A stretch of DNA of 64,000 bases, taken from contig JADLBL010000018.1 in assembly GCA_020847735.1 (NCBI GenBank), positions 62,001 to 126,000 of the forward strand. Direction: 5' to 3'. This document shows, piece after piece, positions 1 to 64,000 of this stretch. Every line of letters begins with the position of its first letter. Position 1 is the stretch's first letter. A program made the translations under genes and the position numbers. This stretch comes from Candidatus Eisenbacteria bacterium. Its GTDB lineage: Bacteria > Eisenbacteria > RBG-16-71-46. The notes under the pieces are model-generated. The model was given only the letters and a program-made list of their open reading frames with translations. It made no database searches and was not told the origin of the DNA.

Positions 1-1143
1 GTGACGCTGCACGATCCCGACGTGAGCCTGTGCTCCACGGGCGGACTGGTCGGCGTGGGCGGCCTGGCCCGCGATCCGGCGACGGGTGTGATGCACGCGC
101 TCGCACGCGGGACCGGGTCCACCGACGGGGTCTATTCCCTGAACGGCCCGAGCGCGGGGCGGAAGCTGCAAACCTACGATCGCCCTGCAGGCCTGATCTT
201 CACCCCGGACGGCGACGGGTTCGTGAGCGAGGACTACAGCGGGAAGATCTTCCGGTTCGTGGACGCCGAGTCGTCCATGGTCTGGGTGGATGGCATGCAC
301 CCGGGCGACGACGATCCGTACGGCATGGCCGTTGCGCCGCCCGGCTTCAGCGGCTCCAACATCTCGCCCGGCGACGTGATCGTCGTGGACTGCGGCTACA
401 GCGGGCCGGACCAGATCTGGTCGTTTCCGCCGGCGGCCGCCGCGTCGGAGCGCCTGCTCGCACCCGATCCGGGCAACGTGGACTGGTTCGACGTCGCCGC
501 TTCCCAGGACGGCCGCGTGTGGGTGAGCGACGCCCTCGCGGGCGCGTCGCTCACGCGATTGTTCGCGGACGGCACGACGTCGCCGCTCACGCTGGACGCC
601 ACGCTGGGCGACCCCGTCGGCCTCGCCTGGGACGGGCGCGAGGGCGTGTTGTATGTCGCCAGCCTCGCGCCTCCGGCGCTCTATCGGGTGGATCCAGTCA
701 CCGGCGGGACCCGGCTGGTCGCGGACGGCTTCGCGAGTCCGGCCTACGCGGGTATCGAGGTGGACGAAAACGCGCGCCGCCTATGGCTCGCCGATGCAGG
801 GCGGAACCGTGTTTACACGTTCTGCCTGCCCGGGACCGCGACCGAGGTCGAGGACGGCTCCCGGCCGGAGACGTTCACGCTTCACGCGGCACCCAATCCG
901 CTGCGCTCGATCACGACGCTCACGTTCTCGCTGCCGACGGCGGCGAGGACCAGCGTGGACGTGTTCGACCTCTCGGGGAGGCGCGTCGTCCGCCTGCGCG
1001 ACGGTCCGCTCGCGTCCGGGGAGCATGCGCTGCGCTGGGACGGCCGCGACGCGGCTGGCCGCCCCGTGGCGCCGGGGCTCTACCTCGCGCGCGTCACCGC
1101 AGGCACCCGGTCGGTTTCCCGCCGCGTCGTGGTCTGCCGTTAG
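1..1143 (+). CDS. Secreted NHL/SMP-30-like beta-propeller protein with FlgD-like C-terminal domain (5' partial)
   Basis: The frame is open from the first base and no signal peptide is visible, so the true start lies upstream of the window. Residues about 1-275 carry short repeats of the type 'GLAWDGREGVLYVASL' and 'IEVDENARRLWLADAGRNRVYTF', which resemble NHL/SMP-30 six-bladed propellers that read ligands or act as lactonases; no catalytic residues can be assigned. Residues about 295-380 form the FlgD-like/T9SS-type Ig domain (AAPNPLRSITTLTFSLP, then APGLYLARV) shared by four other proteins in the window. It is followed by a paralogous pair with the same tail, so it probably belongs to a block of exported surface proteins. 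The substrate is unknown. Confidence 0.75.
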   Translation: MTLHDPDVSLCSTGGLVGVGGLARDPATGVMHALARGTGSTDGVYSLNGPSAGRKLQTYDRPAGLIFTPDGDGFVSEDYSGKIFRFVDAESSMVWVDGMHPGDDDPYGMAVAPPGFSGSNISPGDVIVVDCGYSGPDQIWSFPPAAAASERLLAPDPGNVDWFDVAASQDGRVWVSDALAGASLTRLFADGTTSPLTLDATLGDPVGLAWDGREGVLYVASLAPPALYRVDPVTGGTRLVADGFASPAYAGIEVDENARRLWLADAGRNRVYTFCLPGTATEVEDGSRPETFTLHAAPNPLRSITTLTFSLPTAARTSVDVFDLSGRRVVRLRDGPLASGEHALRWDGRDAAGRPVAPGLYLARVTAGTRSVSRRVVVCR

Positions 1144-1146
1144 CGC

Positions 1147-1185
1147 TCCCCGGAAGCGCCTGGCGTAACGCCTGGGCGCCGGGGA
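1147..1185 (+). terminator. Imperfect GC-rich hairpin after the first gene
   Basis: Inverted arms CCCCGG (1148-1153) and CCGGGG (1179-1184) enclose further complementary CGCC/GGCG segments just after the stop codon. There is no T tract, so termination is only suggested by position. Confidence 0.3.
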
Positions 1186-1228
1186 AGCCTGTCAGATCCT
1201 GCGACCCGATCCATTCGAGGAGAGCCTC

Positions 1229-3682
1229 ATGCGCATCCTTGCTGCTGTTGTCGCCTTCCTGCTGTTCGCCTCGAGCGCGACCCCCGTGCACGCCGCCTGG
1301 CCGAACAGCCCGTTCACGAACCTGCCGCTGTGCACCGCGGCGGACAATCAGGAGACCCCGAGGATCATCCCGGATGGCACAGGAGGCGCGATCGTCACCT
1401 GGCAGGACTTCCGCAGCGGCACGAACTACGACATCTTCGCGCAGCACGTGCTGGCGTCGGGTGCGGTGGATCCGGCGTGGCCGGCCGATGGCCGCGCGCT
1501 GTGCACCGCGGCGAACGACCAGAATCTCCCGATGATCGTCCCGGATGACTCTGGTGGCGCGATCGTCACCTGGCAGGACGGCCGCAGCGGTACGAACTGG
1601 GACATCTACGCGCAGCACGTGCTGGCGTCGGGTGCGGTGGATCCGGCGTGGCCGGCCGACGGCCGCGCGCTGTGCACCGCGGCGAACTATCAGATCTACC
1701 CAATGATCGCGCCGGATGGCTCTGGTGGCGCGATCGTCACCTGGCAGGACATCCGCAACGGCGGGTTTTACAACATCTACGTGCAGCATGTGCTGGCCTC
1801 GGGTGCGGTGGATCCGGCGTGGCCGGCCGACGGCCGCGCGCTGATCACCATGGCGAACAACCAGACTGACCCGATGATCGTCCCGGATGGCTCTGGTGGC
1901 GTGATCGTCACCTGGGAGGACTACCGAAGCGGCACGGTCAGCGACATCTATGCCCAGCACCTGCTGGCGTCGGGTGCGGTGGATCCGGCGTGGCCCACGG
2001 GCGGCAACGCGCTGTGCACCGCGGCGGGCGACCAGAACTCCCCGATGATCGTTCCTGATGGCGCCGGCGGCGCGATCGTCACCTGGTACGACCTCCGCAG
2101 CGGCACGAACTTCGACATCTACGCGCAGCACGTGCTGGCCTCGGGCGCGGTGGATGGGGCGTGGCCCACGGACGGCCGCGCTCTGTGCACCGCGGCGAAC
2201 GACCAGTTCTACCAGCAGATCGTCGCGGACGGCGCCGGCGGCGCGATCGTCACCTGGCAGGACTACCGCAGCGGCACGAACTTCGCCATCTACGCGCAGC
2301 ACGTGCTGGCCTCGGGCGCGGTGGAGCCGGCGTGGCCGGCGGACGGCCGGGCGCTGTGCACTGCGGCGAACAACCAGTACTCCCCGACGATCGTCGCGGA
2401 CGGCGCCGGCGGCGCGATCGTCACCTGGGTCGACTACCGCAGCGGCAACTACGACATCTACGCTCAGCACGTGCTGACCTCGGGTGCGGTGGATGGGGCG
2501 TGGCCCACGGACGGCCGGGGGTTGTGCACCGCGGCGAACACCCAGAACTACCCGATAATCGCCCCGGATGGCTCAGGCGGCGCGATCGTCGCCTGGACTG
2601 ACTACCGCAGCGGTACGGGCTCCGACATCTACGCGCAGCGCGTCGAGGGGTTCGGCCGGCTCGGCAACCCCGAACCCACGATCGCGAGCCTGCGCGACGT
2701 GCCCTACGACAACGGCGGGCGCCTCAAGCTCTCGTGGGCGGCGAGCTACCTCGATGCCGCGCCGTTCAACGGGATCTACCAGTACGAGGTCTGGCGCTCG
2801 ATCCCGCCCGGCGCGGCGCAGGCGCGCCTGCGCGGCGGGGCCCGGCTGCTGCGGCCGGACGCGCTCGCGCCGCTCGCGCGGGACGGGGCGCTGCTCGCCA
2901 CCGCCAACGGCACGCAGACGATCTACTGGGAGTACGTCGCGACCCAGCCCGCGCGCCGGTTCGCCGGCTACAGCTACGAACTGCCCACCACCGGCGACTC
3001 GGTCGCGGCGGGCATCCCGGTGACGCAGGCGCTGGTCCTGGCGCTCGCCAGCGACGGCTACTCGTTCTGGACCTCGCAGCCGATGTCGGGCTACTCGGTG
3101 GACAACCTGGCGCCGGCCGCGCCGGCGCCGTTCACGGGCGAGTACGCGGCGGGCAGCGCGACGCTCCACTGGGGCCGCAACGCCGAGGCGGACCTCGCCG
3201 GCTACCGGCTCTACCGGGGCACCGTGCCGGGGTTCGTGCCGGGCCCCGCGAACCTGGTGTCGGCGCTGGCCGACACGGGCTACACGGACGTGGCGGGGCA
3301 GCCCTACATCTACAAGCTGACCGCGGTGGACGTGCACGGCAACGAGTCGCCGGTGGCGACGCTGTCGCCGTCGGGAACGCTGGCGGTGGACGGCTCCGGC
3401 GCGGCGACGCTGGCATTCGCGCCGCCCTCGCCCAACCCGGCAAACGCGCGGACGGTGCTGCGCTACACGCTGCCGGGTGCGGGGGCGGTGAAGCTGGCGA
3501 TCTACGACGCGGCGGGCCGGCAGGTGCGGGTGCTGGCGGCGGGGGTGCGCGAGGCAGGCGAGCACGCCGAGGCGTGGGATCTGCGCGACGAGGGCGGACG
3601 GGCGGTCCGCGCGGGGCTCTACTTCGCGCGCTTCGAGGCGGCGGGCGTCGCGCGCGTGCGCAGGGTGGCCGTCGCGCGCTGA
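1229..3682 (+). CDS. Secreted repeat protein with eight 57-residue repeats, Fn3-like segments and FlgD-like tail
   Basis: 817 residues. The ATG follows a purine-rich ribosome site (GAGGAGA) and encodes a signal peptide (MRILAAVVAFLLFASSATPVHA). Residues about 33-470 hold eight copies of a 57-residue unit centred on GGAIVTWxDxRSGTNxDIYAQ; one repeat per blade would give an eight-bladed propeller, which is inference. Two Fn3-like segments follow (about 485-650 and 650-710, 'ADLAGYRLYRGT'). The last 80 residues are the FlgD-like/T9SS-type domain, which in other FCB bacteria directs export or attachment. The next gene is a tandem paralog with seven repeats. The ligand is unknown; a surface-displayed or secreted binding protein is the likeliest role. 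Confidence 0.85.
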   Translation: MRILAAVVAFLLFASSATPVHAAWPNSPFTNLPLCTAADNQETPRIIPDGTGGAIVTWQDFRSGTNYDIFAQHVLASGAVDPAWPADGRALCTAANDQNLPMIVPDDSGGAIVTWQDGRSGTNWDIYAQHVLASGAVDPAWPADGRALCTAANYQIYPMIAPDGSGGAIVTWQDIRNGGFYNIYVQHVLASGAVDPAWPADGRALITMANNQTDPMIVPDGSGGVIVTWEDYRSGTVSDIYAQHLLASGAVDPAWPTGGNALCTAAGDQNSPMIVPDGAGGAIVTWYDLRSGTNFDIYAQHVLASGAVDGAWPTDGRALCTAANDQFYQQIVADGAGGAIVTWQDYRSGTNFAIYAQHVLASGAVEPAWPADGRALCTAANNQYSPTIVADGAGGAIVTWVDYRSGNYDIYAQHVLTSGAVDGAWPTDGRGLCTAANTQNYPIIAPDGSGGAIVAWTDYRSGTGSDIYAQRVEGFGRLGNPEPTIASLRDVPYDNGGRLKLSWAASYLDAAPFNGIYQYEVWRSIPPGAAQARLRGGARLLRPDALAPLARDGALLATANGTQTIYWEYVATQPARRFAGYSYELPTTGDSVAAGIPVTQALVLALASDGYSFWTSQPMSGYSVDNLAPAAPAPFTGEYAAGSATLHWGRNAEADLAGYRLYRGTVPGFVPGPANLVSALADTGYTDVAGQPYIYKLTAVDVHGNESPVATLSPSGTLAVDGSGAATLAFAPPSPNPANARTVLRYTLPGAGAVKLAIYDAAGRQVRVLAAGVREAGEHAEAWDLRDEGGRAVRAGLYFARFEAAGVARVRRVAVAR
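1329..2645 (+). repeat. Tandem 171-bp coding repeats (8 units)
   Basis: The phrase GATCGTCACCTGG recurs every 171 bp, for example near 1390 and 1561. Units differ mainly at a few codons, giving long near-identical DNA stretches prone to recombination. Confidence 0.9.
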
Positions 3683-3740
3683 TCGGGAGGGATCCGGGGC
3701 ACGGGCGAGCGCTCGTCCCCGGGCGGCCGCCGCAGGAGAA

Positions 3741-3768
3741 GGCCCGCGCCGGCGGAGCGGCGCGGGCC
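3741..3768 (+). terminator. Perfect 10-bp hairpin after the eight-repeat gene
   Basis: GGCCCGCGCC (3741-3750) pairs with GGCGCGGGCC (3759-3768) around an 8-nt loop, about 60 bp after the stop codon. An AA precedes the stem but no T tract follows. Almost the same hairpin follows the paralogous gene at 6278-6305. Confidence 0.5.
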
Positions 3769-3923
3769 TGCGTGCGCCGGGTGCTTCGCGCGGATTGCCG
3801 CTTGCCGTGGGCTGCGCGGCGAGGAGATGCTTGTGCGCACAGGGGGCGGGCCGCCCCATGTTTCCATGGGCGCCAGAGCGGCGCGCCAGGTCATTCCACC
3901 CGATCCCTCTCCGGGAGGAGCCC

Positions 3924-6200
3924 ATGCGCATCCTCGCTTCCGCAGCCGTCTGCCTGCTGTTCGCCTCGAGTGCGCCCCCCGCGCAGGCCGCCTGGCCGAA
4001 CAGCCCGTTCACGAACCTTCCGTTGTCCACCGCGGCGAACGAGCAGTCCTACCCGACGATCGCCTCGGACGGCGCCGGCGGCGCGATCGTCACCTGGCAG
4101 GACTTCCGCAGCGGCACGAACTCCGACATCTACGCGCAGCACGTGCTGGCCTCGGGCGCGGTGGATCCGGCGTGGCCGGCGAACGGCCGGGCGCTGTGCA
4201 CCGCGGCCTCCAACCAGGCCTCCCCGACGATCGCCTCGGACGGCGCCGGCGGCGCGATCGTCACCTGGTACGACTTGCGCAGCGGCAACAACGACATCTA
4301 CGCGCAGCACGTGCTGGCGTCGGGTGCGGTGGATCCGGCGTGGCCAGCGAACGGCCGCGCGCTGTGCACCGCGGCCTCCAGCCAGTCCTCCCCGACGATC
4401 GTCGCGGACGGCGCCGGCGGCGCGATCGTCACCTGGTACGACTACCGCAGCGGCACGAACTCCGACATCTACGCGCAGCACGTGCTGGCCTCGGGTGCGG
4501 TGGATCCAGCGTGGCCGGCCGACGGCCGGGCGCTGTGCGCCGCGGCGGACGACCAGTACTACCCGCAGATCGTCGTGGACGGCGCCGGCGGCGCGATCGT
4601 CACCTGGTATGACTTGCGCAGCGGCAACAACGACATCTACGCGCAGCACGTGCTGGCCTCGGGCGCGGTGGATCCAGCGTGGCCGGCGAACGGCCGGGCG
4701 CTGTGCACCGCGGCCTCCGATCAGGCCTCCCCGATGATCGCCTCGGACGGCGCCAGCGGCGCGATCGTCACCTGGTATGACTTGCGCAGCGGCAACTACG
4801 ACATCTACGCGCAGCACGTGCTGGCCTCGGGCGCGGTGGACCCGGCGTGGCCGGCCGACGGCCGCGCGCTGTGCACCGCGACCTCCGACCAGGCCTCCCC
4901 GATGATCGCCTCGGACGGCGCCGGCGGCGCGATCGTCACCTGGTACGACTCCCGCGGCGGCAACTCCGACATCTACGCGCAGCACGTGCTGGGCTCGGGC
5001 GTGGCGGATCCGGCGTGGCCGGGGGACGGGCAGGCGGTGTGCACCACGACGAACGACCAGTACTCCCCGAAGATCGTCGCGGACGGCGCCGGCGGCGCGA
5101 TCGTCACCTGGCAAGACAAGCGAGGTGGCACGAACTACGACATCTACGCGCAGCGCATCGGCCGCCACGGCTACCTGGGCACGCCGGAGCCGGAGATGGT
5201 CGCCGTCGGGGATGTCGCGAACGACCAGGGCGGCCAGGTGAAGGTGTCGTGGAACGCGAGCTGGCTCGACCTCGCGTCCAACCCCGAGTTGGACGCCTAC
5301 GACGTGCTGCGCTCGGTGCCGACCTCGTTCGCGGCGCAGGCCGCGGCGCGCGGTCTCCGCGTGCGCGCGCTGACGAGCGGGTCCGCGCCGCCCGAGCCGG
5401 GGGATCTCGTCGCGCTGCCCATGAACGGGACCACCTACTACTGGGAGTACCTCACCGAAATCACGCCGCGGCACTACCTGGCCGGCTACAGCTACGTCGC
5501 GGCCACCCTGGGCGATTCGATCGCGGGCTCGAACCCCGGGACCGCGTTCATGGTGGTGGCGCGCAACTCGGCGATCACGATGTGGTGGCCGTCGCTGCCG
5601 ATGTCGGGCTACTCGGTGGACAACCTGGCGCCGGTGGCGCCGGCGCCGTTCACGGGCGAGTACGCGGGCGGCGCGACGAACCTGCACTGGCGGCCGAACG
5701 CCGAAGCGGACCTGGCGGGCTACCGGCTCTATCGGGGAACCAGCGCGGCGTTCGTGCCGGACGGGGCGAGTCTGGTGGCTGCGCTCGCCGACACCGGCTA
5801 CGCCGACGCGGGCGCGGCGGGGCGCTGGTACAAGCTCACGGCGGTGGACGTGCACGGCAACGAGTCGCCGGTGGCGACGCTGTCGCCGTCGGGGACGCTG
5901 GCGGTGGACGGCTCCGGCGCGGCGGCGCTGGCGTTCGCGCCGCCCTCCCCCAATCCGGCGAACGCGCGGACGGTGCTGCGCTACACGCTGCCGGCTGCGG
6001 GGGCGGTGAAGCTGGCGATCTACGACGCGGCGGGCCGGCAGGTGCGGGTGCTGGCCGCCGGACCGCGCGAGGCGGGCGAGCACGCCGAGGCTTGGGACCT
6101 GCGCGACGAGGGCGGCCGGGCGGTGCGCGCGGGGCTCTACTTCGCGCGCTTCGAGGCGGCGGGTGTGGCGCGCGTTCACAGGGTGGCCGTCACGCGCTGA
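3924..6200 (+). CDS. Secreted repeat protein with seven repeats, paralog of the preceding gene
   Basis: 758 residues from the ATG at 3924, chosen because GGGAGGAG lies just upstream and a signal peptide follows (MRILASAAVCLLFASSAPPAQA); an upstream ATG in frame at 3795 has neither. Seven units of the GGAIVTWYDLRSGNNDIYAQ type occupy about residues 33-410, one fewer than the neighbour. Fn3-like segments and the FlgD-like domain follow and are nearly identical at DNA level to those of the neighbour. Leader, repeats, tail and 3' hairpin are all shared, which shows a tandem duplication followed by loss or gain of one repeat. The role is unknown. Confidence 0.85.
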   Translation: MRILASAAVCLLFASSAPPAQAAWPNSPFTNLPLSTAANEQSYPTIASDGAGGAIVTWQDFRSGTNSDIYAQHVLASGAVDPAWPANGRALCTAASNQASPTIASDGAGGAIVTWYDLRSGNNDIYAQHVLASGAVDPAWPANGRALCTAASSQSSPTIVADGAGGAIVTWYDYRSGTNSDIYAQHVLASGAVDPAWPADGRALCAAADDQYYPQIVVDGAGGAIVTWYDLRSGNNDIYAQHVLASGAVDPAWPANGRALCTAASDQASPMIASDGASGAIVTWYDLRSGNYDIYAQHVLASGAVDPAWPADGRALCTATSDQASPMIASDGAGGAIVTWYDSRGGNSDIYAQHVLGSGVADPAWPGDGQAVCTTTNDQYSPKIVADGAGGAIVTWQDKRGGTNYDIYAQRIGRHGYLGTPEPEMVAVGDVANDQGGQVKVSWNASWLDLASNPELDAYDVLRSVPTSFAAQAAARGLRVRALTSGSAPPEPGDLVALPMNGTTYYWEYLTEITPRHYLAGYSYVAATLGDSIAGSNPGTAFMVVARNSAITMWWPSLPMSGYSVDNLAPVAPAPFTGEYAGGATNLHWRPNAEADLAGYRLYRGTSAAFVPDGASLVAALADTGYADAGAAGRWYKLTAVDVHGNESPVATLSPSGTLAVDGSGAAALAFAPPSPNPANARTVLRYTLPAAGAVKLAIYDAAGRQVRVLAAGPREAGEHAEAWDLRDEGGRAVRAGLYFARFEAAGVARVHRVAVTR
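4015..5155 (+). repeat. Tandem coding repeats (7 units) of the second paralog
   Basis: Units of 168-171 bp; the three-base difference reflects SGTNS versus SGNN in the repeat. They are strongly similar to the repeats at 1329-2645. Confidence 0.9.
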
Positions 6201-6277
6201 TCGGGAGCGCCCCCCGGGGCCAGGCGGCCGCTCGTCCCCGGGCGGCCGCTCGACCCCGGGCGGCCGCCGCAGGAGAA

Positions 6278-6305
6278 GGCCCGCGCCGGTGGAGCGGCGC
6301 GGGCC
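6278..6305 (+). terminator. Hairpin between convergent genes, copy of the 3741 hairpin
   Basis: Perfect arms GGCCCGCGCC (6278-6287) and GGCGCGGGCC (6296-6305). It lies between the end of the seven-repeat gene and the end of the minus-strand gene at 6339, so it may serve both. The flanking sequence, including TGCGCCGGGTGCTTCGCGCG, matches the copy downstream of 3741. Confidence 0.5.
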
Positions 6306-6338
6306 TTCGTGCGCCGGGTGCTTCGCGCGGATTGCCGC

Positions 6339-7274
6339 CTAGTGCGCCCAGAAGTGCGCGAACTTTCGCCACCAGGCTTCGATGATGTCGCGCGGGTCGC
6401 GTTCGGGCTGGTCGTAGTACTTCAGATACTCGCCCCTGGTCCTCGCCAGGATTCGCTCGTCCTGCGTGACCAGACTGAGCGCGTCCTGAACCCTCTCGCG
6501 AACGAATGGGTCCGGGTCGTCCACGCGCCGGATCAGCGCCGGCACGACGCCCGGTCCCATCTGCCCGAGCTTCTCGCTCGCGCTCCACACCACGATCTCG
6601 ACGTCGGAGCAGCCGCCGATCGAGTAGAACGACGTGTCGGCCAGGTGCGCCATGTAGTAGTCCAGGGTGTCGGGGTTGACGGCGAGTTCGTCCCGGGTGA
6701 ACGGCGTGGAGATCGGGATCGGCCCGGGCACGCCGTGCGCCATGATGCTGTCGGCCTGGGCGAGCGCCCGACGCGTCTCGGCCCGCTGGGCCACGCCACC
6801 TGGAATATCCACCCAGCGCGTGAACATCAGAGCGCCTCGAGGCGTCTGGACACTGTCGCGCAGGACTCGTTTTCGGGAGAACCGTGACGCCATTTCGGCG
6901 ACCGCGCCGGCGCGCCGTGACGCACGCGAGTCCGCGTGACTGCTCACGACCCACACCTCCGGAAAGTTCGTCGTCGCCGCCAGCACATCGCGGTACAGCT
7001 GACCGATCTGCGCAGGTGTCGGGTTCGCGTTCGGCAGTGCGACCGGCATGACGACGACGCCTCGCGTGGACAGGGCGCGCAGGTCGTCGAGGAGCGCGCG
7101 ATCGGCGACGACGAGGACTGCGGTGCTCTCCGGCCTGCTCGTGGCGAGGATGCGCCCGACCAGGCCGGGTCCGCGTGGCGGTGCGGCCAGCGAGGCGCGT
7201 ACGTGAATCGAGCACGCGCAAACGGCGCAGAGGAGGACGACGGACCACCGCGGAACGCGAGGGCGCGAATGCAT
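6339..7274 (-). CDS. Exported protein of unknown function with HEAT-like C-terminal segment
   Basis: 311 residues from the ATG at 7274. The N-terminus (MHSRPRVPRWSVVLLCAVCACSIHVRASLAA) is a signal peptide. The stretch PALIRRVDDPDPFVRERVQDAL near residue 270 looks like one HEAT repeat, a fold used for protein binding. The middle has no family I recognise; a Rossmann-like start (VLVVADRALLDDLRAL ... VVVMPVALPNANP) and a later TPDTLDYYMAHL-type segment can be seen. It lies downstream of, and in the same direction as, the SpoIIE phosphatase, with a 164-bp gap, so co-transcription is uncertain. Confidence 0.7.
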   Translation of the reverse strand: MHSRPRVPRWSVVLLCAVCACSIHVRASLAAPPRGPGLVGRILATSRPESTAVLVVADRALLDDLRALSTRGVVVMPVALPNANPTPAQIGQLYRDVLAATTNFPEVWVVSSHADSRASRRAGAVAEMASRFSRKRVLRDSVQTPRGALMFTRWVDIPGGVAQRAETRRALAQADSIMAHGVPGPIPISTPFTRDELAVNPDTLDYYMAHLADTSFYSIGGCSDVEIVVWSASEKLGQMGPGVVPALIRRVDDPDPFVRERVQDALSLVTQDERILARTRGEYLKYYDQPERDPRDIIEAWWRKFAHFWAH

Positions 7275-7438
7275 GGGGCGGTTATCGGCACGCGAGCTTG
7301 CGGCATCCAGCGGTCGCAAGCGATGAAGCCCGCGACCCCGCGCGGGAGGCTCGCTCCCGACTCCGCGCCCGGGGTCCGGACGCCGCCTCGGGGCGATGAC
7401 GGCGGGTGCTCGTGCCGGCCTGGAATCCGCCCCGCGAC

Positions 7439-8632
7439 CTACCGCACCGTCATCGCCAGCACGGTGAGGTCGTCGGTCGGGGGGCCGTCCTCGAAGGCCT
7501 GCACGCGGGCGAGGACTTCGTCCACGATCGCGCGCGGGCCGTCGGCCCGCCGCGCCCGCACCGCGTCGAGCAGCCGGTCCACGCCGAACAGGTCGTCGTC
7601 GCCCTCGGCCTCGGTGACGCCGTCGCTGTAGGCGAGCAGCACGTCGCCGGGGCCAAGCGTCGCGCGGCCGAGCTGGCAATCCCAGTCCTCGAACGCTCCG
7701 AGCACGGTCGCGGTCGCACCCAGCCACTCCGCCTCTCCGCCGGCTCGCAGCACGAGTGGCGGGTTGTGGCCGCAGTTGATGTAGCTGAGCCGGCGCGGCG
7801 CGTCCGACCACACGCCGAAGAACAGGGTCGCGAACTGGCCGGGTTTCGTGGACTCGCGCAGCAGCCGGTTCACCTGCCGCAACGCGCGCAGCGGATCCTG
7901 CGGCGTGCTGCCCGTCTGGCTGCGCAGGTGCGCCTGCAGGTTCGCCATTCGCAGCGCGGCATGCACGCCCTTGCCCGAGACGTCGGCGAGCGCCAGCCCG
8001 ACCTGCCCGGCCCCGAGCGCGAGGTAGTCGTACCAGTCGCCGCCCACGCTGCGGGCCTGGGCGCAGTGCGCGGCCAGCGCGGCGTTCGCGAGCGCGGGCG
8101 GCGCCTTGGGGAACAGCTCCGCCTGCACGTCGCGCGCGATCCGCAGCTCGTGGTCCACGCGCCGCGAGAAGTCCATGCGTTCGGCAAGCCGTTCGGCGAG
8201 GCGAATCACCTCGAAGGCGACCCCGGCGTGCGCCGCCGCCGCCAGCAGGCGCGCCCGCAACGGCGCGTCCACGGCGCCCGCGCCGACGGCGCCGAGCGCG
8301 AGCAGTCCCACCGGATGGTCGTGGCGGTCGAGGATGGGCACGAGCGCCGCGGGCGCCTCGCGCAGGCCCAGGCGCGCGCCGAGCGGCGCGAGTTCGTCAC
8401 CGTCCCACAGCGCGCCGCTCCACAATCGCTCGCTGGCCGCCGCGTCCGCGTCGAGATCCAGCACCGCCGCGTGCGAGCCCGGCTCGGCCGCGGGGACGAA
8501 CGCGCCGTCGGCGCGGCGCATCCACACCTCGAGCCATGCGGGCGCGGCCAGCTCACGCAGGTGCGCGGCGAGCAGACGGGCCAGCCCGGGGCGATCCGAA
8601 GCCGCGGCGGCGCGCCGCGTGAAGTCGTCCAT
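7439..8632 (-). CDS. SpoIIE/PP2C-type protein phosphatase with N-terminal GAF-like domain
   Basis: 397 residues. About 15-150 resembles a GAF sensor (IPILDRHDHPVGLLALG-type core). A linker helix with RIARDVQAELFPKAPP (165-179) is the usual lead-in to SpoIIE phosphatases. The metal-binding motifs are GGDWYD (197-202) and DVSGKG (217-222), with a final DDLTVLAM segment. The family dephosphorylates STAS-domain anti-sigma antagonists in partner-switching cascades; a STAS protein is encoded at 38551, though not adjacent. The start follows a good ribosome site (AAGGAGAG). The kinase partner is not in the window. Confidence 0.9.
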   Translation of the reverse strand: MDDFTRRAAAASDRPGLARLLAAHLRELAAPAWLEVWMRRADGAFVPAAEPGSHAAVLDLDADAAASERLWSGALWDGDELAPLGARLGLREAPAALVPILDRHDHPVGLLALGAVGAGAVDAPLRARLLAAAAHAGVAFEVIRLAERLAERMDFSRRVDHELRIARDVQAELFPKAPPALANAALAAHCAQARSVGGDWYDYLALGAGQVGLALADVSGKGVHAALRMANLQAHLRSQTGSTPQDPLRALRQVNRLLRESTKPGQFATLFFGVWSDAPRRLSYINCGHNPPLVLRAGGEAEWLGATATVLGAFEDWDCQLGRATLGPGDVLLAYSDGVTEAEGDDDLFGVDRLLDAVRARRADGPRAIVDEVLARVQAFEDGPPTDDLTVLAMTVR

Positions 8633-8665
8633 CGAGTCTCTCTCCTTGAAGCGCGGGGCGGCAGT

Positions 8666-8998
8666 CTACCCGAGCACCCGCCACAGGAGGAGCGCGACGG
8701 CCACGACGTACAGGGTGCCGCACACGGGAAAGATGCGGTCGGCCGCCCACTTCGGCAGGAACAGGTCCGTGACCGAGCCCTTGAGCGCGCCGCGGCGCTC
8801 GGCGAGCACGGTGAGCGGACAGCGCCAACCCGAGCGCCACAGCACGAGGCTCTCGATCAGGAGCGCCGTCACGGCCACCCAGGTCCACGGCGTGACGCGG
8901 CCCGTGAGCCCGCTGTAAAGCGCGTACACCGTGCACGCGCTCAGGATCCAGAACGCGATCGAATGGACCAGCTTGATGCCGAACAGGGTGACCTTCAC
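8666..8998 (-). CDS. Small four-helix membrane protein with CPLT motif
   Basis: 110 residues from a GTG start that overlaps the stop codon of the TonB-like gene (GTGA, 8998-8995), implying translational coupling. Four hydrophobic segments are visible, and after the second comes GWRCPLTVLAERRGA. The pattern CPLT ... LP.W ... FG.LYV is typical of a widespread uncharacterised family of small integral membrane proteins (DUF2784-like in layout). No enzymatic role is known to me. The coupling with a TonB-like protein is the only functional hint. Confidence 0.75.
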   Translation of the reverse strand: MKVTLFGIKLVHSIAFWILSACTVYALYSGLTGRVTPWTWVAVTALLIESLVLWRSGWRCPLTVLAERRGALKGSVTDLFLPKWAADRIFPVCGTLYVVAVALLLWRVLG

Positions 8999-9717
8999 CG
9001 CAGCGAGAAGCGGATGGGCACCGCCACCCACACCATGACCGGGTGCCCGTTGGAGAGCGCCGGCGTGAACACCCACTGGCGCGCGGCCGCCACCGCCGCC
9101 TCGTCGAGCAGAGCGACCGAGCGGTCCACGTGCACGTCCTTCACGCGGCCGTCCCTGCCGACCAGCACCCGGAGCCGCACGGTGCCGTCCACTCCGGCCT
9201 CCAGCGCGATCTCGGGATACTCGGGCTTCACCTGCGTGACGACCGCGGGTGGCTCGTCGTAGAGGACGAAGTCCCGCAGCCCGGGCACCGCTTCGTCGGC
9301 GGGTGGAGCCGGCGTCGCGACGCCGCCATCCGACGGAGTCGCCGCACCCGCATCCGATCGCCGAAGCTCGTCCTGCGATGCGATGGGCGCTTCGGGCGGC
9401 GCCGTCGCGTCCGGCACCGGAACGGGATGCGCGGCGCCCGCCGGCGATATGCGCGGCGCCGTCGGCGGCGTCGGCAATGGCGCAACGGGCTCCAGCGTGG
9501 GCGGCGGCTCGAGCGTGACCACGACCGGGTCCGGGAGGAATCGTTCCCCCGCATGGCGCGCGAGCCATGCGCTCGCCGCGAGCAGGAGCGCGAACAGGAT
9601 GACGAGCCCCGTGCTGGCGGTCGCCAGTGCGCGGATGAGGTGGGTGTCGCGCACTTCGAGAAGCTCGGGCGCCCCGTAGGGGACGAACTCGTACAGCGTG
9701 ACGCGGGGTCGGTTCAT
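8995..9717 (-). CDS. TonB family protein
   Basis: 240 residues. One transmembrane anchor lies at about 29-50 (ASTGLVILFALLLAASAWLA), then a proline-rich spacer (about 62-135) and a TonB C-terminal domain (about 150-240: VKPEYPEIALEAGVDGTVRL ... LLDEAAVAAARQWVFTPAL). TonB links inner-membrane energy to outer-membrane receptors. No ExbB/ExbD genes are near, so it may work with remote partners. It is transcribed divergently from the kinase gene and coupled to the small membrane protein. Confidence 0.88.
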   Translation of the reverse strand: MNRPRVTLYEFVPYGAPELLEVRDTHLIRALATASTGLVILFALLLAASAWLARHAGERFLPDPVVVTLEPPPTLEPVAPLPTPPTAPRISPAGAAHPVPVPDATAPPEAPIASQDELRRSDAGAATPSDGGVATPAPPADEAVPGLRDFVLYDEPPAVVTQVKPEYPEIALEAGVDGTVRLRVLVGRDGRVKDVHVDRSVALLDEAAVAAARQWVFTPALSNGHPVMVWVAVPIRFSLR

Positions 9718-9870
9718 GACGCCTCCGGTTCCGCCCGGCACGGGCGACTGTAGTCCGATTACGCCCGCGGCGCGACGGCTATTCCGGAGCCGATCGGGCC
9801 CGGACGAGAGAAGGTCGGCGGCGTGCGGCCGCGACCCCGGAATCCGTAGCATTCGCCCCGGCCGCCCCGC

Positions 9871-9876
9871 TATCCT
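9871..9876 (+). promoter_or_regulatory. Possible -10 box of a leaderless transcript
   Basis: TATCCT ends nine bases before the GTG at 9886, and no Shine-Dalgarno sequence is present. Two other plus-strand genes (27574 and 47544) show the same arrangement. No convincing -35 hexamer is visible. Confidence 0.3.
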
Positions 9877-9885
9877 GCGCGACTC

Positions 9886-12543
9886 GTGACCCTCTCTCCC
9901 GGCACCCGGCTCGGCCCCTACGAGATCGTCGCCCCGCTCGGGGCCGGCGGCATGGGCGAGGTCTATCGCGCCCGCGATCCGCGGCTGGGCCGCGACGTGG
10001 CGATCAAGGTGCTGCCCGCGGAATTCGCGCGGGACGAAGAGCGCATGCGCCGCTTCACGCGCGAGGCGCGCGCCGCCGGCTCGCTCCAGCATCCGAACAT
10101 CGTCACGGTCTTCGACATCGGGACCGAAGGGACGGTCACCTACGTCGTGCAGGAACTCGTCCCGGGCGGCTCGTTGCGCGACCGCCTCGCCCGCGGTCCC
10201 GTGCCGCTGCGCGAGGCGCTGCGGCTCGCCTCGGGCGTCGCCGCCGGACTCGCGGCCGCGCACGAGAAGGGCATCGTTCACAGGGACCTCAAGCCCGAGA
10301 ACGTCGCGATCGCCGACGAGGGCCGCCCGCAGGTGCTGGACTTCGGCCTGGCTCGCGTCGAGCGGTCGCTCGACGAAGCGACGCTCACGGCACAGCCCAC
10401 CTCGGCCGGCATGGTGATCGGCACGGTCGGTTACATGGCGCCCGAGCAGGTGCGGGGCGAGGTGGCCGACGCGCGCTCGGACGTGTTCGCGCTCGGCACG
10501 ATGCTGCACGAGATGCTCTCGGGCGGCCGTCCGTTCTCGCGCGGCTCGTCGGTCGAGACGCTGCACGCGATCCTGCACGACGAGCCGCCGCCGCTGCCCC
10601 CGGGCGTGCCCTCGCACGTGGCGCGCGTCGTCTCGCGCTGTCTCGAGAAGGACCCGCGCGCGCGCTTCCAGTCGGCGCGCGACCTCGCGTTCGCGCTCGA
10701 CCTGGTGGCGGGCGGGAGCCCGGCCGCGGCGGCCGGGAGCGCGGCAGGCGCGACCGTGGGGCCGCCCCGCACGCCCGCGTGGATCGCGGTCGCCGCTGCG
10801 CTCGCGCTGGCCGCGGCCGGCTACGCGATCGGCCGGCTGACGGCGCCACGCGCGAATGTGAGCACGGTTCGCGTCTCGACGCTCTCGCAGGGCACGCGGG
10901 ACATCGAACCGGGGGTGGCTCCCGACGGCCGGTTCGTCGCGTTCAGCTCGGTGCGTCCGGGCGGCATGGGCATCTGGATCACCGACATGACCTCGCGCAG
11001 CGAGGTCCGCCTCACCACCGGGGCCGATCACTATCCACGCTTCACGCCCGACGGCGGAAGCGTCCTGTACACGCGGCTCGAGCGTGCCCGCCACTCGCTC
11101 TGGCGCGTACCGGTCCTCGGCGGTTCGCCCCGGCTCGTGATCGAGGACGCGGATGACGCCGACATCGCACCCGACGGGGATCGGATCGCGTTCCTCGCCG
11201 GGACGTCGGACAGCAGCGGCGCTCGCGCCCAACTCATGCTCGCGCGCTCCGACGGCACGGCGCGCCGGGAACTCTGGTCCGTCGGCTCCGTGATCCTGGC
11301 CAATCCGCGCTGGTCGCCGGATGGCCGATCCATCGCATTGATTCTCTCGGGCAGTCAGAACAATCCGGGCACCCTCGCGATCGTGGACGTCGGGAAGGGC
11401 ACGGTCCGCCGGTTCGCCTCGCCCAACGGCGGAGTGTTCTCGAGTCCGGCCTGGGACGGCTCGGGCCACGGCATCATCGTGGCCGAGGGCGAGGGCACCC
11501 TCGCCGTCACACGCGGCGCGGCGGCGCGACTGTTCCGTTTCGACGTTCGCTCGGGCCGCTTCCAGCTGCTCGGGTGGCTCAACGAATACCCCACGATGCT
11601 CGACCTGCTGCCCGATGGTCGGCTCGTGTTGTCGAGTCTGCTCGTCCGGCAGAATCTGCGCGAGGTGGCCCTGAGTTCCCGGGGCGGCGAAAACGGCCGC
11701 TGGCTCACGGCAGGGATGGCCATGGACCGGCAGCCTGTGTACGCACCCGACGGACGGTCGGTCGTGTTCTCCTCGAATCGCGGCGGCACGCTGGACCTTT
11801 GGGAGCTCTCGCTCGCGCGCGGAGAGATGCATCGCGTGACCGACGATCCGGCCGACGACTGGGATCCCGTCGTCACACGCGACGGCGAATCCATCTTCTG
11901 GAGCTCGAATCGAAGCGGCGCGTTCGAGGTGTGGAGCGCGCGCCGCGACGGCTCCTCGCCGCGGCAGGTCTCGCGTGACAGCCTCGACGCCGAGAACCCG
12001 GGGGTGTCGCCCGACGGGCGATGGATCATCTACAGCTCGTCCAACGTCGCGAAGTCCGGACTGTGGCGGGTCGGAACGGACGGCGGCAACGCCGAGCTGC
12101 TCCTGCGCGGCATCACGCTGATCCCCGACCTCTCGCCCGATGGCCGCTACGCGTCGGTGATCCTCGCCGTGGGCACGCTCGAGGCGAACCTCACGGTGGT
12201 GGACCTCGAATCGGGCAGAGTCCTGCCCTCGACCGTGCCGCTTCGGGGCACGCCCGGCACGGTGCAGGTGGGCCGGTCGCGCTGGACGCCGGACAGTCAG
12301 GCCCTCGTCTACCTGGAAGTGCGCGACGACGGCCACCCGGTCCTGCTGCGGCGACCGCTGTCGGCCTGGCGCGGCGAAGGCGGCCAGGCGGACACCCTCT
12401 TCGCCGGCTCGTCCGACGCGATTGAATCGTTCGGCTTCTCGCCCGACGGCAGGCATGCCGTCCTCTCCGTCGTGGACTGGCTGTCGGGCCTTGCCATCAC
12501 GAACAGCGTGCCGGGCGTGGCGCCCCGCAGATCGGCGAAGTAG
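9886..12543 (+). CDS. Membrane Ser/Thr protein kinase with C-terminal WD40-like (TolB-type) propeller
   Basis: 885 residues. A Hanks-type kinase domain occupies about 11-270: glycine loop GAGGMG (19-24), Lys41, HRDLKPEN (132-139) and DFG (152-154), all intact. A transmembrane helix follows at about 302-320 (AWIAVAAALALAAAGYAIG). The remaining 550 residues are WD40-like/TolB repeats (PDGRFVAFSS, SPDGRWIIYSSS, SPDGRYASVIL) lying outside the cytoplasm. The layout fits a receptor kinase that senses a cell-envelope ligand. Substrates are unknown; neighbours are the divergent TonB-like gene and a convergent S9 peptidase gene. It starts at GTG without a clear ribosome site. Confidence 0.92.
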   Translation: MTLSPGTRLGPYEIVAPLGAGGMGEVYRARDPRLGRDVAIKVLPAEFARDEERMRRFTREARAAGSLQHPNIVTVFDIGTEGTVTYVVQELVPGGSLRDRLARGPVPLREALRLASGVAAGLAAAHEKGIVHRDLKPENVAIADEGRPQVLDFGLARVERSLDEATLTAQPTSAGMVIGTVGYMAPEQVRGEVADARSDVFALGTMLHEMLSGGRPFSRGSSVETLHAILHDEPPPLPPGVPSHVARVVSRCLEKDPRARFQSARDLAFALDLVAGGSPAAAAGSAAGATVGPPRTPAWIAVAAALALAAAGYAIGRLTAPRANVSTVRVSTLSQGTRDIEPGVAPDGRFVAFSSVRPGGMGIWITDMTSRSEVRLTTGADHYPRFTPDGGSVLYTRLERARHSLWRVPVLGGSPRLVIEDADDADIAPDGDRIAFLAGTSDSSGARAQLMLARSDGTARRELWSVGSVILANPRWSPDGRSIALILSGSQNNPGTLAIVDVGKGTVRRFASPNGGVFSSPAWDGSGHGIIVAEGEGTLAVTRGAAARLFRFDVRSGRFQLLGWLNEYPTMLDLLPDGRLVLSSLLVRQNLREVALSSRGGENGRWLTAGMAMDRQPVYAPDGRSVVFSSNRGGTLDLWELSLARGEMHRVTDDPADDWDPVVTRDGESIFWSSNRSGAFEVWSARRDGSSPRQVSRDSLDAENPGVSPDGRWIIYSSSNVAKSGLWRVGTDGGNAELLLRGITLIPDLSPDGRYASVILAVGTLEANLTVVDLESGRVLPSTVPLRGTPGTVQVGRSRWTPDSQALVYLEVRDDGHPVLLRRPLSAWRGEGGQADTLFAGSSDAIESFGFSPDGRHAVLSVVDWLSGLAITNSVPGVAPRRSAK

Positions 12544-12661
12544 GGTCGCGGGCGGCAGCGAAGTCGGCCCCGGGTCGGCCGGCGCCCACGCGGCTGCGCC
12601 CTCCGACGGAAGTCGCGACTCTGGAAGGGGAACCTCCCGATCGCCCCCGGACGACCCGCGC

Positions 12662-14632
12662 CTACGGCGCAGTCGCGGCCTGCTTCGCCGCCGTCCCGAT
12701 CGTCTCGTCGAGGAACTGCACCGCCCGCTCGTAGAAGTAGATGCGGTTGTCGAGCTTCTGGAAGCCGTGGCCCTCGTCGGGCGCGATGAACACGCGCGGC
12801 GACTGCCGGCGGTCCTTGAGGGCGATCGCCAGTTGCATCGCCTCCTCCACCGGAACGCGTGGATCGTTGAAGCCGTGGGCGATGAAGAACGGCACGTTCA
12901 TCTTGTCCACCTTGTGAATGGACGAGATGCTCTTCAGGAACTCGGGGTCGGTGAGCGGGCCGTATTCCGCCTCGCGCAGCTTGCGCCGGTAGCCACTGGT
13001 CTTCTCGAGGAAGGTCTGCATGTTGACGATGCCGACGACGTCAATCGCGGCGCCGAACAGCCGTTCCTTGCGCGCGCCGCGATCCACGCGGTCCTGATCC
13101 TCGACGATGCATGCGACCGACATGAAGCCGCCGTACGAGCCGCCGTAGGTCGCGATCGCGCCGGGCCGCGCGTAGCCCTGCTTCACCAGCCACTCGGCGG
13201 CGTCCACGCCATCGCGCACGCTGTCCCAGCGGCCCTTGTAGTTGTCGAGCATCTGGTACTCGCGGCCGTAGCCCGTGCTGCCCCTCACGTTGGGCATCAG
13301 CAGGCCGTAGCCGCGGGAGACGAAGTACTGGAGCGCGGCGCTGAAGCCCGGGCGGTTCTGGCCCTCCGGGCCGCCGTGGTAGTAGACGACGAACGGAATC
13401 GGGTGACCCGCCTGGTGGCCCTCGGGCAGGTACAGGAACGCCGGGATCGGCCGGCCGTCGAAGGCCGGGTAGCGCACCAGTTCGGGCAGGCGGAAGCGCG
13501 AGAGGTCCACGCCGGCGTCGTCGGTCCAGGTCAGTTGCTTCGTCACCGGTGCGCCGCCCGGCGTGAACGTGGTGGCGTATGCCTGTCCGGCGTTGCGCGC
13601 GTTCGAGAGCGACCAGACGAGCGTCGAGCCGCGGAACTCCGAGCCGCCAACGACGCCCTTTTCCATGGGCGGCGCCGCCATCGGCTTGAAGCCCGGCACG
13701 GTGTAGAAGTGCGGCACCGCGTAGCCGTCCTCGTTGGTGACGACGAGGAGCATGTCGCGGCGGTCGTTGAGCCCGGCGCCATCCAGCTCGAAGCCCGCGA
13801 GCGACGGGATCGCGTCGGTGATCCTGCCGCTCTTGAGATCCCGCACGTACAGGCGCTGCTTGCCGCCGTTCAGGTCCGAGGAAAGCAGCACCGACTTCTC
13901 GCCGGGCAGGTATCCCTCGGCGCTGCACGATGCCGTGCCGCCCGCGGGTGCGATGGTCAGTTCGGTGCGCTTGCCGGTCGCGAGGTCCATCTCCCACACA
14001 TGCGCGTCGGAGGCCGACAGGCGGTTCGAGAGCAGCACGCGCGAGCCGTCGTCGGTCACGCCCGCGATACGCCAGCTTCCGGGCTCGCCGAGAATCCGGC
14101 GCGCCTTTCCGGTCGCGAAGTCGTACCGGTAGAGGTAGAAGTCGTTCGGGCTCTCGTCGTTCGCCGAATAGAAGAAGCCCGAGCCGTCGCGCAACCAGGC
14201 GTTGATGGACGCCTGCACACGGGGGTTCGCGAGCACCGGAGTGAGCGGCGCGATCCCTGGCGCCGTCGGATCAATTAGCGAGAGCTGCGTGTTCTCGTCG
14301 CCGCCGCGCGCATGGGCGATCACGCAGCGTTTGCCGTCGGGCGAGAGAGAGAAGCTCGAAACGCCGTCGGGGAAGTTCGTGAGCTGCGTGCGCACGACCT
14401 CGCCCGGCGCGTACGAGGCGTTCGGCCCCGGTGCCTTCGGCGTCACGCGGTAGAGCTGCCAGACGCCGTCCGGCCAGTCGCGAAGGAGCAGCGAGCCATC
14501 CGGCAACAGCACCGGCGTGCCGGGCGTGCGGACCTTGAGGAACTGCGCGACCGAGGGCGCGTCGGCGGCGGTCGCGACGGGCGCGAAGAGGGCCGTACCC
14601 GCGATCAGGAACAGCGCGACGAGGGAACGCAT
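12662..14632 (-). CDS. Exported S9-family prolyl oligopeptidase-like peptidase
   Basis: 656 residues, with signal peptide (MRSLVALFLIAGTALFAPVATAA) from the ATG at 14632. Residues about 40-390 form the beta-propeller gate and about 400-650 the alpha/beta-hydrolase domain. The catalytic triad can be placed at Ser499 (GGSYGG), Asp590 (GFNDPRVP) and His622 (DEGHGF). Such enzymes (S9C/DAP type) cleave short peptides in the periplasm. Length and motif order are typical. It converges with the kinase gene; the 207-bp gap to the aconitase-like gene upstream of it suggests its own promoter. Confidence 0.92.
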   Translation of the reverse strand: MRSLVALFLIAGTALFAPVATAADAPSVAQFLKVRTPGTPVLLPDGSLLLRDWPDGVWQLYRVTPKAPGPNASYAPGEVVRTQLTNFPDGVSSFSLSPDGKRCVIAHARGGDENTQLSLIDPTAPGIAPLTPVLANPRVQASINAWLRDGSGFFYSANDESPNDFYLYRYDFATGKARRILGEPGSWRIAGVTDDGSRVLLSNRLSASDAHVWEMDLATGKRTELTIAPAGGTASCSAEGYLPGEKSVLLSSDLNGGKQRLYVRDLKSGRITDAIPSLAGFELDGAGLNDRRDMLLVVTNEDGYAVPHFYTVPGFKPMAAPPMEKGVVGGSEFRGSTLVWSLSNARNAGQAYATTFTPGGAPVTKQLTWTDDAGVDLSRFRLPELVRYPAFDGRPIPAFLYLPEGHQAGHPIPFVVYYHGGPEGQNRPGFSAALQYFVSRGYGLLMPNVRGSTGYGREYQMLDNYKGRWDSVRDGVDAAEWLVKQGYARPGAIATYGGSYGGFMSVACIVEDQDRVDRGARKERLFGAAIDVVGIVNMQTFLEKTSGYRRKLREAEYGPLTDPEFLKSISSIHKVDKMNVPFFIAHGFNDPRVPVEEAMQLAIALKDRRQSPRVFIAPDEGHGFQKLDNRIYFYERAVQFLDETIGTAAKQAATAP

Positions 14633-14839
14633 GGAGGGTCTCCGGAGGTTCGGGAAGTGTCCGGCGGAGTCGGCAGACGCCGGGACACTAGATGACTTCG
14701 CCTGATTCGGCATCAGGCCACGAGCAGGATGCGGCGGCGGGTGTCGCGGCGTTCTCCCAGGTAGCGGTGAACCTGGTGGAGCAGCGCCGCGATGCTGGGC
14801 TGCTGGTGGTTGCGGCAGCGCACGCGCCCGCCGCGCGCG

Positions 14840-16873
14840 TCAGACCTCGAACGCCTCCGCCTGCCACTCGAGGCCGAGTTCGGCCGGGGGAGCCATGTAG
14901 CCGAGCAGCGCGCTCGCGGCGACGACGCCGGGCGAGGCGAGGTAGCCCTCGCCGCCCAGGCCCATGCGGTTCGTCCAGTTGCGGTTGAAGCTCGTGATCG
15001 CGCGCTGGCCCTTCGCCAGCGCGTCCGGCCCCTGGCCGAAGCACGGGCCGCACCACGACTCGCGGATCTGCCCGCCGAGCGAGCGGAACACTTCGGCGAT
15101 GGACTCGCCGCCCAGGCGCGGGTCGGGCGTCTCGATGCGCTTCTTGACCCCGCCCGAGCCGGGGAAGATCACGAACTCGGTCGCGGCCTTCTGCGCGCCC
15201 TTCGCGCGCGCGGCGCGCAGCACGAGCGCCGCCGAGAGCAGGTCGTCGTAGCCGCCGTTCGTGCACGAGCCGATCATCGCCTTGTCGAAGGTGATCCGCT
15301 CCTTCGCGACCTCCTCGGCCGGGAACGCGTTCCCGGGGCTGAAGGGCTTGGCGATCATCGGGCGCACCTCGCTCATGTCGAGCGTCTCGTCCAGCTCCCA
15401 CGCGACGTCGGCGCCGGGGGCGAGCGCGGGGTACGGCAGGTCCTTCATGCCTTTCGCCGCGAACCACGCGTAGGTGATCTCGTCGGGCGCGAAGATGCCG
15501 TTCCAGCTCTCGGCCTCGGCCATCATGTTGCAGATGGTGTTGCGGAACGCGATCGGGAGCTGCCGGCGCTCGTCCACGAACTCCACGCTCATGCCCTGCG
15601 ACTGCTTCGCGCCCCAGCGGCGCAGCAGCTCGAGCACGAGATCCTTGCCGCTCACCCACGGGTTGAGCTTCCCGCGGAACGTGACGCGGCGCGGTTTCGC
15701 GACCGTCGTGTAGATGGCGCCGGTGCTCCAGCCGAATCCGAGCGTCGTCGAGCCGACGCCGATGCCGATCGCACCGTACGCGCCGTAGGCGCGCGAATGC
15801 GAGTCGGCGCCGGGGATCATCATGCCGGGATAGACGAGGCCTTGTTCGGGAAAGTAGAAGTGAAAGATGCCGTCGCCGGGCGTCGCGTAGTAGGGTTTTT
15901 CGACGCCGTGCTTCGCCGCGAACGCGCGGCCGATGGACGTCTGCTTGTCGTCGGCCTCGACGCCCGTGAAGACGAAATGGTCGTTCGCGATCGCGAGCTG
16001 TCGCGGCCAGATGGCCCCGCCGCCCGTGATCTGGTTGAAGGTGTGGATGGCGAACGGCGCGGTGCCGTCGGAGGCCGGGAGCAGGTCGGCGTAGACGCGG
16101 ATCGTCTGCCCGGCCCTGACGACCGCGTCCTTGTCCACGCGGTGCGCCCACAGGATCTGCTCGCTGGTCGTGAGCCCGCGAGCCGTGGCCGCGTCGGGCC
16201 AGACGATTTCGGGTTTCGTCTCGACGCTGCGCCGGAACTCGCGGCGGCCGACGGCGAAGATGCCGCCCGAGCGGCGGATCTCGTCCTCCTTGGGGCTCAG
16301 CGGCACCGGCGAATAGTCGCGGCCCTGCGTCAGGTTGCGCAGCGCGCGCGTGTCGGGGTCGAACTCGAACTCGTCGCCGTCCCGAGCGTCGGCGACGGCC
16401 TGCGGCGCCTGCACGACGTGCAGCCCGAGGTTGAACGCGTTGCGCCGGAAGATGTCGCCCATGTTGTTGCCGCAGACGACGACCAGTTCGTGTCCCTCCT
16501 CCTCGGCGACGCCCTTGAGCCCGGCGGGGCTCATCTCGCGCGAGGAGCCGATTGCGAAGCGGTCACCCGCGATGACGAACGTCTCGCCGGCGTGCACGCG
16601 GGCGCGAAAGTCCGGCATCAGGTAGCGGAACGAGCCCGCCTTCCAGCGCTCGTCGAGCGTCTCGAGCGATTCGCTCACGCAGTCGGCGGCGGGCGTGATC
16701 TGGTCGGTGTCGATGGCGTCGAGCTTCTTCCCCGGCGTCCTCGGGTCCCAGAAGATCAGCGCGCGGCCGCGCACCCTGCCGGCACCCGCGTAGGCGTCGC
16801 CGGTGGCCGCCGCCGCGGGCAGCGACGCGGCGGTCACGCCCGGCTTGAGGCGCGCGGGCTGGAGAGTGTGCAT
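14840..16873 (-). CDS. Aconitase/isopropylmalate-dehydratase family protein with swivel domain first
   Basis: 677 residues. The LeuD-like swivel domain is N-terminal (about 25-165, with DRFAIGSSREMSP at 104-116) and the LeuC-like catalytic domains follow (about 265-677). The iron-sulphur ligands are Cys537 (GSCTN) and Cys608/Cys611 (WCGPC); the substrate-binding segment GADSHSRAYGAYGAIGIG is present. AcnA has the swivel last, and AcnB has it before the catalytic part but after a HEAT-like domain that is missing here. It hydrates and dehydrates a tricarboxylate or related acid; aconitate is the default guess, and isopropylmalate or homoaconitate are alternatives. It has a good length and appears intact. 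Confidence 0.85.
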   Translation of the reverse strand: MHTLQPARLKPGVTAASLPAAAATGDAYAGAGRVRGRALIFWDPRTPGKKLDAIDTDQITPAADCVSESLETLDERWKAGSFRYLMPDFRARVHAGETFVIAGDRFAIGSSREMSPAGLKGVAEEEGHELVVVCGNNMGDIFRRNAFNLGLHVVQAPQAVADARDGDEFEFDPDTRALRNLTQGRDYSPVPLSPKEDEIRRSGGIFAVGRREFRRSVETKPEIVWPDAATARGLTTSEQILWAHRVDKDAVVRAGQTIRVYADLLPASDGTAPFAIHTFNQITGGGAIWPRQLAIANDHFVFTGVEADDKQTSIGRAFAAKHGVEKPYYATPGDGIFHFYFPEQGLVYPGMMIPGADSHSRAYGAYGAIGIGVGSTTLGFGWSTGAIYTTVAKPRRVTFRGKLNPWVSGKDLVLELLRRWGAKQSQGMSVEFVDERRQLPIAFRNTICNMMAEAESWNGIFAPDEITYAWFAAKGMKDLPYPALAPGADVAWELDETLDMSEVRPMIAKPFSPGNAFPAEEVAKERITFDKAMIGSCTNGGYDDLLSAALVLRAARAKGAQKAATEFVIFPGSGGVKKRIETPDPRLGGESIAEVFRSLGGQIRESWCGPCFGQGPDALAKGQRAITSFNRNWTNRMGLGGEGYLASPGVVAASALLGYMAPPAELGLEWQAEAFEV

Positions 16874-17071
16874 GGACGAAACCCCTTTGTCTGGAAGGCT
16901 GAGGACCCGGAGCGGCGGGAATGCTAGCCGCCGGGCCGGCCCGGAATCAACCGCGTGCCTCCCGGGGCCGGCAGGCGCCACGGCTCCGCGGGCTCGGACC
17001 GCGGCGCGCGACGCCGGACGCGGGAGCGAACCGCGGGACCGCCGTGGACCTGCCGCGCGGATCGCCGCCGC

Positions 17072-17566
17072 TCAGGCGGCGTGGCGGCCGGCGGCGAGAC
17101 CGCGGATCTGCACGTCCAGCACGCGATCCTTGTGCACGAGCAGCGTGCCGCGCGCGGTCCGCAGCGGGAAGAAATCCTCGTCGCCGTTCAGGAAGTCGGA
17201 GACGCGGTTGAACTCGTGCGGCATCTCGAACGCCAGCACGCCGTCGAACGTCGCGCCGCCGGCGAGCCGGACGCGCACGTGCTCCTCGCGCGTGTGCTGG
17301 TAGTGCAGCGTGCGCACCAGCTGGGGCGCGACCTCGGGCCCGGCCGCCAGCCATTCGACCTGCGAGCGCACCACGAGCAGGAACGCGTCGTCCTCCGCAC
17401 GATGGAACGGCAGCATGCGGGTGCGGGCGTTCAGGCGTTCGAGCAGCGTCTCGGGGCCGTCGTGCAGCTCGGCGTTCGGCGCGAGCGACAGCCGCCCCTC
17501 GAGGGGCGCGCAGCCGATCAGCGCCAGGCTCACCGGCACGCGCAGCTTCTCGATGTTTCGCGACAT
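17072..17566 (-). CDS. Conserved hypothetical protein divergent from pilT
   Basis: 164 residues. Two similar halves seem present: about 8-80 (VPVSLALIGCAPLEGRLSL) and about 95-160 (VRVRLAGGATFDGVLAFEM ... RVSDFLNGDEDFFPL). The latter resembles small domains (DUF6812-like, from memory) in which an Arg-Val-x-Asp-Phe-Leu-Asn core follows a beta-rich start. It has no signal peptide or membrane segment, so it is cytoplasmic. It is transcribed away from pilT across a 180-bp gap, hence possibly co-regulated with the pilus retraction genes. The function is unknown. Confidence 0.7.
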   Translation of the reverse strand: MSRNIEKLRVPVSLALIGCAPLEGRLSLAPNAELHDGPETLLERLNARTRMLPFHRAEDDAFLLVVRSQVEWLAAGPEVAPQLVRTLHYQHTREEHVRVRLAGGATFDGVLAFEMPHEFNRVSDFLNGDEDFFPLRTARGTLLVHKDRVLDVQIRGLAAGRHAA

Positions 17567-17746
17567 GCGGTCGGGTCTCCGGGCTTCCGTCGCGGCGGTT
17601 TTCGGCAGGCGCGCCGCCCGGAATGAGGCCAACTTGGCCCTCCAGACGGGGGGCGAAGGGGCCGAAAACGCGGGGGACGAAAGTCTCCGCCCCGGCGGCA
17701 GACACCGGATCCCCCGACTCCGCGCGGACCGCGCGCGGGAGGGCGC

Positions 17747-18832
17747 ATGGCTCGCATCGACGCGATCTTGAAACTGGTCAAGGAACAGGGCGCCTCCGAC
17801 CTGCACATGACCACCGGCTCCCCGCCGATGGTGCGGATCAACGGCGAGATCACGCCCATTCCCTACGAGCCGCTGACGCGCGAAATCAGCGAGATGCTGC
17901 TGTTCGAGATCATGGACCCGGCCGCGCGCGCACGCTACGACCAGCACAAGGACGTGGACTTCTCGTACGAGGTCCCGGGCGTGGCGCGGGCGCGCTGCAA
18001 CATCTACGAGCAGAGCAAGGGCCCGGCGGGCGCGTTCCGCATGTTGCCGAGCCAGATCCTGACCCTGGACCAGCTCGGCCTGCCGCCCATGCTCGCGAAG
18101 CTCACCGAGATGCCGCGCGGACTGGTCGTCGTGACCGGACCTCCGGGCACCGGCAAGTCGAGCACGCTGGCGGCGCTCATTGATCACATCAACCGGACGC
18201 GCCGCAAGCACATCCTGACCATCGAGGACCCGATCGAGTACCGGCACGAGAACCAGCAGTGCCTGATCACGCAGCGCGAGGTCGGCCGCAACACGCCGAG
18301 CTTCGCCAAGGCGCTGCACGGCGCGCTGCGCGAGGATCCGGACGTGATCATGGTCGGCGAGATGCGCGACGTCGAGACGATGGCGCTGGCCATGACCGCG
18401 GCCGCGACGGGCCAGCTCGTGTTCGCGACGCTGCACACCATGAGCGCGACGCAGACGGTGGACCGCATCCTCGATTCGTTCGACGGCGAGCGACAGGCGC
18501 AGGCGCGGCTGATGCTGTCGGAGTCGCTCAAGGGCGTGCTCGCGCAGCGGCTGCTGCGGCGCTCCGACGGCGCCGGCCGCGTGCTGGCGCTGGAAATGCT
18601 CATCGGCACGCCGGCGGTGGCGGCGCTGATCCGCGAGAAGAAGACGTTCCAGCTCCAGAGCGTCATCCAGACGGGCAGGAAGGAAGGCATGCAGTGCATG
18701 GACGACGCCGTGTTGCACCTGGTGCGTGAAGGCGCGGTGTCGGCGCAGGACGCCCTTCCCCATCTTTCGAGCAAGGAACTGCTGCCGTCGCTCGAGCGCG
18801 CGGCGCCCCCGCCGCGCGCGCAGGCGGCCTGA
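17747..18832 (+). CDS. pilT: PilT/PilU-type twitching motility ATPase
   Basis: 361 residues, close to the family's usual length. The N-terminal domain includes GASDLHMTTGSPPMVRINGE (15-34). Walker A is GPPGTGKS (131-138), the Asp box TIEDPIEY (158-165), Walker B DPDVIMVGEMRD (197-208) and the His box ATLHT (227-231); all are intact. It should be a hexameric cytoplasmic ATPase that powers type IV pilus retraction. The canonical 'EGRDLI'-like C-terminus is not obvious, so PilU is an alternative. The stop codon overlaps the next start (TGATG), and the ribosome site GGAGGG precedes the ATG. No pilB, pilC or pilin genes are in the window. Confidence 0.9.
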   Translation: MARIDAILKLVKEQGASDLHMTTGSPPMVRINGEITPIPYEPLTREISEMLLFEIMDPAARARYDQHKDVDFSYEVPGVARARCNIYEQSKGPAGAFRMLPSQILTLDQLGLPPMLAKLTEMPRGLVVVTGPPGTGKSSTLAALIDHINRTRRKHILTIEDPIEYRHENQQCLITQREVGRNTPSFAKALHGALREDPDVIMVGEMRDVETMALAMTAAATGQLVFATLHTMSATQTVDRILDSFDGERQAQARLMLSESLKGVLAQRLLRRSDGAGRVLALEMLIGTPAVAALIREKKTFQLQSVIQTGRKEGMQCMDDAVLHLVREGAVSAQDALPHLSSKELLPSLERAAPPPRAQAA

Positions 18833-20118
18833 TGGCGCCGGTGCCCGCGCTCGGCGGCGAGCTGGGGCTGCTGAGTCTGTTCGACCTCGGCCAGCTCCTG
18901 CTGCTCAACGGCGCGACGGGCGAGCTGTGCGTGACGCGCGAGGGCCGCAAGGGCTACCTCTACTTCGACCGCGGCCAGATCGTGAACGCGGTGGACGACG
19001 AGTACCACGAGGGCGAAGGCGCGGCGTACACCCTGTTCAGCTGGAAGTCCGGCACGTTCGAGTTCCACGCGCGCCCGGCCAGGGGTGTGCGCGTGGTGAC
19101 CGAGGGCACCGAGGCGCTGATGCTCGAGGCGGCCCGGCGCATGGACGAGCTCGGGCTCGGCGAAGCCGGCGAGGAAGCAAAGCTCAAGCAGCGCGCCAGC
19201 GCCCTCGACGCGCTGCGCGAGGCGTTCCACTCGGTCGCGGTCGAATCGGGCGCCGGCGCGTCCGAGTCGGACGGCGCACCGGGCTCGCCGCTCGCGCGCC
19301 TCGCGGGCCCCGACGACGTGCTGCTGCTGCGGCCGGGCCGGCGCACGCGCGTGCGCATGAACGGCGCCTGGCAGGACGCGGGCGCGGCGCCGCTCGATCC
19401 GTCCGCCTACGAGCAGCTTCGCGTGCGACTGCAGGACGTCACGGCGGGCGCGAAGGAGTCCGCCCGCGTGCACCTGACCGCCGGCGAGGACGGCCGCCGC
19501 TACGCGACCGCGCGGCTCGCGGGCGAACACGAGGCGCTGTGGGTGCGCCTCGCCGACGCCCCCTCACCGGCGCTCGCGAGCCTGCCGGGCGGTGAGGTGA
19601 TCGCCGCGCAGATCGCGGGCGCCAGCGGGCTGCTGCTGGTGGCCGCTCCCGAGCCGGGAGCCGCCGGGCGCTTCTTTCACGCCTGCGTCGCGCACCTCGC
19701 CGCCTCGCGCGGCGAGGCGCTGCTGCTCGTCGCCGAGGCCGGCCGCGCGCCGGCCGGTGACGGAACCGGGGCGGTGCTGCGCGCGGGCTCACGCGACGCC
19801 GAGGCGGTGCTGCGCTCGTGCGCGCCCGGCTGCGCCGCGTTCGACGCCGCGCATGCTCATCTTTCCTCCGCGGCGCTCGGGCTTTCGTCGCTCGTCGTCG
19901 CCGGCATCGTCGCGCCCGGCCCCGAGGCGGCGGTGCCCGCCTGGTGCGCGCGCAACGGACGGCGCGCCGGCGACGGCATCGAGGAACTGCTCGCGCGCCT
20001 CGGCGCCTCCGTCGCCTTCGCCTCGTCCACCGATTCCACCGCCCGGCTCGTGCTGACCCGCGCCGAGGCGCCGGCGGCTCCGGCCGTCCACCGTTCGCCC
20101 GCGAAGCGGGCCGCCTGA
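18832..20118 (+). CDS. DUF4388 protein with a degenerate PilT-like C-terminal half
   Basis: 428 residues. Residues 1-115 are a DUF4388/PatA-type domain (GELGLLSLFDLGQLLLLNGATGEL; GYLYFDRGQIVNA), found in response-regulator-like proteins that affect motility. From about 158 on, the sequence runs parallel to the upstream PilT: GPDDVLLLRPGRRTRVRMNG (159-178) matches GASDLHMTTGSPPMVRING, and SGLLLVAAPEPGAAGR (265-280) matches RGLVVVTGPPGTGKSS. The P-loop Gly-Lys-Ser is missing, so this half should not hydrolyse ATP. The start is coupled to the pilT stop. A regulatory partner of PilT is the most natural reading, but that is inference from my own alignment by eye. Confidence 0.8.
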   Translation: MAPVPALGGELGLLSLFDLGQLLLLNGATGELCVTREGRKGYLYFDRGQIVNAVDDEYHEGEGAAYTLFSWKSGTFEFHARPARGVRVVTEGTEALMLEAARRMDELGLGEAGEEAKLKQRASALDALREAFHSVAVESGAGASESDGAPGSPLARLAGPDDVLLLRPGRRTRVRMNGAWQDAGAAPLDPSAYEQLRVRLQDVTAGAKESARVHLTAGEDGRRYATARLAGEHEALWVRLADAPSPALASLPGGEVIAAQIAGASGLLLVAAPEPGAAGRFFHACVAHLAASRGEALLLVAEAGRAPAGDGTGAVLRAGSRDAEAVLRSCAPGCAAFDAAHAHLSSAALGLSSLVVAGIVAPGPEAAVPAWCARNGRRAGDGIEELLARLGASVAFASSTDSTARLVLTRAEAPAAPAVHRSPAKRAA

Positions 20119-20139
20119 CCCCGGGAAAAAGGAGGTCGC

Positions 20140-20508
20140 ATGCCGATCTGGGTGATCGTCGCCTTCGTGGTCTTCGACGTGGCGCTGGCCCTGTTCGTAC
20201 TGCGCACCGTGCTCGCCAGGCGCGGCGGGCTCAAGGCCGTGCTCGGCACGGACCTGCGCAACATCATGGAGGTCTCGAGCGAAATGGAGCGCGAGACCGA
20301 GAACTACCTGCGGGCGAACTGGAGCGGCGACCCCACGACGCTGCCGGTCGCGCTCGGATCGCTGCTCGACCGCTTCGAGGCCCGCGTGCGCGACCGCCAG
20401 CTTCCGGTGACGCGCGCCGAACTCAAGCCGATGCTCGGCCGCCTGGTCCTGGCGCAGCGACTGGCCAGCGGACACGACGTGCAGGAGGCGCTCAAGCGGG
20501 TTGCCTGA
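20140..20508 (+). CDS. Small membrane-anchored protein of the pilT cassette
   Basis: 122 residues, preceded by a strong ribosome site (AAAAAGGAGGT). One transmembrane helix at 3-23 (IWVIVAFVVFDVALALFVL) is followed by a basic cytoplasmic helical region with two conserved-looking parts (EMERETENYLRANW and LPVTRAELKPMLGRLVL). I do not recognise the family. It follows the DUF4388 gene by 21 bp and ends just before a strong terminator, so it is the last gene of the pilT operon. A membrane tether for the preceding cytoplasmic proteins is possible. Confidence 0.7.
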   Translation: MPIWVIVAFVVFDVALALFVLRTVLARRGGLKAVLGTDLRNIMEVSSEMERETENYLRANWSGDPTTLPVALGSLLDRFEARVRDRQLPVTRAELKPMLGRLVLAQRLASGHDVQEALKRVA

Positions 20509-20530
20509 ATCGCCCGCGAACATGCGTCAA

Positions 20531-20570
20531 GGCCCGCGCGGCGTCCGGCCGCGCGGGCCTGTCGTTTTTT
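20531..20570 (+). terminator. Rho-independent terminator of the pilT operon
   Basis: A 12-bp perfect stem (20531-20542 with 20548-20559, GGCCCGCGCGGC and its complement) with a 5-nt loop is followed by TGTCG and six T residues (20565-20570). This is the clearest intrinsic terminator in the window. Confidence 0.88.
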
Positions 20571-20590
20571 CCCTCCGCGGGCGCCGCGGG

Positions 20591-20953
20591 CTACTTCCGC
20601 GCCATCTCCATGCCCTTGAGCATCGCCAGCACGTAGTCGCGCGTGCTGCTGTCCTGAACCGCGACGCCCAGCACCATCTCGAGCGCGGGCTTGCTGCTGC
20701 CGATGCGCACGATCACCTGCTTGGCGACCTCGTCGTTCCTGAGCAGCGTGTCCACCACCGCGAAGCGCGTGGAGTCCACCGCCACGAGCTTGTCGAGGAC
20801 CTGCCCGGTCAGCGCCTTGTTGGCGACGATCGCGTCCATCACCTGCGTGCGGAACTGCTCGTTCGACGCGAGCTGTTTGGCGACGTCCGTGCCGCAGCCC
20901 GCCAGGACGAACACCGCCACTGCCGTCACCACCGCGATTCGGCCCAGCTTCAT
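20591..20953 (-). CDS. Small lipoprotein
   Basis: 120 residues. The N-terminus MKLGRIAVVTAVAVFVLAGC ends in a lipobox (LAGC), so the mature protein begins at Cys20 and is membrane-anchored. The rest is helical with repeated short units (EQFRTQVMDAIVANKALTGQVLDKLV). A ribosome site AAGGAGAGA precedes the ATG. No known family is recognised. It converges with the pilT operon and lies downstream of the amidase in the same direction (42-bp gap), so it may be the last gene of that transcript. Confidence 0.75.
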   Translation of the reverse strand: MKLGRIAVVTAVAVFVLAGCGTDVAKQLASNEQFRTQVMDAIVANKALTGQVLDKLVAVDSTRFAVVDTLLRNDEVAKQVIVRIGSSKPALEMVLGVAVQDSSTRDYVLAMLKGMEMARK

Positions 20954-20995
20954 GAGCTCTCTCCTTAAGAAGGGGTTCGTCCGTGCGCGCGGGCG

Positions 20996-22402
20996 TCAGA
21001 CGCCCGCGGGTCGCTTCAGGTGCCAGTCGCTGCGCTGCTGGTAAAGGCCGCCGATCTCCGCGAGTCGCCGTTCCGAGAACGCCGGGCCCATGAACGCGAC
21101 CGACGTGGGCAGGCCATTCTCGCCGAAGCCGTTCGGCAGCGCGAGCGCGGGCAGGCCCGTCAGGTTGCCGGCCGGAATGACCGGCGGGCCGCCGCTCACC
21201 CCGGGGTACGCCTCGCTGAAGCCGCGGTCCGCGGGATAGGCGACGGTCGCGCGGCACGGCGTGGCGACGACGTCGTAGGTCGCGAACAGCCGCTCCATCG
21301 CCGCGCGCATCGGCCGGCGCAGTCGCATCGCGTGCAGGTAGTCGAGCGCCGGCGTGAGCAGGCCGGCGTAGCCGCCCGTCCGGTCGGCGGGGCACCGGAG
21401 CTTCGCGACCCCGCCCGACTCGAGCAGTTCGCGGAACGCCGAGGCGCCCTCGCAGCCGACGATCGTGCCGACCGCCGGGCCCCACGGCAGGTCGGGCCAC
21501 TCGACGTCGCGCGTGACGATGAACGAGTCGGACAGCGCGGCCAGCGAACGCTCGAAGTTCTCGCGCACCGCCGGCTGGACCTTCTCGGTGCAGCCCGCGG
21601 GCACCGCGACCTTCCACCGGATCGCGTGCCTCGCCGGCCCGCCCCAGGCGAACGACCGGCCCGTGCAGCTGTCATCGAGCGGGTCGGGCCCGGACATCGC
21701 GGCCAGGACCAGCGCCGCGTCGTCGGCCCCGCGCGCCATCGGGCCGAGCTTGTCGAGCGTCCAGCACAGCGCCATCGCGCCGTGGCGGCTGACGAGTCCG
21801 TAGGTCGGTCGCAGTCCGGTCACGCCGCAGAACGCCGAGGGCGTCAGGATCGAGCCCGAGGTCTCCGAGCCGATCGCGAACGGCACCAGGCCCGCCGCGA
21901 CCGCCGCGCCGGGACCGCTGGAGGAGCCGCCGCTCCAGAACGCCGTGTTCCACGGCGTCAGGCCGGGGCCGGTGAACGAAGCGTCGGCGTGGTCGTAGCC
22001 CATGCCGCCGGCCAGCTCGACCATCGCCAGCTTGGCGACCAGCACCGCGCCCGCCGCGCGCAGTTTGGTGACGACCGTCGCGTCGTGGTCGAACACCTGG
22101 TTGCGGTAGGGCTCCGCGCCCCACGTCGTCGGAACCCCCTTCGTCGCGAGCAGGTCCTTCACGCCGTAGGGAATCCCGTGCAGCGGCCCGCGCGACCGGC
22201 CCGCGCGCAGCTCCTCGTCCGCGCGCCGCGCCTCGGCGAGCGCGCTGTCCTTCATGAGCGTGACGACGGCGTTGTACTTCGGGCCCAGCGATTCGAGGCG
22301 CGAAAGGCTCGCCTCGGTGAGCGCGACCGAGGTGACCTCGCGGGCGCGCAGCCGGTCGCCGAGCGTGCGGATGGGCGTGAACATCAGGTCGGCGGCGGTC
22401 AT
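20996..22402 (-). CDS. Amidase-signature family amidase
   Basis: 468 residues. The catalytic Lys is in GVKDLL (Lys82); the cis-Ser is in SGGSSSGPG (about 160) and the nucleophile is Ser184 in GSETSGSI. The layout fits amidases and GatA. GatB and GatC are absent nearby and the surrounding genes are unrelated, so a general amide hydrolase is likelier than tRNA amidotransferase subunit A. There is no signal peptide. It follows the small Tat-exported protein gene with a 4-bp gap, so it probably belongs to the sigma-factor operon. Confidence 0.88.
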   Translation of the reverse strand: MTAADLMFTPIRTLGDRLRAREVTSVALTEASLSRLESLGPKYNAVVTLMKDSALAEARRADEELRAGRSRGPLHGIPYGVKDLLATKGVPTTWGAEPYRNQVFDHDATVVTKLRAAGAVLVAKLAMVELAGGMGYDHADASFTGPGLTPWNTAFWSGGSSSGPGAAVAAGLVPFAIGSETSGSILTPSAFCGVTGLRPTYGLVSRHGAMALCWTLDKLGPMARGADDAALVLAAMSGPDPLDDSCTGRSFAWGGPARHAIRWKVAVPAGCTEKVQPAVRENFERSLAALSDSFIVTRDVEWPDLPWGPAVGTIVGCEGASAFRELLESGGVAKLRCPADRTGGYAGLLTPALDYLHAMRLRRPMRAAMERLFATYDVVATPCRATVAYPADRGFSEAYPGVSGGPPVIPAGNLTGLPALALPNGFGENGLPTSVAFMGPAFSERRLAEIGGLYQQRSDWHLKRPAGV

Positions 22403-22406
22403 GGCG

Positions 22407-22793
22407 TCAGCCCTTTCGCGCGCCCGGCGGCGCCACGTGCGACGACGGCTCCGGCAGCGCCCGGAACGTGAAGTCGGGTTCGTCCCCGTTGGCCAGCTTC
22501 GTCGCGGCGAGCCGCCTGCCGATCGCGAGGTCGCCGCCCAGATCGCGGGTCACGCTCTCCCACTGTTCCGCCGTGAGGCGATCCCTGCCGAGCCGCTGCT
22601 GGAGGATCGAGGCGAGCGCCTTCGCCGCCTCGGACGGGGGCTCGGGAGCGCCGGCCGGCGGCGGCGGCACGGCCGGAGCGGGCGCCGGGACCTGCGCGAG
22701 CGCGGCGGCCGGCAGCGCCGAGGCGATCCCGGCGGCGGCGAGCCGCAGGAAATCGCGCCGGCTGGAAACGGCACGCGGATCGGCTTCGTTCAT
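22407..22793 (-). CDS. Small Tat-exported protein
   Basis: 128 residues. The N-terminus carries a twin-arginine motif (SSRRDFLRLAAAGIASALPAAALA), followed by a Pro/Ala-rich stretch and a helical part (SEAAKALASILQQRLGRDRLTAEQWESV). Its ATG overlaps the sigma-factor stop by four bases (ATGA, 22793-22790), showing coupling. The family is not recognised. The order sigma factor, Tat protein, amidase suggests the small protein could be an accessory of the amidase or a redox/metal chaperone; no cofactor motif is visible. Confidence 0.72.
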   Translation of the reverse strand: MNEADPRAVSSRRDFLRLAAAGIASALPAAALAQVPAPAPAVPPPPAGAPEPPSEAAKALASILQQRLGRDRLTAEQWESVTRDLGGDLAIGRRLAATKLANGDEPDFTFRALPEPSSHVAPPGARKG

Positions 22794-23680
22794 TTTCGTC
22801 GAGCCTCCTGGAGCAGGTCCTTGACCGCGGTTCGCACCGCGAGGCGAATCTCGGGTGGCACGGACTTCCGGCCGTAATCGCGACACGCGCCGAGCACCGC
22901 GCGCAGCGACGCGCACGCTGCCGCGCACGCCGGGCAAGAGGCGACGTGCCGTTCCATGCGCGCGCAGACCGCGGACGACAGTTCGCCTTCGACGTAGCGG
23001 CTCAGCATCCGCGCGGTGTCGGGGCAGTGTTCGTTCCGCGGCGGCGCATCGCCGCCGGCCGCGAACGGCGCGAGCCGCTCGCGCAGCGCGAGGCGCGCCC
23101 GGTGCAGGCGGCTCTTCACGGCGCGCTCGCCGATGCCGAGAATGCGCCCGACCTCGGCCGCGGTCAGTCCCTCGACGTCGCGCAGCACGACCACGTCGCG
23201 CTGCGCCGCCGGCAGCGCGGCGATCGCGCGCTCCAGCGCCTCGCCGAGCTGGCGCCGCTCGAGCGAGCGGAGCGGCCCTGCCTCGGGCGGCGCGGCCTCC
23301 AGCGCCTGCGAGACTTCGGCAAGCGGCCGCTCGCGCGCGAGCCGCTGCCTGCGCCGGCCGCAGGCGCGGCGTGCGACGGTGTACGTCCAGGTCGAGAGCG
23401 AGGCGTCGCCGCGAAATCGGGGCAGCGTGCGCAGCAGGGTCGCCATGACGTCCTGCGCGAGGTCCTCGGCTTCGTGCGGGTCGCGGCAGAACACGCGGCT
23501 GAAGCGCAGCGCCGGGGCCGCCGCGGCCTTGAACAGCTCGTTCAGGGCCCTGCGGTCGCCCTTGCGGGCGGCTGCGACGAGCTTCGCCTCGGCGGTGCGG
23601 GCGGCCTTGCGGCTCCCGGAAATCCGCTTCCCGCCCCGCCCGGGCGCGGGCTCGAGCGCCCCGGTGAATCCACTGGCCAT
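22790..23680 (-). CDS. ECF sigma factor fused to a zinc-binding anti-sigma domain
   Basis: 296 residues. Region 2 (about 35-105: RFSRVFCRDPHEAEDLAQDVM) and region 4 (about 150-205: LPAAQRDVVVLRDVEGLTAAEVGRILGIGERAVKSRL) of a sigma-70 family factor are present. At about 220-262 a zf-HC2 segment follows, with the ZAS pattern H-x3-C-x2-C (HVASCPAC) and an upstream His-Cys. This domain is normally a separate anti-sigma protein, so the factor may control itself in cis through zinc or thiol redox state. The operon continues with a Tat protein and an amidase. The long basic N-terminal extension is unusual for an ECF factor. Confidence 0.88.
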   Translation of the reverse strand: MASGFTGALEPAPGRGGKRISGSRKAARTAEAKLVAAARKGDRRALNELFKAAAAPALRFSRVFCRDPHEAEDLAQDVMATLLRTLPRFRGDASLSTWTYTVARRACGRRRQRLARERPLAEVSQALEAAPPEAGPLRSLERRQLGEALERAIAALPAAQRDVVVLRDVEGLTAAEVGRILGIGERAVKSRLHRARLALRERLAPFAAGGDAPPRNEHCPDTARMLSRYVEGELSSAVCARMERHVASCPACAAACASLRAVLGACRDYGRKSVPPEIRLAVRTAVKDLLQEARRK

Positions 23681-23825
23681 GCCCGGTTGCCTCCCGCCTG
23701 CCCGTCGGTCCGCGGTCGCGACACGGACCGGTTTCGCCCTTGGCGCCGGCGCGCCGAACCTCGCGCGAGCGCGCGTCAGGCGAAAGCGGACGGCACGTTA
23801 GCACACGCGCTCGCGGCCGCCGCCC

Positions 23826-24449
23826 TCAGGAGCGGTGCAGCGACGCGAGCATCCCGTCGAACTCCTTCGCGGACGCCTCGAGGACCTTGCGCGGGCCCGT
23901 GAACTTGAAGAACACGTTCCCGTTCGGGCCCTCGACGATCGCGCCCTTCAGCATCCAGCCCGGCAGCCTGCCCGTGGACTCCATCCTCGGGCCCGACGGC
24001 GCGAGATATTCGCCCTCGACCTCGACGAGCTTCACCTTCAGGCCGCCGTAGGTCCGGATCGCCCGCGAGATCTTGCCGTGGCTTTCGAACTGGCCGACCC
24101 AGCGGTCAATGTTCGCCTCGGGATCGCCGCCCTGGCCCGGCCCGAAGTAGAAGACGGCGCATTCGCCCGGATCCCCGCCGCCCTGCGCCGGCGCCTCGTA
24201 GGTCGCGAGCCGCATCGCGGACTCGGCGCCGGGGGTCCAGCGTGCGGGCACGTCCCAGGCGATGCCCACGCTCGCCGCCTCGCCCGACTCGATCTGCGGC
24301 GCCGACGGCTCCTGCGGCATGGCTTCGGGAGCCTGCTGCGACGGTTCCGCCGCCTGCTGCATCGGCGGGGCGATGGTCCTTTGCCAGTAGGCGCCGGCGA
24401 AGAACGCGGCGATGACGATGACGACGGTGACGACGGCGCGAACGTTCAT
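23826..24449 (-). CDS. Membrane-anchored conserved protein with C-terminal 'GAIVEGPNGNVFFKFTGP' domain
   Basis: 207 residues. One N-terminal helix (NVRAVVTVVIVIAAFFAGAYW) acts as anchor or uncleaved signal, then a Pro/Gln-rich linker, then a globular domain from about 62. The segments GLKVKLVEVEGEYLA and WMLKGAIVEGPNGNVFFKF are typical of a widespread uncharacterised family in soil bacteria. It is probably extracytoplasmic. It is flanked by gaps of about 100-145 bp on both sides, so it is likely monocistronic. No enzymatic motif is seen. Confidence 0.75.
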   Translation of the reverse strand: MNVRAVVTVVIVIAAFFAGAYWQRTIAPPMQQAAEPSQQAPEAMPQEPSAPQIESGEAASVGIAWDVPARWTPGAESAMRLATYEAPAQGGGDPGECAVFYFGPGQGGDPEANIDRWVGQFESHGKISRAIRTYGGLKVKLVEVEGEYLAPSGPRMESTGRLPGWMLKGAIVEGPNGNVFFKFTGPRKVLEASAKEFDGMLASLHRS

Positions 24450-24550
24450 GGTCGGGCCCCGGAGGATCCAGCGATGTCAGGAGGGACGGAGCCGGACCAT
24501 AGCCCGGCGGGCAGCGCGCGTCACGCGGGGGCGCGGCGCGCGGCCGGGTT

Positions 24551-25336
24551 TCAGCCCCCGGGCGTGAGCCCGAGCGCCGTCAGCTCCGGCGGCAGCGCGC
24601 GAACGCCGGCGAGCGCCGCGCCGCAGGCTCCCGGCGGCCCGCCCGGCAGCAGCTCGAGCCGCACGGCTCCGAACGCCACTTCGGCCGCGCCGTCCTCGCG
24701 CGATGCGACCCGCGCGTCCATCCGGTCCACGCACGCGAGCGCCGCGCCGGCGACGTCACCGGCGAGCGCGCTGACGCGTCCGATGCCGCGCGCGCCGTTG
24801 GCGTGCGTGCGCGAGGCGGCATCGTCGGGAATGCGGAGCGCACGCGGCGAGCGGTCCTCGATCAGGAACGGCATCCAGCGCTCGGCGGGAAACAGCAGGC
24901 GCATGTCGAGCCGCGCGCCGTCGGGCCGCTCGCGGCCGAGCGCGACCGGCCCGGTCATCACGTCGCCGCGGCGTCGCGACTCGGCCGCCAGGCGATCGAG
25001 CCGCTCGACGCGCAGCGCCCAGTCGCTCACGCCGTCGGGTCCGGCGAGCGACGGCAGGAAGCGGCGCGCGAGCGCCGAGGACCCGTGCAGATGCCGCTCC
25101 CAGCGTTCGCCGCCCGCGGGGCCGCGCAGCTCGCGCAGGGAGCGGCGCGAGTCCGGATCGAGCGTGGCGAGCAGCTCGAGGTAGCTGCCGTCGGCGAAGA
25201 CCACGAGCGCGTTCTCGGTCGGCAGCCCCTCGTGCCTTCCGCCGGGAACGACGGTGAAGCCGGCGCCGCGAAAGCGCGACATCGCTTCGGCGAGCGCGGA
25301 CACGACCACCACGACGTGATCGAGCTCGGCCGTCAT
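24551..25336 (-). CDS. VOC/glyoxalase-like protein
   Basis: 261 residues. It begins LDHVVVVVSALAEAMSRFRGAGFTV, the standard opening beta-strand and helix of a vicinal oxygen chelate domain, with metal ligand His7 plausible; NALVVFADGSYLELLA supplies a second ligand-bearing strand (Glu). The pattern fits the Glyoxalase_3 group of hypothetical proteins. The C-terminal half is more divergent. The substrate is unknown. It is followed by an O-methyltransferase gene in the same orientation (51 bp further along the window, upstream in transcription), so the genes may share a transcript. Confidence 0.75.
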   Translation of the reverse strand: MTAELDHVVVVVSALAEAMSRFRGAGFTVVPGGRHEGLPTENALVVFADGSYLELLATLDPDSRRSLRELRGPAGGERWERHLHGSSALARRFLPSLAGPDGVSDWALRVERLDRLAAESRRRGDVMTGPVALGRERPDGARLDMRLLFPAERWMPFLIEDRSPRALRIPDDAASRTHANGARGIGRVSALAGDVAGAALACVDRMDARVASREDGAAEVAFGAVRLELLPGGPPGACGAALAGVRALPPELTALGLTPGG

Positions 25337-25387
25337 GCGCCCTCCCTCCGCTCGTGCCGCGACCGGCGGCGCGGGCGTCCCGATCGC

Positions 25388-26056
25388 TCAGGACCCGACA
25401 CAGGCGAGCGTGAAGCCGTCCCAGCCCTTGACACCGACGGTCTGGATCGCGGTCGCGCTCACGCGCGGCTCGGCCGCGAGCTTTTCGTGCAGTCGCCGCA
25501 CCCCGACGACCGTCGCGTCCGCGCCCGAGGTGTCGAGCACGCCGCCTTCGCGGACGACGTTGTCGAACACGAGCACGGCGCCGGGCGACGCGAGCCTGAG
25601 CGACCACTCGAAGTATTGCGGCAGGCTCGGCTTGTCGGCGTCCACGAACACCAGGTCGAAGGGTTCCGCGCCCTCTGCGACCAGCGCCGGCAGCGTCTCG
25701 AGCGCGGGACCGAGGCGCAGCTCGATCGCGCCCGCGAGCCCGGCGAGCGCGAAGTTCGCCCGCGCGACCTCGGCGTGTCTCGACTCGCGCTCGAGCGTGA
25801 CCAGCCGGCCGCCGGGCGGCAGCGCGCGCGCGAGCCAGATCGCGCTGTAGCCGCCGAGCGTGCCGATCTCGAGAATGCGTTTCGCGCCGCGGGCCCGCGC
25901 GAGCAACCCGAGGAGCTTGCCCTGCGCGGGCGAGACCGCGATCTCGGGCAGCCCCGCCGCCTTCGCCGACGCGACGGCCTTCTCCAGCACGGGGTCGGAA
26001 AGCTTCAGCGCGTCCTCGAGGTAGCGGTCCACCGCCGTCCACTGTTCCTGGCTCAT
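25388..26056 (-). CDS. SAM-dependent O-methyltransferase (catechol-type)
   Basis: 222 residues from the ATG at 26056. The SAM-binding motif is ILEIGTLGGYSAIWLARAL, and the metal/catalytic loop DLVFVDADKPSLPQYFEW and DNVVREGGV match the caffeoyl-CoA/catechol O-methyltransferase family (Methyltransf_3). These transfer a methyl group to a small diol in a divalent-metal-dependent way. Its start overlaps the stop of the EamA transporter gene (ATGA, 26056-26053), so the two are translated together; export of a methylated product is conceivable but only inferred. Confidence 0.9.
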   Translation of the reverse strand: MSQEQWTAVDRYLEDALKLSDPVLEKAVASAKAAGLPEIAVSPAQGKLLGLLARARGAKRILEIGTLGGYSAIWLARALPPGGRLVTLERESRHAEVARANFALAGLAGAIELRLGPALETLPALVAEGAEPFDLVFVDADKPSLPQYFEWSLRLASPGAVLVFDNVVREGGVLDTSGADATVVGVRRLHEKLAAEPRVSATAIQTVGVKGWDGFTLACVGS

Positions 26057-26931
26057 GCGTTCTCCCTTCGGATGGAAACGACCGGGGGCGGGCCCGCCGC
26101 GCGGCGGCCTTCGAGGATGCCCAGGGCGATCCCGCCGAGGATGGCGAGCGACGCGACCGCGAGGCGTGGCGTCACGCGCTCGCCGAGCAGCAGGACGCCG
26201 CCGAGGCTGGCGAGCACCGGCACCGAGAGCTGCACCGTCGCCGCGCTCGCCGCCCGCAGGCCGGCGAGCGCCGAGTACCATATCGCGTAGCCGATTCCCG
26301 AGGTGAGCGCGCCCGAGACCGCCGCGAGCGCCACACCGGCCGGGTCCATCGTCCGCCGACCCGCGAACACCAGGCTCGTCGCGAGCGCGAACGGCACGGC
26401 GCGCAGGAAGTTTCCCGCCGTGACCACGAGCGGCGCGCCGGCGGCGCGGCCGCGCAGCGAGTAGACGCCCCACGCCGCGCCCGCGACGATCATGAGCGCC
26501 GCGCCGCCCGGAGCGGGCGCCGAGAGCCCCGGCGCGAACAGCAGGACGAGCCCCGCGAGCGCGGCGGCGAGGCCCGCCCATTGCGGCGCTCGCAGGCGTT
26601 CCCCGGCGCGAAGACCCAGCACGATCATCGTGAGCTGCACGGCGCCGAACAGCAGCAGCGCGCCCGTCGAGGCGGGCAGGCTCACGTATGCGAACGAGAA
26701 GGCTGCGGCGTACGCGAACAGCGCGAACGCCGAACCCCAGCCGCCGGCGGCGGCCGGCGAACCGCCGCGCGCGCGGGCGAGCAACGCCAGCACGAGCGCG
26801 CCCGAAACGACGCGCACGCTCGTGAACGTGGCCGGATCGATCGAGGTGTGCGCGAGCGCCTGCCGGCAGAGGAGCGAGTTGCCCGCGAAGGCCGCCATCG
26901 CGAGCGCCGTCAGCGCGAGCGTTCGCGTCAT
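26053..26931 (-). CDS. EamA/DMT family transporter
   Basis: 292 residues with about ten hydrophobic helices in two homologous EamA halves (about 5-130 and 145-280), the usual drug/metabolite exporter architecture. Segments LLFGAVQLTMIVLGLRAGE and SVPVLASLGGVLLLGERVTP are the family's paired signatures. The substrate cannot be read from sequence. It precedes the O-methyltransferase in the transcript with a 4-base overlap. The start ATG at 26931 is the first of the hydrophobic protein. Confidence 0.88.
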   Translation of the reverse strand: MTRTLALTALAMAAFAGNSLLCRQALAHTSIDPATFTSVRVVSGALVLALLARARGGSPAAAGGWGSAFALFAYAAAFSFAYVSLPASTGALLLFGAVQLTMIVLGLRAGERLRAPQWAGLAAALAGLVLLFAPGLSAPAPGGAALMIVAGAAWGVYSLRGRAAGAPLVVTAGNFLRAVPFALATSLVFAGRRTMDPAGVALAAVSGALTSGIGYAIWYSALAGLRAASAATVQLSVPVLASLGGVLLLGERVTPRLAVASLAILGGIALGILEGRRAAGPPPVVSIRRENA

Positions 26932-26975
26932 CCCGGGTGTCGCCGGGAGTTCCGGTCCCCCGGGGCGTGGCGCGT

Positions 26976-27437
26976 TCAGCGGCCCCCCCCGCGCCGCCGC
27001 CGGGCGCCAGTCGCGGCGGATCGTGCGGACGACCCGCGCTCGGAAACGCGGATCACCAGCCTGAGCCCCGACCACACCTCGCTCACCGCGCAGACCTTGA
27101 CGTCCACGAACCCCAGCGGCAGCGCGACGGCGCGGATCACGTCCTCGGTGACCTCGGACGGCACCTTCGAAGCCTTCTTCGGCCACGACACCCACACGTA
27201 TCCCGCCGGGGCGAGCGACCGGCGCAGGGTCGCGAGACGCTTCGCGAGCGCCGCGCGCTTCGTCACGAACACGTGCGCCGCGGCGACGGAGCCGCCCGCA
27301 CGGGCGGTCAGGGTGACGCCCGCGGGCAGCTCGCCGAGCCAGGTCGCGTACCCGCGCGGCGCCCCCAGCACGAGCAGCCGGAGCGGGGCTTTCAGGCCGA
27401 GCTTCTGGACGAGCGGCGTTCCGGAGTAGCCGGGCAT
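26976..27437 (-). CDS. DUF3052 family protein
   Basis: 153 residues. The opening YSGTPLVQKLGLKAPLRLLVLGAP and later VFVTKRAALAKRLATLRRSLAPAGYVWVSWPKKASK match the DUF3052 family, small cytoplasmic proteins of unknown function with a Rossmann-like look. The C-terminal 20 residues are very basic (ATGARRRRGGGR). It is transcribed divergently from the MATE gene. No neighbour gives a functional clue. Confidence 0.8.
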   Translation of the reverse strand: MPGYSGTPLVQKLGLKAPLRLLVLGAPRGYATWLGELPAGVTLTARAGGSVAAAHVFVTKRAALAKRLATLRRSLAPAGYVWVSWPKKASKVPSEVTEDVIRAVALPLGFVDVKVCAVSEVWSGLRLVIRVSERGSSARSAATGARRRRGGGR

Positions 27438-27558
27438 CGGTCGGGGCAGTCCTTTCGCGGGGCGTGGTGAGGCGCCGAGACTACCTGCTGGGCCCGCGTC
27501 CGGGGAGCGCGAAACACGCGGCGGGCGGCCTGCGCTGGTCCGCGGCCCCGATCCGGGG

Positions 27559-27564
27559 TATTGC
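27559..27564 (+). promoter_or_regulatory. Possible -10 box of a leaderless transcript
   Basis: TATTGC ends nine bases before the ATG of the MATE gene and there is no ribosome-binding purine run. The spacing equals that at 9871 and 47529. Confidence 0.25.
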
Positions 27565-27573
27565 TCCCCGCCC

Positions 27574-28959
27574 ATGCGCTCCTTCATTCCCACCCGCCAC
27601 GACATGCGCGCGCTCGTCCGCCTCGCGGTCCCGATCGTCACGGTGCAGGTCGGACTCATGCTGATGGGTGTCGTGGACACGATCATGGTCGGCCACGTCT
27701 CGGCGCGCGAGCTGGCGGCGGCCGCCATGGGCAACCTGTACGTCATGGGGCTGGCGGTCTTCGGCATGGGCACGCTCTGGGGCCTGGACCCGATCGTCTC
27801 GCAGGCCATGGGCGCCCGCGACCACGAGGCCGCCGCGCTCGGCGTGCAGCGCGGCCTCGCGCTGGCGGCCGTGCTCAGCGTGCTCATGACGCTGCTGTGC
27901 CTGCCGGCCGAGCCGATCTTCCGGTTGCTCCGCCAGCCGCCCGAGATCGTGCCGCGCGCCACGGCCTACGTGTGGCTGTCGGCCCCGAGCATGATCGCGC
28001 TCATGCCGTACGTGGCGCTGCGCCAGAGCCTGCAGGCGATGAAGCACACGCGCGCGATCGTGATCACCATCGTGGTCGGCAACCTGGTGAACGCGGCACT
28101 CAACCTGGTGTTCGTGTACGGCAATCTGGGCTCGCCGGCGATGGGCGCGCCGGGTTCGGCGCTGTCGAGCACGATCGGGCGCTGGGTGAGCCTGGCGCTG
28201 CTGCTGGCGCTGGCCCGGCGCGAGCTGCGTCCGGTGCTGCGCCCGCTGCGACGCGAGGCGCTGGCGGCGGGGCCGTTCCTGCGCACGCTGCGGCTCGGGC
28301 TGCCGATCGGCGGCCAGGTGTCGGTCGAGTTCGGCAGCTTCGCCGCCATCTCGATCTTCGCCGGCTGGTTCGGGGCCGAGGCGCTCAGCGGACATCAGAT
28401 CGCGATCAACCTCGCCTCGCTCGCGTTCATGGTGCCCGCCGGCATCGGCAGCGCGGCCGCCGTGCTGGTCGGGCACGCGATCGGCGACAACGACGCTCCG
28501 CACGCGCGCCGCGTCGCCGCGAGCGCGCTCATCCTGGGCGTGTCGTTCATGGCGCTGTGCGCGGTGGTTTTCCGATTCGCGCCCGGGCCGTTCGCGCGCA
28601 TCTACACGTCCGTGCCCGAGGTGGTCGCGATCGCCGTCGCGCTCATTCCGGTCGCGGGACTCTTCCAGGTGTTCGATGGCGTGCAGGTCGTGTCCGCCGG
28701 CGTCCTGCGCGGCGCCGGCGACACGCACGCGGCGCTGGTCGCGAACCTGCTCGGCTTCTGGCTCGTCGGCATCCCGGTCAGCCTCGCGCTCGGCTTCACG
28801 GCGAAGATGGGCGTGGTCGGGCTGTGGCTCGGCTTCGTCGCCGGGCTGTTCGCCGTCGCGCTGTTCCTGATCTTGCGAGTGCGCGTCAAGCTGGGCGGCG
28901 AACTGCGGCGTATCCAGCTCGAGACGGTGGCCGAGCCCGGTACGGGCGGCCCGGCCTGA
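27574..28959 (+). CDS. MATE family efflux transporter
   Basis: 461 residues with twelve predicted helices in two MatE halves (about 15-175 and 240-400). The first half has IVTVQVGLMLMGVVDTIMVG and the second GLPIGGQVSVEFGSFAAISIFAGWFGAEALSG, both classic. MATE proteins export cationic drugs or metabolites in exchange for sodium ions or protons. It converges with the DUF2911 gene, the gap being 27 bp. The substrate is unknown. Confidence 0.93.
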   Translation: MRSFIPTRHDMRALVRLAVPIVTVQVGLMLMGVVDTIMVGHVSARELAAAAMGNLYVMGLAVFGMGTLWGLDPIVSQAMGARDHEAAALGVQRGLALAAVLSVLMTLLCLPAEPIFRLLRQPPEIVPRATAYVWLSAPSMIALMPYVALRQSLQAMKHTRAIVITIVVGNLVNAALNLVFVYGNLGSPAMGAPGSALSSTIGRWVSLALLLALARRELRPVLRPLRREALAAGPFLRTLRLGLPIGGQVSVEFGSFAAISIFAGWFGAEALSGHQIAINLASLAFMVPAGIGSAAAVLVGHAIGDNDAPHARRVAASALILGVSFMALCAVVFRFAPGPFARIYTSVPEVVAIAVALIPVAGLFQVFDGVQVVSAGVLRGAGDTHAALVANLLGFWLVGIPVSLALGFTAKMGVVGLWLGFVAGLFAVALFLILRVRVKLGGELRRIQLETVAEPGTGGPA

Positions 28960-28986
28960 ACGCCCGGACCGCCGCGGCGGCGACCC

Positions 28987-30150
28987 CTACTTCTTCGCCG
29001 CCGCCTGCTTCTCCCAGCCGGCCGCGATGCTCTCGATGTTGCGGCGGTTGGGCTCGTCGGGCGCCTGTGGCAGCGACCTGCGCGCCAGCGCGGCCGCCTT
29101 CGCGAAGTCGCCGTCGATCGCGGCGGCCCGGGCCAGCCCGAAGTTGACCGGCCACTGGTTCGGAAAGCGCTTCGCGTTGGCGAGGTAGAGGCGCTTCGCC
29201 TCGGCCTCGTTGCCCATGCCCTGCAGGCCGCGCGCGAGCCCGTGAACGTCCTGCGGCGTCACGCCCGGCAGCGCCATGGCCCGATCGAAGGTCGCCGCCC
29301 CCTCGGCCGCCCTGCCGTTGGCGATCTGCAGTTGCGCGAGTGTCGTGAGCGTCTGGAAGTTCGCCACCCCGTTGCCCGGACGGCTCACCGCCTCCTGCGC
29401 CCACAGGAGCCCCTGGTCGAGGTGGGCCTTGCGCGCGAGGCAGAAGTCGGCCGCGTCCTTGAACGCCTTCCACTCGAAGGCCGCGCGGGTGCGGAACTCG
29501 TCACGCAGGTTCGCGACGTAAAGCCCCGTCCAGTCGTCCACCGAAATCCGGATCGGCACGCGCAGGGCCTCCCACTCGAGCAATAGCGTCGCGCCGTCCG
29601 GCTCGCGGTCCGTGAACCCGTAGGTCAGCCACTCGTGGTAGTCGCCGGCCTCCGGCTTCACCGTGACGCGGAGCTGGTCCTTCGCCGGGTCGTACCAGTA
29701 GCTGCCCCACGCCTTCGCGTCCTTCGAGAAGATGACGACCCACTCGTCCTTGCCGGGAATGAAGTGCAGGCCGTACTCGCCGGCCGGCAGCGGCTGGCCC
29801 TCGATCTTCACGTCGTGGGTGATCCGGAAGACGGTGTTCTCGTTTGCGCCGCCCCGCCACGGGCACTGCGTGCAGCCGTTGTAGCCGAGGTCGGTCAGGC
29901 CGTAGGGCACCAGTTCGCCCCAGATGTGCCCTTTGCGGTCGTGACCGTCGGGCGCGTGCACGTCGGGGCTGTGGTACTCGACCGTCGCGCGCACGAGCCC
30001 GATGCCCTGCGTGACCGAGCAGAACTGGTTGTCGCCGCTGGGCGGCAGCGTGATGTCAATGGCCGGGGCGGGCGCCGGCGCGAGGAGCGCGACGCAGGCG
30101 GCAAGGGCGGCAAGAGCGGCGAGCGGGGCGCTGCGGGCGGCGGGCGGCAT
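28987..30150 (-). CDS. Exported DUF2911 protein with TPR-like C-terminus
   Basis: 387 residues. A signal peptide (about 1-30) precedes the DUF2911 domain (about 38-205): ATVEYHSPDVHAPDGHDRKG, GANENTVFRITHDVKIEGQPLPAGEYGLHFIP and SKDAKAWGSYWYDPAKDQLRV. The last 160 residues form helical TPR-like pairs (ANFQTLTTLAQLQIANGRAAEGAATF). DUF2911 proteins are frequent in Bacteroidetes-like and Eisenbacteria-like genomes; no function is established to my knowledge. Two Cys in CTQCPW could bind metal or form a disulphide. It is divergent from corA. Confidence 0.88.
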   Translation of the reverse strand: MPPAARSAPLAALAALAACVALLAPAPAPAIDITLPPSGDNQFCSVTQGIGLVRATVEYHSPDVHAPDGHDRKGHIWGELVPYGLTDLGYNGCTQCPWRGGANENTVFRITHDVKIEGQPLPAGEYGLHFIPGKDEWVVIFSKDAKAWGSYWYDPAKDQLRVTVKPEAGDYHEWLTYGFTDREPDGATLLLEWEALRVPIRISVDDWTGLYVANLRDEFRTRAAFEWKAFKDAADFCLARKAHLDQGLLWAQEAVSRPGNGVANFQTLTTLAQLQIANGRAAEGAATFDRAMALPGVTPQDVHGLARGLQGMGNEAEAKRLYLANAKRFPNQWPVNFGLARAAAIDGDFAKAAALARRSLPQAPDEPNRRNIESIAAGWEKQAAAKK

Positions 30151-30280
30151 GGGAGACGCTCCTCTTCGGTGGGCCGGGTCGGCGATCGCTTCGGGCGACG
30201 CGCACCGTCGCGGCCGCGCGCCGCCGGCGGCAAGTCCCCACCGACGAGCGCCGGGCGTCGGGCGTCCGGCGCGGCCGCCC

Positions 30281-30310
30281 TTGCCCGGCGGTTCGCGCGC
30301 GTACTAGCTT
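30281..30310 (+). promoter_or_regulatory. Candidate promoter of the corA-type gene
   Basis: TTGCCC (30281-30286) and TAGCTT (30305-30310) are 18 bp apart and 39 bp before the start codon. The match to the sigma-70 consensus is moderate; it resembles the element at 52075-52103. Confidence 0.35.
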
Positions 30311-30348
30311 GCGCGGCTCGGGCGAAGGCGCCCGCGAGGAGGCAGCGC

Positions 30349-31395
30349 ATGTCCCGCGGCAAAGGCGGCACGTTTCGCATCCGCAAGACCCGGCCCCCGC
30401 AGGTCGCGGGCCAGGCGAACCCGCGCAGCTGGCTGCGAACCGCGGCCGGCGCCGTCCTGCGCGACCTCGAGGCGCGCGACCTGCCGGCGCGCCTGCAGGA
30501 GCCCGGCGGCTTCCTGTGGCTGGACCTCGACAACGGCAGCCCCGGCCAGCTCGCGCTGCTCGCCGACGTCTTCCATCTCCACCCGCTGCTCATCGAGGAC
30601 GCGCAGAGCCCCAACGGCCGCGTCAAGATCGAGGAGTTCCCGGGCTATCTGTTCGCGGTCGTGCGGGCGGTGCGCTACGTGGGCGAGACGGAGGATCCGC
30701 ACGACATCGAGACCTTCAACCTCGCCTGCGTGCTCGGGCCGAACTACCTGATCACCATTCACGGCCGGCACGCCCCCGGCGTCGAAGCCGTCTGGGAGCG
30801 CGTCCAGCGCTCGCCGGACCTGCTCGCACGCGGACCCGCTCGCACGCTGCACGCCGTGCTCGACGCGACCGTGGACGCCTACTTCCCGATCGTGGACCAG
30901 CTCGACGAGTTCATTGATTCGATCGAGGAGCGCGTGTTCGTGCGCTTCGACGACGCCGCGCGCAACGACATCTTCAGCGTCAAGCGCCTGGTGCTGCAGC
31001 TCAAGCGCCACCTCGCGCCGCAGCGCGAGGTGTTCAACTTCCTCACCAACCGCCCGTGCGCGCTGGTCGCGCCCGACGTGCAGGTCTACTTCCGCGACAT
31101 CTACGACCACGTGATCCGGCTCAACGAGTCGCTCGACACCTACCGCGACCTGGTCAGCTCGACGATGGAGGCCTACCTGACGCAGATCTCGAACCGGCTC
31201 AACGTCGTCACCAAGGGCCTGACGCTCGTGGCCACGCTGAGCGTGCCGTTCGTGGTGGTGAGCGGAATGTGGGGCATGAACTTCGCGCACATCCCCCTGT
31301 CCGGCTGGCCGCACGGCTTCTGGGTGATGTTCGCGATCCAGCTCGGCCTCGGCGGGGCGCTCGTCTGGGTGCTCAGGCGGCGGGGGCTGCTGTAG
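30349..31395 (+). CDS. corA: CorA-like magnesium/divalent cation transporter
   Basis: 348 residues from the ATG at 30349, preceded by GAGGAGG. The long cytoplasmic domain (about 1-285) has IEDAQSPNGRVKIEEFPGYLFAVVRAV and the willow helices. The two C-terminal helices are at about 290-310 and 322-342, with the pore motif SGMWGMNFAHIPL (GMN intact). CorA forms a homopentameric channel. The basic N-terminal extension (MSRGKGGTFRIRKTRPP) is longer than usual. It converges with the NERD-helicase gene. Confidence 0.93.
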   Translation: MSRGKGGTFRIRKTRPPQVAGQANPRSWLRTAAGAVLRDLEARDLPARLQEPGGFLWLDLDNGSPGQLALLADVFHLHPLLIEDAQSPNGRVKIEEFPGYLFAVVRAVRYVGETEDPHDIETFNLACVLGPNYLITIHGRHAPGVEAVWERVQRSPDLLARGPARTLHAVLDATVDAYFPIVDQLDEFIDSIEERVFVRFDDAARNDIFSVKRLVLQLKRHLAPQREVFNFLTNRPCALVAPDVQVYFRDIYDHVIRLNESLDTYRDLVSSTMEAYLTQISNRLNVVTKGLTLVATLSVPFVVVSGMWGMNFAHIPLSGWPHGFWVMFAIQLGLGGALVWVLRRRGLL

Positions 31396-31426
31396 GCGCG
31401 GGAGCGGGTCACGCGCCTGGCTCCAC

Positions 31427-33154
31427 TCAGGTCGTGCTCGTTCCGGACGGCCTGAAGCGAGCCAGCACGGCGGGCGCATCGATGACGATCAGATGAGCGC
31501 GCGCCCGGCTGCCTGCGACGTAGAGCAGCGGGTCTGTGCGATTGTGGGCCGGCGGATGCGAGAGCCCGGTGAGGATGACGACGTCCCGTTCGAGCCCCTT
31601 GAACCGGCTGACGCGATCGAGGTAGAGCGTGCCCGGAGGGCCGAAAGGATCCTGCGTCGTGGCGAATCCCCCGAGCCGGCCTTCCGGCGCGAGCTCCGCG
31701 AGCTGGTGCCGTCCCGCGGTGAGCACCGCGAGCTGGCGCAGCGCGACGCCTTCGTTCGCGGTCAGGGTCCGGACCCGGTCCTCGATGGCCGAGACGGCGG
31801 CTCGTGAGTCCCCGACCTCGATGAACTCCGGAGGTGGACCGCCCGGGCCGGCCGAGTTCGAATCGTCGGACGGGTTCAGGCGCTTCAACACCGAGTGAAT
31901 CTCTCGGGAGTTCCGAAGATTTCTGGAGAGGTGAAACTCCATCATGCCGGTGTGGTCCCAGCCCTCGCGCCCACCGAAGATGCTCTGACCTTCGTCCTGG
32001 AACACGAACAGGTACCCCGCTTCCTGCTCCCGAAGCGCATGGATCAGCGCGCGCTGCATGTCGGCGGAGAAGTCCTGCCCCTCGTCCACGACGATCGCGT
32101 CGAAACGGCCATCCTGCCCCGCGAGCGACCTCCGGAACGCCTCCGGCAGCATCCGGTCGAAGTACTCACTCCCCAGCAGCCTCTCGCGAGCGGGATCCCG
32201 GACCTCGTCCGAGTCCGGATCCGGACCCGTGAATCCGTCCCGGAGCGCACGGCGGTAGCACAGTTGATGGAAGTTGTGGACCACCAGTTCGGGCAGGTCG
32301 GCCGTATCTCGCCCCAGCAAATCCGCAAGCGGCCGGTTGAAGCAGGTCAGAAGCGTTCGCAGCCCCGCCCGGCACAGCCTCCGCGCCTTTTCCACGGCCA
32401 GCATCGTCTTGCCGGTGCCCGCGGCGCCGGTCACGAGCACGCGATGATTGCGCGCGAGCCCGTCGAGAACGGCGAACTGTTCCTCCGTCAGCCGGTTGCT
32501 CTCCGCGGACGCCTCTCGCAGGCGGCCGCCCAACCGGACCGGCAGCGTGCACGACGGTGCGATGAGGGCTTCCAGTTCACTCGGCCACGTGCTCGGAACC
32601 GGCTCGAGTGACCGCGACCCTGTCCAGCGCACGAACATGGACTCGACCCGCGCCCCGAGTTGCGGAAGGTCGTCGCGAAGCGCCACCAGATCCGGCAGCG
32701 CCTCGACACCCACCGACGCCGGGTCCCCTTCGGCGTCGGGGAAGACCACCCCCCAGCCGGCCGTGATGGGCAGGTCTGGAAGGCTGAGGCGTTTCGTCAG
32801 CAGGTCCTTGATCTGGCGCGTGCTCCGCTTCGATTGCTCGAAAGGGTTCTTGATAACGTGGCGGGCCCCGCGCCGGTCGGTGCTCGACCAGGTCTTCGTG
32901 CGGGGTTCGTGGTCAATGCGCCCCCCCTTGACCTCGAGGACGAGAAACCCCCGTCGGGGGTCGCAGACCACGAAATCCGCCTCGCCCTGGATGGGCTTGC
33001 CGGTCGCGCTCACCGACTGCCATGCGACCGATCCGAACACCGTGAAGCGATCGTCGAGGGTCTGGCGCAACGCCGAGTGGACCCTCACCTCCGCCCCGGA
33101 GGCCGAGCGACCGTCCTGGCCGACGACGCTTTCCGCGGGAATCATCCTTGCCAC
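31427..33154 (-). CDS. NERD nuclease-like domain fused to a UvrD-like SF1 helicase
   Basis: 575 residues. The NERD domain lies at about 18-140, with the PD-(D/E)xK-type core GEADFVVCDPRRGFLVLEVKGG (Asp ... Glu-x-Lys). The helicase part has Walker A GAAGTGKT (243-250), Walker B VVDEGQDF (357-362), motif V RFKGLERDVVILTG and motif VI YVAGSRARAHLIVI. Such proteins process DNA and recur in phage-defence islands, alone or with partner genes. It is the last gene of a tight minus-strand operon: 12 bp after the unrecognised 407-residue protein, which is coupled to an orphan restriction-enzyme-like domain protein. All key residues seem intact. Confidence 0.9.
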   Translation of the reverse strand: MARMIPAESVVGQDGRSASGAEVRVHSALRQTLDDRFTVFGSVAWQSVSATGKPIQGEADFVVCDPRRGFLVLEVKGGRIDHEPRTKTWSSTDRRGARHVIKNPFEQSKRSTRQIKDLLTKRLSLPDLPITAGWGVVFPDAEGDPASVGVEALPDLVALRDDLPQLGARVESMFVRWTGSRSLEPVPSTWPSELEALIAPSCTLPVRLGGRLREASAESNRLTEEQFAVLDGLARNHRVLVTGAAGTGKTMLAVEKARRLCRAGLRTLLTCFNRPLADLLGRDTADLPELVVHNFHQLCYRRALRDGFTGPDPDSDEVRDPARERLLGSEYFDRMLPEAFRRSLAGQDGRFDAIVVDEGQDFSADMQRALIHALREQEAGYLFVFQDEGQSIFGGREGWDHTGMMEFHLSRNLRNSREIHSVLKRLNPSDDSNSAGPGGPPPEFIEVGDSRAAVSAIEDRVRTLTANEGVALRQLAVLTAGRHQLAELAPEGRLGGFATTQDPFGPPGTLYLDRVSRFKGLERDVVILTGLSHPPAHNRTDPLLYVAGSRARAHLIVIDAPAVLARFRPSGTSTT

Positions 33155-33166
33155 GGATGCCTCCGA

Positions 33167-34390
33167 TCAGCCGATGGGCTCGACGGCGTGGAGTCTGTAC
33201 CCGAGGAGCCACCCGGGACCGTCCTGCCGGCGCACCCGCAGCGAGGCGCTCACACAGGCGTCGTCTCCCGGATTCCACTGGATGCCCTCCGCCCTCGGCC
33301 ACAGCAACCTGCGAACTCCGAGCCAGGCGCGGCGATGGTCCGCCAGAAGGGCCGCGACCGTTTCGACGGGCTGCCCGAGCCTCCCCGCGAGTCGGGTCGT
33401 GACCACCTCGGCGTCGCGACCGTCGTGTGCATGGAGCCCGGCAACCACGCCATCCACGAGCGGTTTCACGACGTCCGCGGGGCGGACGCCGTCCGCGGGC
33501 CCGACTTCGAGGACGAGATCCAGGGCGTACAAGTCCGTGTGCGGGCGAGCGCCGTCTGGTGCAGCCTGCCGGGTCGCCCACCAAACCGAGTCTGGTTTGC
33601 TGAAGGCGTCGAGCCGGTCGAGGTGGAGGTTGTTTCCTTCGACCACGAGTTCGCCCCTCCGCCAGTACCGGGAAGCCGAATCCGCGGCGACCACGGCATA
33701 GCGATGGTGATGCAGCACGTGCGGCCCGCCAGGCGGCTCCGCGTACACACGCTCGAAGCGCAGGGCCTCGTGGCTGGCCGCCGCGAATCGCCCCGTGCCG
33801 ACGTTGTAGAGCAGCACGTTCTCGGCATCCACGACGTCACGCGACGCCGAGGTGTAGACGGCCTCCAGCATCTGTCCCGGTCCCGCCACGAGCGTGGTGA
33901 CCGCGGCGCCGATTTCGTCCTTCAACGCCTTCGTGGCCGGCTTGTCGTCGAACTGCAGCCGGTAGGCGCTCTCCACGGTGACGACGCCAGGCTCGACCTG
34001 TACGCGGAACTCGGGGCCACGGACCTGCTCGCGCTTCCACGGCCTGTCCATCGGACTCGCCTCGCCGCGCGGGGCGGGTGGCGCTGGGTTTGGAGCGCGT
34101 GGGGGATCCGGGCGTCCTCCGCCCGCCAGCCCGGGCTCGCTGCCGCAGAACGCGTACACCATGCCCCGCCGCCGCACTTCGGCGACGAGCGCGTCCAGAT
34201 CGTCCGACCAGAGCTTCGGGACCCCGAGCCGGCCGGACGGCTGGCGCACCATGGTCGGGATCCAGCGGCAGCCCATCGAGTGGATCGGACACATCTTCGG
34301 GTCGCGGCCACCAGAGTCGTTGTAGAGGTAGCCGACGCCCGATCGAATGAGCTCGAGCAGCTGCTCGGAGGTTCGAATCTCGCGGATCAC
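33167..34390 (-). CDS. Unrecognised 407-residue protein of the NERD-helicase operon
   Basis: It starts at a GTG that overlaps the upstream stop by four bases (GTGA, 34390-34387). An N-terminal module (about 1-85) contains GVGYLYNDSGGRDPKMCPIH, then SMGCRW and YAFCGSEPG; its three cysteines and a histidine could bind zinc. A Pro-rich linker (about 86-120) leads to a larger domain with LEAVYTSASRDVVDAENVLL, YNVGTGRF and HVLHHHRYAVVA. The C-terminal 100 residues are helical. I know no family for it. It has no membrane segment. Its place between a putative target-recognition domain and a nuclease-helicase suggests it is a subunit of the same system. Confidence 0.75.
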   Translation of the reverse strand: MIREIRTSEQLLELIRSGVGYLYNDSGGRDPKMCPIHSMGCRWIPTMVRQPSGRLGVPKLWSDDLDALVAEVRRRGMVYAFCGSEPGLAGGGRPDPPRAPNPAPPAPRGEASPMDRPWKREQVRGPEFRVQVEPGVVTVESAYRLQFDDKPATKALKDEIGAAVTTLVAGPGQMLEAVYTSASRDVVDAENVLLYNVGTGRFAAASHEALRFERVYAEPPGGPHVLHHHRYAVVAADSASRYWRRGELVVEGNNLHLDRLDAFSKPDSVWWATRQAAPDGARPHTDLYALDLVLEVGPADGVRPADVVKPLVDGVVAGLHAHDGRDAEVVTTRLAGRLGQPVETVAALLADHRRAWLGVRRLLWPRAEGIQWNPGDDACVSASLRVRRQDGPGWLLGYRLHAVEPIG

Positions 34391-35340
34391 GCGCGGCCTC
34401 CTGCCGGCCCGGGCGCTTCCGCACGGGCCGCGCCGCCGGCGACGGCTTCCGCCTCCACCGCCATCCACACGACCAGCGTGATCTCGTCCTCGTCAATCGG
34501 CGGAAGCGGCTCGGGCGGTTTCCAGGGCTGAAGGCCCAGCTCGCGAACCCTCGCGGCGAGCGCCGTTGTCGTCTCCTCTCCGCCGGGATCGTCCGGATAG
34601 ACGCGCAGGACCGGACCGGCCGAGATCACGACGTAGTCGAGGTTCTCCTCGTCGGCACGGGAGAGCGCCCACGAGATCGGCGCGTTGTCGTTGAAGCGCG
34701 CGAGCGGCGGGTCGATCTCGTCCGGACGCTCCAGGAACACGGCCATCGCGATCTTGGTGGACTGCGACACCAGCACGCTGCCCGGGTCGGCCCCGGACAG
34801 GTCGCGCACGGTGAAGCCCAGGGCCTGCACCAGCTCGCGACCGCGCTTGCCGAGCAGCTCGGCGGCGCCGCGACCGGCGCCCGACCAGTCGGCGCGCCGC
34901 GGCACGCCGGCCTCGAGTTCGTGCATCGCGAACAGGCCGTGGTTCGCAAGGCCCGGAATCGCCGAGGTCAGCTGCGGGAAGGCATCGCGCAGCGCACGCG
35001 CCGCCGCGTGACGGTCGGGCGCACCGAGCAGCTTGAGACAGAGGCGCTCGACCTGGCCACGGTCGAGGCTGGCCTCGATCGAAGGATCGTCGCCCTCGAC
35101 GCCGCAGATCGCCGCGCGGTCCGCCCCGTGAAGGACGACGATCAGAACGGGCGTCGCGCGACGGCCCCTGCGAGTGAGAAGCGCGGTCCTGAGCGCTGCC
35201 TGGGAGGGCGCACCCGTGGTCGAGAGGACGGCGACTTCCAGGGCGTTGCCCCCCTGGCCCAGATGAAGCGCGGCCGGGGTCAGTCCATTCGGGTACTCGC
35301 CGGCCAGCGGCCGGGGTTCGAGGGCGGCCAGGAAGGACAT
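34387..35340 (-). CDS. Stand-alone domain resembling the N-terminus of Eco57I-type restriction-methylases
   Basis: 317 residues, the first gene of the operon. From memory, segments such as DRGQVERLCLKLLGAPDRHA, GLANHGLFAMHELEAGVPRR, GRELVQALGFTVRDLSG and ADEENLDYVVISAGPVLRVYP look like the N-terminal region of large Eco57I-type restriction-modification proteins. The methyltransferase part expected to follow (GxG, NPPY) is absent; the protein ends in an acidic, then Ala/Pro/Gly-rich tail. It is therefore either a remnant or a dedicated recognition module. It is read divergently from the Panacea antitoxin gene across a 252-bp gap. Confidence 0.65.
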   Translation of the reverse strand: MSFLAALEPRPLAGEYPNGLTPAALHLGQGGNALEVAVLSTTGAPSQAALRTALLTRRGRRATPVLIVVLHGADRAAICGVEGDDPSIEASLDRGQVERLCLKLLGAPDRHAAARALRDAFPQLTSAIPGLANHGLFAMHELEAGVPRRADWSGAGRGAAELLGKRGRELVQALGFTVRDLSGADPGSVLVSQSTKIAMAVFLERPDEIDPPLARFNDNAPISWALSRADEENLDYVVISAGPVLRVYPDDPGGEETTTALAARVRELGLQPWKPPEPLPPIDEDEITLVVWMAVEAEAVAGGAARAEAPGPAGGRA

Positions 35341-35500
35341 GGAGTCTGCAAGTTACTGCGCGAGGCCGGAGATTGCACGAGGCGGCAACGTCCGGCCGGG
35401 TACGACGTGACCGGGGACGGCACCGGCGTAGCCGACAGCCTCTGGCCGCAGGCACCGACCCCTCGCGCCGGCCGGGCACTCACCGCGTGGGCCCGGGGCA

Positions 35501-35531
35501 TGACACTTGCGGGCGACTCGCGTGCTAGCGT
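35501..35531 (+). promoter_or_regulatory. Candidate promoter of the toxin-antitoxin pair
   Basis: An extended -10 element TGCTAGCGT (35523-35531) lies 61 bp before the antitoxin ATG; a -35-like ATGACA starts at 35500 with an overlong spacer. It is the best candidate in the 252-bp divergent gap, but weak. Confidence 0.28.
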
Positions 35532-35592
35532 CGCGACTCGTCCCGCCGGAGTCGGTGCGGACGTGGTCGCGGAATGAGGACTGGAGAAGGGA

Positions 35593-36171
35593 ATGCAGCG
35601 GCTCAGCCGAAACGCGCAGGTGCTGCGCTACCTGCTCGACGCCGATCCCGGCGTCGGCCGGACCAAGCTCGCGAAGTACGCCTACCTCGCGGACCTGGTC
35701 GCGCGGCAGCTTCTCGGCCGGCCGATCTCGGGGTTCCGGTACGTCTTCGACCGCCACGGCCCGTTCGACGCGGCGGCGTTCTTCACCGCGAAAGAGGAAC
35801 TGGTGGGGCACGACCTGGCCGTCGAAAGCGAGATCGCCATCGGGCCCTATGTCGAACACCAGCTCTCGCCGACGCCGCGGGCCGTCGAGTACGATTTCAC
35901 GCTCGCGGAAACGAAGGTGCTCGAGTACGTCGCGCAGACGTACCTGTCCATGGGTGCCCGGCAGCTGTGCGAGGAGGTCGTGTACCGGACGGAACCGATG
36001 CTGAAGGCGAAGCCCGGCAGGCTCATTCCGATGAGCGAGTCAACCCGCCCCGAGAGCGTGCGGTTGGGGTTCGATCTCGAGCGGATGCTGGCTGGCGAGG
36101 CGTCGGCCGGGGCCGGAAGGACCCGCCCCCTGCGTGAAGCTGCGAATGAGCTACGAGGTCGAGCTCACTGA
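35593..36171 (+). CDS. panA: Panacea-domain (DUF4065/SocA-like) antitoxin
   Basis: 192 residues. The segment TKLAKYAYLADLVARQLLGR, then SGFRYVFDRHGPFDAAAFF, is the core of the Panacea (DUF4065) domain, here at about 20-150. Panacea proteins neutralise many unrelated toxins encoded next to them. The gene overlaps the downstream toxin gene by 26 bp, the usual antitoxin-first layout. The protein has no obvious helix-turn-helix of its own, so autoregulation may need the toxin complex. It shares its upstream gap with the NERD-helicase operon. Confidence 0.85.
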   Translation: MQRLSRNAQVLRYLLDADPGVGRTKLAKYAYLADLVARQLLGRPISGFRYVFDRHGPFDAAAFFTAKEELVGHDLAVESEIAIGPYVEHQLSPTPRAVEYDFTLAETKVLEYVAQTYLSMGARQLCEEVVYRTEPMLKAKPGRLIPMSESTRPESVRLGFDLERMLAGEASAGAGRTRPLREAANELRGRAH

Positions 36172-36430
36172 CGTCGCGCTCGAGGACTTCCAACGGCTGG
36201 TTGATTCGCTTCCGACGGCGCGCCGCCGGGACGCCACTGACGCCGTCGAGGCTGCGCTCGAGCGTCTCGCCGCCAGTCCCCGGCTCGCGCAACGCGAGTA
36301 CCTCGGCCGCCCCTCGTACCACTTCAGCTTCGTGGCCGGTGGTGTCCACTACCACTGGGGATGCACCTTCGTCATGGCCGAGAACGAGGCGCTGATCCGG
36401 GTGACACACCTCTTTCGAACGTCGCTCTGA
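36146..36430 (+). CDS. RelE/ParE-like toxin partner of the Panacea antitoxin
   Basis: 94 residues from the ATG at 36146, which gives MSYEVELTDVALEDFQRLVD. A GTG in the same frame at 36134 would add four residues. The pattern of beta-strand, two helices (RRRDATDAVEAALERLAASP) and strands (YHFSFVAGGVHYHWGCTFVM ... LIRVTHLFR) is that of RelE/ParE superfamily toxins, which cleave ribosome-bound mRNA or inhibit gyrase. The usual C-terminal Arg/Tyr catalytic residues of RelE cannot be assigned. Pairing with PanA rests on the 26-bp overlap. Confidence 0.75.
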   Translation: MSYEVELTDVALEDFQRLVDSLPTARRRDATDAVEAALERLAASPRLAQREYLGRPSYHFSFVAGGVHYHWGCTFVMAENEALIRVTHLFRTSL

Positions 36431-36493
36431 CCGCCTCGACCGGCGCCGCGCCGAAAGCGCGACGCCAGGCGCCCCCCGCGAGCGGCTCGGCCC

Positions 36494-38341
36494 TCAGTGC
36501 CCGAGCACGCCGCGGATCAGCAGCATCGCGATCACCACGCCCATCAGGCTCTCGCCGGCGATGAGCCCCGAGCTGACCGGGACCACGTACTTGCGCGCGA
36601 GCCCCGGATTGAATCGGCCGATCAGCCGCGCGCCCAGCGCGCCGAGGAACATCGCGACCGCGTTGCTGCCCGGGATGACCATCGCGATGCCGAGGCCGCT
36701 CGGCGAGGGCACCCAGCCGCGCACGGCCTTCGGCGCCATGCGCTCGAGCAGCGCCAGCGCCACGCCGAGCGCCAGGCCGGCGACGATGCCGGCGCGCGCG
36801 AGCGCGTCGAGCCCGCCGATGCCGCCGGCGAACGCCTTCGAGACGCCCGCCCATACGAGGCACGAGGGCGCGGGCCAGGCGTCGCTGCCGAGCACGCCGG
36901 GGTCGGGGATCAGGATGTTGAACGCGGGCACGACCACCGCGGCGCCGGCCAGCACGCCGAAGAGCTGCGCGTGGAACTGCACCCGCGGGCTGGCGCCGAG
37001 CAGCCAGCCGGTCTTGAGCGTGGTGAGCAGGTCGGCCGCGTGCAGGCCGATGCCGCCGGTCACGTTCGCGCTCATGATGTTGCCCGACAGGTTGCCGGGC
37101 GTGATCACGCCGTAGAGGAGCTGCGTGACGGGTCCGAGCGCCTTGGTGGGCGTCACGTCGGTTTCGCCGGTCACGCGCGAGGCGACGAAGCCCATCACGA
37201 CCGCGAGCGGCACGGCGATCAGGCCCGCCCACCAGGGAATCTGGAAGAGCACCGTCATCAGCACGATCACGACCGGCCCGAGCACGACGAACCCGGCGGG
37301 GAACCACCAGCCCGGGCACTCGATCTCGTCCATCGGATCGGCGACGTGACCGTCGCGCTTCTTCGAGAAGATGGCGGCGATGCCGGTGAACGAGCGCGCG
37401 ACGCTCCTCCAGTCGAGCGCGAACGACGTGAGCCCGGAGGCGACGAGGATCGCGGCGCCCGGCCACACGGTCCAGCCGACGATGGCCTTGTAGCTGACGG
37501 CCGTGATGGCGCCTTTGGCGAACAGCGCGGGCGCGAGGAAGCCGTAGGTCAGCACGCCGCCGAGCAGAAGCGACCAGCCGGTGCGGAAGCTCATGAGCGC
37601 CCCGGCGCCGAGAAGCACGAGTTCGCTCTTGAGCGCCAGCGTCCAGTCGGCCGCAGGCCGTCCGCCGATCGAGAATCCGAGCGGCAGCACCCCCGGGACG
37701 TTGAACGGCATCCACGCCGCCTTCGCGTCGCGGAACCAGGCGAGCGCGGCCGCGACGAGCGCGCCGATGCCGAGCGCGCGCGCCTGCCGCACGCCCTCGC
37801 CCCCGCCGCTGCCGTCGGCGGCGCCGTGGATCGCGTGCAGCGTCTCGGCGGTGGCCTTGCCGGTCGGGAACGCCAGGCCTTCCTGGTTCACGAGCTGGCG
37901 CTTGATCGGGATGGCGGTGAACACGCCGAGCGCGGCGATGGCGCCGAACCAGAACAGCATCGCCGTCGGGTCGGGGCGCAGCGTCGTGACCATGAGCAGC
38001 GCCCCGAACGCCGCCATGTTGCCGCCGCCGGTCATGTAGCCGGCGCCCGAGGAGACGGTGATCAGCGCGTTGTTCTCGAGCGTCCCGAGCGGCCGGCCGC
38101 CGAGGCGCGCGACGCGCAGCAGCTGGAACAGGGCGAACGACAGGATCGCCGCCGTGATGGTCACGCCCATGGACCAGCCGGTCTTGAAGAAGACGTAAAG
38201 ATTCGACAGGCACATCACGGCGCCGATGACCATGCCGACGAGGACGGCGCGCACCGTCAGCTGCGGCACTCCGGTGCGCCGCACGTGCTCACGCCAGTAG
38301 CGTTCGGGAGCCTCGGGAGCGGCTTCTCGAGGGTCAATCAT
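36494..38341 (-). CDS. OPT family oligopeptide transporter
   Basis: 615 residues with about fourteen hydrophobic helices. Typical OPT segments are LYVFFKTGWSMGVTITAAILSF, NMAAFGALLMVTT, KRQLVNQEGLAFPTGKATAETL and GVITPGNLSGNIMSANVTGGIG. The family imports oligopeptides or metal-chelates by proton symport. The start ATG at 38341 follows GAGGA; the alternative further upstream lacks a ribosome site. A second OPT gene at 52166 is a distant paralog. It is divergent from the STAS gene. Confidence 0.92.
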   Translation of the reverse strand: MIDPREAAPEAPERYWREHVRRTGVPQLTVRAVLVGMVIGAVMCLSNLYVFFKTGWSMGVTITAAILSFALFQLLRVARLGGRPLGTLENNALITVSSGAGYMTGGGNMAAFGALLMVTTLRPDPTAMLFWFGAIAALGVFTAIPIKRQLVNQEGLAFPTGKATAETLHAIHGAADGSGGGEGVRQARALGIGALVAAALAWFRDAKAAWMPFNVPGVLPLGFSIGGRPAADWTLALKSELVLLGAGALMSFRTGWSLLLGGVLTYGFLAPALFAKGAITAVSYKAIVGWTVWPGAAILVASGLTSFALDWRSVARSFTGIAAIFSKKRDGHVADPMDEIECPGWWFPAGFVVLGPVVIVLMTVLFQIPWWAGLIAVPLAVVMGFVASRVTGETDVTPTKALGPVTQLLYGVITPGNLSGNIMSANVTGGIGLHAADLLTTLKTGWLLGASPRVQFHAQLFGVLAGAAVVVPAFNILIPDPGVLGSDAWPAPSCLVWAGVSKAFAGGIGGLDALARAGIVAGLALGVALALLERMAPKAVRGWVPSPSGLGIAMVIPGSNAVAMFLGALGARLIGRFNPGLARKYVVPVSSGLIAGESLMGVVIAMLLIRGVLGH

Positions 38342-38550
38342 GCGGTCCTCATGGATGGGCCGGACGGCGGAAGTCGGTCGAGCGGGCCGGCAGTCTAGCC
38401 TTTTCCCCCACACCGCGCCCGGGCAACCGGGAGCCGCGCTCGCAGGAAAATGCCTCGGGCCGCCAACTTTTTCGGTGGCCGCGAGTATCTCATCCGGCGG
38501 GTTTCGTTTCGGCGGCGGCGCGGTGACACCGCGCGACAGGAGGTCGGTGC

Positions 38551-38892
38551 GTGACGATTCGGCAGGTGGGCGACATCACCGTGGTCTCACCCACGGGCTG
38601 GCTGGTGGGCGGCGAGGAGACCGACAGGCTCGAGGACCAGGTGCGGGAGCTGCTCGCGAACGGAAACCGCAGGCTGGTGATCGATCTGGGCGGGATCGCG
38701 ATGATGAACTCGCTGGCGGTCGGGGCGCTGATGGGCTGCCGCCAGAGCTACCGGAACCGCGACTGCCACATGGTGCTCTGCGGCCTGAACACCCGCCTCG
38801 CGCGCATGTTCCTGATCACCCAGCTCACGCTGGTCTTCGAGCTGCACGAGACGCTCGAGGCGGCGCTCGCCGCGCTCCAGCAGACGGCCTGA
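38551..38892 (+). CDS. STAS-domain anti-sigma factor antagonist-like protein
   Basis: 113 residues from a GTG with a clear ribosome site (ACAGGAGGT). The STAS fold is visible: ITVVSPTGWLVGGEETDRLEDQV, then LVIDLGGIAMMNSLAVGALMG with the phosphorylatable Ser in MNSLAVG, and LCGLNTRLARMFLITQL. In partner-switching systems this Ser is phosphorylated by an HPK-like kinase and dephosphorylated by SpoIIE phosphatases such as the one at 7439-8632. No kinase gene is adjacent. The cytoplasmic target is unknown. Confidence 0.88.
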   Translation: MTIRQVGDITVVSPTGWLVGGEETDRLEDQVRELLANGNRRLVIDLGGIAMMNSLAVGALMGCRQSYRNRDCHMVLCGLNTRLARMFLITQLTLVFELHETLEAALAALQQTA

Positions 38893-38923
38893 GCGCCCGG
38901 GCCCCGGGTCGGTTCGAACGACT

Positions 38924-39050
38924 CGGCATCCGTGGCTCGACGGCGGCCCGCTTGCTCGGCTTCCTGCCTCGCCGCGCTGCATCCACTCGGGCTCCCGCCA
39001 TCCATGGCTTCGCCCTCGCCGGACGCACCGCCGTCGAGCCACGGATGCCG
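38924..39050. repeat. 127-bp element bounded by a perfect 23-bp inverted repeat
   Basis: Arms 38924-38946 and 39028-39050 are exact reverse complements (CGGCATCCGTGGCTCGACGG... and its complement), with an 81-bp interior that lacks obvious internal symmetry. It sits between convergent genes (STAS end 38892, exported-protein end 39067). It may be a small palindromic insertion, a recombination site or a bidirectional terminator; there is no T tract. Confidence 0.7.
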
Positions 39051-39066
39051 AATCGCCGAGTGTCGT

Positions 39067-39834
39067 CTAGCGATAGAGGCTCTTGACGCGGCCCCAGCTC
39101 GAGGCGGCCGCCGGAGTGGGCAGCAGGTAGGAGACGAGCTGGTAAAGCGTCCCGGCGTCGTACTGCACGAGTCCCACGTCGTCCGCGTACCACTCGAAGG
39201 CGCTCTCGGGGCCCGTGGCCGAGGGCCCGGCCGCCGGCCCCGCGAGCCGGCCGTCGAGCGCGAGCGCCTCTCCGCGCGGCGCGAATGGCAGCGCCGGCCC
39301 CGCCGGCCGCGCCGGAGGCGGAACCTGCGCCACCCCGAAGCAGTCGAACGATCCCGCCGGGTTCACCAGCGTCGCGTGCCCCTGGACCTTCCACCAGCTG
39401 TCGAACTCGCCGAAGGTCACGTTGTCCGGAATGGCGATGGCGCGCGTGTGCTGGTTCCACTCGAGGCCCAGCACGGGCGAGCCGGGAAAGATCCGGACCG
39501 GCGGCTCGTAGACAAGGCCGAAGGGTATGCTCGCCCGGTAGTAGCCACCGAGCAGCACGCTGCCGTCGGTGTCGAGCATCCAGAAGTTGATGAGCCCGTC
39601 GTCGGCGCCGCCCGAGTACGTCTTGATGTACATGCGGCGCCCCCGCACGCGCACCGGCTCGGTGATCTCCTCGAAGTGCGGCTCGTCGGCCTCGTTCATG
39701 TACTGCCAGCGGTTGCCGACGTCGAGCGGCAGCCACTCGGCGCGCGCCGCGCCGCCGGGCATGAGCGCGCCGGCGCAGGCGGCCAGCGCGAGCGCGGGCA
39801 GTAACGCGAGCGGGTGCCGCCTCCCTGGCGCCAT
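39067..39834 (-). CDS. Exported protein ending in the SSWGRVKSLYR tail
   Basis: 255 residues from the ATG at 39834. The signal peptide (MAPGRRHPLALLPALALAACAGALMPGGAARA) contains a Cys (AACAG) that could be a lipobox. The mature part starts EWLPLDVGNRWQYMNEADEP, a pattern common in secreted proteins of unknown function whose first strand resembles lipoprotein-like beta-sheet domains. The last eleven residues are SSWGRVKSLYR, identical to the end of the protein at 55059. No catalytic motif is seen. It is divergent from the 917-residue metalloprotease gene. Confidence 0.8.
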   Translation of the reverse strand: MAPGRRHPLALLPALALAACAGALMPGGAARAEWLPLDVGNRWQYMNEADEPHFEEITEPVRVRGRRMYIKTYSGGADDGLINFWMLDTDGSVLLGGYYRASIPFGLVYEPPVRIFPGSPVLGLEWNQHTRAIAIPDNVTFGEFDSWWKVQGHATLVNPAGSFDCFGVAQVPPPARPAGPALPFAPRGEALALDGRLAGPAAGPSATGPESAFEWYADDVGLVQYDAGTLYQLVSYLLPTPAAASSWGRVKSLYR

Positions 39835-40117
39835 GCGGTTGACACCCTCCAGAACCTGCCCGGAAATGCGGTGAAGGTTCACGACGCGATCCCGGACGAA
39901 AACGCGGGGCCCGGCGCGGCGGCGTGCGTGGAGCGGCCGGCCGCCCCGGGATGCTACGTCCTCGGGCCGCGGACGGGTGGAGGAATCTTCGGCCGTGGCC
40001 GCGAAACCTTCGTCCCGGCTCCGGGGCGGGCCCCTCGCGCCGCGGCCCGGGTCGCGAATAGACTGCGGCGAGTCCGCGCCGCGCGTCGGCGCCCTTCCCA
40101 CCCTTCGCGGAGTGCGC

Positions 40118-42871
40118 ATGTCCCCGATCGTTCGCGGTCTTCGGCCGTCCCTGTTCGCCGCCGTGGTCCTGTCGTTGAGCGCGCCGCTGCCCGCGGCCGG
40201 GGCCGTGGCGCTTCCCGACACCGGTCTCTTCGCGCCGGTCGCGCGGCAGTACCGCGCGCGGCTCGAGGCCATCCGGCGCGCGCCCGAACCGGCGGCGCCA
40301 GGCGTCCTGCGGCTGCTGCTCGCGACCGGTCAGCCGGACGAGGCCGCGCGGCGGCTCGCGAAGCTGACGGGCGAACCGCGCGAGGCGGACGTGATGCGCG
40401 CCCGGGTGGCGCTCGCGCGCCAGGACTTCGCGGCGCTCGAGCCCGTCCGCCTGCGCATCATGGACGGTCCCATGGACCGCGAGGACGAGCGCGGCGCGCT
40501 CTTCTCGTGGCGTTTCGCCACCGATGACGCGGCGGCGATCGACGAGCTGACTCGCGACGCGGTCGCGGGCCGTGACGACGCGCGAGCGGTGCCGGAGCTG
40601 CTGGCCGCGGGCCGGCTCGCCTACGACCGCCTCGCGTACGCGCGCGCCGAATCGTGCTTCACGCGCGTGATCGCGGCGGTGCCCCGCCCGGCGGACGAGC
40701 CGGCCTGGGGCTCGACCGCTTCGGCCCAGCGCGCCGCCGCGCTCGCCGGCCTCGGGCTCGTGCAGCAGAAGCGCCGCGACTGGGACGGCTCGCTCGTCAC
40801 GTTGCGCGAGGCGCTCGAGGCCTTCGGCGGCCCCGACGTGCTCATGCCGCTGACCGAGACGCTCATCCGCCTCGGCCGCACCGACGAGGCGATCTCGGCC
40901 GCCGAGTGGGCGGTGGCGCTCGCGCCCTACAACGACGCCGCGCACTACCTGCTCGGCAACGGCTACGCGCGCAAGAACTACACGCAGCTCGCGGCCGCCT
41001 ACCCGCGGGTGTTCGCCGGCGCCGCCGGTCGCGCCGCGCTCGCGCGGGCCGACGCGCTGCTCGCCGGCGGCCGGAGGGACGCGGCGCGCGGGGCGTACGC
41101 CGCGATCGTCCGCGCGCACGCGGATTGGGCGGACGCCCGCGTGCGGCTCGCTTCGCTCGACTTCGAGGACGGACGGTTCGCCGAATCGCGCGACGGCTGC
41201 TTCGCCGCGCTGCGCTCCTGCCCCGAGTACGGCCGGGCGCACGCCGTGCTCGCCAAGTCGCTCGAGGGGCAGCGCTTCGTGGTGGACGTGCACCGCGCCG
41301 GCTACGAGGCGCGCTTCGCCGCCGCGCCGACGCCGGAGGTGCCGGGCATCGAGAAGTTCGTGGTCAACTGGCGCTCCCTTTCGCCCCGCCACCAGAAGCG
41401 CGTCGCGCTCTCGGTGGCGCCGTGGAAGGCGTTCCTGCCGGTGCTCATCGCCGGCGGCTCGACCTACTACATCAAGCCCGTCTACCTGCTGCTCTCGGAG
41501 TGCCCGAACCTCGGGACGCTGCGTGACCAGCGCATCAACTACGACTCGCGGCTGTGGGACGACGTGCGCGGCTGCGGCGGCTACCACACGGTGACCGGCA
41601 TCGAGGACGTCGAGCGCACGATCTTCGACCGCTACAACACGGTGCTCCACGAGCTGACGCACCAGGTGCACGCCATGCTGCCGGCCGACGACGCGCGCGA
41701 GATCCAGGAGCTCTACCGGCGCGCCAAGCTGCGCGACGACGCCACGAAGGACGGCTACCTGTCGCGCTACGCGGGCGGCAGCGTCTTCGAGTATTTCGCC
41801 GAGGGCGCCAACGCCCTCTACTCGCCGATGCGCGACGAGTACGACCCGCGCGAGGTGGTGCGCGAGCGGCTCGAACGCCTGGATCCCAACCTGCGGAAAC
41901 TGGTGGAACGTTTCCTGGCGCGCACCGACGTGAGCGCCTCCTACCCGATCGCCTACACCGCGGGCGGCGACGACCGCGTCGAGCGCGGCAAGGTCGCCGA
42001 GGCGGCGCCCTTCTACCGCAAGGCCCTGGCGATCGAGCCGGCGAACGAGACCGCGCTGCTGTCGCTCTCGCGCGCGCTGTCGCTGGGCAACCGCGCGGCG
42101 GCGGCGGAGTCGGCGGCGACCCGCGCGGTGGCGGCGCATCCGGCCAGCGGCCCGGCGCGCACGACGCTGGCGTTCGCGCACTGGCAGGCGGGCCGCGGGC
42201 TGGCCGCCGCGCGGGCCGGGCTCGCCGCCGCCCGGCCGCTGGTGCGCGCCGAGGACCGCTACCTGGTGGACGCGTCGCTGGGCGCTCTGGCGTGGACGGC
42301 GGGTGACGCGCCGGCGGCGCTCGCCGCCTACGACTCGGTTCTCGCCTACCAGTCCGACAACCCGGAGGGCCAGCAGGGCCGCGCCGAGGCGCTGGCGCTG
42401 GCCGGTCGCACGGACGAGGCGGTCGCCCAGTACGAGCGGGCCGTGCGGATGCGCACCGGGGTCGTGGAGCTGCGCTGCGACTACGCGCGCGACCTGCTGC
42501 GCGCCGGGCGCGTCGAGCCGGCGCGCGCCCAGCTCGCGGAGGCCGCGCTCCTCGACGCGGAAAACCCGACGGCCGAGGCGCTGCGCGCCTGGTGCGACCT
42601 GGCCACCGGCGACCTCGCGAAGGCCGGCGCGCGCGCGCATCAGGCGCTCGCCTGGGGACCGTGGTGCGACCTCGCCGCCATCGTGAACGGCGCGGTGGAA
42701 CGCCGGCTGGGTCGCGCGGGTGCGGCGCGCGAGGCGTGGGCGCCGGTGGAAAGCCGCATCGCTTCGGCCGCAGGCCCCGAGTACGTCTACCGCCCGAAGC
42801 TCGCGACCTGGGAGCAGGTGCACGCGCTGCCCGCGGCGGAGCGGGCGATTCTCGAGGACTTCCGCCGCTGA
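40118..42871 (+). CDS. Exported TPR protein with lethal-factor-like zinc metalloprotease core
   Basis: 917 residues from the ATG at 40118, with a signal peptide (SLFAAVVLSLSAPLPAAGAVA). TPR-like helical repeats fill about 50-400 and 620-900. Between them a protease core holds HELTH (His511, Glu512, His515) and VFEYFAEG (Glu558/Glu562), which resembles the HExxH ... E layout of ATLF (anthrax lethal factor-like, M34) peptidases. RLWDDVRGCGGYHTVTG just before the motif supports this. Placing a protease inside a TPR scaffold is odd. It is probably extracytoplasmic, possibly acting on peptides or partner proteins. It ends at a strong hairpin. Confidence 0.8.
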   Translation: MSPIVRGLRPSLFAAVVLSLSAPLPAAGAVALPDTGLFAPVARQYRARLEAIRRAPEPAAPGVLRLLLATGQPDEAARRLAKLTGEPREADVMRARVALARQDFAALEPVRLRIMDGPMDREDERGALFSWRFATDDAAAIDELTRDAVAGRDDARAVPELLAAGRLAYDRLAYARAESCFTRVIAAVPRPADEPAWGSTASAQRAAALAGLGLVQQKRRDWDGSLVTLREALEAFGGPDVLMPLTETLIRLGRTDEAISAAEWAVALAPYNDAAHYLLGNGYARKNYTQLAAAYPRVFAGAAGRAALARADALLAGGRRDAARGAYAAIVRAHADWADARVRLASLDFEDGRFAESRDGCFAALRSCPEYGRAHAVLAKSLEGQRFVVDVHRAGYEARFAAAPTPEVPGIEKFVVNWRSLSPRHQKRVALSVAPWKAFLPVLIAGGSTYYIKPVYLLLSECPNLGTLRDQRINYDSRLWDDVRGCGGYHTVTGIEDVERTIFDRYNTVLHELTHQVHAMLPADDAREIQELYRRAKLRDDATKDGYLSRYAGGSVFEYFAEGANALYSPMRDEYDPREVVRERLERLDPNLRKLVERFLARTDVSASYPIAYTAGGDDRVERGKVAEAAPFYRKALAIEPANETALLSLSRALSLGNRAAAAESAATRAVAAHPASGPARTTLAFAHWQAGRGLAAARAGLAAARPLVRAEDRYLVDASLGALAWTAGDAPAALAAYDSVLAYQSDNPEGQQGRAEALALAGRTDEAVAQYERAVRMRTGVVELRCDYARDLLRAGRVEPARAQLAEAALLDAENPTAEALRAWCDLATGDLAKAGARAHQALAWGPWCDLAAIVNGAVERRLGRAGAAREAWAPVESRIASAAGPEYVYRPKLATWEQVHALPAAERAILEDFRR

Positions 42872-42893
42872 GCGGCGCCGCCGGGCCCCTCGC

Positions 42894-42925
42894 GGGATCC
42901 GGCCGCGCCCTCGCGGCCGGATCCC
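42894..42925. terminator. 13-bp perfect hairpin between convergent genes
   Basis: GGGATCCGGCCGC (42894-42906) pairs exactly with GCGGCCGGATCCC (42913-42925), loop GCCCTC. It lies between the TPR metalloprotease gene (+) and the RND pump gene (-). There is no T tract on either strand, but the position suits a bidirectional stop. Confidence 0.55.
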
Positions 42926-42938
42926 GGGGAGCGGACCG

Positions 42939-45900
42939 TCAGGCGGGCGTGCCCTCGGACTCGAGCCCGGCGTGCCGCGTGGCCGCGACCGGCTCGCTGA
43001 AGTCGTCCGCCTGGTGCACCTTGGCGACCAGCGTGTAGATGGCCGGCACCAGGAACAGCGTGAACGCGGTGCCGATGATCATGCCGGTGACCAGCGTGAT
43101 GCCGATGCTGTTGCGCGCCCCCGCGCCCGGGCCGTGCGCGAAGATGAGCGGCAGGTGCCCGAACACGGTCGCCGCGGTCGTCATGAGGATCGGCCGCAGG
43201 CGCGTGCCCGCCGCCTGGATCACCGCGTGCATCTTGTCGAGCCCGGTCTGCTGCAGGTGGTTCGCGAACTCGACGATCAGGATGCCGTTCTTGGCCACCA
43301 GCCCGACGAGCGTGATCAGACCGACCTGGCTGTAGATGTTGATCGAGGTGAAGCCGAGGAACGTGAACAGCAGCGCGCCCGAGAGCGCGAGCGGCGCCGA
43401 GCCGGTCAGGATCACGAACGGATCGCGGAAGCTTTCGAACTGGGCGGCGAGCACGAGGCCGATGAGCAGCGCCGAGAGCAGGAAGATGCCGAGGAACTTG
43501 CTGCCCTCGGTGCGCAGCTGCCGGGACTCGCCCGCGTAGTCGAGCGTGAAGCCGCGCGGCAGGATCTTGTGCGCCTCCGTCTCGAGGTAGCTGAGCGCGT
43601 CCTCGAGCGAAACCCCCGGCGGAATCGCGCCCTGAAGCCGGACCGCGTTGAGCTGCTGGAAGCGCTTCAGGTCACGCGGCTGCGTGCTGGTCTCGATGTG
43701 CGCGAACGTGGACAGCGGCACCAGCTTGCCGTCCGGTCCGCTCACGTAGATGGACTCGAGCTGCTTCGGCGTCAGGCGCTCGGCCCGCTTGATCTGGGGG
43801 ATCACCTTGTAGCTGCGTCCCTGGACGCTGAACCGGTTGACGAAGTTGCCGCCCAGCATGACGGACAGGTCCTGCCCCGCCTGGCTCAGGTCCACGCCGA
43901 GCGCTCGAACCTTGTCGCGGTCGAAGACGACCTCCGCCTGCGGCTGGTCGAACTTGAGGTCCGTGTCCACGTACATGAACTTGCCGCTCGCGTAGGCCTT
44001 GCCCACGAGCTCCCCGGCGATGGCCGCGAGCTGCTCCGGCTCCGCCGTCGAGGCGATGACGAGATCCACGGGGAAGGAACCGCCGCCCGGCAGCGACGAA
44101 GGCGTGATCGGAATGGCGCGGATGCCCGGAATATGCGACATGCCCGCGGCCGCCTGCATGCGGATCGGCTCGATGCCGCGCTTGCGCTCGCTCCACGGCT
44201 TCGTCGTCATGCCGCCGAAGCCGCCGCCGGGCATGGTGATCTGGAAGATGTTCTGCGCCTCGGGAATGGAGCGGTAGACGTCGTACATGCGCGTCGTGAA
44301 GAGCCGCGTCTGGTCGAGCGTCGCGTTGGGGGCGCCCTGAACGATGCCGAACACGATGCTCTGGTCCTCGGGCGGGGCCAGCTCGCGCTGCGAGAACATG
44401 TAGAACGGCACCGCCAGCAGCACGACAATCAGCCACAACACGAGCAGCACGCTGCGGTGCTTGAGCGCCGCGCCGAGCGAACCCATGTAGCGCCGCCGCA
44501 GCTGCTCGAAGCGGTGGTTGATCCAGCCCGCGAATCCCCGCTCGCTGTCGCCGGAGCGCAGCAGGCGCGAACCCATCATCGGCGAAAGCGTCAGGGCGAC
44601 GGAGCCGGAGATGAGAACGGCCCCCGCGAGTGTCAGCGCGAACTCGCGGAACAGCGAGCCGGTCAGTCCGCCCTGGATCGCGAGCGGCGTGTAGACGGCC
44701 GCGAGGGTGACCGACATGGCGATGATCGGCCCGACCAGCTCGCGCGCGGCGAGGATCGCGGCGTGCAGCGGCGGCTGGCCCTCGTGCACGTGGCGCTCGA
44801 TGTTCTCGACCATGACGATGGCGTCGTCCACCACGAGTCCGACCGAGAGCACGATGGCGAGCAGCGTCAGCAGGTTGATCGTGAAGCCCGCGACGGCCAT
44901 GAGGAACACCGCGCCGATCAGCGAGACCGGGATGGCGATGACGGGAATGATCAGGCCGCGGATCGAACCCAGGAACAGGAAGATCACGAGCATGACGATG
45001 AGCAGCGTCTCGGTCAGCGTCTTAAGCACCTCGCGGATCGAGTCCTCGATGTACGCCGTCGAGTCATACGGGATGTTGGCGGTCATGCCCACCGGAAGCT
45101 GGGTCTTGATCTCCTCCACGGCCTTGCGAACCTCGCGGATCACCTCGAGAGAGTTCGCGGTCGGGAGCACGTAGATGCCCATGAACGTGGCCTTCTGCCC
45201 GTTGAAACGCACGTCCGTGTCGTAGTCCTCGGCGCCCAAAACGACGTCGGCGACGTCGCCGAGCCGGACGACGTCGCCGCCCGACTCGTGGACCACGAGA
45301 CGCTTGAAGTCGTCCACCGTCCGCAGGTCGGTGTTCGCGACCAGATTCACCGACGTCATCGTGCCTTTCGTGCGGCCGAGCGCGGACAGATAGTTGTTGC
45401 GCGCGAGCGCGCCCCAGACCTCGGAGGGCGAGAGCCCCTGCGCGGCCATGCGGTCGGCGCGCAGCCAGATGCGCATGGCGAACGTGCCGCCGCCGAGGAT
45501 GTCGGCGCGCTGGACGCCGTTGATGGCGCTCAGCCGCGGTTGCACGACGCGCGTCAGGTAGTCCGTGATCTGGTTCTGGTCCAGTTCGCTGGAGGCGAAG
45601 CCCAGGTACATGGCGGCGAACTGCGCGTCCGCGGTCACGACCTCGATGACCGGCGCCTGCGCCTCGGGCGGCAGGTCGTTGCGCACCTGCGCGACCTTCG
45701 CCTGGATCTGGGTCAGGGCGGCGTTGGTGTCGTAGTTGAGCTTCAGGTGCACGGTGATGGTGCTGACGCTGGAGCCGCTCGACGATTCCATGTAGTCGAT
45801 GCCGTCCACGCTCGCGACCGCCCGCTCGAGCGGCGAGGTGATGAAGCCGCGGACGAGGTCGGCGCTGGCGCCGATGTACACGGTCGTGATCGAGACCGAG

Positions 45901-46028
45901 GCCATGTCGGTGCGCGGAAACTGGCGGACGCTGAGCGATCGGATGGACTGGATGCCCGCGACCAGGATGAGCAGGTTGACGACGATCGCGAGAACCGGAC
46001 GCCGGATGAACAGGTCGGTGAACTTCAT
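42939..46028 (-). CDS. RND efflux pump inner-membrane subunit (AcrB/MdtB-like)
   Basis: 1029 residues, the family's usual length. The first helix MKFTDLFIRRPVLAIVVNLLILVAG, helix 4 with GLVVDDAIVMVENIERH (proton-relay Asp pair) and GLVAKNGILIVEFANHLQ near the C-terminus are all present. It pumps drugs or other hydrophobic compounds from the periplasm or inner leaflet with proton motive force. It follows the adaptor gene by one base, so the two are co-expressed. No TolC-type outer-membrane channel is encoded nearby; it must be supplied elsewhere. Confidence 0.95.
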   Translation of the reverse strand: MKFTDLFIRRPVLAIVVNLLILVAGIQSIRSLSVRQFPRTDMASVSITTVYIGASADLVRGFITSPLERAVASVDGIDYMESSSGSSVSTITVHLKLNYDTNAALTQIQAKVAQVRNDLPPEAQAPVIEVVTADAQFAAMYLGFASSELDQNQITDYLTRVVQPRLSAINGVQRADILGGGTFAMRIWLRADRMAAQGLSPSEVWGALARNNYLSALGRTKGTMTSVNLVANTDLRTVDDFKRLVVHESGGDVVRLGDVADVVLGAEDYDTDVRFNGQKATFMGIYVLPTANSLEVIREVRKAVEEIKTQLPVGMTANIPYDSTAYIEDSIREVLKTLTETLLIVMLVIFLFLGSIRGLIIPVIAIPVSLIGAVFLMAVAGFTINLLTLLAIVLSVGLVVDDAIVMVENIERHVHEGQPPLHAAILAARELVGPIIAMSVTLAAVYTPLAIQGGLTGSLFREFALTLAGAVLISGSVALTLSPMMGSRLLRSGDSERGFAGWINHRFEQLRRRYMGSLGAALKHRSVLLVLWLIVVLLAVPFYMFSQRELAPPEDQSIVFGIVQGAPNATLDQTRLFTTRMYDVYRSIPEAQNIFQITMPGGGFGGMTTKPWSERKRGIEPIRMQAAAGMSHIPGIRAIPITPSSLPGGGSFPVDLVIASTAEPEQLAAIAGELVGKAYASGKFMYVDTDLKFDQPQAEVVFDRDKVRALGVDLSQAGQDLSVMLGGNFVNRFSVQGRSYKVIPQIKRAERLTPKQLESIYVSGPDGKLVPLSTFAHIETSTQPRDLKRFQQLNAVRLQGAIPPGVSLEDALSYLETEAHKILPRGFTLDYAGESRQLRTEGSKFLGIFLLSALLIGLVLAAQFESFRDPFVILTGSAPLALSGALLFTFLGFTSINIYSQVGLITLVGLVAKNGILIVEFANHLQQTGLDKMHAVIQAAGTRLRPILMTTAATVFGHLPLIFAHGPGAGARNSIGITLVTGMIIGTAFTLFLVPAIYTLVAKVHQADDFSEPVAATRHAGLESEGTPA

Positions 46029-46029
46029 C

Positions 46030-47157
46030 TCAGCTGTCCTGCGGGCGCGGGGAGCCGCTCGCCGGCAGCGTGATCGTGCTGTCCACCTTGACGGCCGCGC
46101 CGCTGCGCAGCTTGAACACGCCCGAGGTCACGACCTGCTGTCCCGCGCTCACGCCCGAGGTCACCGCGACCAGGTCGCCGCGCGTGCTGCCGAGCTGCAC
46201 GAACTGCTGGCGCACGCCGCGGTAGGACTTGCCGTCGGGGCCCTTGAGGTCCTCGATGATGAAGACCGAGTTGCCGTACGGCGCGTAATTGATGGAGGTC
46301 GCCGGCAGGGCGATCACGTGCGCGCGCGAACCGAGGTCCACGCGCACCGAGACGTACATGCCGGGCCGCAGGCGGCCGTGCGGATTCGCGAACGTCGCCT
46401 GCACGCGGACGTTGTGGGTCGCCGCGTCCGCCACCGGGTTGATCGCGGTGATCCGCCCGCTGCCGAGCGTGCGCGAACCGCTGTCGGCGGAGACGGTCAC
46501 GCCCAGCCCCCGGCGCAGTTCGCCCACGTCCTGCTGCGGAACCGTGAAGTCCACGTAGACGGGATCGAGCGACTGCAGCGGCACGATCGGATCGCCGCTG
46601 CCCACGAACTGGCCGAGGTTCACCTGGCGGATGCCCGTGACCCCGGCGAACGGCGCGCGAATGACCTTGCGATCGATCGTCGCCCGGATCACGTTGACCT
46701 GCGCCTCCGCCTGCCGGAAGAGCGCCGCCACCTGGTCGTGATCCGATTGCGCGACGAGTTTCTGCGCGAGCAGCGCCTGCGAACGGTCGAGGTTCGACTT
46801 CGCGAGGTCGCGCGCCGCCTCGGCCGAGGCGAGCTGGGCCCGCTCCTGCCGGGCGTCGAGCTGGACCAGCGCCTGCCCCTCGCGGACCGAGGAGCCCGAC
46901 TCGAACTGGATGCGGTCCACCACGCCCGGCAGATCCGCGCTCAGCGTCACGCCCTGCACCGGCTCGACGCTGCCGACCGCCTCGAGCGCCTCGCTCCATC
47001 CCTGCGGCTGCGCGGTCACCGCGGTGACCGCTTCGGGGGGGGGCGAGTAGCTCTTACCGGCCGCGATGGCGGCGGAGATCTGCTGAAACTTGATGAAACC
47101 GATGATGGCGACGAACGTAACGACGATCGCCAGCATCTGGACCATGCGCTTGTTCAC
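46030..47157 (-). CDS. RND efflux periplasmic adaptor (HlyD/MFP family)
   Basis: 375 residues from a GTG (47157) preceded by CAGGAG. One N-terminal anchor helix (about 8-25), a lipoyl-like domain (GVTLSADLPGVVDRIQFESG), a coiled-coil hairpin (ARQERAQLASAEAARDLAKSNLDRSQALL, cut to about 95-145) and beta-barrel segments (VIRAPFAGVTGIRQVNLGQFV) are typical. It bridges the RND pump to an outer-membrane channel. The first gene of the pair, it begins beside a 386-bp non-coding divergent region. Confidence 0.93.
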   Translation of the reverse strand: MNKRMVQMLAIVVTFVAIIGFIKFQQISAAIAAGKSYSPPPEAVTAVTAQPQGWSEALEAVGSVEPVQGVTLSADLPGVVDRIQFESGSSVREGQALVQLDARQERAQLASAEAARDLAKSNLDRSQALLAQKLVAQSDHDQVAALFRQAEAQVNVIRATIDRKVIRAPFAGVTGIRQVNLGQFVGSGDPIVPLQSLDPVYVDFTVPQQDVGELRRGLGVTVSADSGSRTLGSGRITAINPVADAATHNVRVQATFANPHGRLRPGMYVSVRVDLGSRAHVIALPATSINYAPYGNSVFIIEDLKGPDGKSYRGVRQQFVQLGSTRGDLVAVTSGVSAGQQVVTSGVFKLRSGAAVKVDSTITLPASGSPRPQDS

Positions 47158-47452
47158 AAGGGCTCCTGTGCGGTGCAGGGGTCATGCGGGGATGTAAGGC
47201 GAAACGTGCGGTCGCAGCTACGCAGGTTCCGAAGCTGCAGTTGCCCCGGCCGGAAGGGTCGCCGGGCGCCCGCGGGGCTGGACCCAGGGTCTGTGGTCCC
47301 GGGCCGCGTTCGATGCGGCCGGCCGGGCCGCGGATTCGACGCGGTTCGGGCGCGGGACCGGGTGCGGCACACCCGGCCCTGCTGTTTAGCAGGCCGGCCG
47401 GCCGGGCCGCAAGGGCCTGGCCGCTCATCGCGGGGTTCGGGGTCCCGGGCGC

Positions 47453-47480
47453 GGTGCGCGCGCACCGGCGCCGGTGCGCG
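47453..47480. promoter_or_regulatory. Overlapping palindromes, possible operator
   Basis: GGTGCGCGCGCACC (47453-47466) overlaps a perfect 22-bp palindrome (47459-47480, half-site CGCGCACCGGC). Together they give three alternating copies of the half-site GGTGCGCG/CGCGCACC, starting about 60 bp before the ABC ATPase start. Regulator binding is inferred from symmetry only. Confidence 0.4.
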
Positions 47481-47528
47481 GGTCGCGAGGGGCGGCTCGC
47501 GCCCGGCGCGCCGCCATCGGTCGTGCGC

Positions 47529-47534
47529 TATTCT
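47529..47534 (+). promoter_or_regulatory. Possible -10 box of a leaderless transcript
   Basis: TATTCT ends nine bases before the ATG at 47544; no ribosome site is visible. Same arrangement as 9871 and 27559. Confidence 0.3.
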
Positions 47535-47543
47535 TCGCGCCCC

Positions 47544-48296
47544 ATGCCCCATCCGGACCTGCCCCGAGAACCCCCGGCGGCCCCGACGGCCTCCACGGCG
47601 GAATCCGTGCCGGCGCTGCGCTTCGTGAACGTGCACAAGTCGTACGTGCTGGGGGATGGTCTCATCAGGGCGCTCGACGGGCTTTCATTCGAGGTGCCGC
47701 GCGGGGAGTTCGTGGCCGTCGTAGGGCGCAGCGGCTCGGGCAAGTCCACCCTGCTCCAGCTCGCCGCGGGCCTGGACGTGCCGACCTCCGGCGAGGTGTG
47801 GGTGGACGGGCGTGAACTGTCGCGCCTCGGCGACGACGAGCTGACCGTCCGCCGGCGCGAGCGCGTCGGAATGGTCCACCAGTTCTTCAACCTGCTCGGC
47901 ACGCTGTCGGTGACCGAGAACGTCGCGCTGCCCCTGCTGCTCGCCGGCGGCTCGCGCCGCGAGGCGCTCGCGCGCGCCGAAGCGTTGCTCGCGCAGGTCG
48001 GGCTCGAGCACCGCCTCCGGTCGCGACCGCACATGCTCTCCGGCGGCGAGATGCAGCGCGTGGCGATCGCCCGCGCGCTCGTGCACGAGCCGGCACTGGT
48101 GCTCGCCGACGAGCCCACGGGCAACCTCGATTCGCGAGCCGCCGCACAGGTCGTCGAACTGCTCGGCCGGCTCGCGCATCTGCGCGGCGCGACGGTCGTG
48201 CTCGTCACGCACAGCCGCGAGGCCGCCGGGGCGGCGACGCGCACGATCGAGCTGCGGGACGGCCGCATCGTCGCCGACGAGCGGACCGTGCGATGA
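47544..48296 (+). CDS. ABC transporter ATP-binding protein (LolD/MacB type)
   Basis: 250 residues. Walker A GRSGSGKS, Q-loop HQFFNLLGTLSVTENVALPLLLAG, signature LSGGEMQR, Walker B LVLADEP with GNLDS, and the switch His in VTHSREA are intact. The Q-loop region with FNLL...TVxENV is typical of ATPases that serve FtsX-type permeases, which act on lipoproteins, peptides or envelope stress rather than import solutes. The gene overlaps the permease by four bases (ATGA). It is the first gene of a three-gene operon. Confidence 0.93.
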   Translation: MPHPDLPREPPAAPTASTAESVPALRFVNVHKSYVLGDGLIRALDGLSFEVPRGEFVAVVGRSGSGKSTLLQLAAGLDVPTSGEVWVDGRELSRLGDDELTVRRRERVGMVHQFFNLLGTLSVTENVALPLLLAGGSRREALARAEALLAQVGLEHRLRSRPHMLSGGEMQRVAIARALVHEPALVLADEPTGNLDSRAAAQVVELLGRLAHLRGATVVLVTHSREAAGAATRTIELRDGRIVADERTVR

Positions 48297-50929
48297 GCGC
48301 GCTCGTCCGCTGGCTGTTGCTGCGCCGGCTCGCGCTCGAGCGCGGCCGCACGCTGCTGACGATCTGCGGCATCGCGCTCGGCGTCGCGGTGTTCGTCAGC
48401 ATCCGGCTGGCCAACCACTCGGCCATGACTTCGTTCGCGGACACCGTGGACGCCGTGACCGGGCGCGCGAACCTGAGCGTGCAGAGCGCCGCGGACGGCT
48501 TCGCGGATTCGCTCTTCGTGACCCTCGCGCGCCATCCCGGCGTCGAGGCGGCGGCGCCGATCGTGCAGGTGACCGCGCTCGCCTGGCCGGGCGGTCCCCG
48601 GACCGAGGCGCCGCGGCCCGGCGAAGGGCGCGCGGCGCTCCCGGCGCACGAGACGCTCCTGTTCCTCGGCGTGGACCCGCTCTCCGAAGCCCCGTTCGCG
48701 CGCTTCGGCGAGGACGCGGGCGGCAGGCCCCGGCAGGGTGAGGACGGTTTCATGGCGGGCATCGTGCGCCTGATCGCCGATCCGCGCAGCGTCGCCGTGA
48801 CGCGCTCCTTCGCCGACCGGCTGCACCTGCGCGCGGGCGACACCCTGACCGTGCTCGCCTCCGGCCGGCCGGTGCCGCTGGTCGTCGCGCTCGTGCTGGA
48901 GGGAGGCTCGCTGCGCGAGGCGGCCGGCGGCGCCGTGGCCGTGATGGACATCGCGACCGCGCAGGAAGTCTTCGGGCGCGCCGGGCGGCTCGATCGCGTG
49001 GAGCTGCTCGTCCCTCCCGCGGACCGCGAGCGCCTGCGGCGCGAGCTGACCGCGCAATTACCCGGCGGGGTGATCGTCGAGCCGCCGCGCGCGCGCACCC
49101 GGCAGGTCGAGAACATGGTCGCCGCCTTCGCGCTCAACCTCACGGCGCTCAGCTTCATCGCCCTGCTCGTCAGCATGTTCCTCGTCTTCAACGCGGTCGC
49201 GATGAGCGTCCTGCGCTGGCGGAGGGAGATCGGCATCCTGCGCGGACTGGGGGTCACGCGCGCGCAGGTCGTGCGGCTGTTCCTGCTCGAGGGCCTGCTG
49301 CTCGGCGCCGCGGGCAGCGCGCTGGGAACGGGGCTCGGCACGCTGCTGGCGCGTGCCACCCTCGGCGCGGTCGGCCGCACGCTCACGGACCTCTACCTGG
49401 TCCAGCGCACGAGCGAGGTCCGGCTGGACCCGTGGACCTTCGCCGTCGGCTTCGGGCTCGGGATCGCGACCGCGCTGCTCTCCGCCCTCGCGCCCGCGAT
49501 CGAGGCGTCATGGACGCCGCCCGCGCTGACGATGCGGCAGGGAACGTTGATCGAGGCCCGCCGGCTGCCGGTCGGCCGCTGGGCGCTCGTCGGGATCGCC
49601 GTGCTGGCGCTCGCGGGGGTGGTCGTGGCCTGGACCTTGCGGGCCCGTCAGCCGTGGGGCGGTTTCGCCGCCGCGTTCCTCGTCGTCGCGGCCTTCACGC
49701 TGGTCTCCCCCGCGTTCACGCTCGCGGGCGAGCGGCTGCTGCGTCGTCCGGCGCTGGCGCTCGCCGGGATCGAAGGCGCTCTCGGCGTGCGGGCGCTGCG
49801 CGACTTCGTGGCGCGGACGAGCGTCGTCGTGGCCTCGCTCATGCTGGCCGTGGGCATGACGGTCGCGCTGTCCATCATGGTGGGCAGCTTCCGCCGGACC
49901 GTGGACATGTGGATCACGCAGTCCATCCGCGGCGACCTCTACGTCGAACCCGCCGGCCACCGGGCTTCGCAGGCGGCGACCGCGCTTCCCGATTCGCTGG
50001 TGCGCGCGGTGGCGGGCCTGCCGGGCGTGATCGCCGTGGACACCTACCGGGCGACACCGATGCGGTTCGAGGGCCGCCGGGTCAGCCTGACCGGAATTGA
50101 TTTCGCGGTGCAGGCGCGGCACGGGAGCCTGCGCTTCGTCGGCGGCGCGGGCAGCGCCGCCGTGCTGGAGCGGGCGCTCCGGCGGGGCGAAGCGGTCGTG
50201 ACCGAGAGCTTCGCGCACCGCTTCCGGGTCGCGGCGGGCGACACGATCCGCGTTCCGGCCGCGGGGGGGAAAATCGCACTGCGGGTGGCGGGCGTCTTCT
50301 ACGACTACACGACCGATGCCGGGGCCATCCTGGTGGACCGCGGCCTGTTCGCGCGGCTCATGCGGGGGGACCGCACCGAGAGCCTGGCGCTCTACACCGC
50401 GCCCGGCACCGACCTGGACCTGCTGCGGAGCCGCCTCGCCGCGCTCGCGGGGCCGGATTTCCTGCTGAACGCGATGCCGAACCGGGAGCTTCGCCGCCGC
50501 GTGCTCACGGTGTTCGACCAGACGTTCCGCATCACCTTCGCGCTGCAGTTCATCGCGGTGCTCGTCGCGGTGCTCGGGGTCGTGACCACCCTCACCGCGC
50601 TGATCCTGCAACGCGGCCGCGAGATCGGCATCCTGCGCGCGACCGGCGCACTGCGCTCGCAGGTGCGCCGCATCGTGCTGATCGAGGGCGGCGTCCTCGG
50701 CCTGCTCGGCTCGCTGCTCGGATGCGCCGCCGGCGTGATGCTCGCGCTGCTCCTCGTGCACGTCATCAACCGGCAGTACTTCGGCTGGACGATCCGCATG
50801 GCGATCGAGCCGGGCGTCTTCGCCCAGGCCGTGGTGCTCATGGTCGGAACCTCGCTCGCCGCCTCGCTCGCACCCGCGCGCTACGCCTCCGAACGGGTGG
50901 CCGCCGAATCGCTGCGGGTGGAATCGTGA
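48293..50929 (+). CDS. FtsX-family ABC permease with two domains
   Basis: 878 residues. A first helix lies near 20-40, three helices lie at about 275-420 (after a MacB-type periplasmic domain), and a second set occurs near 440-520 and 745-870. Each half ends in FtsX signatures (MSVLRWRREIGILRGLGVTRAQV and QRGREIGILRATGALRSQV). The duplicated architecture matches permeases of the LolCE/AttFG group. Both junctions with neighbours are 4-base overlaps (ATGA and GTGA), so the ATPase, permease and AttH-like protein are made together. Confidence 0.92.
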   Translation: MSALVRWLLLRRLALERGRTLLTICGIALGVAVFVSIRLANHSAMTSFADTVDAVTGRANLSVQSAADGFADSLFVTLARHPGVEAAAPIVQVTALAWPGGPRTEAPRPGEGRAALPAHETLLFLGVDPLSEAPFARFGEDAGGRPRQGEDGFMAGIVRLIADPRSVAVTRSFADRLHLRAGDTLTVLASGRPVPLVVALVLEGGSLREAAGGAVAVMDIATAQEVFGRAGRLDRVELLVPPADRERLRRELTAQLPGGVIVEPPRARTRQVENMVAAFALNLTALSFIALLVSMFLVFNAVAMSVLRWRREIGILRGLGVTRAQVVRLFLLEGLLLGAAGSALGTGLGTLLARATLGAVGRTLTDLYLVQRTSEVRLDPWTFAVGFGLGIATALLSALAPAIEASWTPPALTMRQGTLIEARRLPVGRWALVGIAVLALAGVVVAWTLRARQPWGGFAAAFLVVAAFTLVSPAFTLAGERLLRRPALALAGIEGALGVRALRDFVARTSVVVASLMLAVGMTVALSIMVGSFRRTVDMWITQSIRGDLYVEPAGHRASQAATALPDSLVRAVAGLPGVIAVDTYRATPMRFEGRRVSLTGIDFAVQARHGSLRFVGGAGSAAVLERALRRGEAVVTESFAHRFRVAAGDTIRVPAAGGKIALRVAGVFYDYTTDAGAILVDRGLFARLMRGDRTESLALYTAPGTDLDLLRSRLAALAGPDFLLNAMPNRELRRRVLTVFDQTFRITFALQFIAVLVAVLGVVTTLTALILQRGREIGILRATGALRSQVRRIVLIEGGVLGLLGSLLGCAAGVMLALLLVHVINRQYFGWTIRMAIEPGVFAQAVVLMVGTSLAASLAPARYASERVAAESLRVES

Positions 50930-52053
50930 GCGGGCGGGCGCGGCCCGCCATGCTGGTGCTGGCGCTGGCGCTCGCCGCCGGCGCATCGCTCGGCGCGGGC
51001 CCCGCCGGGCCGCCGGTGGACGCTGACGGCTTCTTCCTCGCGGACTCGCCGTACGTGTTCCACTTTCCGGCCGACCACGCCGCCCACCCGCGCTATCGCA
51101 TCGAGTGGTGGTACTACACCGGCCATCTGAAGGCGCCGGGACGTTCGTTCGGCTACGAACTCACGTTCTTCCGCGTGGCGCTTCCCCCGGCGCGCGCCGC
51201 GAGCGCTTCGGCGTGGGCCGCGCGCGACCTGATGTTCGTCCACGCCGCCCTCACCGACGAGACGCGCGAGGAGTTCCGCTTCGAGGAGGCCGCGCGACGC
51301 GACGCGCTCGGCATGGCGGGGGCCGACAGCACCCGTTACGACGTGTGGCTGAACAAGGCCTCCGCCAGGCTCGACGCGGACTCGCTGACGCATCGCCTGC
51401 ACTGGGCGGGGTCCGACTTCGCGTTCGACCTCGCGCTCGTTCCGCGCAAGCCGCCGGTCGTTCACGGATCGCACGGCGTGAGCCGCAAGGGCGCGGGGCC
51501 GGGTGAGACGTCGCACTACTACTCGCTCACGCGCCTCGCCACGACCGGCCGGCTCCTCGTAGGGCGTGACACGCTGGCGGTCGAGGGCGAGTCGTGGATG
51601 GACCACGAGTTCTCATCGAGCCGGTTGGGCGGGACGCAGGCGGGCTGGGACTGGTTCAGCGTGCAGCTCGACGACGGCCGCGAACTGATGCTCTACCAGA
51701 TGCGGCTTGAGAACGGCGGCATCGAGCCGCTCTCGCACGGCACGCTCGTCGGGGCCGACGGCCGCTCGCGACCGCTCGCGCTCGCCGACTTCCGGGTGCG
51801 CGCGCTCGGTAGCTGGCGCAGCCGCCGCACGGGCGCCACCTACCCGAGCGGCTGGACGCTGGAGCTGCCGCGCGAACGGCTGAAGCTGACGCTCGAACCC
51901 ACCCTCGAGGATCAGGAGCTGGTCGCCACCACCATGGGCGGCGTCGCCTACTGGGAGGGCAGCGTCCGCATCGTCGGAGAGGACGCGCACGGGCGCGTCA
52001 CGGGCGAAGGCTACGTCGAGCTGACGGGCTACGCGGGCCGCCCGCCCTACTGA
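50926..52053 (+). CDS. Exported AttH-like lipocalin (carotenoid 1,2-hydratase family)
   Basis: 375 residues from the GTG at 50926, overlapping the permease stop. A signal peptide (MLVLALALAAGASLGAGPAG) precedes FHFPADHAAHPRYRIEWWYY, the diagnostic AttH/CrtC segment, and ESWMDHEFSSS and GWDWFSVQLDDGRELMLYQMR follow. These are two-lobed lipocalins; AttH is encoded with ABC genes in Agrobacterium (attE-H) and other bacteria. A hydratase activity on carotenoids is possible for the family, but the ABC linkage suggests handling of a hydrophobic compound or lipid. Confidence 0.9.
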   Translation: MSGRARPAMLVLALALAAGASLGAGPAGPPVDADGFFLADSPYVFHFPADHAAHPRYRIEWWYYTGHLKAPGRSFGYELTFFRVALPPARAASASAWAARDLMFVHAALTDETREEFRFEEAARRDALGMAGADSTRYDVWLNKASARLDADSLTHRLHWAGSDFAFDLALVPRKPPVVHGSHGVSRKGAGPGETSHYYSLTRLATTGRLLVGRDTLAVEGESWMDHEFSSSRLGGTQAGWDWFSVQLDDGRELMLYQMRLENGGIEPLSHGTLVGADGRSRPLALADFRVRALGSWRSRRTGATYPSGWTLELPRERLKLTLEPTLEDQELVATTMGGVAYWEGSVRIVGEDAHGRVTGEGYVELTGYAGRPPY

Positions 52054-52074
52054 ACCACCCGCGCCGGTCCGCCG

Positions 52075-52103
52075 TTGCGGCCGGCCGGCGACCGACCTAG
52101 CGT
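52075..52103 (+). promoter_or_regulatory. Candidate promoter of the second OPT gene
   Basis: TTGCGG (52075-52080) and TAGCGT (52098-52103) with the canonical 17-bp spacer, about 60 bp before the ATG. This is the best-spaced sigma-70-like element in the window. Confidence 0.42.
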
Positions 52104-52165
52104 ATGTCGCGCTCCCGCAGCATCGCGCCACAAGCGCCGCACCCCACCTTCATGCAGAGGGACTC

Positions 52166-54157
52166 ATGGCCACAGAGCCCGCCGAGCCACCACGGAACCC
52201 CTCCGGCCCCGGGCTGCCGCCGGAGTTCCGGCCCCTTCCCGACGACGCTTCACCCGAGGAGAAGGACCGGCACTGGTACGAGACCTGTTACATGGGCGAC
52301 CGGATGCCGCAGCTCACGTTGCGCGCCGTGCTCATGGGCGCCGCGCTCGGGATGCTCATGTCCATTTCGAACCTGTACACCACGCTCAAGGTGGGCTGGT
52401 CCTTCGGCGTCGCGATCACCTCGTGCGTGCTGTCGTTCGTCATCTGGAACACGATCCGCGCGATTCTCGCCGGCCGGGTGACGAACATGTCCATCCTCGA
52501 GAACAACTGCATGCAGTCCACCGCCTCGGCCGCCGGATACTCGACCGGCTCGACGATCGCCACCGCCTTCGGCGCCCTGCTCATCCTCGATCCCGCGCAC
52601 CGTCACCAGCCGTGGTGGATCGTGACCGCGTTCACGTTCGCCACGGGCGCCATGGGCGTCTGGCTGGCGATTCCGATGAAGCGGCAGATGATCAACCAGG
52701 AGCAGTTGCCGTTCCCGTCGGGGATCGCCGCCGCGACCACGCTGCGCAGCCTGTACAGCCACGGCGGCGAGGCGCTGAAGAAGGCGCACGCGCTGGTGGC
52801 GGGGCTGGTCGCCGGAACGCTCGTCGGCGTGCTCAACACGGCCGAGGACCAGTTCGCGGCACTCGGCCGGTTTTTCGCGTTCATGCGCGCGCGCGTGTTC
52901 GACGTGCACCTGCCGGAGCAGGTGCCCGCGAACGGATTCCGCCTGCTGGCCGGCAAGCCGATGATCGGATTCGGATTCGAGCCAAGCGTCCTGCTGATCT
53001 CGGCCGGCATGATCGTCGGCCTGCGCGTGTCGCTCTCGATGCTCGCCTCCTCGGCGCTCCTTTACTATGTCCTCGCGCCCTGGCTGCAGGGAATGGATGC
53101 GGCGCACGCCGGCGTGCCGGGCTACCTCGCGTCGATCCCGCTGGTCGGCGGCGGCACGCTCTTTCACCCCCGGAACTGGGCGCTGTGGGGCGGCACTTCG
53201 CTCATGGTGTTCGCGAGCCTGGCGGCGCTGGGCCTGCAGTGGAAGACCATCGGCCGCTCGTTCTCGCTCCTGCGGCGCGGTCCGCGGGCGGTCGCGAACC
53301 CGGGCGACGTCGAGGCCCGCATGGCCGCCATCGAGGTGCCGAACTCCTGGTTCCTCGCCGGCCTCGTCCCGATCTCGATCGCCATCGTGCTCGTGCTGAT
53401 GATCGCGTTCCAGATCCACTGGTGGGCGGGGCTGGTCGCGGTCGCGATGTCCTTCGTGCTCTCGATGGTCGCCTGTCGCGCGACCGGCGAGACCGACACG
53501 ACGCCGATCGGCGCGATGGGCAAGGTCATGCAGCTGCTGTTCGCGCTGATCTCGCCCGGCAACGTGACGCACAACCTGATGGCCGCGGGCGCCGGCGCGA
53601 ACAGCGCCTCGTCGTCCGCCGACCTGCTCACCGACCTCAAGAGCGGCTACCTGCTCGGCGCGAACCCGCGCAAGCAGTTCATCGCGCAGGCGATCGGCAT
53701 CGTCTTCGGAACCCTCGCGATCGTGCCCGCCTGGTACCTGCTGATTCCCAACGACGCGGCGCTCGAGAAGTATCCGCTGCCGGCGACCCAGACCTGGGTG
53801 GCGGTCGCTCGCGTCCTTTCGACCGGCATTCAGACGCTGCCGATGTCCGCGCGCTGGTCCATCCTGATCGGGGCGCTGGTCGGCATCCTGATCCCCGTGC
53901 TCGAGAAGTCGTTTCCGAAGGCGCGGCGCTGGCTGCCGTCGGCGATGGGACTCGGGCTCGGCTGGATCGTCTACTTCAGCAACGCGCTGTCGTTCGTGAT
54001 CGGCGCGGCGGTCGCCTTCGTGTGGGCGAAGTGGAAGCCGCTCAACCAGGAGCGCTACAACATCCCGATCGCTTCGGGTCTCGTGGCCGGCGAGTCGTTG
54101 ACCAAGGCGCTGCTCGCCATGCTGGCGACGGCGATCGGGCTGATGTCGGCGAAGTGA
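52166..54157 (+). CDS. OPT family oligopeptide transporter (second copy)
   Basis: 663 residues with about fourteen helices. OPT signatures: TLRAVLMGAALGMLMSISNL, TLKVGWSFGVAITSCVLSF, KRQMINQEQLPFPSGIAAATTL and LISPGNVTHNLMAAGAGAN. It is related to, but clearly diverged from, the transporter at 36494-38341, with a longer N-terminus. It should import oligopeptides or chelates with protons. It lies upstream of several secreted protease genes, which could supply peptides. It ends before a hairpin at 54243. Confidence 0.92.
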   Translation: MATEPAEPPRNPSGPGLPPEFRPLPDDASPEEKDRHWYETCYMGDRMPQLTLRAVLMGAALGMLMSISNLYTTLKVGWSFGVAITSCVLSFVIWNTIRAILAGRVTNMSILENNCMQSTASAAGYSTGSTIATAFGALLILDPAHRHQPWWIVTAFTFATGAMGVWLAIPMKRQMINQEQLPFPSGIAAATTLRSLYSHGGEALKKAHALVAGLVAGTLVGVLNTAEDQFAALGRFFAFMRARVFDVHLPEQVPANGFRLLAGKPMIGFGFEPSVLLISAGMIVGLRVSLSMLASSALLYYVLAPWLQGMDAAHAGVPGYLASIPLVGGGTLFHPRNWALWGGTSLMVFASLAALGLQWKTIGRSFSLLRRGPRAVANPGDVEARMAAIEVPNSWFLAGLVPISIAIVLVLMIAFQIHWWAGLVAVAMSFVLSMVACRATGETDTTPIGAMGKVMQLLFALISPGNVTHNLMAAGAGANSASSSADLLTDLKSGYLLGANPRKQFIAQAIGIVFGTLAIVPAWYLLIPNDAALEKYPLPATQTWVAVARVLSTGIQTLPMSARWSILIGALVGILIPVLEKSFPKARRWLPSAMGLGLGWIVYFSNALSFVIGAAVAFVWAKWKPLNQERYNIPIASGLVAGESLTKALLAMLATAIGLMSAK

Positions 54158-54242
54158 GGGGTTCCCGAGCGGCCGGGCCCGGTCGCGACGAATGGTCGCG
54201 CGCCACGCCCGGCGCACGCGGACCCGCGACACGCGCGAGCGA

Positions 54243-54272
54243 AGGCCCCGCCGGCACGTGCCCGCGGGGCCT
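54243..54272. terminator. Hairpin between convergent genes
   Basis: AGGCCCCGC (54243-54251) pairs with GCGGGGCCT (54264-54272), 12-nt loop. It lies between the OPT gene (+) and the beta-barrel gene (-). No T tract is present. Confidence 0.45.
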
Positions 54273-54295
54273 CGCGTCGTGCGCGGAACGCGCGG

Positions 54296-54868
54296 TCAGC
54301 TCTTCACGAAGTACCAGGTTCCCTGCAGGCTCAGGCCGAACCAGTTGGCGTTGCCGCCGTCGAAGGAAGCGAAGCCGAAGTCCGCCTGGGGCCCGAGCGC
54401 GAACGTGCGGGCGAGCCGGAACTCGTAGCCGATGCCGCCGTTCAGTCCGAAGCCGGACTCGCTCGAGGAAATGGTGACGTTGTTCCCGGCGTCCACCGAG
54501 AAGTGCGAGTTGCCGAATCCGAGTCCGCCGCGCAGCACGAGACCCTCGGACGGGAAGCACGCCACGCCGATCGTGGTCGCGGTGAACGACACGGTTCCGC
54601 CGTCCTCCGACTTGGTCCAGCCGTTGCTCTCGAGCGCGAGCGAGACTTTGGGGTTGAGCGGATAGCCGAGGCGGAAGTTACCGGTCATGCCGCCTTCGCG
54701 GTCGCTGGAACCGCCCCCGTCCACGCTGACTCCGGCGGAGCCGCCGCCGACTCCGAGCCCGATGCTCCAGCCATCGTGGTTCTGCGGGTACTGCCCGGCC
54801 AGCGCCGTCGTCGCGCCGCAGGCCGAGATCAGCAGCGCGGCCAGGACCCAGGTACGCAATCCATGCAT
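54296..54868 (-). CDS. Small outer-membrane beta-barrel-like protein
   Basis: 190 residues from the ATG at 54868. A signal peptide (MHGLRTWVLAALLISACGATTALA) is followed by alternating hydrophobic/Gly-rich strands (GWSIGLGVGGGSAGVSVDGG, GLVLRGGLGFGNSHFSVDAG, GIGYEFRLARTFALGPQADF) and a C-terminal strand ending in aromatic residues (GLSLQGTWYFVKS). The pattern is that of an eight-stranded outer-membrane barrel (OmpA/OmpX-like or 'OMP_b-brl'). Ligand and role are unknown. Confidence 0.8.
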   Translation of the reverse strand: MHGLRTWVLAALLISACGATTALAGQYPQNHDGWSIGLGVGGGSAGVSVDGGGSSDREGGMTGNFRLGYPLNPKVSLALESNGWTKSEDGGTVSFTATTIGVACFPSEGLVLRGGLGFGNSHFSVDAGNNVTISSSESGFGLNGGIGYEFRLARTFALGPQADFGFASFDGGNANWFGLSLQGTWYFVKS

Positions 54869-54992
54869 GTGACGCCCTCCCAGGGGAGATTCCGCGTCGG
54901 CCGGCAGCGGAGCGGATCCCCGCCAGGGGCACGACGCGAGGGCGCAGTATGTCGGAGCGCTCCGCTTCGTCAAGCCCGCCCCGAAACGCGGA

Positions 54993-55023
54993 GCGCCCGG
55001 CGCGCGAACTTCGCGCCGGGCGC
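54993..55023 (-). terminator. Perfect 12-bp hairpin after the tail-bearing exported protein
   Basis: GCGCCCGGCGCG (54993-55004) pairs with its complement at 55012-55023 around a 7-nt loop (CGAACTT), about 36 bp after the stop codon at 55059. The T run after it on the minus strand is short (TTT). Confidence 0.5.
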
Positions 55024-55058
55024 CCGGTGCCGCTTCGAAACTTCGATCTGAATCGTGA

Positions 55059-55808
55059 TCAGCGATACAGGCTCTTCACGCGGCCCCAGCTCGACTTCTC
55101 GGTCGGAACCGGACCCGAGATCACGGAGAGCTGATAGCCCGGGTTCGCGTTCTGGCCCGCGATCGTGTACCAGCCGGCGGCCCCCACGGTGCTCGCGTCA
55201 ACGTACATGTCGGGACCGCTGCTGCCGACGGTCGGAGGATCCAGGGAGGCGATGCCGAGCCGGGTCGCCGTGCCCGTGAACGAAGCCACGGTCTGCAGCG
55301 CGATGACGTCCGTGGTGTTGAGGTCAATGGCGAGCGGATCGAGGTTCGTCACCGAAATGAACGTGTAATAGCCGGGGTCGAGTCCGGCGCCGAAGTCAAT
55401 GTTGGCGCTGAAGCCGCCCAGGTAGCCCGACGTGACCGCGTCGTAGAAGTCCACGCCGAAGCTGGCGGTCAGCACCGGCCCGGCGCTGGAGCTGGAATTG
55501 TAGAACGTGAAGGTCGCGGCCTGCAGAGTGCCGGTGCCGGTCGTGAACAGCTCATCGCCGAAGACGGCGCCCAGGTCGGTCGAACTGAAGCCGAAGTTCG
55601 CCGCCGAGGCGGTGTTGTCGTAGATGACGATCGGCAGCGCGGCCGGAGCGGTCGGCTGGATCTTCGTCGTGTGCGTCGCGTGGTTGTGGATCGTGTAGCC
55701 CTTGAAGCCGCCCAACGGCTCGCTCGTGAGCTGGGCCGCCGCGCTTCCCGCGAACGCGCACAGCGCGAGGGCGGCGATGGACAGGCGCATCGTGGTCGCA
55801 AGCTTCAT
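55059..55808 (-). CDS. Exported beta-rich protein ending in the SSWGRVKSLYR tail
   Basis: 249 residues from the ATG at 55808, preceded by GGAGGAG. A signal peptide (MRLSIAALALCAFAGSAAA) is followed by a beta-rich domain (IVIYDNTASAANFGFSSTDL; TFTFYNSSSSAGPVLTASFG; DPPTVGSSGPDMYVDAS). That domain resembles secreted proteins which in planctomycetes often end in a PEP-CTERM anchor. Here the end is a short linker and SSWGRVKSLYR, the same eleven residues as at the end of the protein at 39067. The function is unknown. Confidence 0.82.
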   Translation of the reverse strand: MKLATTMRLSIAALALCAFAGSAAAQLTSEPLGGFKGYTIHNHATHTTKIQPTAPAALPIVIYDNTASAANFGFSSTDLGAVFGDELFTTGTGTLQAATFTFYNSSSSAGPVLTASFGVDFYDAVTSGYLGGFSANIDFGAGLDPGYYTFISVTNLDPLAIDLNTTDVIALQTVASFTGTATRLGIASLDPPTVGSSGPDMYVDASTVGAAGWYTIAGQNANPGYQLSVISGPVPTEKSSWGRVKSLYR

Positions 55809-56192
55809 GAAGACTCCTCCGGGCCCGACGAAGAGTTGGACGCGGATCGCACGGTCTCGGGGGCGGCCGCGATCCAGAGCACGCGCCTCGCGTCGGGGGA
55901 CAGGCGCGGATGCTCGTGAATCGAGCTTACGCGTGACCGCCGGTCGCATGTCAACGGCGGACTGCGCGTGTGCGGATTTGCGCATCGCGAGCGCGTCGTC
56001 GTTTGGATCGCGATCTTTCGGCGGGTTTTGGAGCGTACTGTTGGCGTTTCCAGACACTGAACCTGGCCGCTATTGCGCTTGTTCCTACGGCGGCCCTGCC
56101 GGTAACGTTTTCCGGTGCTGCGCCACATTCGGAGCGTGGCCCCGTTCGCCCGTCCCCACCGTCGTCCGATCACCCCACCGAGGAGTCCTCCC
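55809..56192. other. Non-coding divergent region
   Basis: 384 bp between the start of the tail-bearing protein (-) and the M36 peptidase (+). It is notably less G+C-rich near 55960-56090. It holds the minus-strand promoter candidate at 55924-55954; no clear plus-strand promoter hexamers were found. Confidence 0.6.
55924..55954 (-). promoter_or_regulatory. Candidate promoter of the tail-bearing exported protein
   Basis: On the minus strand a perfect -35 TTGACA (55954-55949) is followed 19 bp later by TAAGCT (55929-55924). The resulting 5' UTR would be about 110 nt. The long spacer lowers confidence. Confidence 0.4.
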
Positions 56193-59100
56193 GTGCGGCG
56201 AGAGTTCCCCCGTTCGCTGGCCCTGCTCATCCTGTTCGCGCGGGCCTCTCCCCTCGGCGTCGCCGCAGGCCCGCTTTCCGAGTACGACGCGGCCGCGGCC
56301 GTTCGAATCCCCCCCGCCGCGGCCGCCCGCGCGCAGGCGGCCGCCGCGCTGCCAGGGATCCGCCGGCTCGTCCGCGTGTCGAGCACGAACGATCGCTTCG
56401 GGGTTCCAACGTTCGTGTGGGCGAATCGGGCGCCCGCGACCGCCGTGACCGCCCGGCCGTCGTCGCGGCCCTCGCCGGGCGCCGCCGCGCGCGCGCACGT
56501 TTCGGACCTCGCGCCGCTCTGGCGGCTGGACCGTGCGGATGTCGCCGGCATGCGCCTGCAACGGGTGCGCGACGTCGGCCGCGGCCCGATCATCGCGACG
56601 TTTCGGCAGGAGGTCGGCGGCGTCGAGGTGTTCCGCGACGAGCTCAAGGTGTGCATGGACCGCGACCTCTCGCTCGTCTCGGTGAGTGGCTCGCTGCCGC
56701 CGGCTTCCGCCGCGGGTCCGAGCACCGACGTGTTCGCGCTCCCCGCTTCGCGGGCGGTCGCGCTCGCGCTGCGCGACTTCGGCTCGCTCGCCGCGGTTCC
56801 GGCCGACCCGGCCGCGACCGGGAGCGCCGACGGCGGCTACCAGACGTTCGCCGCGCCCGGGCCGGTCGGCGAACCGGGTGGCATGCCCGCCGTGAACGGG
56901 CCGCTGCGCGCACGCAAGGTCTGGTTCGATCTCGGCGCGACGCTCGAGCCCGCCTGGTACGCCGAAGTCATCGGCGAGACCGCCGCCTACTCGACCGTCT
57001 GGTCGGCGCGCGACGGCCGGCTGCTCTTCCGGCATTCGCTGATGCAGGACGAAGCCTATTCCTACCGCGTGTGGGCGAACACGACGGCCCCCTACGCGCC
57101 GATGGACGGACCCCAGGGCGACGGCGCATCGCCGCATCCGACCGGGCTGCCGGACCTGTACCAGCCTTCGCTGATCGCTCCCAACATGGTGACGCTGCAG
57201 AACGGCCCGATCTCGACCCTCGACCCGTGGCTCGCCCCCGGCGCGACCCAGACGACCGGCAACAACGTGGACGCCTACCTCGACCTCGTCGCGCCGGACG
57301 GCTACTCCGCGGGCGACCTGCGCGCCACCACGACCTCGCCCGGAGTCTTCGACCGCACCTACGACACGACCCTCCCCCCGGGCGCGAGCGACGACCAGCG
57401 CATGGCCGCGGGGACCAGTCTGTTCTACCTGAACAACTGGCTGCACGACATGTTCTACGACTCCGGCTTCGACGAGGCGGCGGGCAACGCGCAAACGGAC
57501 AACTACGGGCGGGGCGGCATCGGCGGCGACGCGGTCCTCGCCGAGGGCGAGGACTACGGCGGAACCAACAACGCGAACATGTCCACGCCGGCCGACGGCG
57601 GTTCGCCGCGCATGCAGATGTACGTGTTCAACCCTCCCAACAGCGCCAACCTGATCGTGTCCTCGCCGCCCGCCCTCGCGGGCACCTACCTGGCGGGCGT
57701 CGCCGTGTTCGGCCCGCAGACCTTTTCCCTGAGCGGCCAGGTGGTCGCCGGGCAGGACGCGGCCGCGCCGGTGGACGACGGCTGCACGGCCATCACCAGC
57801 GCGGTCGCCGGAAAGATCGCGCTCGTGGATCGGGGAACGTGCTCGTTCGTGATCAAGGCACAGAACGCGCAGAACGCCGGCGCGATCGGCGTGATCATCG
57901 TCAACAACGTCGCCGGCTCGACGCCGCCGACGCTGAGCGGCACCGGCACGATCACGATTCCGGCGCTGTCGGTGACGCAGTCGGACGGGGCGCTGATCCG
58001 CGCCCAGCTCGGCGCGGGCGTGACGCTGACGATGAATCGCGTGGCGCAGCTCCAGCGCGACGGCACCATTGACGGGCACATCGTCGCCCACGAGTGGGGG
58101 CATTACATCAGCAACCGCCTGATCGGCAACGCCGCGGGCCTGAGCAACCAGCAGGGCGGCGGCATGGGCGAGGGCTGGGGGGACTTCCACTCGCTGCTGC
58201 TGACCGTGCGGCCCGGCGACGACCTCGCGGGCGCGTACGCGGTCGGCAGCTACGCGCTGAGCGGCAATCTCGTCGCGTCGAACGCGTGGTATTTCGGCGT
58301 GCGCCGCTACCCCTACTCGACCGACATGACGAAGGATCCCCTGACCTTCAAGCACATCCAGAACGGCGTCGCGCTGCCCGCGGGGCCACCCCTCAACGGC
58401 AACCCGACGGGCCTCAACAACGCCGAAGTGCACGCCACCGGCGAGGTCTGGTGCACCATGCTGTGGGAGTGCTACGCCGCGCTGCTCGGCGACACCGGCC
58501 GGCTGACGTTCGACCAGGCGCAGCAGCGCATGAAGGACATCCTCGTCGCCGGCTACATGCTGACGCCGAACGCGCCGACGTTCGTCGAGGCGCGCGACGC
58601 GGTCCTCGCGGCGGCGATGGCGGGCGATCCGGCGGACTACGCGCTCCTGGCGCAGGCGTTCGCCAGGCGCGGCATGGGCACCGGTGCCGTCGCGCCGCCG
58701 CGTGACGCCTCGGACAACGTCGGCGTGACCGAGAGCTTCGTGCTCGGCGGCGACCAGTCGGTGGTCTCCGCGACGCTCACCGACGACCTCCACTCGTGTG
58801 ACGACGACACCTACCTCGACAACGGCGAGCGCGGGGCGCTGACGATCACCGTCGTCAACACGGGCGCGACCAGCCTCGGCCCGGGCACGATCACGGTGAC
58901 CAGCCCGAGCCCCGGCGTGAGCTTCCCGATGGGCAACGTGGTGGCCACGCCCGCGTCGCAGCCGTTCGGGAGCGTGGTCGTGACGGTGCCGGTCGAACTC
59001 GCGGGCGCGTCCGATGGCGCCCTGCTGCACCTCGACATCGCCTGCGACAACGCCGGGCTGCTGGTGCCCGGTCCCCGGCTCGCGTCGTACGAGGACCGCG

Positions 59101-59999
59101 TGCAATCGGACGAGACGTTCGGCGCCACCGATTTCGTCGAGGCGCATCACTCGACCTGGAACCCGCTCGTCGCGCCGGGCAGCGCCGGCGATCCCTGGGC
59201 CCGCGAGGCGTGGGCCAGCGGCGAGAATGCCTGGCACGTCACCGACGCGGGCGGCATCGCCGACCTGTCGCTGGTCTCCCCTTCCCTGTTCGTGAGCACG
59301 GGCACGCCGCTGGTCGTCACCTTCCAGCAGCGCTACGTCTTCGAGTTCAGCGACGCCACGAACTGGGACGGCGGAGTGATCGAGATTTCCACCGACGGCG
59401 GCTCGAGCTGGACCGACGCCGGCGCCAGCGTCTCGCCGGGCTACGGCGGAACGATCACGAACGCCTCGGGCAACCCGCTGGGCGGGCGCTCCGGGTGGGT
59501 CGGCACGAGCGCCGGCTATCCGGCCTTCACCTTCACCACCCTCGATCTCGGCACGAGCTACGCCGGACAGACGGTGCTGATCCGTTTCCGGCACGGCGCC
59601 GACGCGGGCGTCGGCGCTCCCGGCTGGTGGGTGGACAACGTCGCGGTCACGGGCGTGACCGCGCCGCCCTTCCTCGTGCTCGCGCCCGAGAGCGGCACGT
59701 GCACGCCGCTGGCGGTCGGCGAGGCCGCCCCGTCGCGGGTCCTGCTGGCGCTGGCCGGCGGAAACCCCGCGCGCGACGTGTCGCGCCTGCGCTTCGCGCT
59801 GCCCGCGCGGCAGCGCGCGCAGCTCACCATTCACGACCTCGCCGGGCGGCTCGTCGCGACGCTCGCCGACGGCGAGTACACGGCGGGCTGGCACGACGTC
59901 GCGTTCACACGCGCGGGCGGCTCGTCGCCCGGCGTCTACTTCGCCCGACTGCGCGTGGACGGGCGGCAGTACGTGCAACGGCTGGTGGTCGTTCGCTGA
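56193..59999 (+). CDS. Secreted M36 fungalysin-like metalloprotease with PA and FlgD-like domains
   Basis: 1268 residues from the GTG at 56193, chosen because GAGGAG lies 7 bases upstream and a signal peptide follows (LALLILFARASPLGVAAG); the upstream ATG at 56115 has no ribosome site. A propeptide-like (FTP) region spans about 60-200. The protease core has HEWGH (His633, Glu634, His637) and GEGWGDF (Glu660). A PA domain inserts at about 500-620 (GKIALVDRGTCSFVIKAQNA). The C-terminus carries a carbohydrate-binding-like beta region and the FlgD-like/T9SS domain. It degrades extracellular protein. It converges with the M6 peptidase gene. Confidence 0.93.
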   Translation: MRREFPRSLALLILFARASPLGVAAGPLSEYDAAAAVRIPPAAAARAQAAAALPGIRRLVRVSSTNDRFGVPTFVWANRAPATAVTARPSSRPSPGAAARAHVSDLAPLWRLDRADVAGMRLQRVRDVGRGPIIATFRQEVGGVEVFRDELKVCMDRDLSLVSVSGSLPPASAAGPSTDVFALPASRAVALALRDFGSLAAVPADPAATGSADGGYQTFAAPGPVGEPGGMPAVNGPLRARKVWFDLGATLEPAWYAEVIGETAAYSTVWSARDGRLLFRHSLMQDEAYSYRVWANTTAPYAPMDGPQGDGASPHPTGLPDLYQPSLIAPNMVTLQNGPISTLDPWLAPGATQTTGNNVDAYLDLVAPDGYSAGDLRATTTSPGVFDRTYDTTLPPGASDDQRMAAGTSLFYLNNWLHDMFYDSGFDEAAGNAQTDNYGRGGIGGDAVLAEGEDYGGTNNANMSTPADGGSPRMQMYVFNPPNSANLIVSSPPALAGTYLAGVAVFGPQTFSLSGQVVAGQDAAAPVDDGCTAITSAVAGKIALVDRGTCSFVIKAQNAQNAGAIGVIIVNNVAGSTPPTLSGTGTITIPALSVTQSDGALIRAQLGAGVTLTMNRVAQLQRDGTIDGHIVAHEWGHYISNRLIGNAAGLSNQQGGGMGEGWGDFHSLLLTVRPGDDLAGAYAVGSYALSGNLVASNAWYFGVRRYPYSTDMTKDPLTFKHIQNGVALPAGPPLNGNPTGLNNAEVHATGEVWCTMLWECYAALLGDTGRLTFDQAQQRMKDILVAGYMLTPNAPTFVEARDAVLAAAMAGDPADYALLAQAFARRGMGTGAVAPPRDASDNVGVTESFVLGGDQSVVSATLTDDLHSCDDDTYLDNGERGALTITVVNTGATSLGPGTITVTSPSPGVSFPMGNVVATPASQPFGSVVVTVPVELAGASDGALLHLDIACDNAGLLVPGPRLASYEDRVQSDETFGATDFVEAHHSTWNPLVAPGSAGDPWAREAWASGENAWHVTDAGGIADLSLVSPSLFVSTGTPLVVTFQQRYVFEFSDATNWDGGVIEISTDGGSSWTDAGASVSPGYGGTITNASGNPLGGRSGWVGTSAGYPAFTFTTLDLGTSYAGQTVLIRFRHGADAGVGAPGWWVDNVAVTGVTAPPFLVLAPESGTCTPLAVGEAAPSRVLLALAGGNPARDVSRLRFALPARQRAQLTIHDLAGRLVATLADGEYTAGWHDVAFTRAGGSSPGVYFARLRVDGRQYVQRLVVVR

Positions 60000-60033
60000 G
60001 CGCGGCCCGGGCAGGCCCCGGATCGAGGGACAC

Positions 60034-62628
60034 CTACTTCACCAGCGTCAGCTTCCGCACGTCCGAGAAGCCTCCCGCCGTGATCCGGTCGAAGTACACG
60101 CCCGGGCCCGCCGGGCGGCCCTCGTCGTCGCGCCCGTTCCATCTCAGCGCGTATGCGCCCGCCGGCTGCTCGTCGTCCACCAGGGTGCGCACCACCGCGC
60201 CGTTCACGTCGTAAACGCGCAGCACCACGTGGGCGTGCGCCGGAAGCTCGTAACGGAGGGTGGCCGTTTCCCTGAACGGGCTCGGGTACGCCGGCAGCAG
60301 GGCGAACCTGCGCGGCGCCGGGTGCGTGACGGCCACGCTTCCGCTGAGCGTGAACGCCTGCGGAAGCGCCGCGCTCGCGCCCCCCGGGTTGAACGCGACC
60401 ACGTCGTAGGCGCCGTTGGCGCCGCCCGTCAGGTCGAACCGCGCGATCACGCGATCCTTGCCCGCCCAGTACACGGACGTGGCGCCGAACGTCCGTGCGC
60501 CATGCACGAGCTGAACGCCGCCGCCCTTCGCGAAGAGCGCGCCGTCAACCTGGAGCGTCACGCTGGTGCCCGTCGCCGCGTTCGGCGTGACCGACACCGG
60601 CACCGGCGCGGGCCAGCCGCCCGCGAGCGTCGCGTTCAGGGGGTCGGCGTTGGGGCCCGTGAGCCGCACCGACACGATGCTCGGTCCGTCGTAGCCGTCG
60701 CTGCTGGGCGACGAGGCGCCGTCGAGGCGGTCGTTGCCGGTCGTTCCGGGATAGGGATCGCCGTCGTCTCCGCGGTTGATGTTGCCCTCGAGCTGCGCGA
60801 GATGGTCGGCCTGGACCACGGCCACGCCGCGCGGCTGGTTGTCGAACCGGCCGCCGCTCTGCGTGTTCTGCTCGATGTGCCAGACCACCAGGCCACCCCC
60901 GGGTGCGGTGCCGGGGATGTTCACGTCCGAGCCGATGGGCTTGCGGTTCTCCACCAGGAAGTACTCGGAGGGCGGGTTCATCTCCTCGGCCCAGCCGTCC
61001 TCACGGGTCTCGAAGTCGGTGAAGTAGCTCTCGCCGCCGCCCGTGACTGAGATGTCGTCCAGCGAGATCGCGCCGCACTGGGTGCCGACCCCGGACTGAT
61101 CCGAGTACCACCCGTCGCTGACGAGGTGAAATGCCACCGTGTACGGCCCCGGCGAGAGATACGGCGTCAGGTCCACGGTCTGCGTGCCCGATGTCTGCCC
61201 CTGGTTGTCGTTGTAGGTCGCGAAGACGCTCGTGGTTCCGCCAGACGTGACCTCGCCGTACACGAAGTCGTTCGGAGGCGCCTGACCGTACGTGTAGGTG
61301 AACTCGAACCGGTACTGGTACTGCAGCGACACGCTGCCTGATCCGCCGTAGTTGAACTCGCGCGACACGCGCGTGTCCCAGTCGTCGCCGTAGCCGCTCA
61401 CGTTCGAGTTCTCCCAGTTGCGGCCGGCCGCCTCCGCGGAGGTCAGTCCGCAGTGCATCGAGTACGCACCGGCGATCGGACAGAGCGTCGAGCGGCGCCA
61501 CCGTTCGTGCACGACGTCGAGGCGGTAGGCCTCGCGGTTCATCTCCGCGTCGGGAATCGCGTAGGGCGTGGGTTCCGGCGGGGCGACGATCACGTTCGAC
61601 CAGCCGAGAAAGTTTTTCGACCAGGCGCCCATGTACGCGGGGTTGTCGGGCTGGTTCCAGTTCCCGGCACCCATCAGGTCCCACCAGCCCACGCCCGACG
61701 ACCCGCCGTCGGTGTCGTACAGGTCGGGAAGCCCGAACGTATGGCCGAACTCGTGGCAGAACACCCCGATGTCGATCATGGTCGTGTTGTCGCAGTTCAG
61801 GGCGGGTTCGATCGTGTAGTCGTCCACCTTGATGAAGCCTCCGCCCGTGCGCGCGTCGTTGGTCGTGTACGGCCCGGGCCCGACGCCCTCGGACCGCCAC
61901 CCCGCAAGTGAATAGCAATGCGACCAGATCTGGTCGTACACATCACACTCGGCGCCGAGCTGTGAGTGCACGAACGACACGAAGTCCACGAAGCCGTCAT
62001 CGTCTCCCGAGTTGGGAATGCCGTCCGGGCCGTCGTTGTCGTACTGCCCGAAATCGATCGAGGAGTCGTTGGCGGAGATCGTGGTGGCGATGAGTTCCGT
62101 GATGCGCGCCGACGAGCACAGGCCCTGGCACATGGCCTGACCGGCGTAGTACACGGCGGTCTGCGGAAGGGACGTCCAACCGTAGACGGTGCCGGTCACA
62201 TGGAGATCGCCGTGCGAGTTCTCGTCGTAGAACTGCGTCAGCGTGCGCGGCGAGTACGGGCCGTCGAAGAGCCGGGTCTGCAGTTGCGCGATCGGGAACG
62301 GATCCGCTCCCACGTCGCTGTACTTCACGCAGAAGACGGGGACGGACAACGTGCCGCGCACCTCGAGTTCCGAACGCGCCGCCGCCGGAATCAGCTCGCG
62401 TTTGTAGAAGCCGCGGTCCTCGATGAACTTCTCGCGGTTCGCGCGGATCGCCCGGGTCTTCGCGATCCACGCGTGCTGGGACTCGAACCTCCGCATGCGG
62501 TCCAGGCTCTGACGGACCCGCGGCGGCATCGTCACGCCCGGGGCGGGAGCGACGCCCTGCGCCCGGGCGCACTGCGCGAGCACGACGCAGGCCAGAACCA
62601 ACTTCAGAGTCGCAACCGAGCAGCGCAT
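60034..62628 (-). CDS. Secreted M6 family metalloprotease with FlgD-like tail
   Basis: 864 residues from the ATG at 62628. A signal peptide (MRCSVATLKLVLACVVLAQCARA) precedes a propeptide. The zinc site HEFGHTFGLPD (His292, Glu293, His296, Asp302) matches M6 (immune inhibitor A) peptidases; LMGAGNW follows as the Met-turn. After about 400 there are beta-sandwich segments (TVDLTPYLSPGPYTVAFHLV) and, from about 780, the FlgD-like/T9SS domain (LPAYPSPFRETATLRYELP; GPGVYFDRIT). It should be secreted and cleave proteins outside the cell. It converges with the M36 gene with a 34-bp gap. Confidence 0.93.
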   Translation of the reverse strand: MRCSVATLKLVLACVVLAQCARAQGVAPAPGVTMPPRVRQSLDRMRRFESQHAWIAKTRAIRANREKFIEDRGFYKRELIPAAARSELEVRGTLSVPVFCVKYSDVGADPFPIAQLQTRLFDGPYSPRTLTQFYDENSHGDLHVTGTVYGWTSLPQTAVYYAGQAMCQGLCSSARITELIATTISANDSSIDFGQYDNDGPDGIPNSGDDDGFVDFVSFVHSQLGAECDVYDQIWSHCYSLAGWRSEGVGPGPYTTNDARTGGGFIKVDDYTIEPALNCDNTTMIDIGVFCHEFGHTFGLPDLYDTDGGSSGVGWWDLMGAGNWNQPDNPAYMGAWSKNFLGWSNVIVAPPEPTPYAIPDAEMNREAYRLDVVHERWRRSTLCPIAGAYSMHCGLTSAEAAGRNWENSNVSGYGDDWDTRVSREFNYGGSGSVSLQYQYRFEFTYTYGQAPPNDFVYGEVTSGGTTSVFATYNDNQGQTSGTQTVDLTPYLSPGPYTVAFHLVSDGWYSDQSGVGTQCGAISLDDISVTGGGESYFTDFETREDGWAEEMNPPSEYFLVENRKPIGSDVNIPGTAPGGGLVVWHIEQNTQSGGRFDNQPRGVAVVQADHLAQLEGNINRGDDGDPYPGTTGNDRLDGASSPSSDGYDGPSIVSVRLTGPNADPLNATLAGGWPAPVPVSVTPNAATGTSVTLQVDGALFAKGGGVQLVHGARTFGATSVYWAGKDRVIARFDLTGGANGAYDVVAFNPGGASAALPQAFTLSGSVAVTHPAPRRFALLPAYPSPFRETATLRYELPAHAHVVLRVYDVNGAVVRTLVDDEQPAGAYALRWNGRDDEGRPAGPGVYFDRITAGGFSDVRKLTLVK

Positions 62629-62844
62629 GAGGAAGTCCCTCCGCAGGTGCGATGCCCCAACGCGCCACCGGGCTCCAGGGGGCATCCGTCGCTCGCACAG
62701 CGGCCCCTATCGGGCACGTGTCCTTACCGGGAAAACGAGGGGGCGCACCCGGGCGAACACGGAATATCGCCCGCCGGCCGGGGATGCGTGCCCGACGCCC
62801 CGTGCCCGGAGCGCGGCCCCGGCGCGTAGGCGCTCCGCCCGATT

Positions 62845-64000
62845 TCAGACGTCCGGCGCCTCGTACCTGCGGACCCAGCGCGCGTAGAAGAACAGCCCGA
62901 TCGCGGAGGCGATCCCGATCGCGATGAACAGGTACCAGACCCGGTACGGGTGGTAGGTCTGCCACAGCATCGCGGTCGCCCCGTTCGGGTCGAGTCCGGT
63001 CGCCTTCTGGACCGCCTCCACCGCGTTCGTGCGCACGACGCCCGCGGGCACGCCGCCGTGCTCCCCGAGCCAGCGCAACGCGAAACCGGCCTTCTCGCCG
63101 ATCCTTCCGTAGAGTCCGCCGGCCAGGAACGAACCGAGCGCCCAGCCGATGGCGGTCGGCATGTTCGCGTAGCCCATGTACAGGCCCTTCTTGCCTTCGG
63201 GCGCGATGATCCCGAGGTAGTCGTTCATCTTGGGGCCGGCGAGCATCTCGCCGAACGAGAAGCAGGCGATGCCGAGCAGGCACGCGACGCCCGACATCGT
63301 GAACCCGGCGATCATCAGACCCACGGCCGAGATCACCATGCCGAGGAAGATCGCGAGCACGCGGCGCATGCGGGCCACCAGGTGCGACACCCAGACGACG
63401 AACAGGACGATCAGCAGCGAATCGAGGTTGATCATCCACTCCTGCGCCACCATCGTGCCGCGCGCCGAGGTGGTCGTGAACATCGCCGGCAGGCGCAGCG
63501 CCGAGACGATGGCGCGCGAGTCCACCCAGTCCACGATGAAGTTCGGCAGCAGGTCGAACAGCTGCATGAACATGAACCAGAAGCCCGAGGTGATCAGGAT
63601 GAACGCGATCAGGCGCGCGTTGAGCAGGTTCGAAAGGGTGAGCCGCGCGGTCGCCCACACGCCGCCCGACTGGTCGCCCCCGGACTCGATCGGCGGGTAG
63701 GTCAGCAGCATGAGGAAGTTGAGCGAGACGATCGCGGCGCAGCCGTAGAACACCGTCGGCCACGAAACGCCGTACAGGAAGTGCGCCAGCGGCGGCCCGA
63801 GGAAGCCGCCGACGTTCACGAGCATGTAGAAGGTGCCCCAGCCCACGGACGAATCCTCCTTCGTCATCGTGCGCTGCAGGCCGCCCCAGACGCCCGGCTT
63901 GAAGATCGCCGTCCCCAACGCCAGCACGAGGCAGCCGAGGGTGAACGGCCAGAAGCCGCGCTGCGTCGCCATGAGCAGGTATCCGACGACCTTGATGGCG
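62845..64000 (-). CDS. POT/MFS-type peptide transporter (5' end beyond the window)
   Basis: The frame stays open to the window edge; an internal ATG at 63972 is not the start, because AIKVVGYLL precedes it in frame. About 385 residues are visible with around ten helices. LALGTAIFKPGVWGGLQRTM and GTFYMLVNVGGFLGPPLAHFLYG correspond to the POT (PTR2) signatures, so a proton-coupled di-/tripeptide transporter is likely; a general MFS transporter is the alternative. The N-terminal part (about 100-130 residues) is missing. It lies downstream of the M6 protease region, fitting a peptide-use gene set. Confidence 0.8.
   Translation of the reverse strand, partial: AIKVVGYLLMATQRGFWPFTLGCLVLALGTAIFKPGVWGGLQRTMTKEDSSVGWGTFYMLVNVGGFLGPPLAHFLYGVSWPTVFYGCAAIVSLNFLMLLTYPPIESGGDQSGGVWATARLTLSNLLNARLIAFILITSGFWFMFMQLFDLLPNFIVDWVDSRAIVSALRLPAMFTTTSARGTMVAQEWMINLDSLLIVLFVVWVSHLVARMRRVLAIFLGMVISAVGLMIAGFTMSGVACLLGIACFSFGEMLAGPKMNDYLGIIAPEGKKGLYMGYANMPTAIGWALGSFLAGGLYGRIGEKAGFALRWLGEHGGVPAGVVRTNAVEAVQKATGLDPNGATAMLWQTYHPYRVWYLFIAIGIASAIGLFFYARWVRRYEAPDV

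Follow-up and report, generated by a model that had tools for sequence, protein, structure and literature searches.

To our knowledge, the C-terminal sorting signals of Gram-negative bacteria are either folded domains of at least 40 residues, as in T9SS, or tags made of a motif plus a membrane helix, as in PEP-CTERM and its relatives. In PEP-CTERM and sortase-type tags (LPXTG, GlyGly-CTERM, MYXO-CTERM) a hydrophobic membrane helix is placed between the motif and the basic end. T9SS domains of type A (Por_Secre_tail, TIGR04183) are folded beta-sandwiches of about 100 residues read by PorV (PMC12618676). Those of type B (TIGR04131) measure 150-235 residues, are read by PorP/SprF-like shuttles, and set a precedent for the use of several signal classes by one translocon (PMC12618676). 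Shorter T9SS domains (40-55 residues), which include motifs B, D and E and three predicted strands, have been found in Prevotella intermedia, the only species of its phylum reported to host both long and short forms (PMC11969387). For the secretion of GFP, the C-terminal 22 residues of Hbp35 are reported to be the part absolutely required (cited in PMC11969387); in length they are the nearest precedent to the tail described here.

This tail, hereafter called the tag, resembles type A domains in being C-terminal, in belonging to Sec-exported proteins, and in serving many unrelated cargos in each genome. Both signals occur in the same genomes and replace each other on homologous bodies, but the tag is about 16 residues long, is predicted to be unfolded, and is matched by no T9SS model. 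As in P. intermedia, shortened C-terminal signals are found beside long ones in one genome; the tag, however, does not reach half the length of the P. intermedia domains, the shortest natural T9SS signals that we found described, and lacks motifs B, D and E. Genes encoding type B proteins are often linked to a shuttle gene, whereas tagged genes have no recurrent neighbour. PEP-CTERM/exosortase and sortase-type tags share with the tag a short C-terminal motif, a basic end, the association with exported proteins and a number of "choice-of-anchor" bodies, but the tag has no membrane helix, and consists of some 16 residues only. The tag would act like the known sorting families and can be filed under none of them, as it departs from T9SS domains in sequence and fold, and from the other tags in the lack of a helix. 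No model of the tail is present in NCBIfam 20.0 or Pfam, and none of their C-terminal tag models matched it; no solved structure matched it, although a 20-residue query makes this a weak test, and no description was retrieved by searching open-licence papers. The tag is thus apparently undescribed.

The window, a stretch of 64,000 nucleotides from a Candidatus Eisenbacteria genome, encodes two tagged proteins (Table 1). Both end exactly in SSWGRVKSLYR, as reported in the initial annotation, are followed by different stop codons (TAG and TGA, respectively), and are the only proteins of the window with this C-terminus. Their bodies had been said to be unrelated, and this holds: BLASTP aligns only the last 25 residues (16/25 identical, E=1e-6), finds nothing credible across the bodies, and neither body matched a family in Pfam or NCBIfam. 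Homologs of protein 1 are found in 4 additional genomes within the phylum; those of protein 2, found in two genomes of the same genus, are 54-56% identical and keep the tag. The tail DNAs are identical at 31 of 33 bases, again as annotated. Yet, in tails from this genome the same codon is used at identical residues in 58% of cases, against 62% expected from codon usage, and the match at the DNA level therefore carries no extra information. Selection thus acts on the peptide, and the codons give no sign of recent DNA copying. As for the extent of the shared end, set at 11 residues in the initial annotation, identity was confirmed, but the conserved element reaches further upstream as [TVS]-P-[VTA]-E, for a total of about 16 residues.

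Table 1. Features of the window related to the tag and to T9SS sorting domains
Feature	Position	Strand	Remarks
Tagged exported protein 1	39067..39834	-	255 aa; signal peptide, body, C-terminal tag
Tag of protein 1, TPAAASSWGRVKSLYR	39070..39117	-	final 16 residues; the 11 residues first annotated are 39070-39102
Signal peptide (Sec, predicted) of protein 1	39739..39834	-	about residues 1-32; rule-based prediction
Tagged exported protein 2	55059..55808	-	249 aa; signal peptide, body, C-terminal tag
Tag of protein 2, VPTEKSSWGRVKSLYR	55062..55109	-	C-terminal end
Signal peptide (Sec, predicted) of protein 2	55734..55808	-	about residues 1-25; rule-based prediction
T9SS type A sorting domain (TIGR04183)	59763..59990	+	end of M36 metallopeptidase-like protein 56115-59999; 25.0 bits, cut-off 23
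T9SS type A sorting domain	60049..60288	-	end of M6 metalloprotease-domain protein 60034-62685; 23.0 bits, at cut-off
T9SS type A sorting domain	3431..3667	+	end of ORF 1229-3682; 24.5 bits
T9SS type A sorting domain	5949..6185	+	end of ORF 3795-6200; 24.3 bits

The motif can be written as [TVS]-P-[VTA]-E-x-[ST]-[ST]-W-G-x-[IV]-K-x-L-[YF]-R-stop. In 185 tails, W is found at position -9 (100%), G at -8 (98%), K at -5 (100%), L at -3 (86%), Y at -2 (92%), R at -1 (98%), and S or T at -10, the conservation of W, G, K, R and S/T being partly imposed by the search pattern. Residues upstream, which are outside the pattern, are conserved as well: T, V or S at -16, P at -15 (59%), V, A or T at -14, and E at -13 (49%). 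The conservation of Gly is real, since removal of the Gly and S/T requirement in twelve low-count genomes yielded one extra match only, itself featuring WG. Of 208 cases, 192 close with [YF], a single Arg and the stop codon. In other families of the class, protein 1 homologs retain SWGx[IVL][KR] with different ends (LYAPSRVTR, FGLK, RILGR); the core hence reduces to P-x4-[ST]WGx[IV]K, with the exact LYR end frequent rather than obligatory. Just seven residues follow W-G, with a Lys in the middle of the run and a terminal Arg, which bears out the statement that the tail lacks the hydrophobic helix of exosortase tags.

Further tagged proteins, on which the initial annotation had made its proposal depend, are indeed encoded in the 3.66-Mb genome: the strict pattern WGRxKxxYR-stop is matched 8 times, and a looser one at about 20 places, almost always with [YF]R-stop as the exact end; the reversed pattern, used as control in the same genome, is never matched. 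Within the phylum (Candidatus Eisenbacteria) the tag was identified in 40 of 47 genomes, for a total of 485 matches, and 27 tag-bearing genomes were reached from other records; reversed patterns gave 0 matches in either set. In a collection of species genomes the tag was matched in at least 80 entries; those listed have record titles referring to Candidatus Eisenbacteria, Krumholzibacteriota/-iia, Latescibacterota, Aegiribacteria, Effluviviaceae, UBP1 and unnamed bacteria, and a few, as labelled in the records, to taxa such as Fibrobacter, Gemmatimonas, Gemmatimonadota and Planctomycetota. Copies reach 53 in one of the genomes counted (G050). The distribution is uneven: the tag is missing in most of family f11 and in G012. 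The T9SS-bearing genomes of the same class with no tag match are G012, G038, G039 and G043-G046, and would provide a contrast set for tracing a receptor. A 3.5-kb contig titled Planctomycetota (L097, JADZDL010000390.1) hosts three tagged paralogs. These are the only tag matches in the 7.1-Mb genome to which the contig is assigned (G069, also titled Planctomycetota), which has no SprA match, and the contig has probably been misbinned.

ORF statistics were drawn from the fetched loci (1.48 Mb), mostly selected for the presence of the tag. The relaxed core [ST]WGx[ILVM][KR] falls within about 12 residues of the stop codon in 224 of 226 instances, a figure inflated by this choice of loci. Away from the standard position the core was met 22 times, in 20 of them again close to a C-terminus, and the 7 occurrences of the reversed core exhibit no C-terminal bias. 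The enrichment of signal peptides, for which the initial annotation had proposed a test, was found: signal peptides were predicted in 152 of 164 tagged ORFs (93%) and in 152 of 614 other ORFs (25%; p ~1e-59), a contrast to be taken as approximate, because background ORFs were called mechanically and some are not genes. The same rule (charged start, hydrophobic stretch, AxA-like site or lipobox) was applied to all ORFs, and most of the 12 tagged ORFs devoid of a signal peptide are cut or overlong. Tagged bodies fall into at least 74 unrelated clusters, and include choice-of-anchor J and V, DNRLRE, TQXA, MXAN_6652, ExeM-like, cohesin, CBM and Cleaved_Adhesin families, several of which are known from proteins with other C-terminal anchors; some are relatives of proteins with MYXO-CTERM, GlyGly-CTERM and LPXTG-type anchors. 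One tagged family, of 9 sequences, was modelled with AlphaFold2; its body is beta-rich, mostly at pLDDT 70-89, and resembles best, with low TM-scores, cohesin- or adhesin-like structures. The last 18 residues have a pLDDT of about 30 and are predicted to be disordered, and the tail is the densest run of invariant residues in the family. A tail that is conserved yet lies outside the fold conforms to the pattern expected of a recognition peptide. Location in the middle of a conserved domain in homologs, which had been named as a finding that would speak against a tag, was not observed; the tail is terminal.

The genomes hosting the tag encode T9SS components (SprA, PorV family, C25 peptidase). 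TIGR04183 domains have been identified in 47/47 genomes of the phylum, 9 in the smallest and mostly from 30 to at least 97 elsewhere, and four ORFs of the window end in them. SprA is matched in 46 of these 47 genomes, above cut-off in 38, the weakest few matches being probably due to chance or to fragments in incomplete assemblies, and in 26 of the 27 tag-bearing genomes from other records, above cut-off in 24, G069 being the exception. Where the tag occurs T9SS is present, but the presence of T9SS is insufficient for the tag, since most of f11 and G012 carry T9SS and no tag. This distribution fits a tag using T9SS plus one more component, and also mere shared ancestry. Joint occurrence of SprA and the tag is a test of little power, given how common SprA is throughout these phyla. 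SprA, C25 and the PorV family are present in tag-rich and tagless genomes alike, and their counts do not separate the two groups; PorV-family and tag counts correlate weakly (Spearman 0.39), but the correlation vanishes once f11 is left out. Nor does any gene family recur among the neighbours at about 115 tagged loci, and no common neighbour was seen on inspection by eye of genomes with one to three tags. C25 (gingipain/PorU-type) peptidase matches number 18-29 in each of four genomes (G004, G007, G008, G011), against 2-5 in most relatives.

Tag and T9SS domain seem to exclude each other. TIGR04183 (at E<=0.01) and TIGR04131 were found in 0 of 66 diverse tagged sequences. A T9SS-domain HMM built for this analysis matched 0 of 164 tagged proteins and 29 of 614 untagged ones, the tagged proteins being the shorter ones in the comparison (median 244 vs 674 residues). 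In turn, the two signals alternate on related bodies. At one locus (L067) a body domain is common to three adjacent genes, of which the outer two end in TIGR04183 (29 and 34 bits) and the middle one in the tag; at another (L041), of two adjacent homologous genes one has a T9SS domain, the other the tag. Such natural swaps are the strongest sign that tag and T9SS domain perform a comparable job, and the tag may be read as an alternative to the T9SS domain, as no protein examined carries both. The gene divergently oriented next to that of protein 2 encodes the M36 metallopeptidase-like protein (56115-59999, + strand), which has a T9SS end, yet scores highest with the model of myxosortase-dependent M36 proteins (1411 bits). 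Judged from these matches, the protein would be another case of anchor swapping.

Taken together, the large number of tagged proteins, the enrichment in signal peptides and the swap with T9SS domains, a behaviour typical of sorting signals, support the early proposal of a short sorting tag, and the swaps on homologous bodies make the comparison with PEP-CTERM and T9SS tails, drawn at that stage, a sound one. The tail is very probably a modular C-terminal sorting or anchoring signal of Sec-exported proteins. Proteins would be exported by Sec, and the tag subsequently read by an envelope receptor, which may direct them to the outer membrane or to the cell surface, as the T9SS domain does. The route may in turn be T9SS, the tag being possibly recognized by the SprA translocon and/or by one of the about ten PorV-family shuttles per genome. 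That the route is T9SS itself, which would make the tag a third and far shorter signal class beside types A and B, is a possibility to which we incline slightly less than to its contrary. In sequence the tag does not match T9SS domains, and the spacing of its residues suits an amphipathic helix, whereas T9SS domains are built of beta-strands. A broader view is more likely than not to be correct, according to which the tag is either such a third class or belongs to a surface-sorting pathway of its own, so far undescribed, in several candidate phyla. In either case a linear peptide of about 16 residues, with neither a fold nor a membrane helix, would suffice to bring dozens of proteins of each cell to the surface.

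Tags of this kind might alternatively be recognized, independently of T9SS, by a dedicated envelope protease or transpeptidase, which would cut or attach the protein following the logic of sortases and exosortases without a membrane helix. The exact C-terminal position is in line with this hypothesis, as is the near invariance of W, G, K, Y and R, in part due for W, G, K and R to the selection of hits. The same is true for the finding of tagged bodies in families which elsewhere carry sortase-type tags, and of T9SS-bearing genomes lacking the tag. Still, the tag has no membrane segment to hold the substrate, unlike sortase-type tags, no neighbour gene recurs, and tag-bearing genomes do bear T9SS, and we consider a dedicated enzyme rather unlikely. 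The tail could also be the anchor itself, a short amphipathic helix docking non-covalently on membrane, lipopolysaccharide or a surface scaffold. Trp, Ile, Leu and Tyr would lie on one face, Lys and Arg on the other; the spacing W1-I4-L7-Y8, with Ser/Thr ahead of W, is compatible with a capped amphipathic helix, and the mean helical moment of the tails exceeds that of shuffled tails (0.549 vs 0.399). The strand-like moment (170-180 degree) is equally raised, however, and a helix is not singled out. Moreover, binding to membranes does not usually call for individual residues, or a terminal Arg, to be as nearly invariant as they are here, and self-anchoring is viewed as improbable.

A role as periplasmic degradation or quality-control signal, bound by a C-terminus-recognizing protease of the PDZ type, would be in line with the prevalent [YF]-Arg ending. 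A destabilising signal is not expected to be kept across phyla and in dozens of domain types, nor to be exchanged with T9SS domains, and homologs with extra or other residues past the core retain W-G-x-[IVL]-[KR]; this role is very improbable. Mere coincidence, or a recombination event that duplicated the end of one gene, could be invoked on the grounds of the near identity of the two tails of the window at the DNA level, but hundreds of matches were obtained with the pattern and none with its reverse, synonymous codons vary among the tails to the extent expected from codon usage, and the bodies are unrelated. On these three counts the explanation was rejected, and we assign to it a negligible weight.

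If the sorting function is confirmed, a linear tag that is this widespread and only about 16 residues long would represent a simpler kind of signal, and would define part of the surface proteome in several uncultured phyla, where most such proteins are now labelled hypothetical. The tag would make it testable how little information suffices to take a protein through the outer membrane or place it there, and might find a use as a small export label in laboratory protein work.

Four tagged genes are arranged in tandem, and several of them are paralogous, at one locus (L201, G000:C15:160001-180000, tagged ORFs at 8853-12743), about 7 kb away from a match to C25 (PorU-like) peptidases (G000:C15:160088-161401). 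Lastly, a tagged ORF of 429 aa (L113) carries a second, internal tag core, TSWGVIKYCF, about 186 residues before its end, which resembles the outcome of a fusion between a tagged protein and a duplicate.

Follow-up and report, generated by a model that had tools for sequence, protein, structure and literature searches.

The peptide WGxIKxLYR looks like a C-terminal label, undescribed in the resources searched, that is carried by many unrelated exported proteins. It is probably an export or sorting signal that functions at the C-terminus without a membrane helix, with its carriers delivered via an outer-membrane route. Judged from the sequences, it has the general properties of a sorting signal, namely short C-terminal homology on unrelated exported proteins and tails that are exchangeable.

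The tag and other tails in the window

The window (the whole stretch of 64,000 nucleotides that was analyzed) contains the following features.

55059..55808, minus strand: CDS, 249 aa, exported protein of unknown family, with signal-peptide-like start and C-terminal tag
55059..55109, minus strand: C-terminal tag V-P-T-E-K-S-S-W-G-R-V-K-S-L-Y-R plus stop of the 249-aa protein
55734..55808, minus strand: probable Sec signal peptide MKLATTMRLSIAALALCAFAGSAAA, read from sequence
39067..39834, minus strand: second tagged exported protein, 255 aa (231 aa by codon-usage gene call; start uncertain)
39067..39117, minus strand: C-terminal tag T-P-A-A-A-S-S-W-G-R-V-K-S-L-Y-R plus stop of the second tagged protein
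1..1143, plus strand: T9SS type A / FlgD-Ig tail protein, cut by the window start (TIGR04183 33.9 bits; FlgD_ig)
1229..3682, plus strand: T9SS type A / FlgD-Ig tail protein (TIGR04183 24.5 bits)
3924..6200, plus strand: T9SS type A / FlgD-Ig tail protein (TIGR04183 24.4 bits)
56193..59999, plus strand: M36 metallopeptidase with T9SS type A tail (TIGR04183 25.1 bits; Peptidase_M36)
60034..62628, minus strand: M6 metallopeptidase with T9SS type A / FlgD-Ig tail (TIGR04183 23.0 bits, at cut-off; Peptidase_M6)

The peptide SSWGRVKSLYR, to which the earlier note had drawn attention, is confirmed at 55059-55094: the minus strand there reads S-S-W-G-R-V-K-S-L-Y-R-stop, i.e. the last 11 residues of the tag and the stop codon, at the C-terminal end (...VPTEKSSWGRVKSLYR, then stop) of the 249-residue exported-type ORF. 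The ORF ending at 39067 on the minus strand has the identical last 11 residues, and its protein matches nothing in NCBIfam or Pfam at E ≤ 0.001. That the exported proteins of the window carry two classes of tail, as also proposed, holds with two tags and five T9SS type A tails; the latter belong to the five proteins described as FlgD-like, all of which match TIGR04183 at or above its cut-off.

The body of the 249-residue protein, which the earlier note likened to secreted proteins with PEP-CTERM tails, gives no support to that resemblance: it matches nothing in Pfam at E ≤ 1, and its homologs are confined to its genus. Two homologs are detectable among the 47 genomes of the phylum, and both are tagged rather than ending tail-less at the same point. 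The sole NCBIfam match is irrelevant (0.15), with no model covering the tag; a comparison with plasmids returned just one match (28%, E 0.4) and one with PDB sequences returned none. The signal peptide was read from the sequence; a home-made heuristic, used rather than SignalP, puts the start six residues later. An AF2 model of the protein, built on a 3-sequence alignment, is mostly beta besides an N-terminal helix; its mean pLDDT of 43.7 means low confidence, and it was kept out of the fold search.

Anatomy and distribution of the tag

The genome of the window (3.66 Mb) holds the codon pattern W-G-x-[IV]-K-x-x-[YF]-R-stop at 16 places and the reversed pattern at none, compared with ~0.0015 matches expected from base composition alone. 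The last codon of the pattern, TRR, admits TGG as well; one such row was noticed, the chance match in G048. A relaxed search, in which the stop codon was dropped and Leu or Phe was also accepted at the Ile position, finds 21 places in the same genome, and because 20 of these end exactly at a stop codon (the other has four extra residues and then a stop) the motif is C-terminal by nature.

Tag anatomy was derived from 181 tag ORFs with a minimum length of 60 aa. The search itself dictates the columns W, G, K, aromatic and R and a hydrophobic residue at -6, and the pattern of the named-genome scan, from which most loci came, also favors a hydrophobic one at -3; since the patterns fix or favor these columns, they are not independent evidence. 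Position -10, a free column, is Thr or Ser in 96%, and further upstream the preferences are Thr/Val/Ser at -16, Pro (59%) at -15, Val/Thr/Ala at -14 and Glu (40%) at -13. The Pro at -15, six residues before Trp, is found in 20/20 tags of the window's own genome and in 152/245 collected tags, compared with 3/245 and 4/245 for Pro at the adjoining positions. The VPTEK sequence, described earlier as a linker, does precede SSWGRVKSLYR, but given the conserved free columns and the Pro at -15 it belongs to the tag instead of forming a separate linker. Conservation is down to background by about -21, i.e. ~20 residues from the C-terminus, and the signal is thus a short peptide and not a domain. The idea that the tag might be a membrane anchor is contradicted by the lack of any membrane-helix-like stretch within the last 30 residues in 174 tagged proteins (0/174); in 3/174 such a stretch lies further upstream, within the 60 residues that precede the tag.

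Variant tags were seen in homologs (loci L150, L148, L167, L160, L163 and L104), with W[ST]xIK in place of the canonical core, with K, E, Q or RR at the end, or in some cases with extra residues. As such variants fall outside the exact pattern, the tag counts given here are probably low.

The tag is spread over at least three GTDB phyla, as far as pattern matches in sequence can tell. In Eisenbacteria, the GTDB phylum of the window, it occurs in 44/47 genomes (453 hits, median 11, 0 control hits), and in a second phylum (that of G051, which includes Latescibacterota, Krumholzibacteriota and UBP1 records) in 74/78 genomes (588 hits, 2 control hits). In a third phylum (that of G052, a Gemmatimonadaceae record) 22/64 genomes are positive, with 1 control hit; these genomes have 1-4 copies each, mostly of a Phe type (WGKIKELFR and alike). 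All ten loci fetched in the third phylum (L318-L327) have genuine-looking tags on exported-type proteins, one of which is subtilase-like by eye. Since its matches proved to be tags, the third phylum was counted as a positive group and not as a tag-free control; the reversed pattern and the 42 genomes of that phylum without tags served as the remaining controls. The maximum is reached with the pattern at up to 62 places in one genome. The named-genome scan with the tag returned at least 118 matching stretches; tagged proteins also turn up in Zixibacteria (two next to each other in one record) and in Poribacteria (at least one in a record), and a match in Syntrophaceae, where the motif is internal, was set aside as chance. 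The spread across phyla fits PMC11323493, in which Latescibacterota, Eisenbacteria and Effluviviacota are described as having a supported common root.

Carrier proteins and exchange of tails

Clustering by blastp divides the 242 tag bodies into 94 groups, of which 64 have a single member. A signal-peptide-like ATG start lies within 120 codons in 112/148 tag ORFs with closed 5' ends vs 81/385 neighboring ORFs, and if all start codons along the whole ORF are admitted the figures are 135/148 vs 143/385; the test is a home-made heuristic, and the control ORFs (≥200 aa) are not all real genes. Pfam matches of 102 tagged proteins include LTD (6), NHL (3), beta-helix (2), PKD (2) and laminin G (2) among the first 25 of 46 families, so that their domain content is predicted to be mainly extracellular-type. 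In the same 102 proteins 25 NCBIfam families are matched at E ≤ 0.01, and these include neither TIGR04183 or any other T9SS tail model, nor an IPTL-CTERM model, nor a model of the tag itself. They do include ExeM of the GlyGly type, choice-of-anchor J (one tagged protein) and choice-of-anchor V (one tagged protein, 107.9 vs cut-off 42); in locus L098 the choice-of-anchor V domain covers residues 30-189 of a total of 212, with the tag directly after it. The PEP-CTERM protein model ScyF has two tagged members (268 and 198 bits vs cut-off 350) and the MYXO-CTERM family one (30.9 vs cut-off 200), and as these scores are below cut-off they reflect shared domains rather than family membership.

Lipobox-like N-termini were observed in one tagged family (L025:271-1527, L087, L101, L298), whose members are probably lipoproteins that also bear the tag. 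In another locus (L198; G000:C15:168853-172029) four Cys-rich tagged genes stand in tandem. The AF2 model of this Cys-rich family (15 sequences, mean pLDDT 79.6) has a folded beta-rich body and a short helix at 239-246, with pLDDT below 50 for the last ten residues; Foldseek with the body returned only weak cohesin-like matches (3ghp, E 4.9e-4, TM 0.32).

When tag bodies were compared with 711 other ORFs (fetched loci and window), 35 homologous ORFs lacking the canonical tag were found. By eye, ten of them have FlgD/T9SS-type tails, nine have variant tags, and the other 16 are unclear or cut off by the end of the locus; none has a PEP-CTERM tail. TIGR04183 is matched at or above cut-off in four of the eight T9SS-type partners scanned, and in the remaining four the corresponding stretch has matches to FlgD/T9SS models that stay below cut-off; two further partners are the window proteases, at 25.1 and 23.0 bits vs the cut-off of 23. 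What most pairs have in common is a single domain of a larger T9SS-tailed protein. The tagged protein L140:3002-3538 and its neighbor L140:4023-5867, which has a T9SS-like tail, have a common domain with 35% identity (E 2e-30), and L163 matches the N-terminus of L115 with 45% identity (E 3e-43). These alignments show that homologous domains carry either the tag or a predicted T9SS-type tail in exchange. The part of the earlier proposal in which the tag takes the place of a sorting tail therefore stands with respect to T9SS-type tails on homologous bodies, and not with respect to PEP-CTERM. The M36 peptidase at 56193-59999, which comes near a 'myxosortase-dependent' NCBI family (1411 bits, cut-off 1500) yet has a T9SS type A tail, is another tail swap.

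The claim that the tag replaces PEP-CTERM is not borne out: the two coexist in many genomes, their bodies are unshared and their copy numbers are uncorrelated. PEP-CTERM matches above cut-off are present in 31/47 genomes of the phylum. Of 43 PEP-CTERM-like ORFs picked by an in-house regular expression (41 from the phylum's genomes, two from loci of the named-genome scan), 42 were long enough for body comparison, and these share nothing with the tag bodies (blastp E 1e-3; phmmer 0.01). Over the 47 genomes tag and PEP-CTERM copy numbers show no correlation (Spearman 0.07, p 0.63); with unshared bodies and uncorrelated counts, the two are parallel classes in this phylum. Two genomes are peculiar, G012 with 12 PEP-CTERM matches (E ≤ 0.1) and no tag and G018 with 12 and one tag, and a switch or trade-off between tail classes is possible there. 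The window's own genome has no PEP-CTERM (PF07589) match at E ≤ 0.1. It does encode an exosortase; the EPS-type cluster concerned (L208; G000:C20:306500-326000) also includes an EpsI-like DUF3485 gene and a PrsK/PrsR-like pair of GAF histidine kinase and sigma-54 response regulator. At that threshold the exosortase has no visible targets in this genome.

Comparison with known systems underlines both likeness and difference. The PEP-CTERM/exosortase (EpsH) system is described, in the parts of PMC1569441 consulted, by a short C-terminal signal present in multiple copies per genome on proteins with signal peptides and very diverse bodies. The tag is similar in being present many times in a genome, on signal-peptide proteins of diverse kinds, and both occur in this phylum; it differs in that its consensus has neither a PEP motif nor a transmembrane helix, its basic residues lie inside the motif instead of after the helix, and it does not track exosortase. 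MYXO-CTERM/myxosortase and GlyGly-CTERM/rhombosortase are likewise C-terminal tags of surface proteins, with MYXO-CTERM lineage-wide (excerpts of PMC11980579 and PMC3237569); known tags of sortase logic are tripartite and include a membrane helix (PMC11980579, same excerpts), and homologs bearing other tails are reported for GlyGly-CTERM (PMC3237569, same excerpts). Unlike the tripartite MYXO-CTERM, GlyGly-CTERM and LPXTG signals (motif, TM helix, basic cluster), the tag has no TM helix. T9SS signals are Ig-like domains or regions of ~100 residues according to the portion of PMC10202324 consulted. The tag resembles the T9SS CTD in its signal-peptide cargo, in being a C-terminal signal without a TM helix and in homologous bodies that bear the tag or a type A-like tail; SprA is present in most of the genomes, with exceptions that include G054 and G041. 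The tag is unlike T9SS types A, B and C in its length of 9-16 residues, in lacking sequence likeness and in having no TIGR04183 match in 102 proteins. A further short tail, IPTL-CTERM, has the motif IPTLxxWG, with Pro shortly before Trp-Gly, followed by a TM helix; the similar placement of Pro before Trp-Gly in the tag may be a chance likeness. Among the papers listed by a search of openly available journal literature, none was relevant to the tag.

Candidate readers of the tag

The helix-less tag, the slot that it has in common with T9SS-type tails, the extracellular-type bodies and the Sec-like signals together argue for a periplasmic sorting signal. Tagged proteins would be exported by Sec, as their signal-peptide-like N-termini suggest; the body would then fold, leaving a flexible and usually Pro-containing linker and the cationic WGxIKxLYR with its free C-terminus to protrude, the peptide perhaps forming a small helix that stands apart from the body (modeled with low local confidence in one family). 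In the periplasm the peptide would be read by an outer-membrane delivery route, which would send the tagged cargo outside the cell or onto its surface. We infer the export route, the surface or extracellular destination and the receptor.

T9SS is the likeliest reader, with a separate dedicated machine as a close alternative. It is quite possible, though short of probable, that T9SS or a branch of it reads the tag. The T9SS translocon SprA is present in 39/47 genomes of the phylum and in 25/26 of the good-quality ones (the exception, G041, is 93% complete and has one tag), and in 22/25 records with a tag match, which partly overlap the 47 genomes (G067 = G002) and include G048, the SprA-negative chance match. 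The medians of tag number are 11 in SprA-positive and 5.5 in SprA-negative genomes (p 0.03), a difference that may reflect completeness only. Against reading by T9SS stands the fact that SprA does not follow the tag strictly, chiefly in G054 (UBP1, no completeness figure), which has 14 tags and no SprA. Other SprA-negative genomes with tags are G062 (3 tags) and, at 82-87% completeness, G019, G036 and G010 (14, 7 and 9 tags), and G038 has SprA and zero tags.

A dedicated new machinery, i.e. a receptor or a protease/ligase unrelated to T9SS that follows an exosortase- or rhombosortase-like logic on a substrate lacking a membrane helix, is possible but somewhat doubtful. It is favored by the 14 tags of SprA-negative G054, by the failure of all 102 tagged proteins to match a T9SS tail model, T9SS signals being far longer, and by the strong conservation of pattern-free positions such as the Ser/Thr before Trp; it is disfavored by the T9SS-type tails on homologous bodies and by the gene neighborhoods, in which no recurrent processing-enzyme-like candidate adjoins the tags among the 25 commonest clusters of the 711 neighbor ORFs. 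The sole large neighbor group comprises 48 ORFs from 34 loci, the longest member being a FlgD-tailed protein, and exosortase recurs in these clusters only from three loci, which had been fetched for their PEP-CTERM genes. Processing of the tag instead of PEP-CTERM by the own genome's exosortase, for which one may cite the co-occurrence of exosortase, DUF3485 gene and kinase/sigma-54 regulator pair with no PEP-CTERM at E ≤ 0.1, and the weak association of higher tag counts with exosortase-positive genomes (medians 11 vs 4, p 0.03), is very improbable: exosortase-negative genomes are tag-rich, among them G017 (97% complete, 15 tags) and G032 (96%, 10), which are largely refuting, and the less complete G011 (19) and G003 (12), while G012 and G038 are exosortase-positive and tag-free, and the tag has no membrane helix. 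Exosortase was rejected as the tag reader on the tag-rich exosortase-negative genomes.

Two further readings were weighed. A cationic amphipathic tag might itself bind lipopolysaccharide, the outer membrane or a surface polymer as a physical substitute for an anchor, which comports with the positive net charge of 245/245 tags (partly by construction, as K and R are in the pattern), with a helical moment of 0.45 vs 0.34 for shuffled tags and with the short free helix in one model of low local confidence; such adhesion is unlikely, however, as the strand moment is equally high (0.47), the Ser/Thr before Trp and the Pro at Trp-6 exceed the needs of a general membrane-binding peptide, and the tagged family with lipobox-like starts would already be anchored. 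It is quite unlikely that the tag is a docking motif by which tagged subunits plug into a common extracellular scaffold in the manner of dockerin and cohesin: a short linear motif, a loose linker, diverse extracellular-type bodies and the cohesin-like fold match in one tagged family agree with docking, but that match is weak and concerns a tagged body and not a receptor, and exchange with T9SS-type tails suits a sorting role better. Chance, composition or common ancestry of the bodies has practically no probability as an explanation and is refuted by the 0 control hits in 47 genomes, the 94 body clusters and the 0.0015 matches expected; nothing was found in its favor.

The broader proposal of a new, superphylum-wide sorting system, in which a 9-16-residue helix-less tag on Sec-exported proteins would be read by an outer-membrane receptor and would work beside T9SS and exosortase in the same cells, is put forward tentatively, at a little under an even chance; the proposal extends to Eisenbacteria, Krumholzibacteriota/Latescibacterota and relatives. 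Phylogenetic profiling for the receptor is feasible, with 118/125 genomes positive in two phyla and 42/64 negative in the third. The tag also makes it directly testable whether a helix-less peptide of ~10 residues can do the job of a T9SS domain of ~100 residues. Few marks in a sequence reveal what uncultured bacteria place outside the cell, and sorting tails are one of them; in lineages known largely from metagenomes the tag would give a predicted location to many proteins that have neither family nor function.
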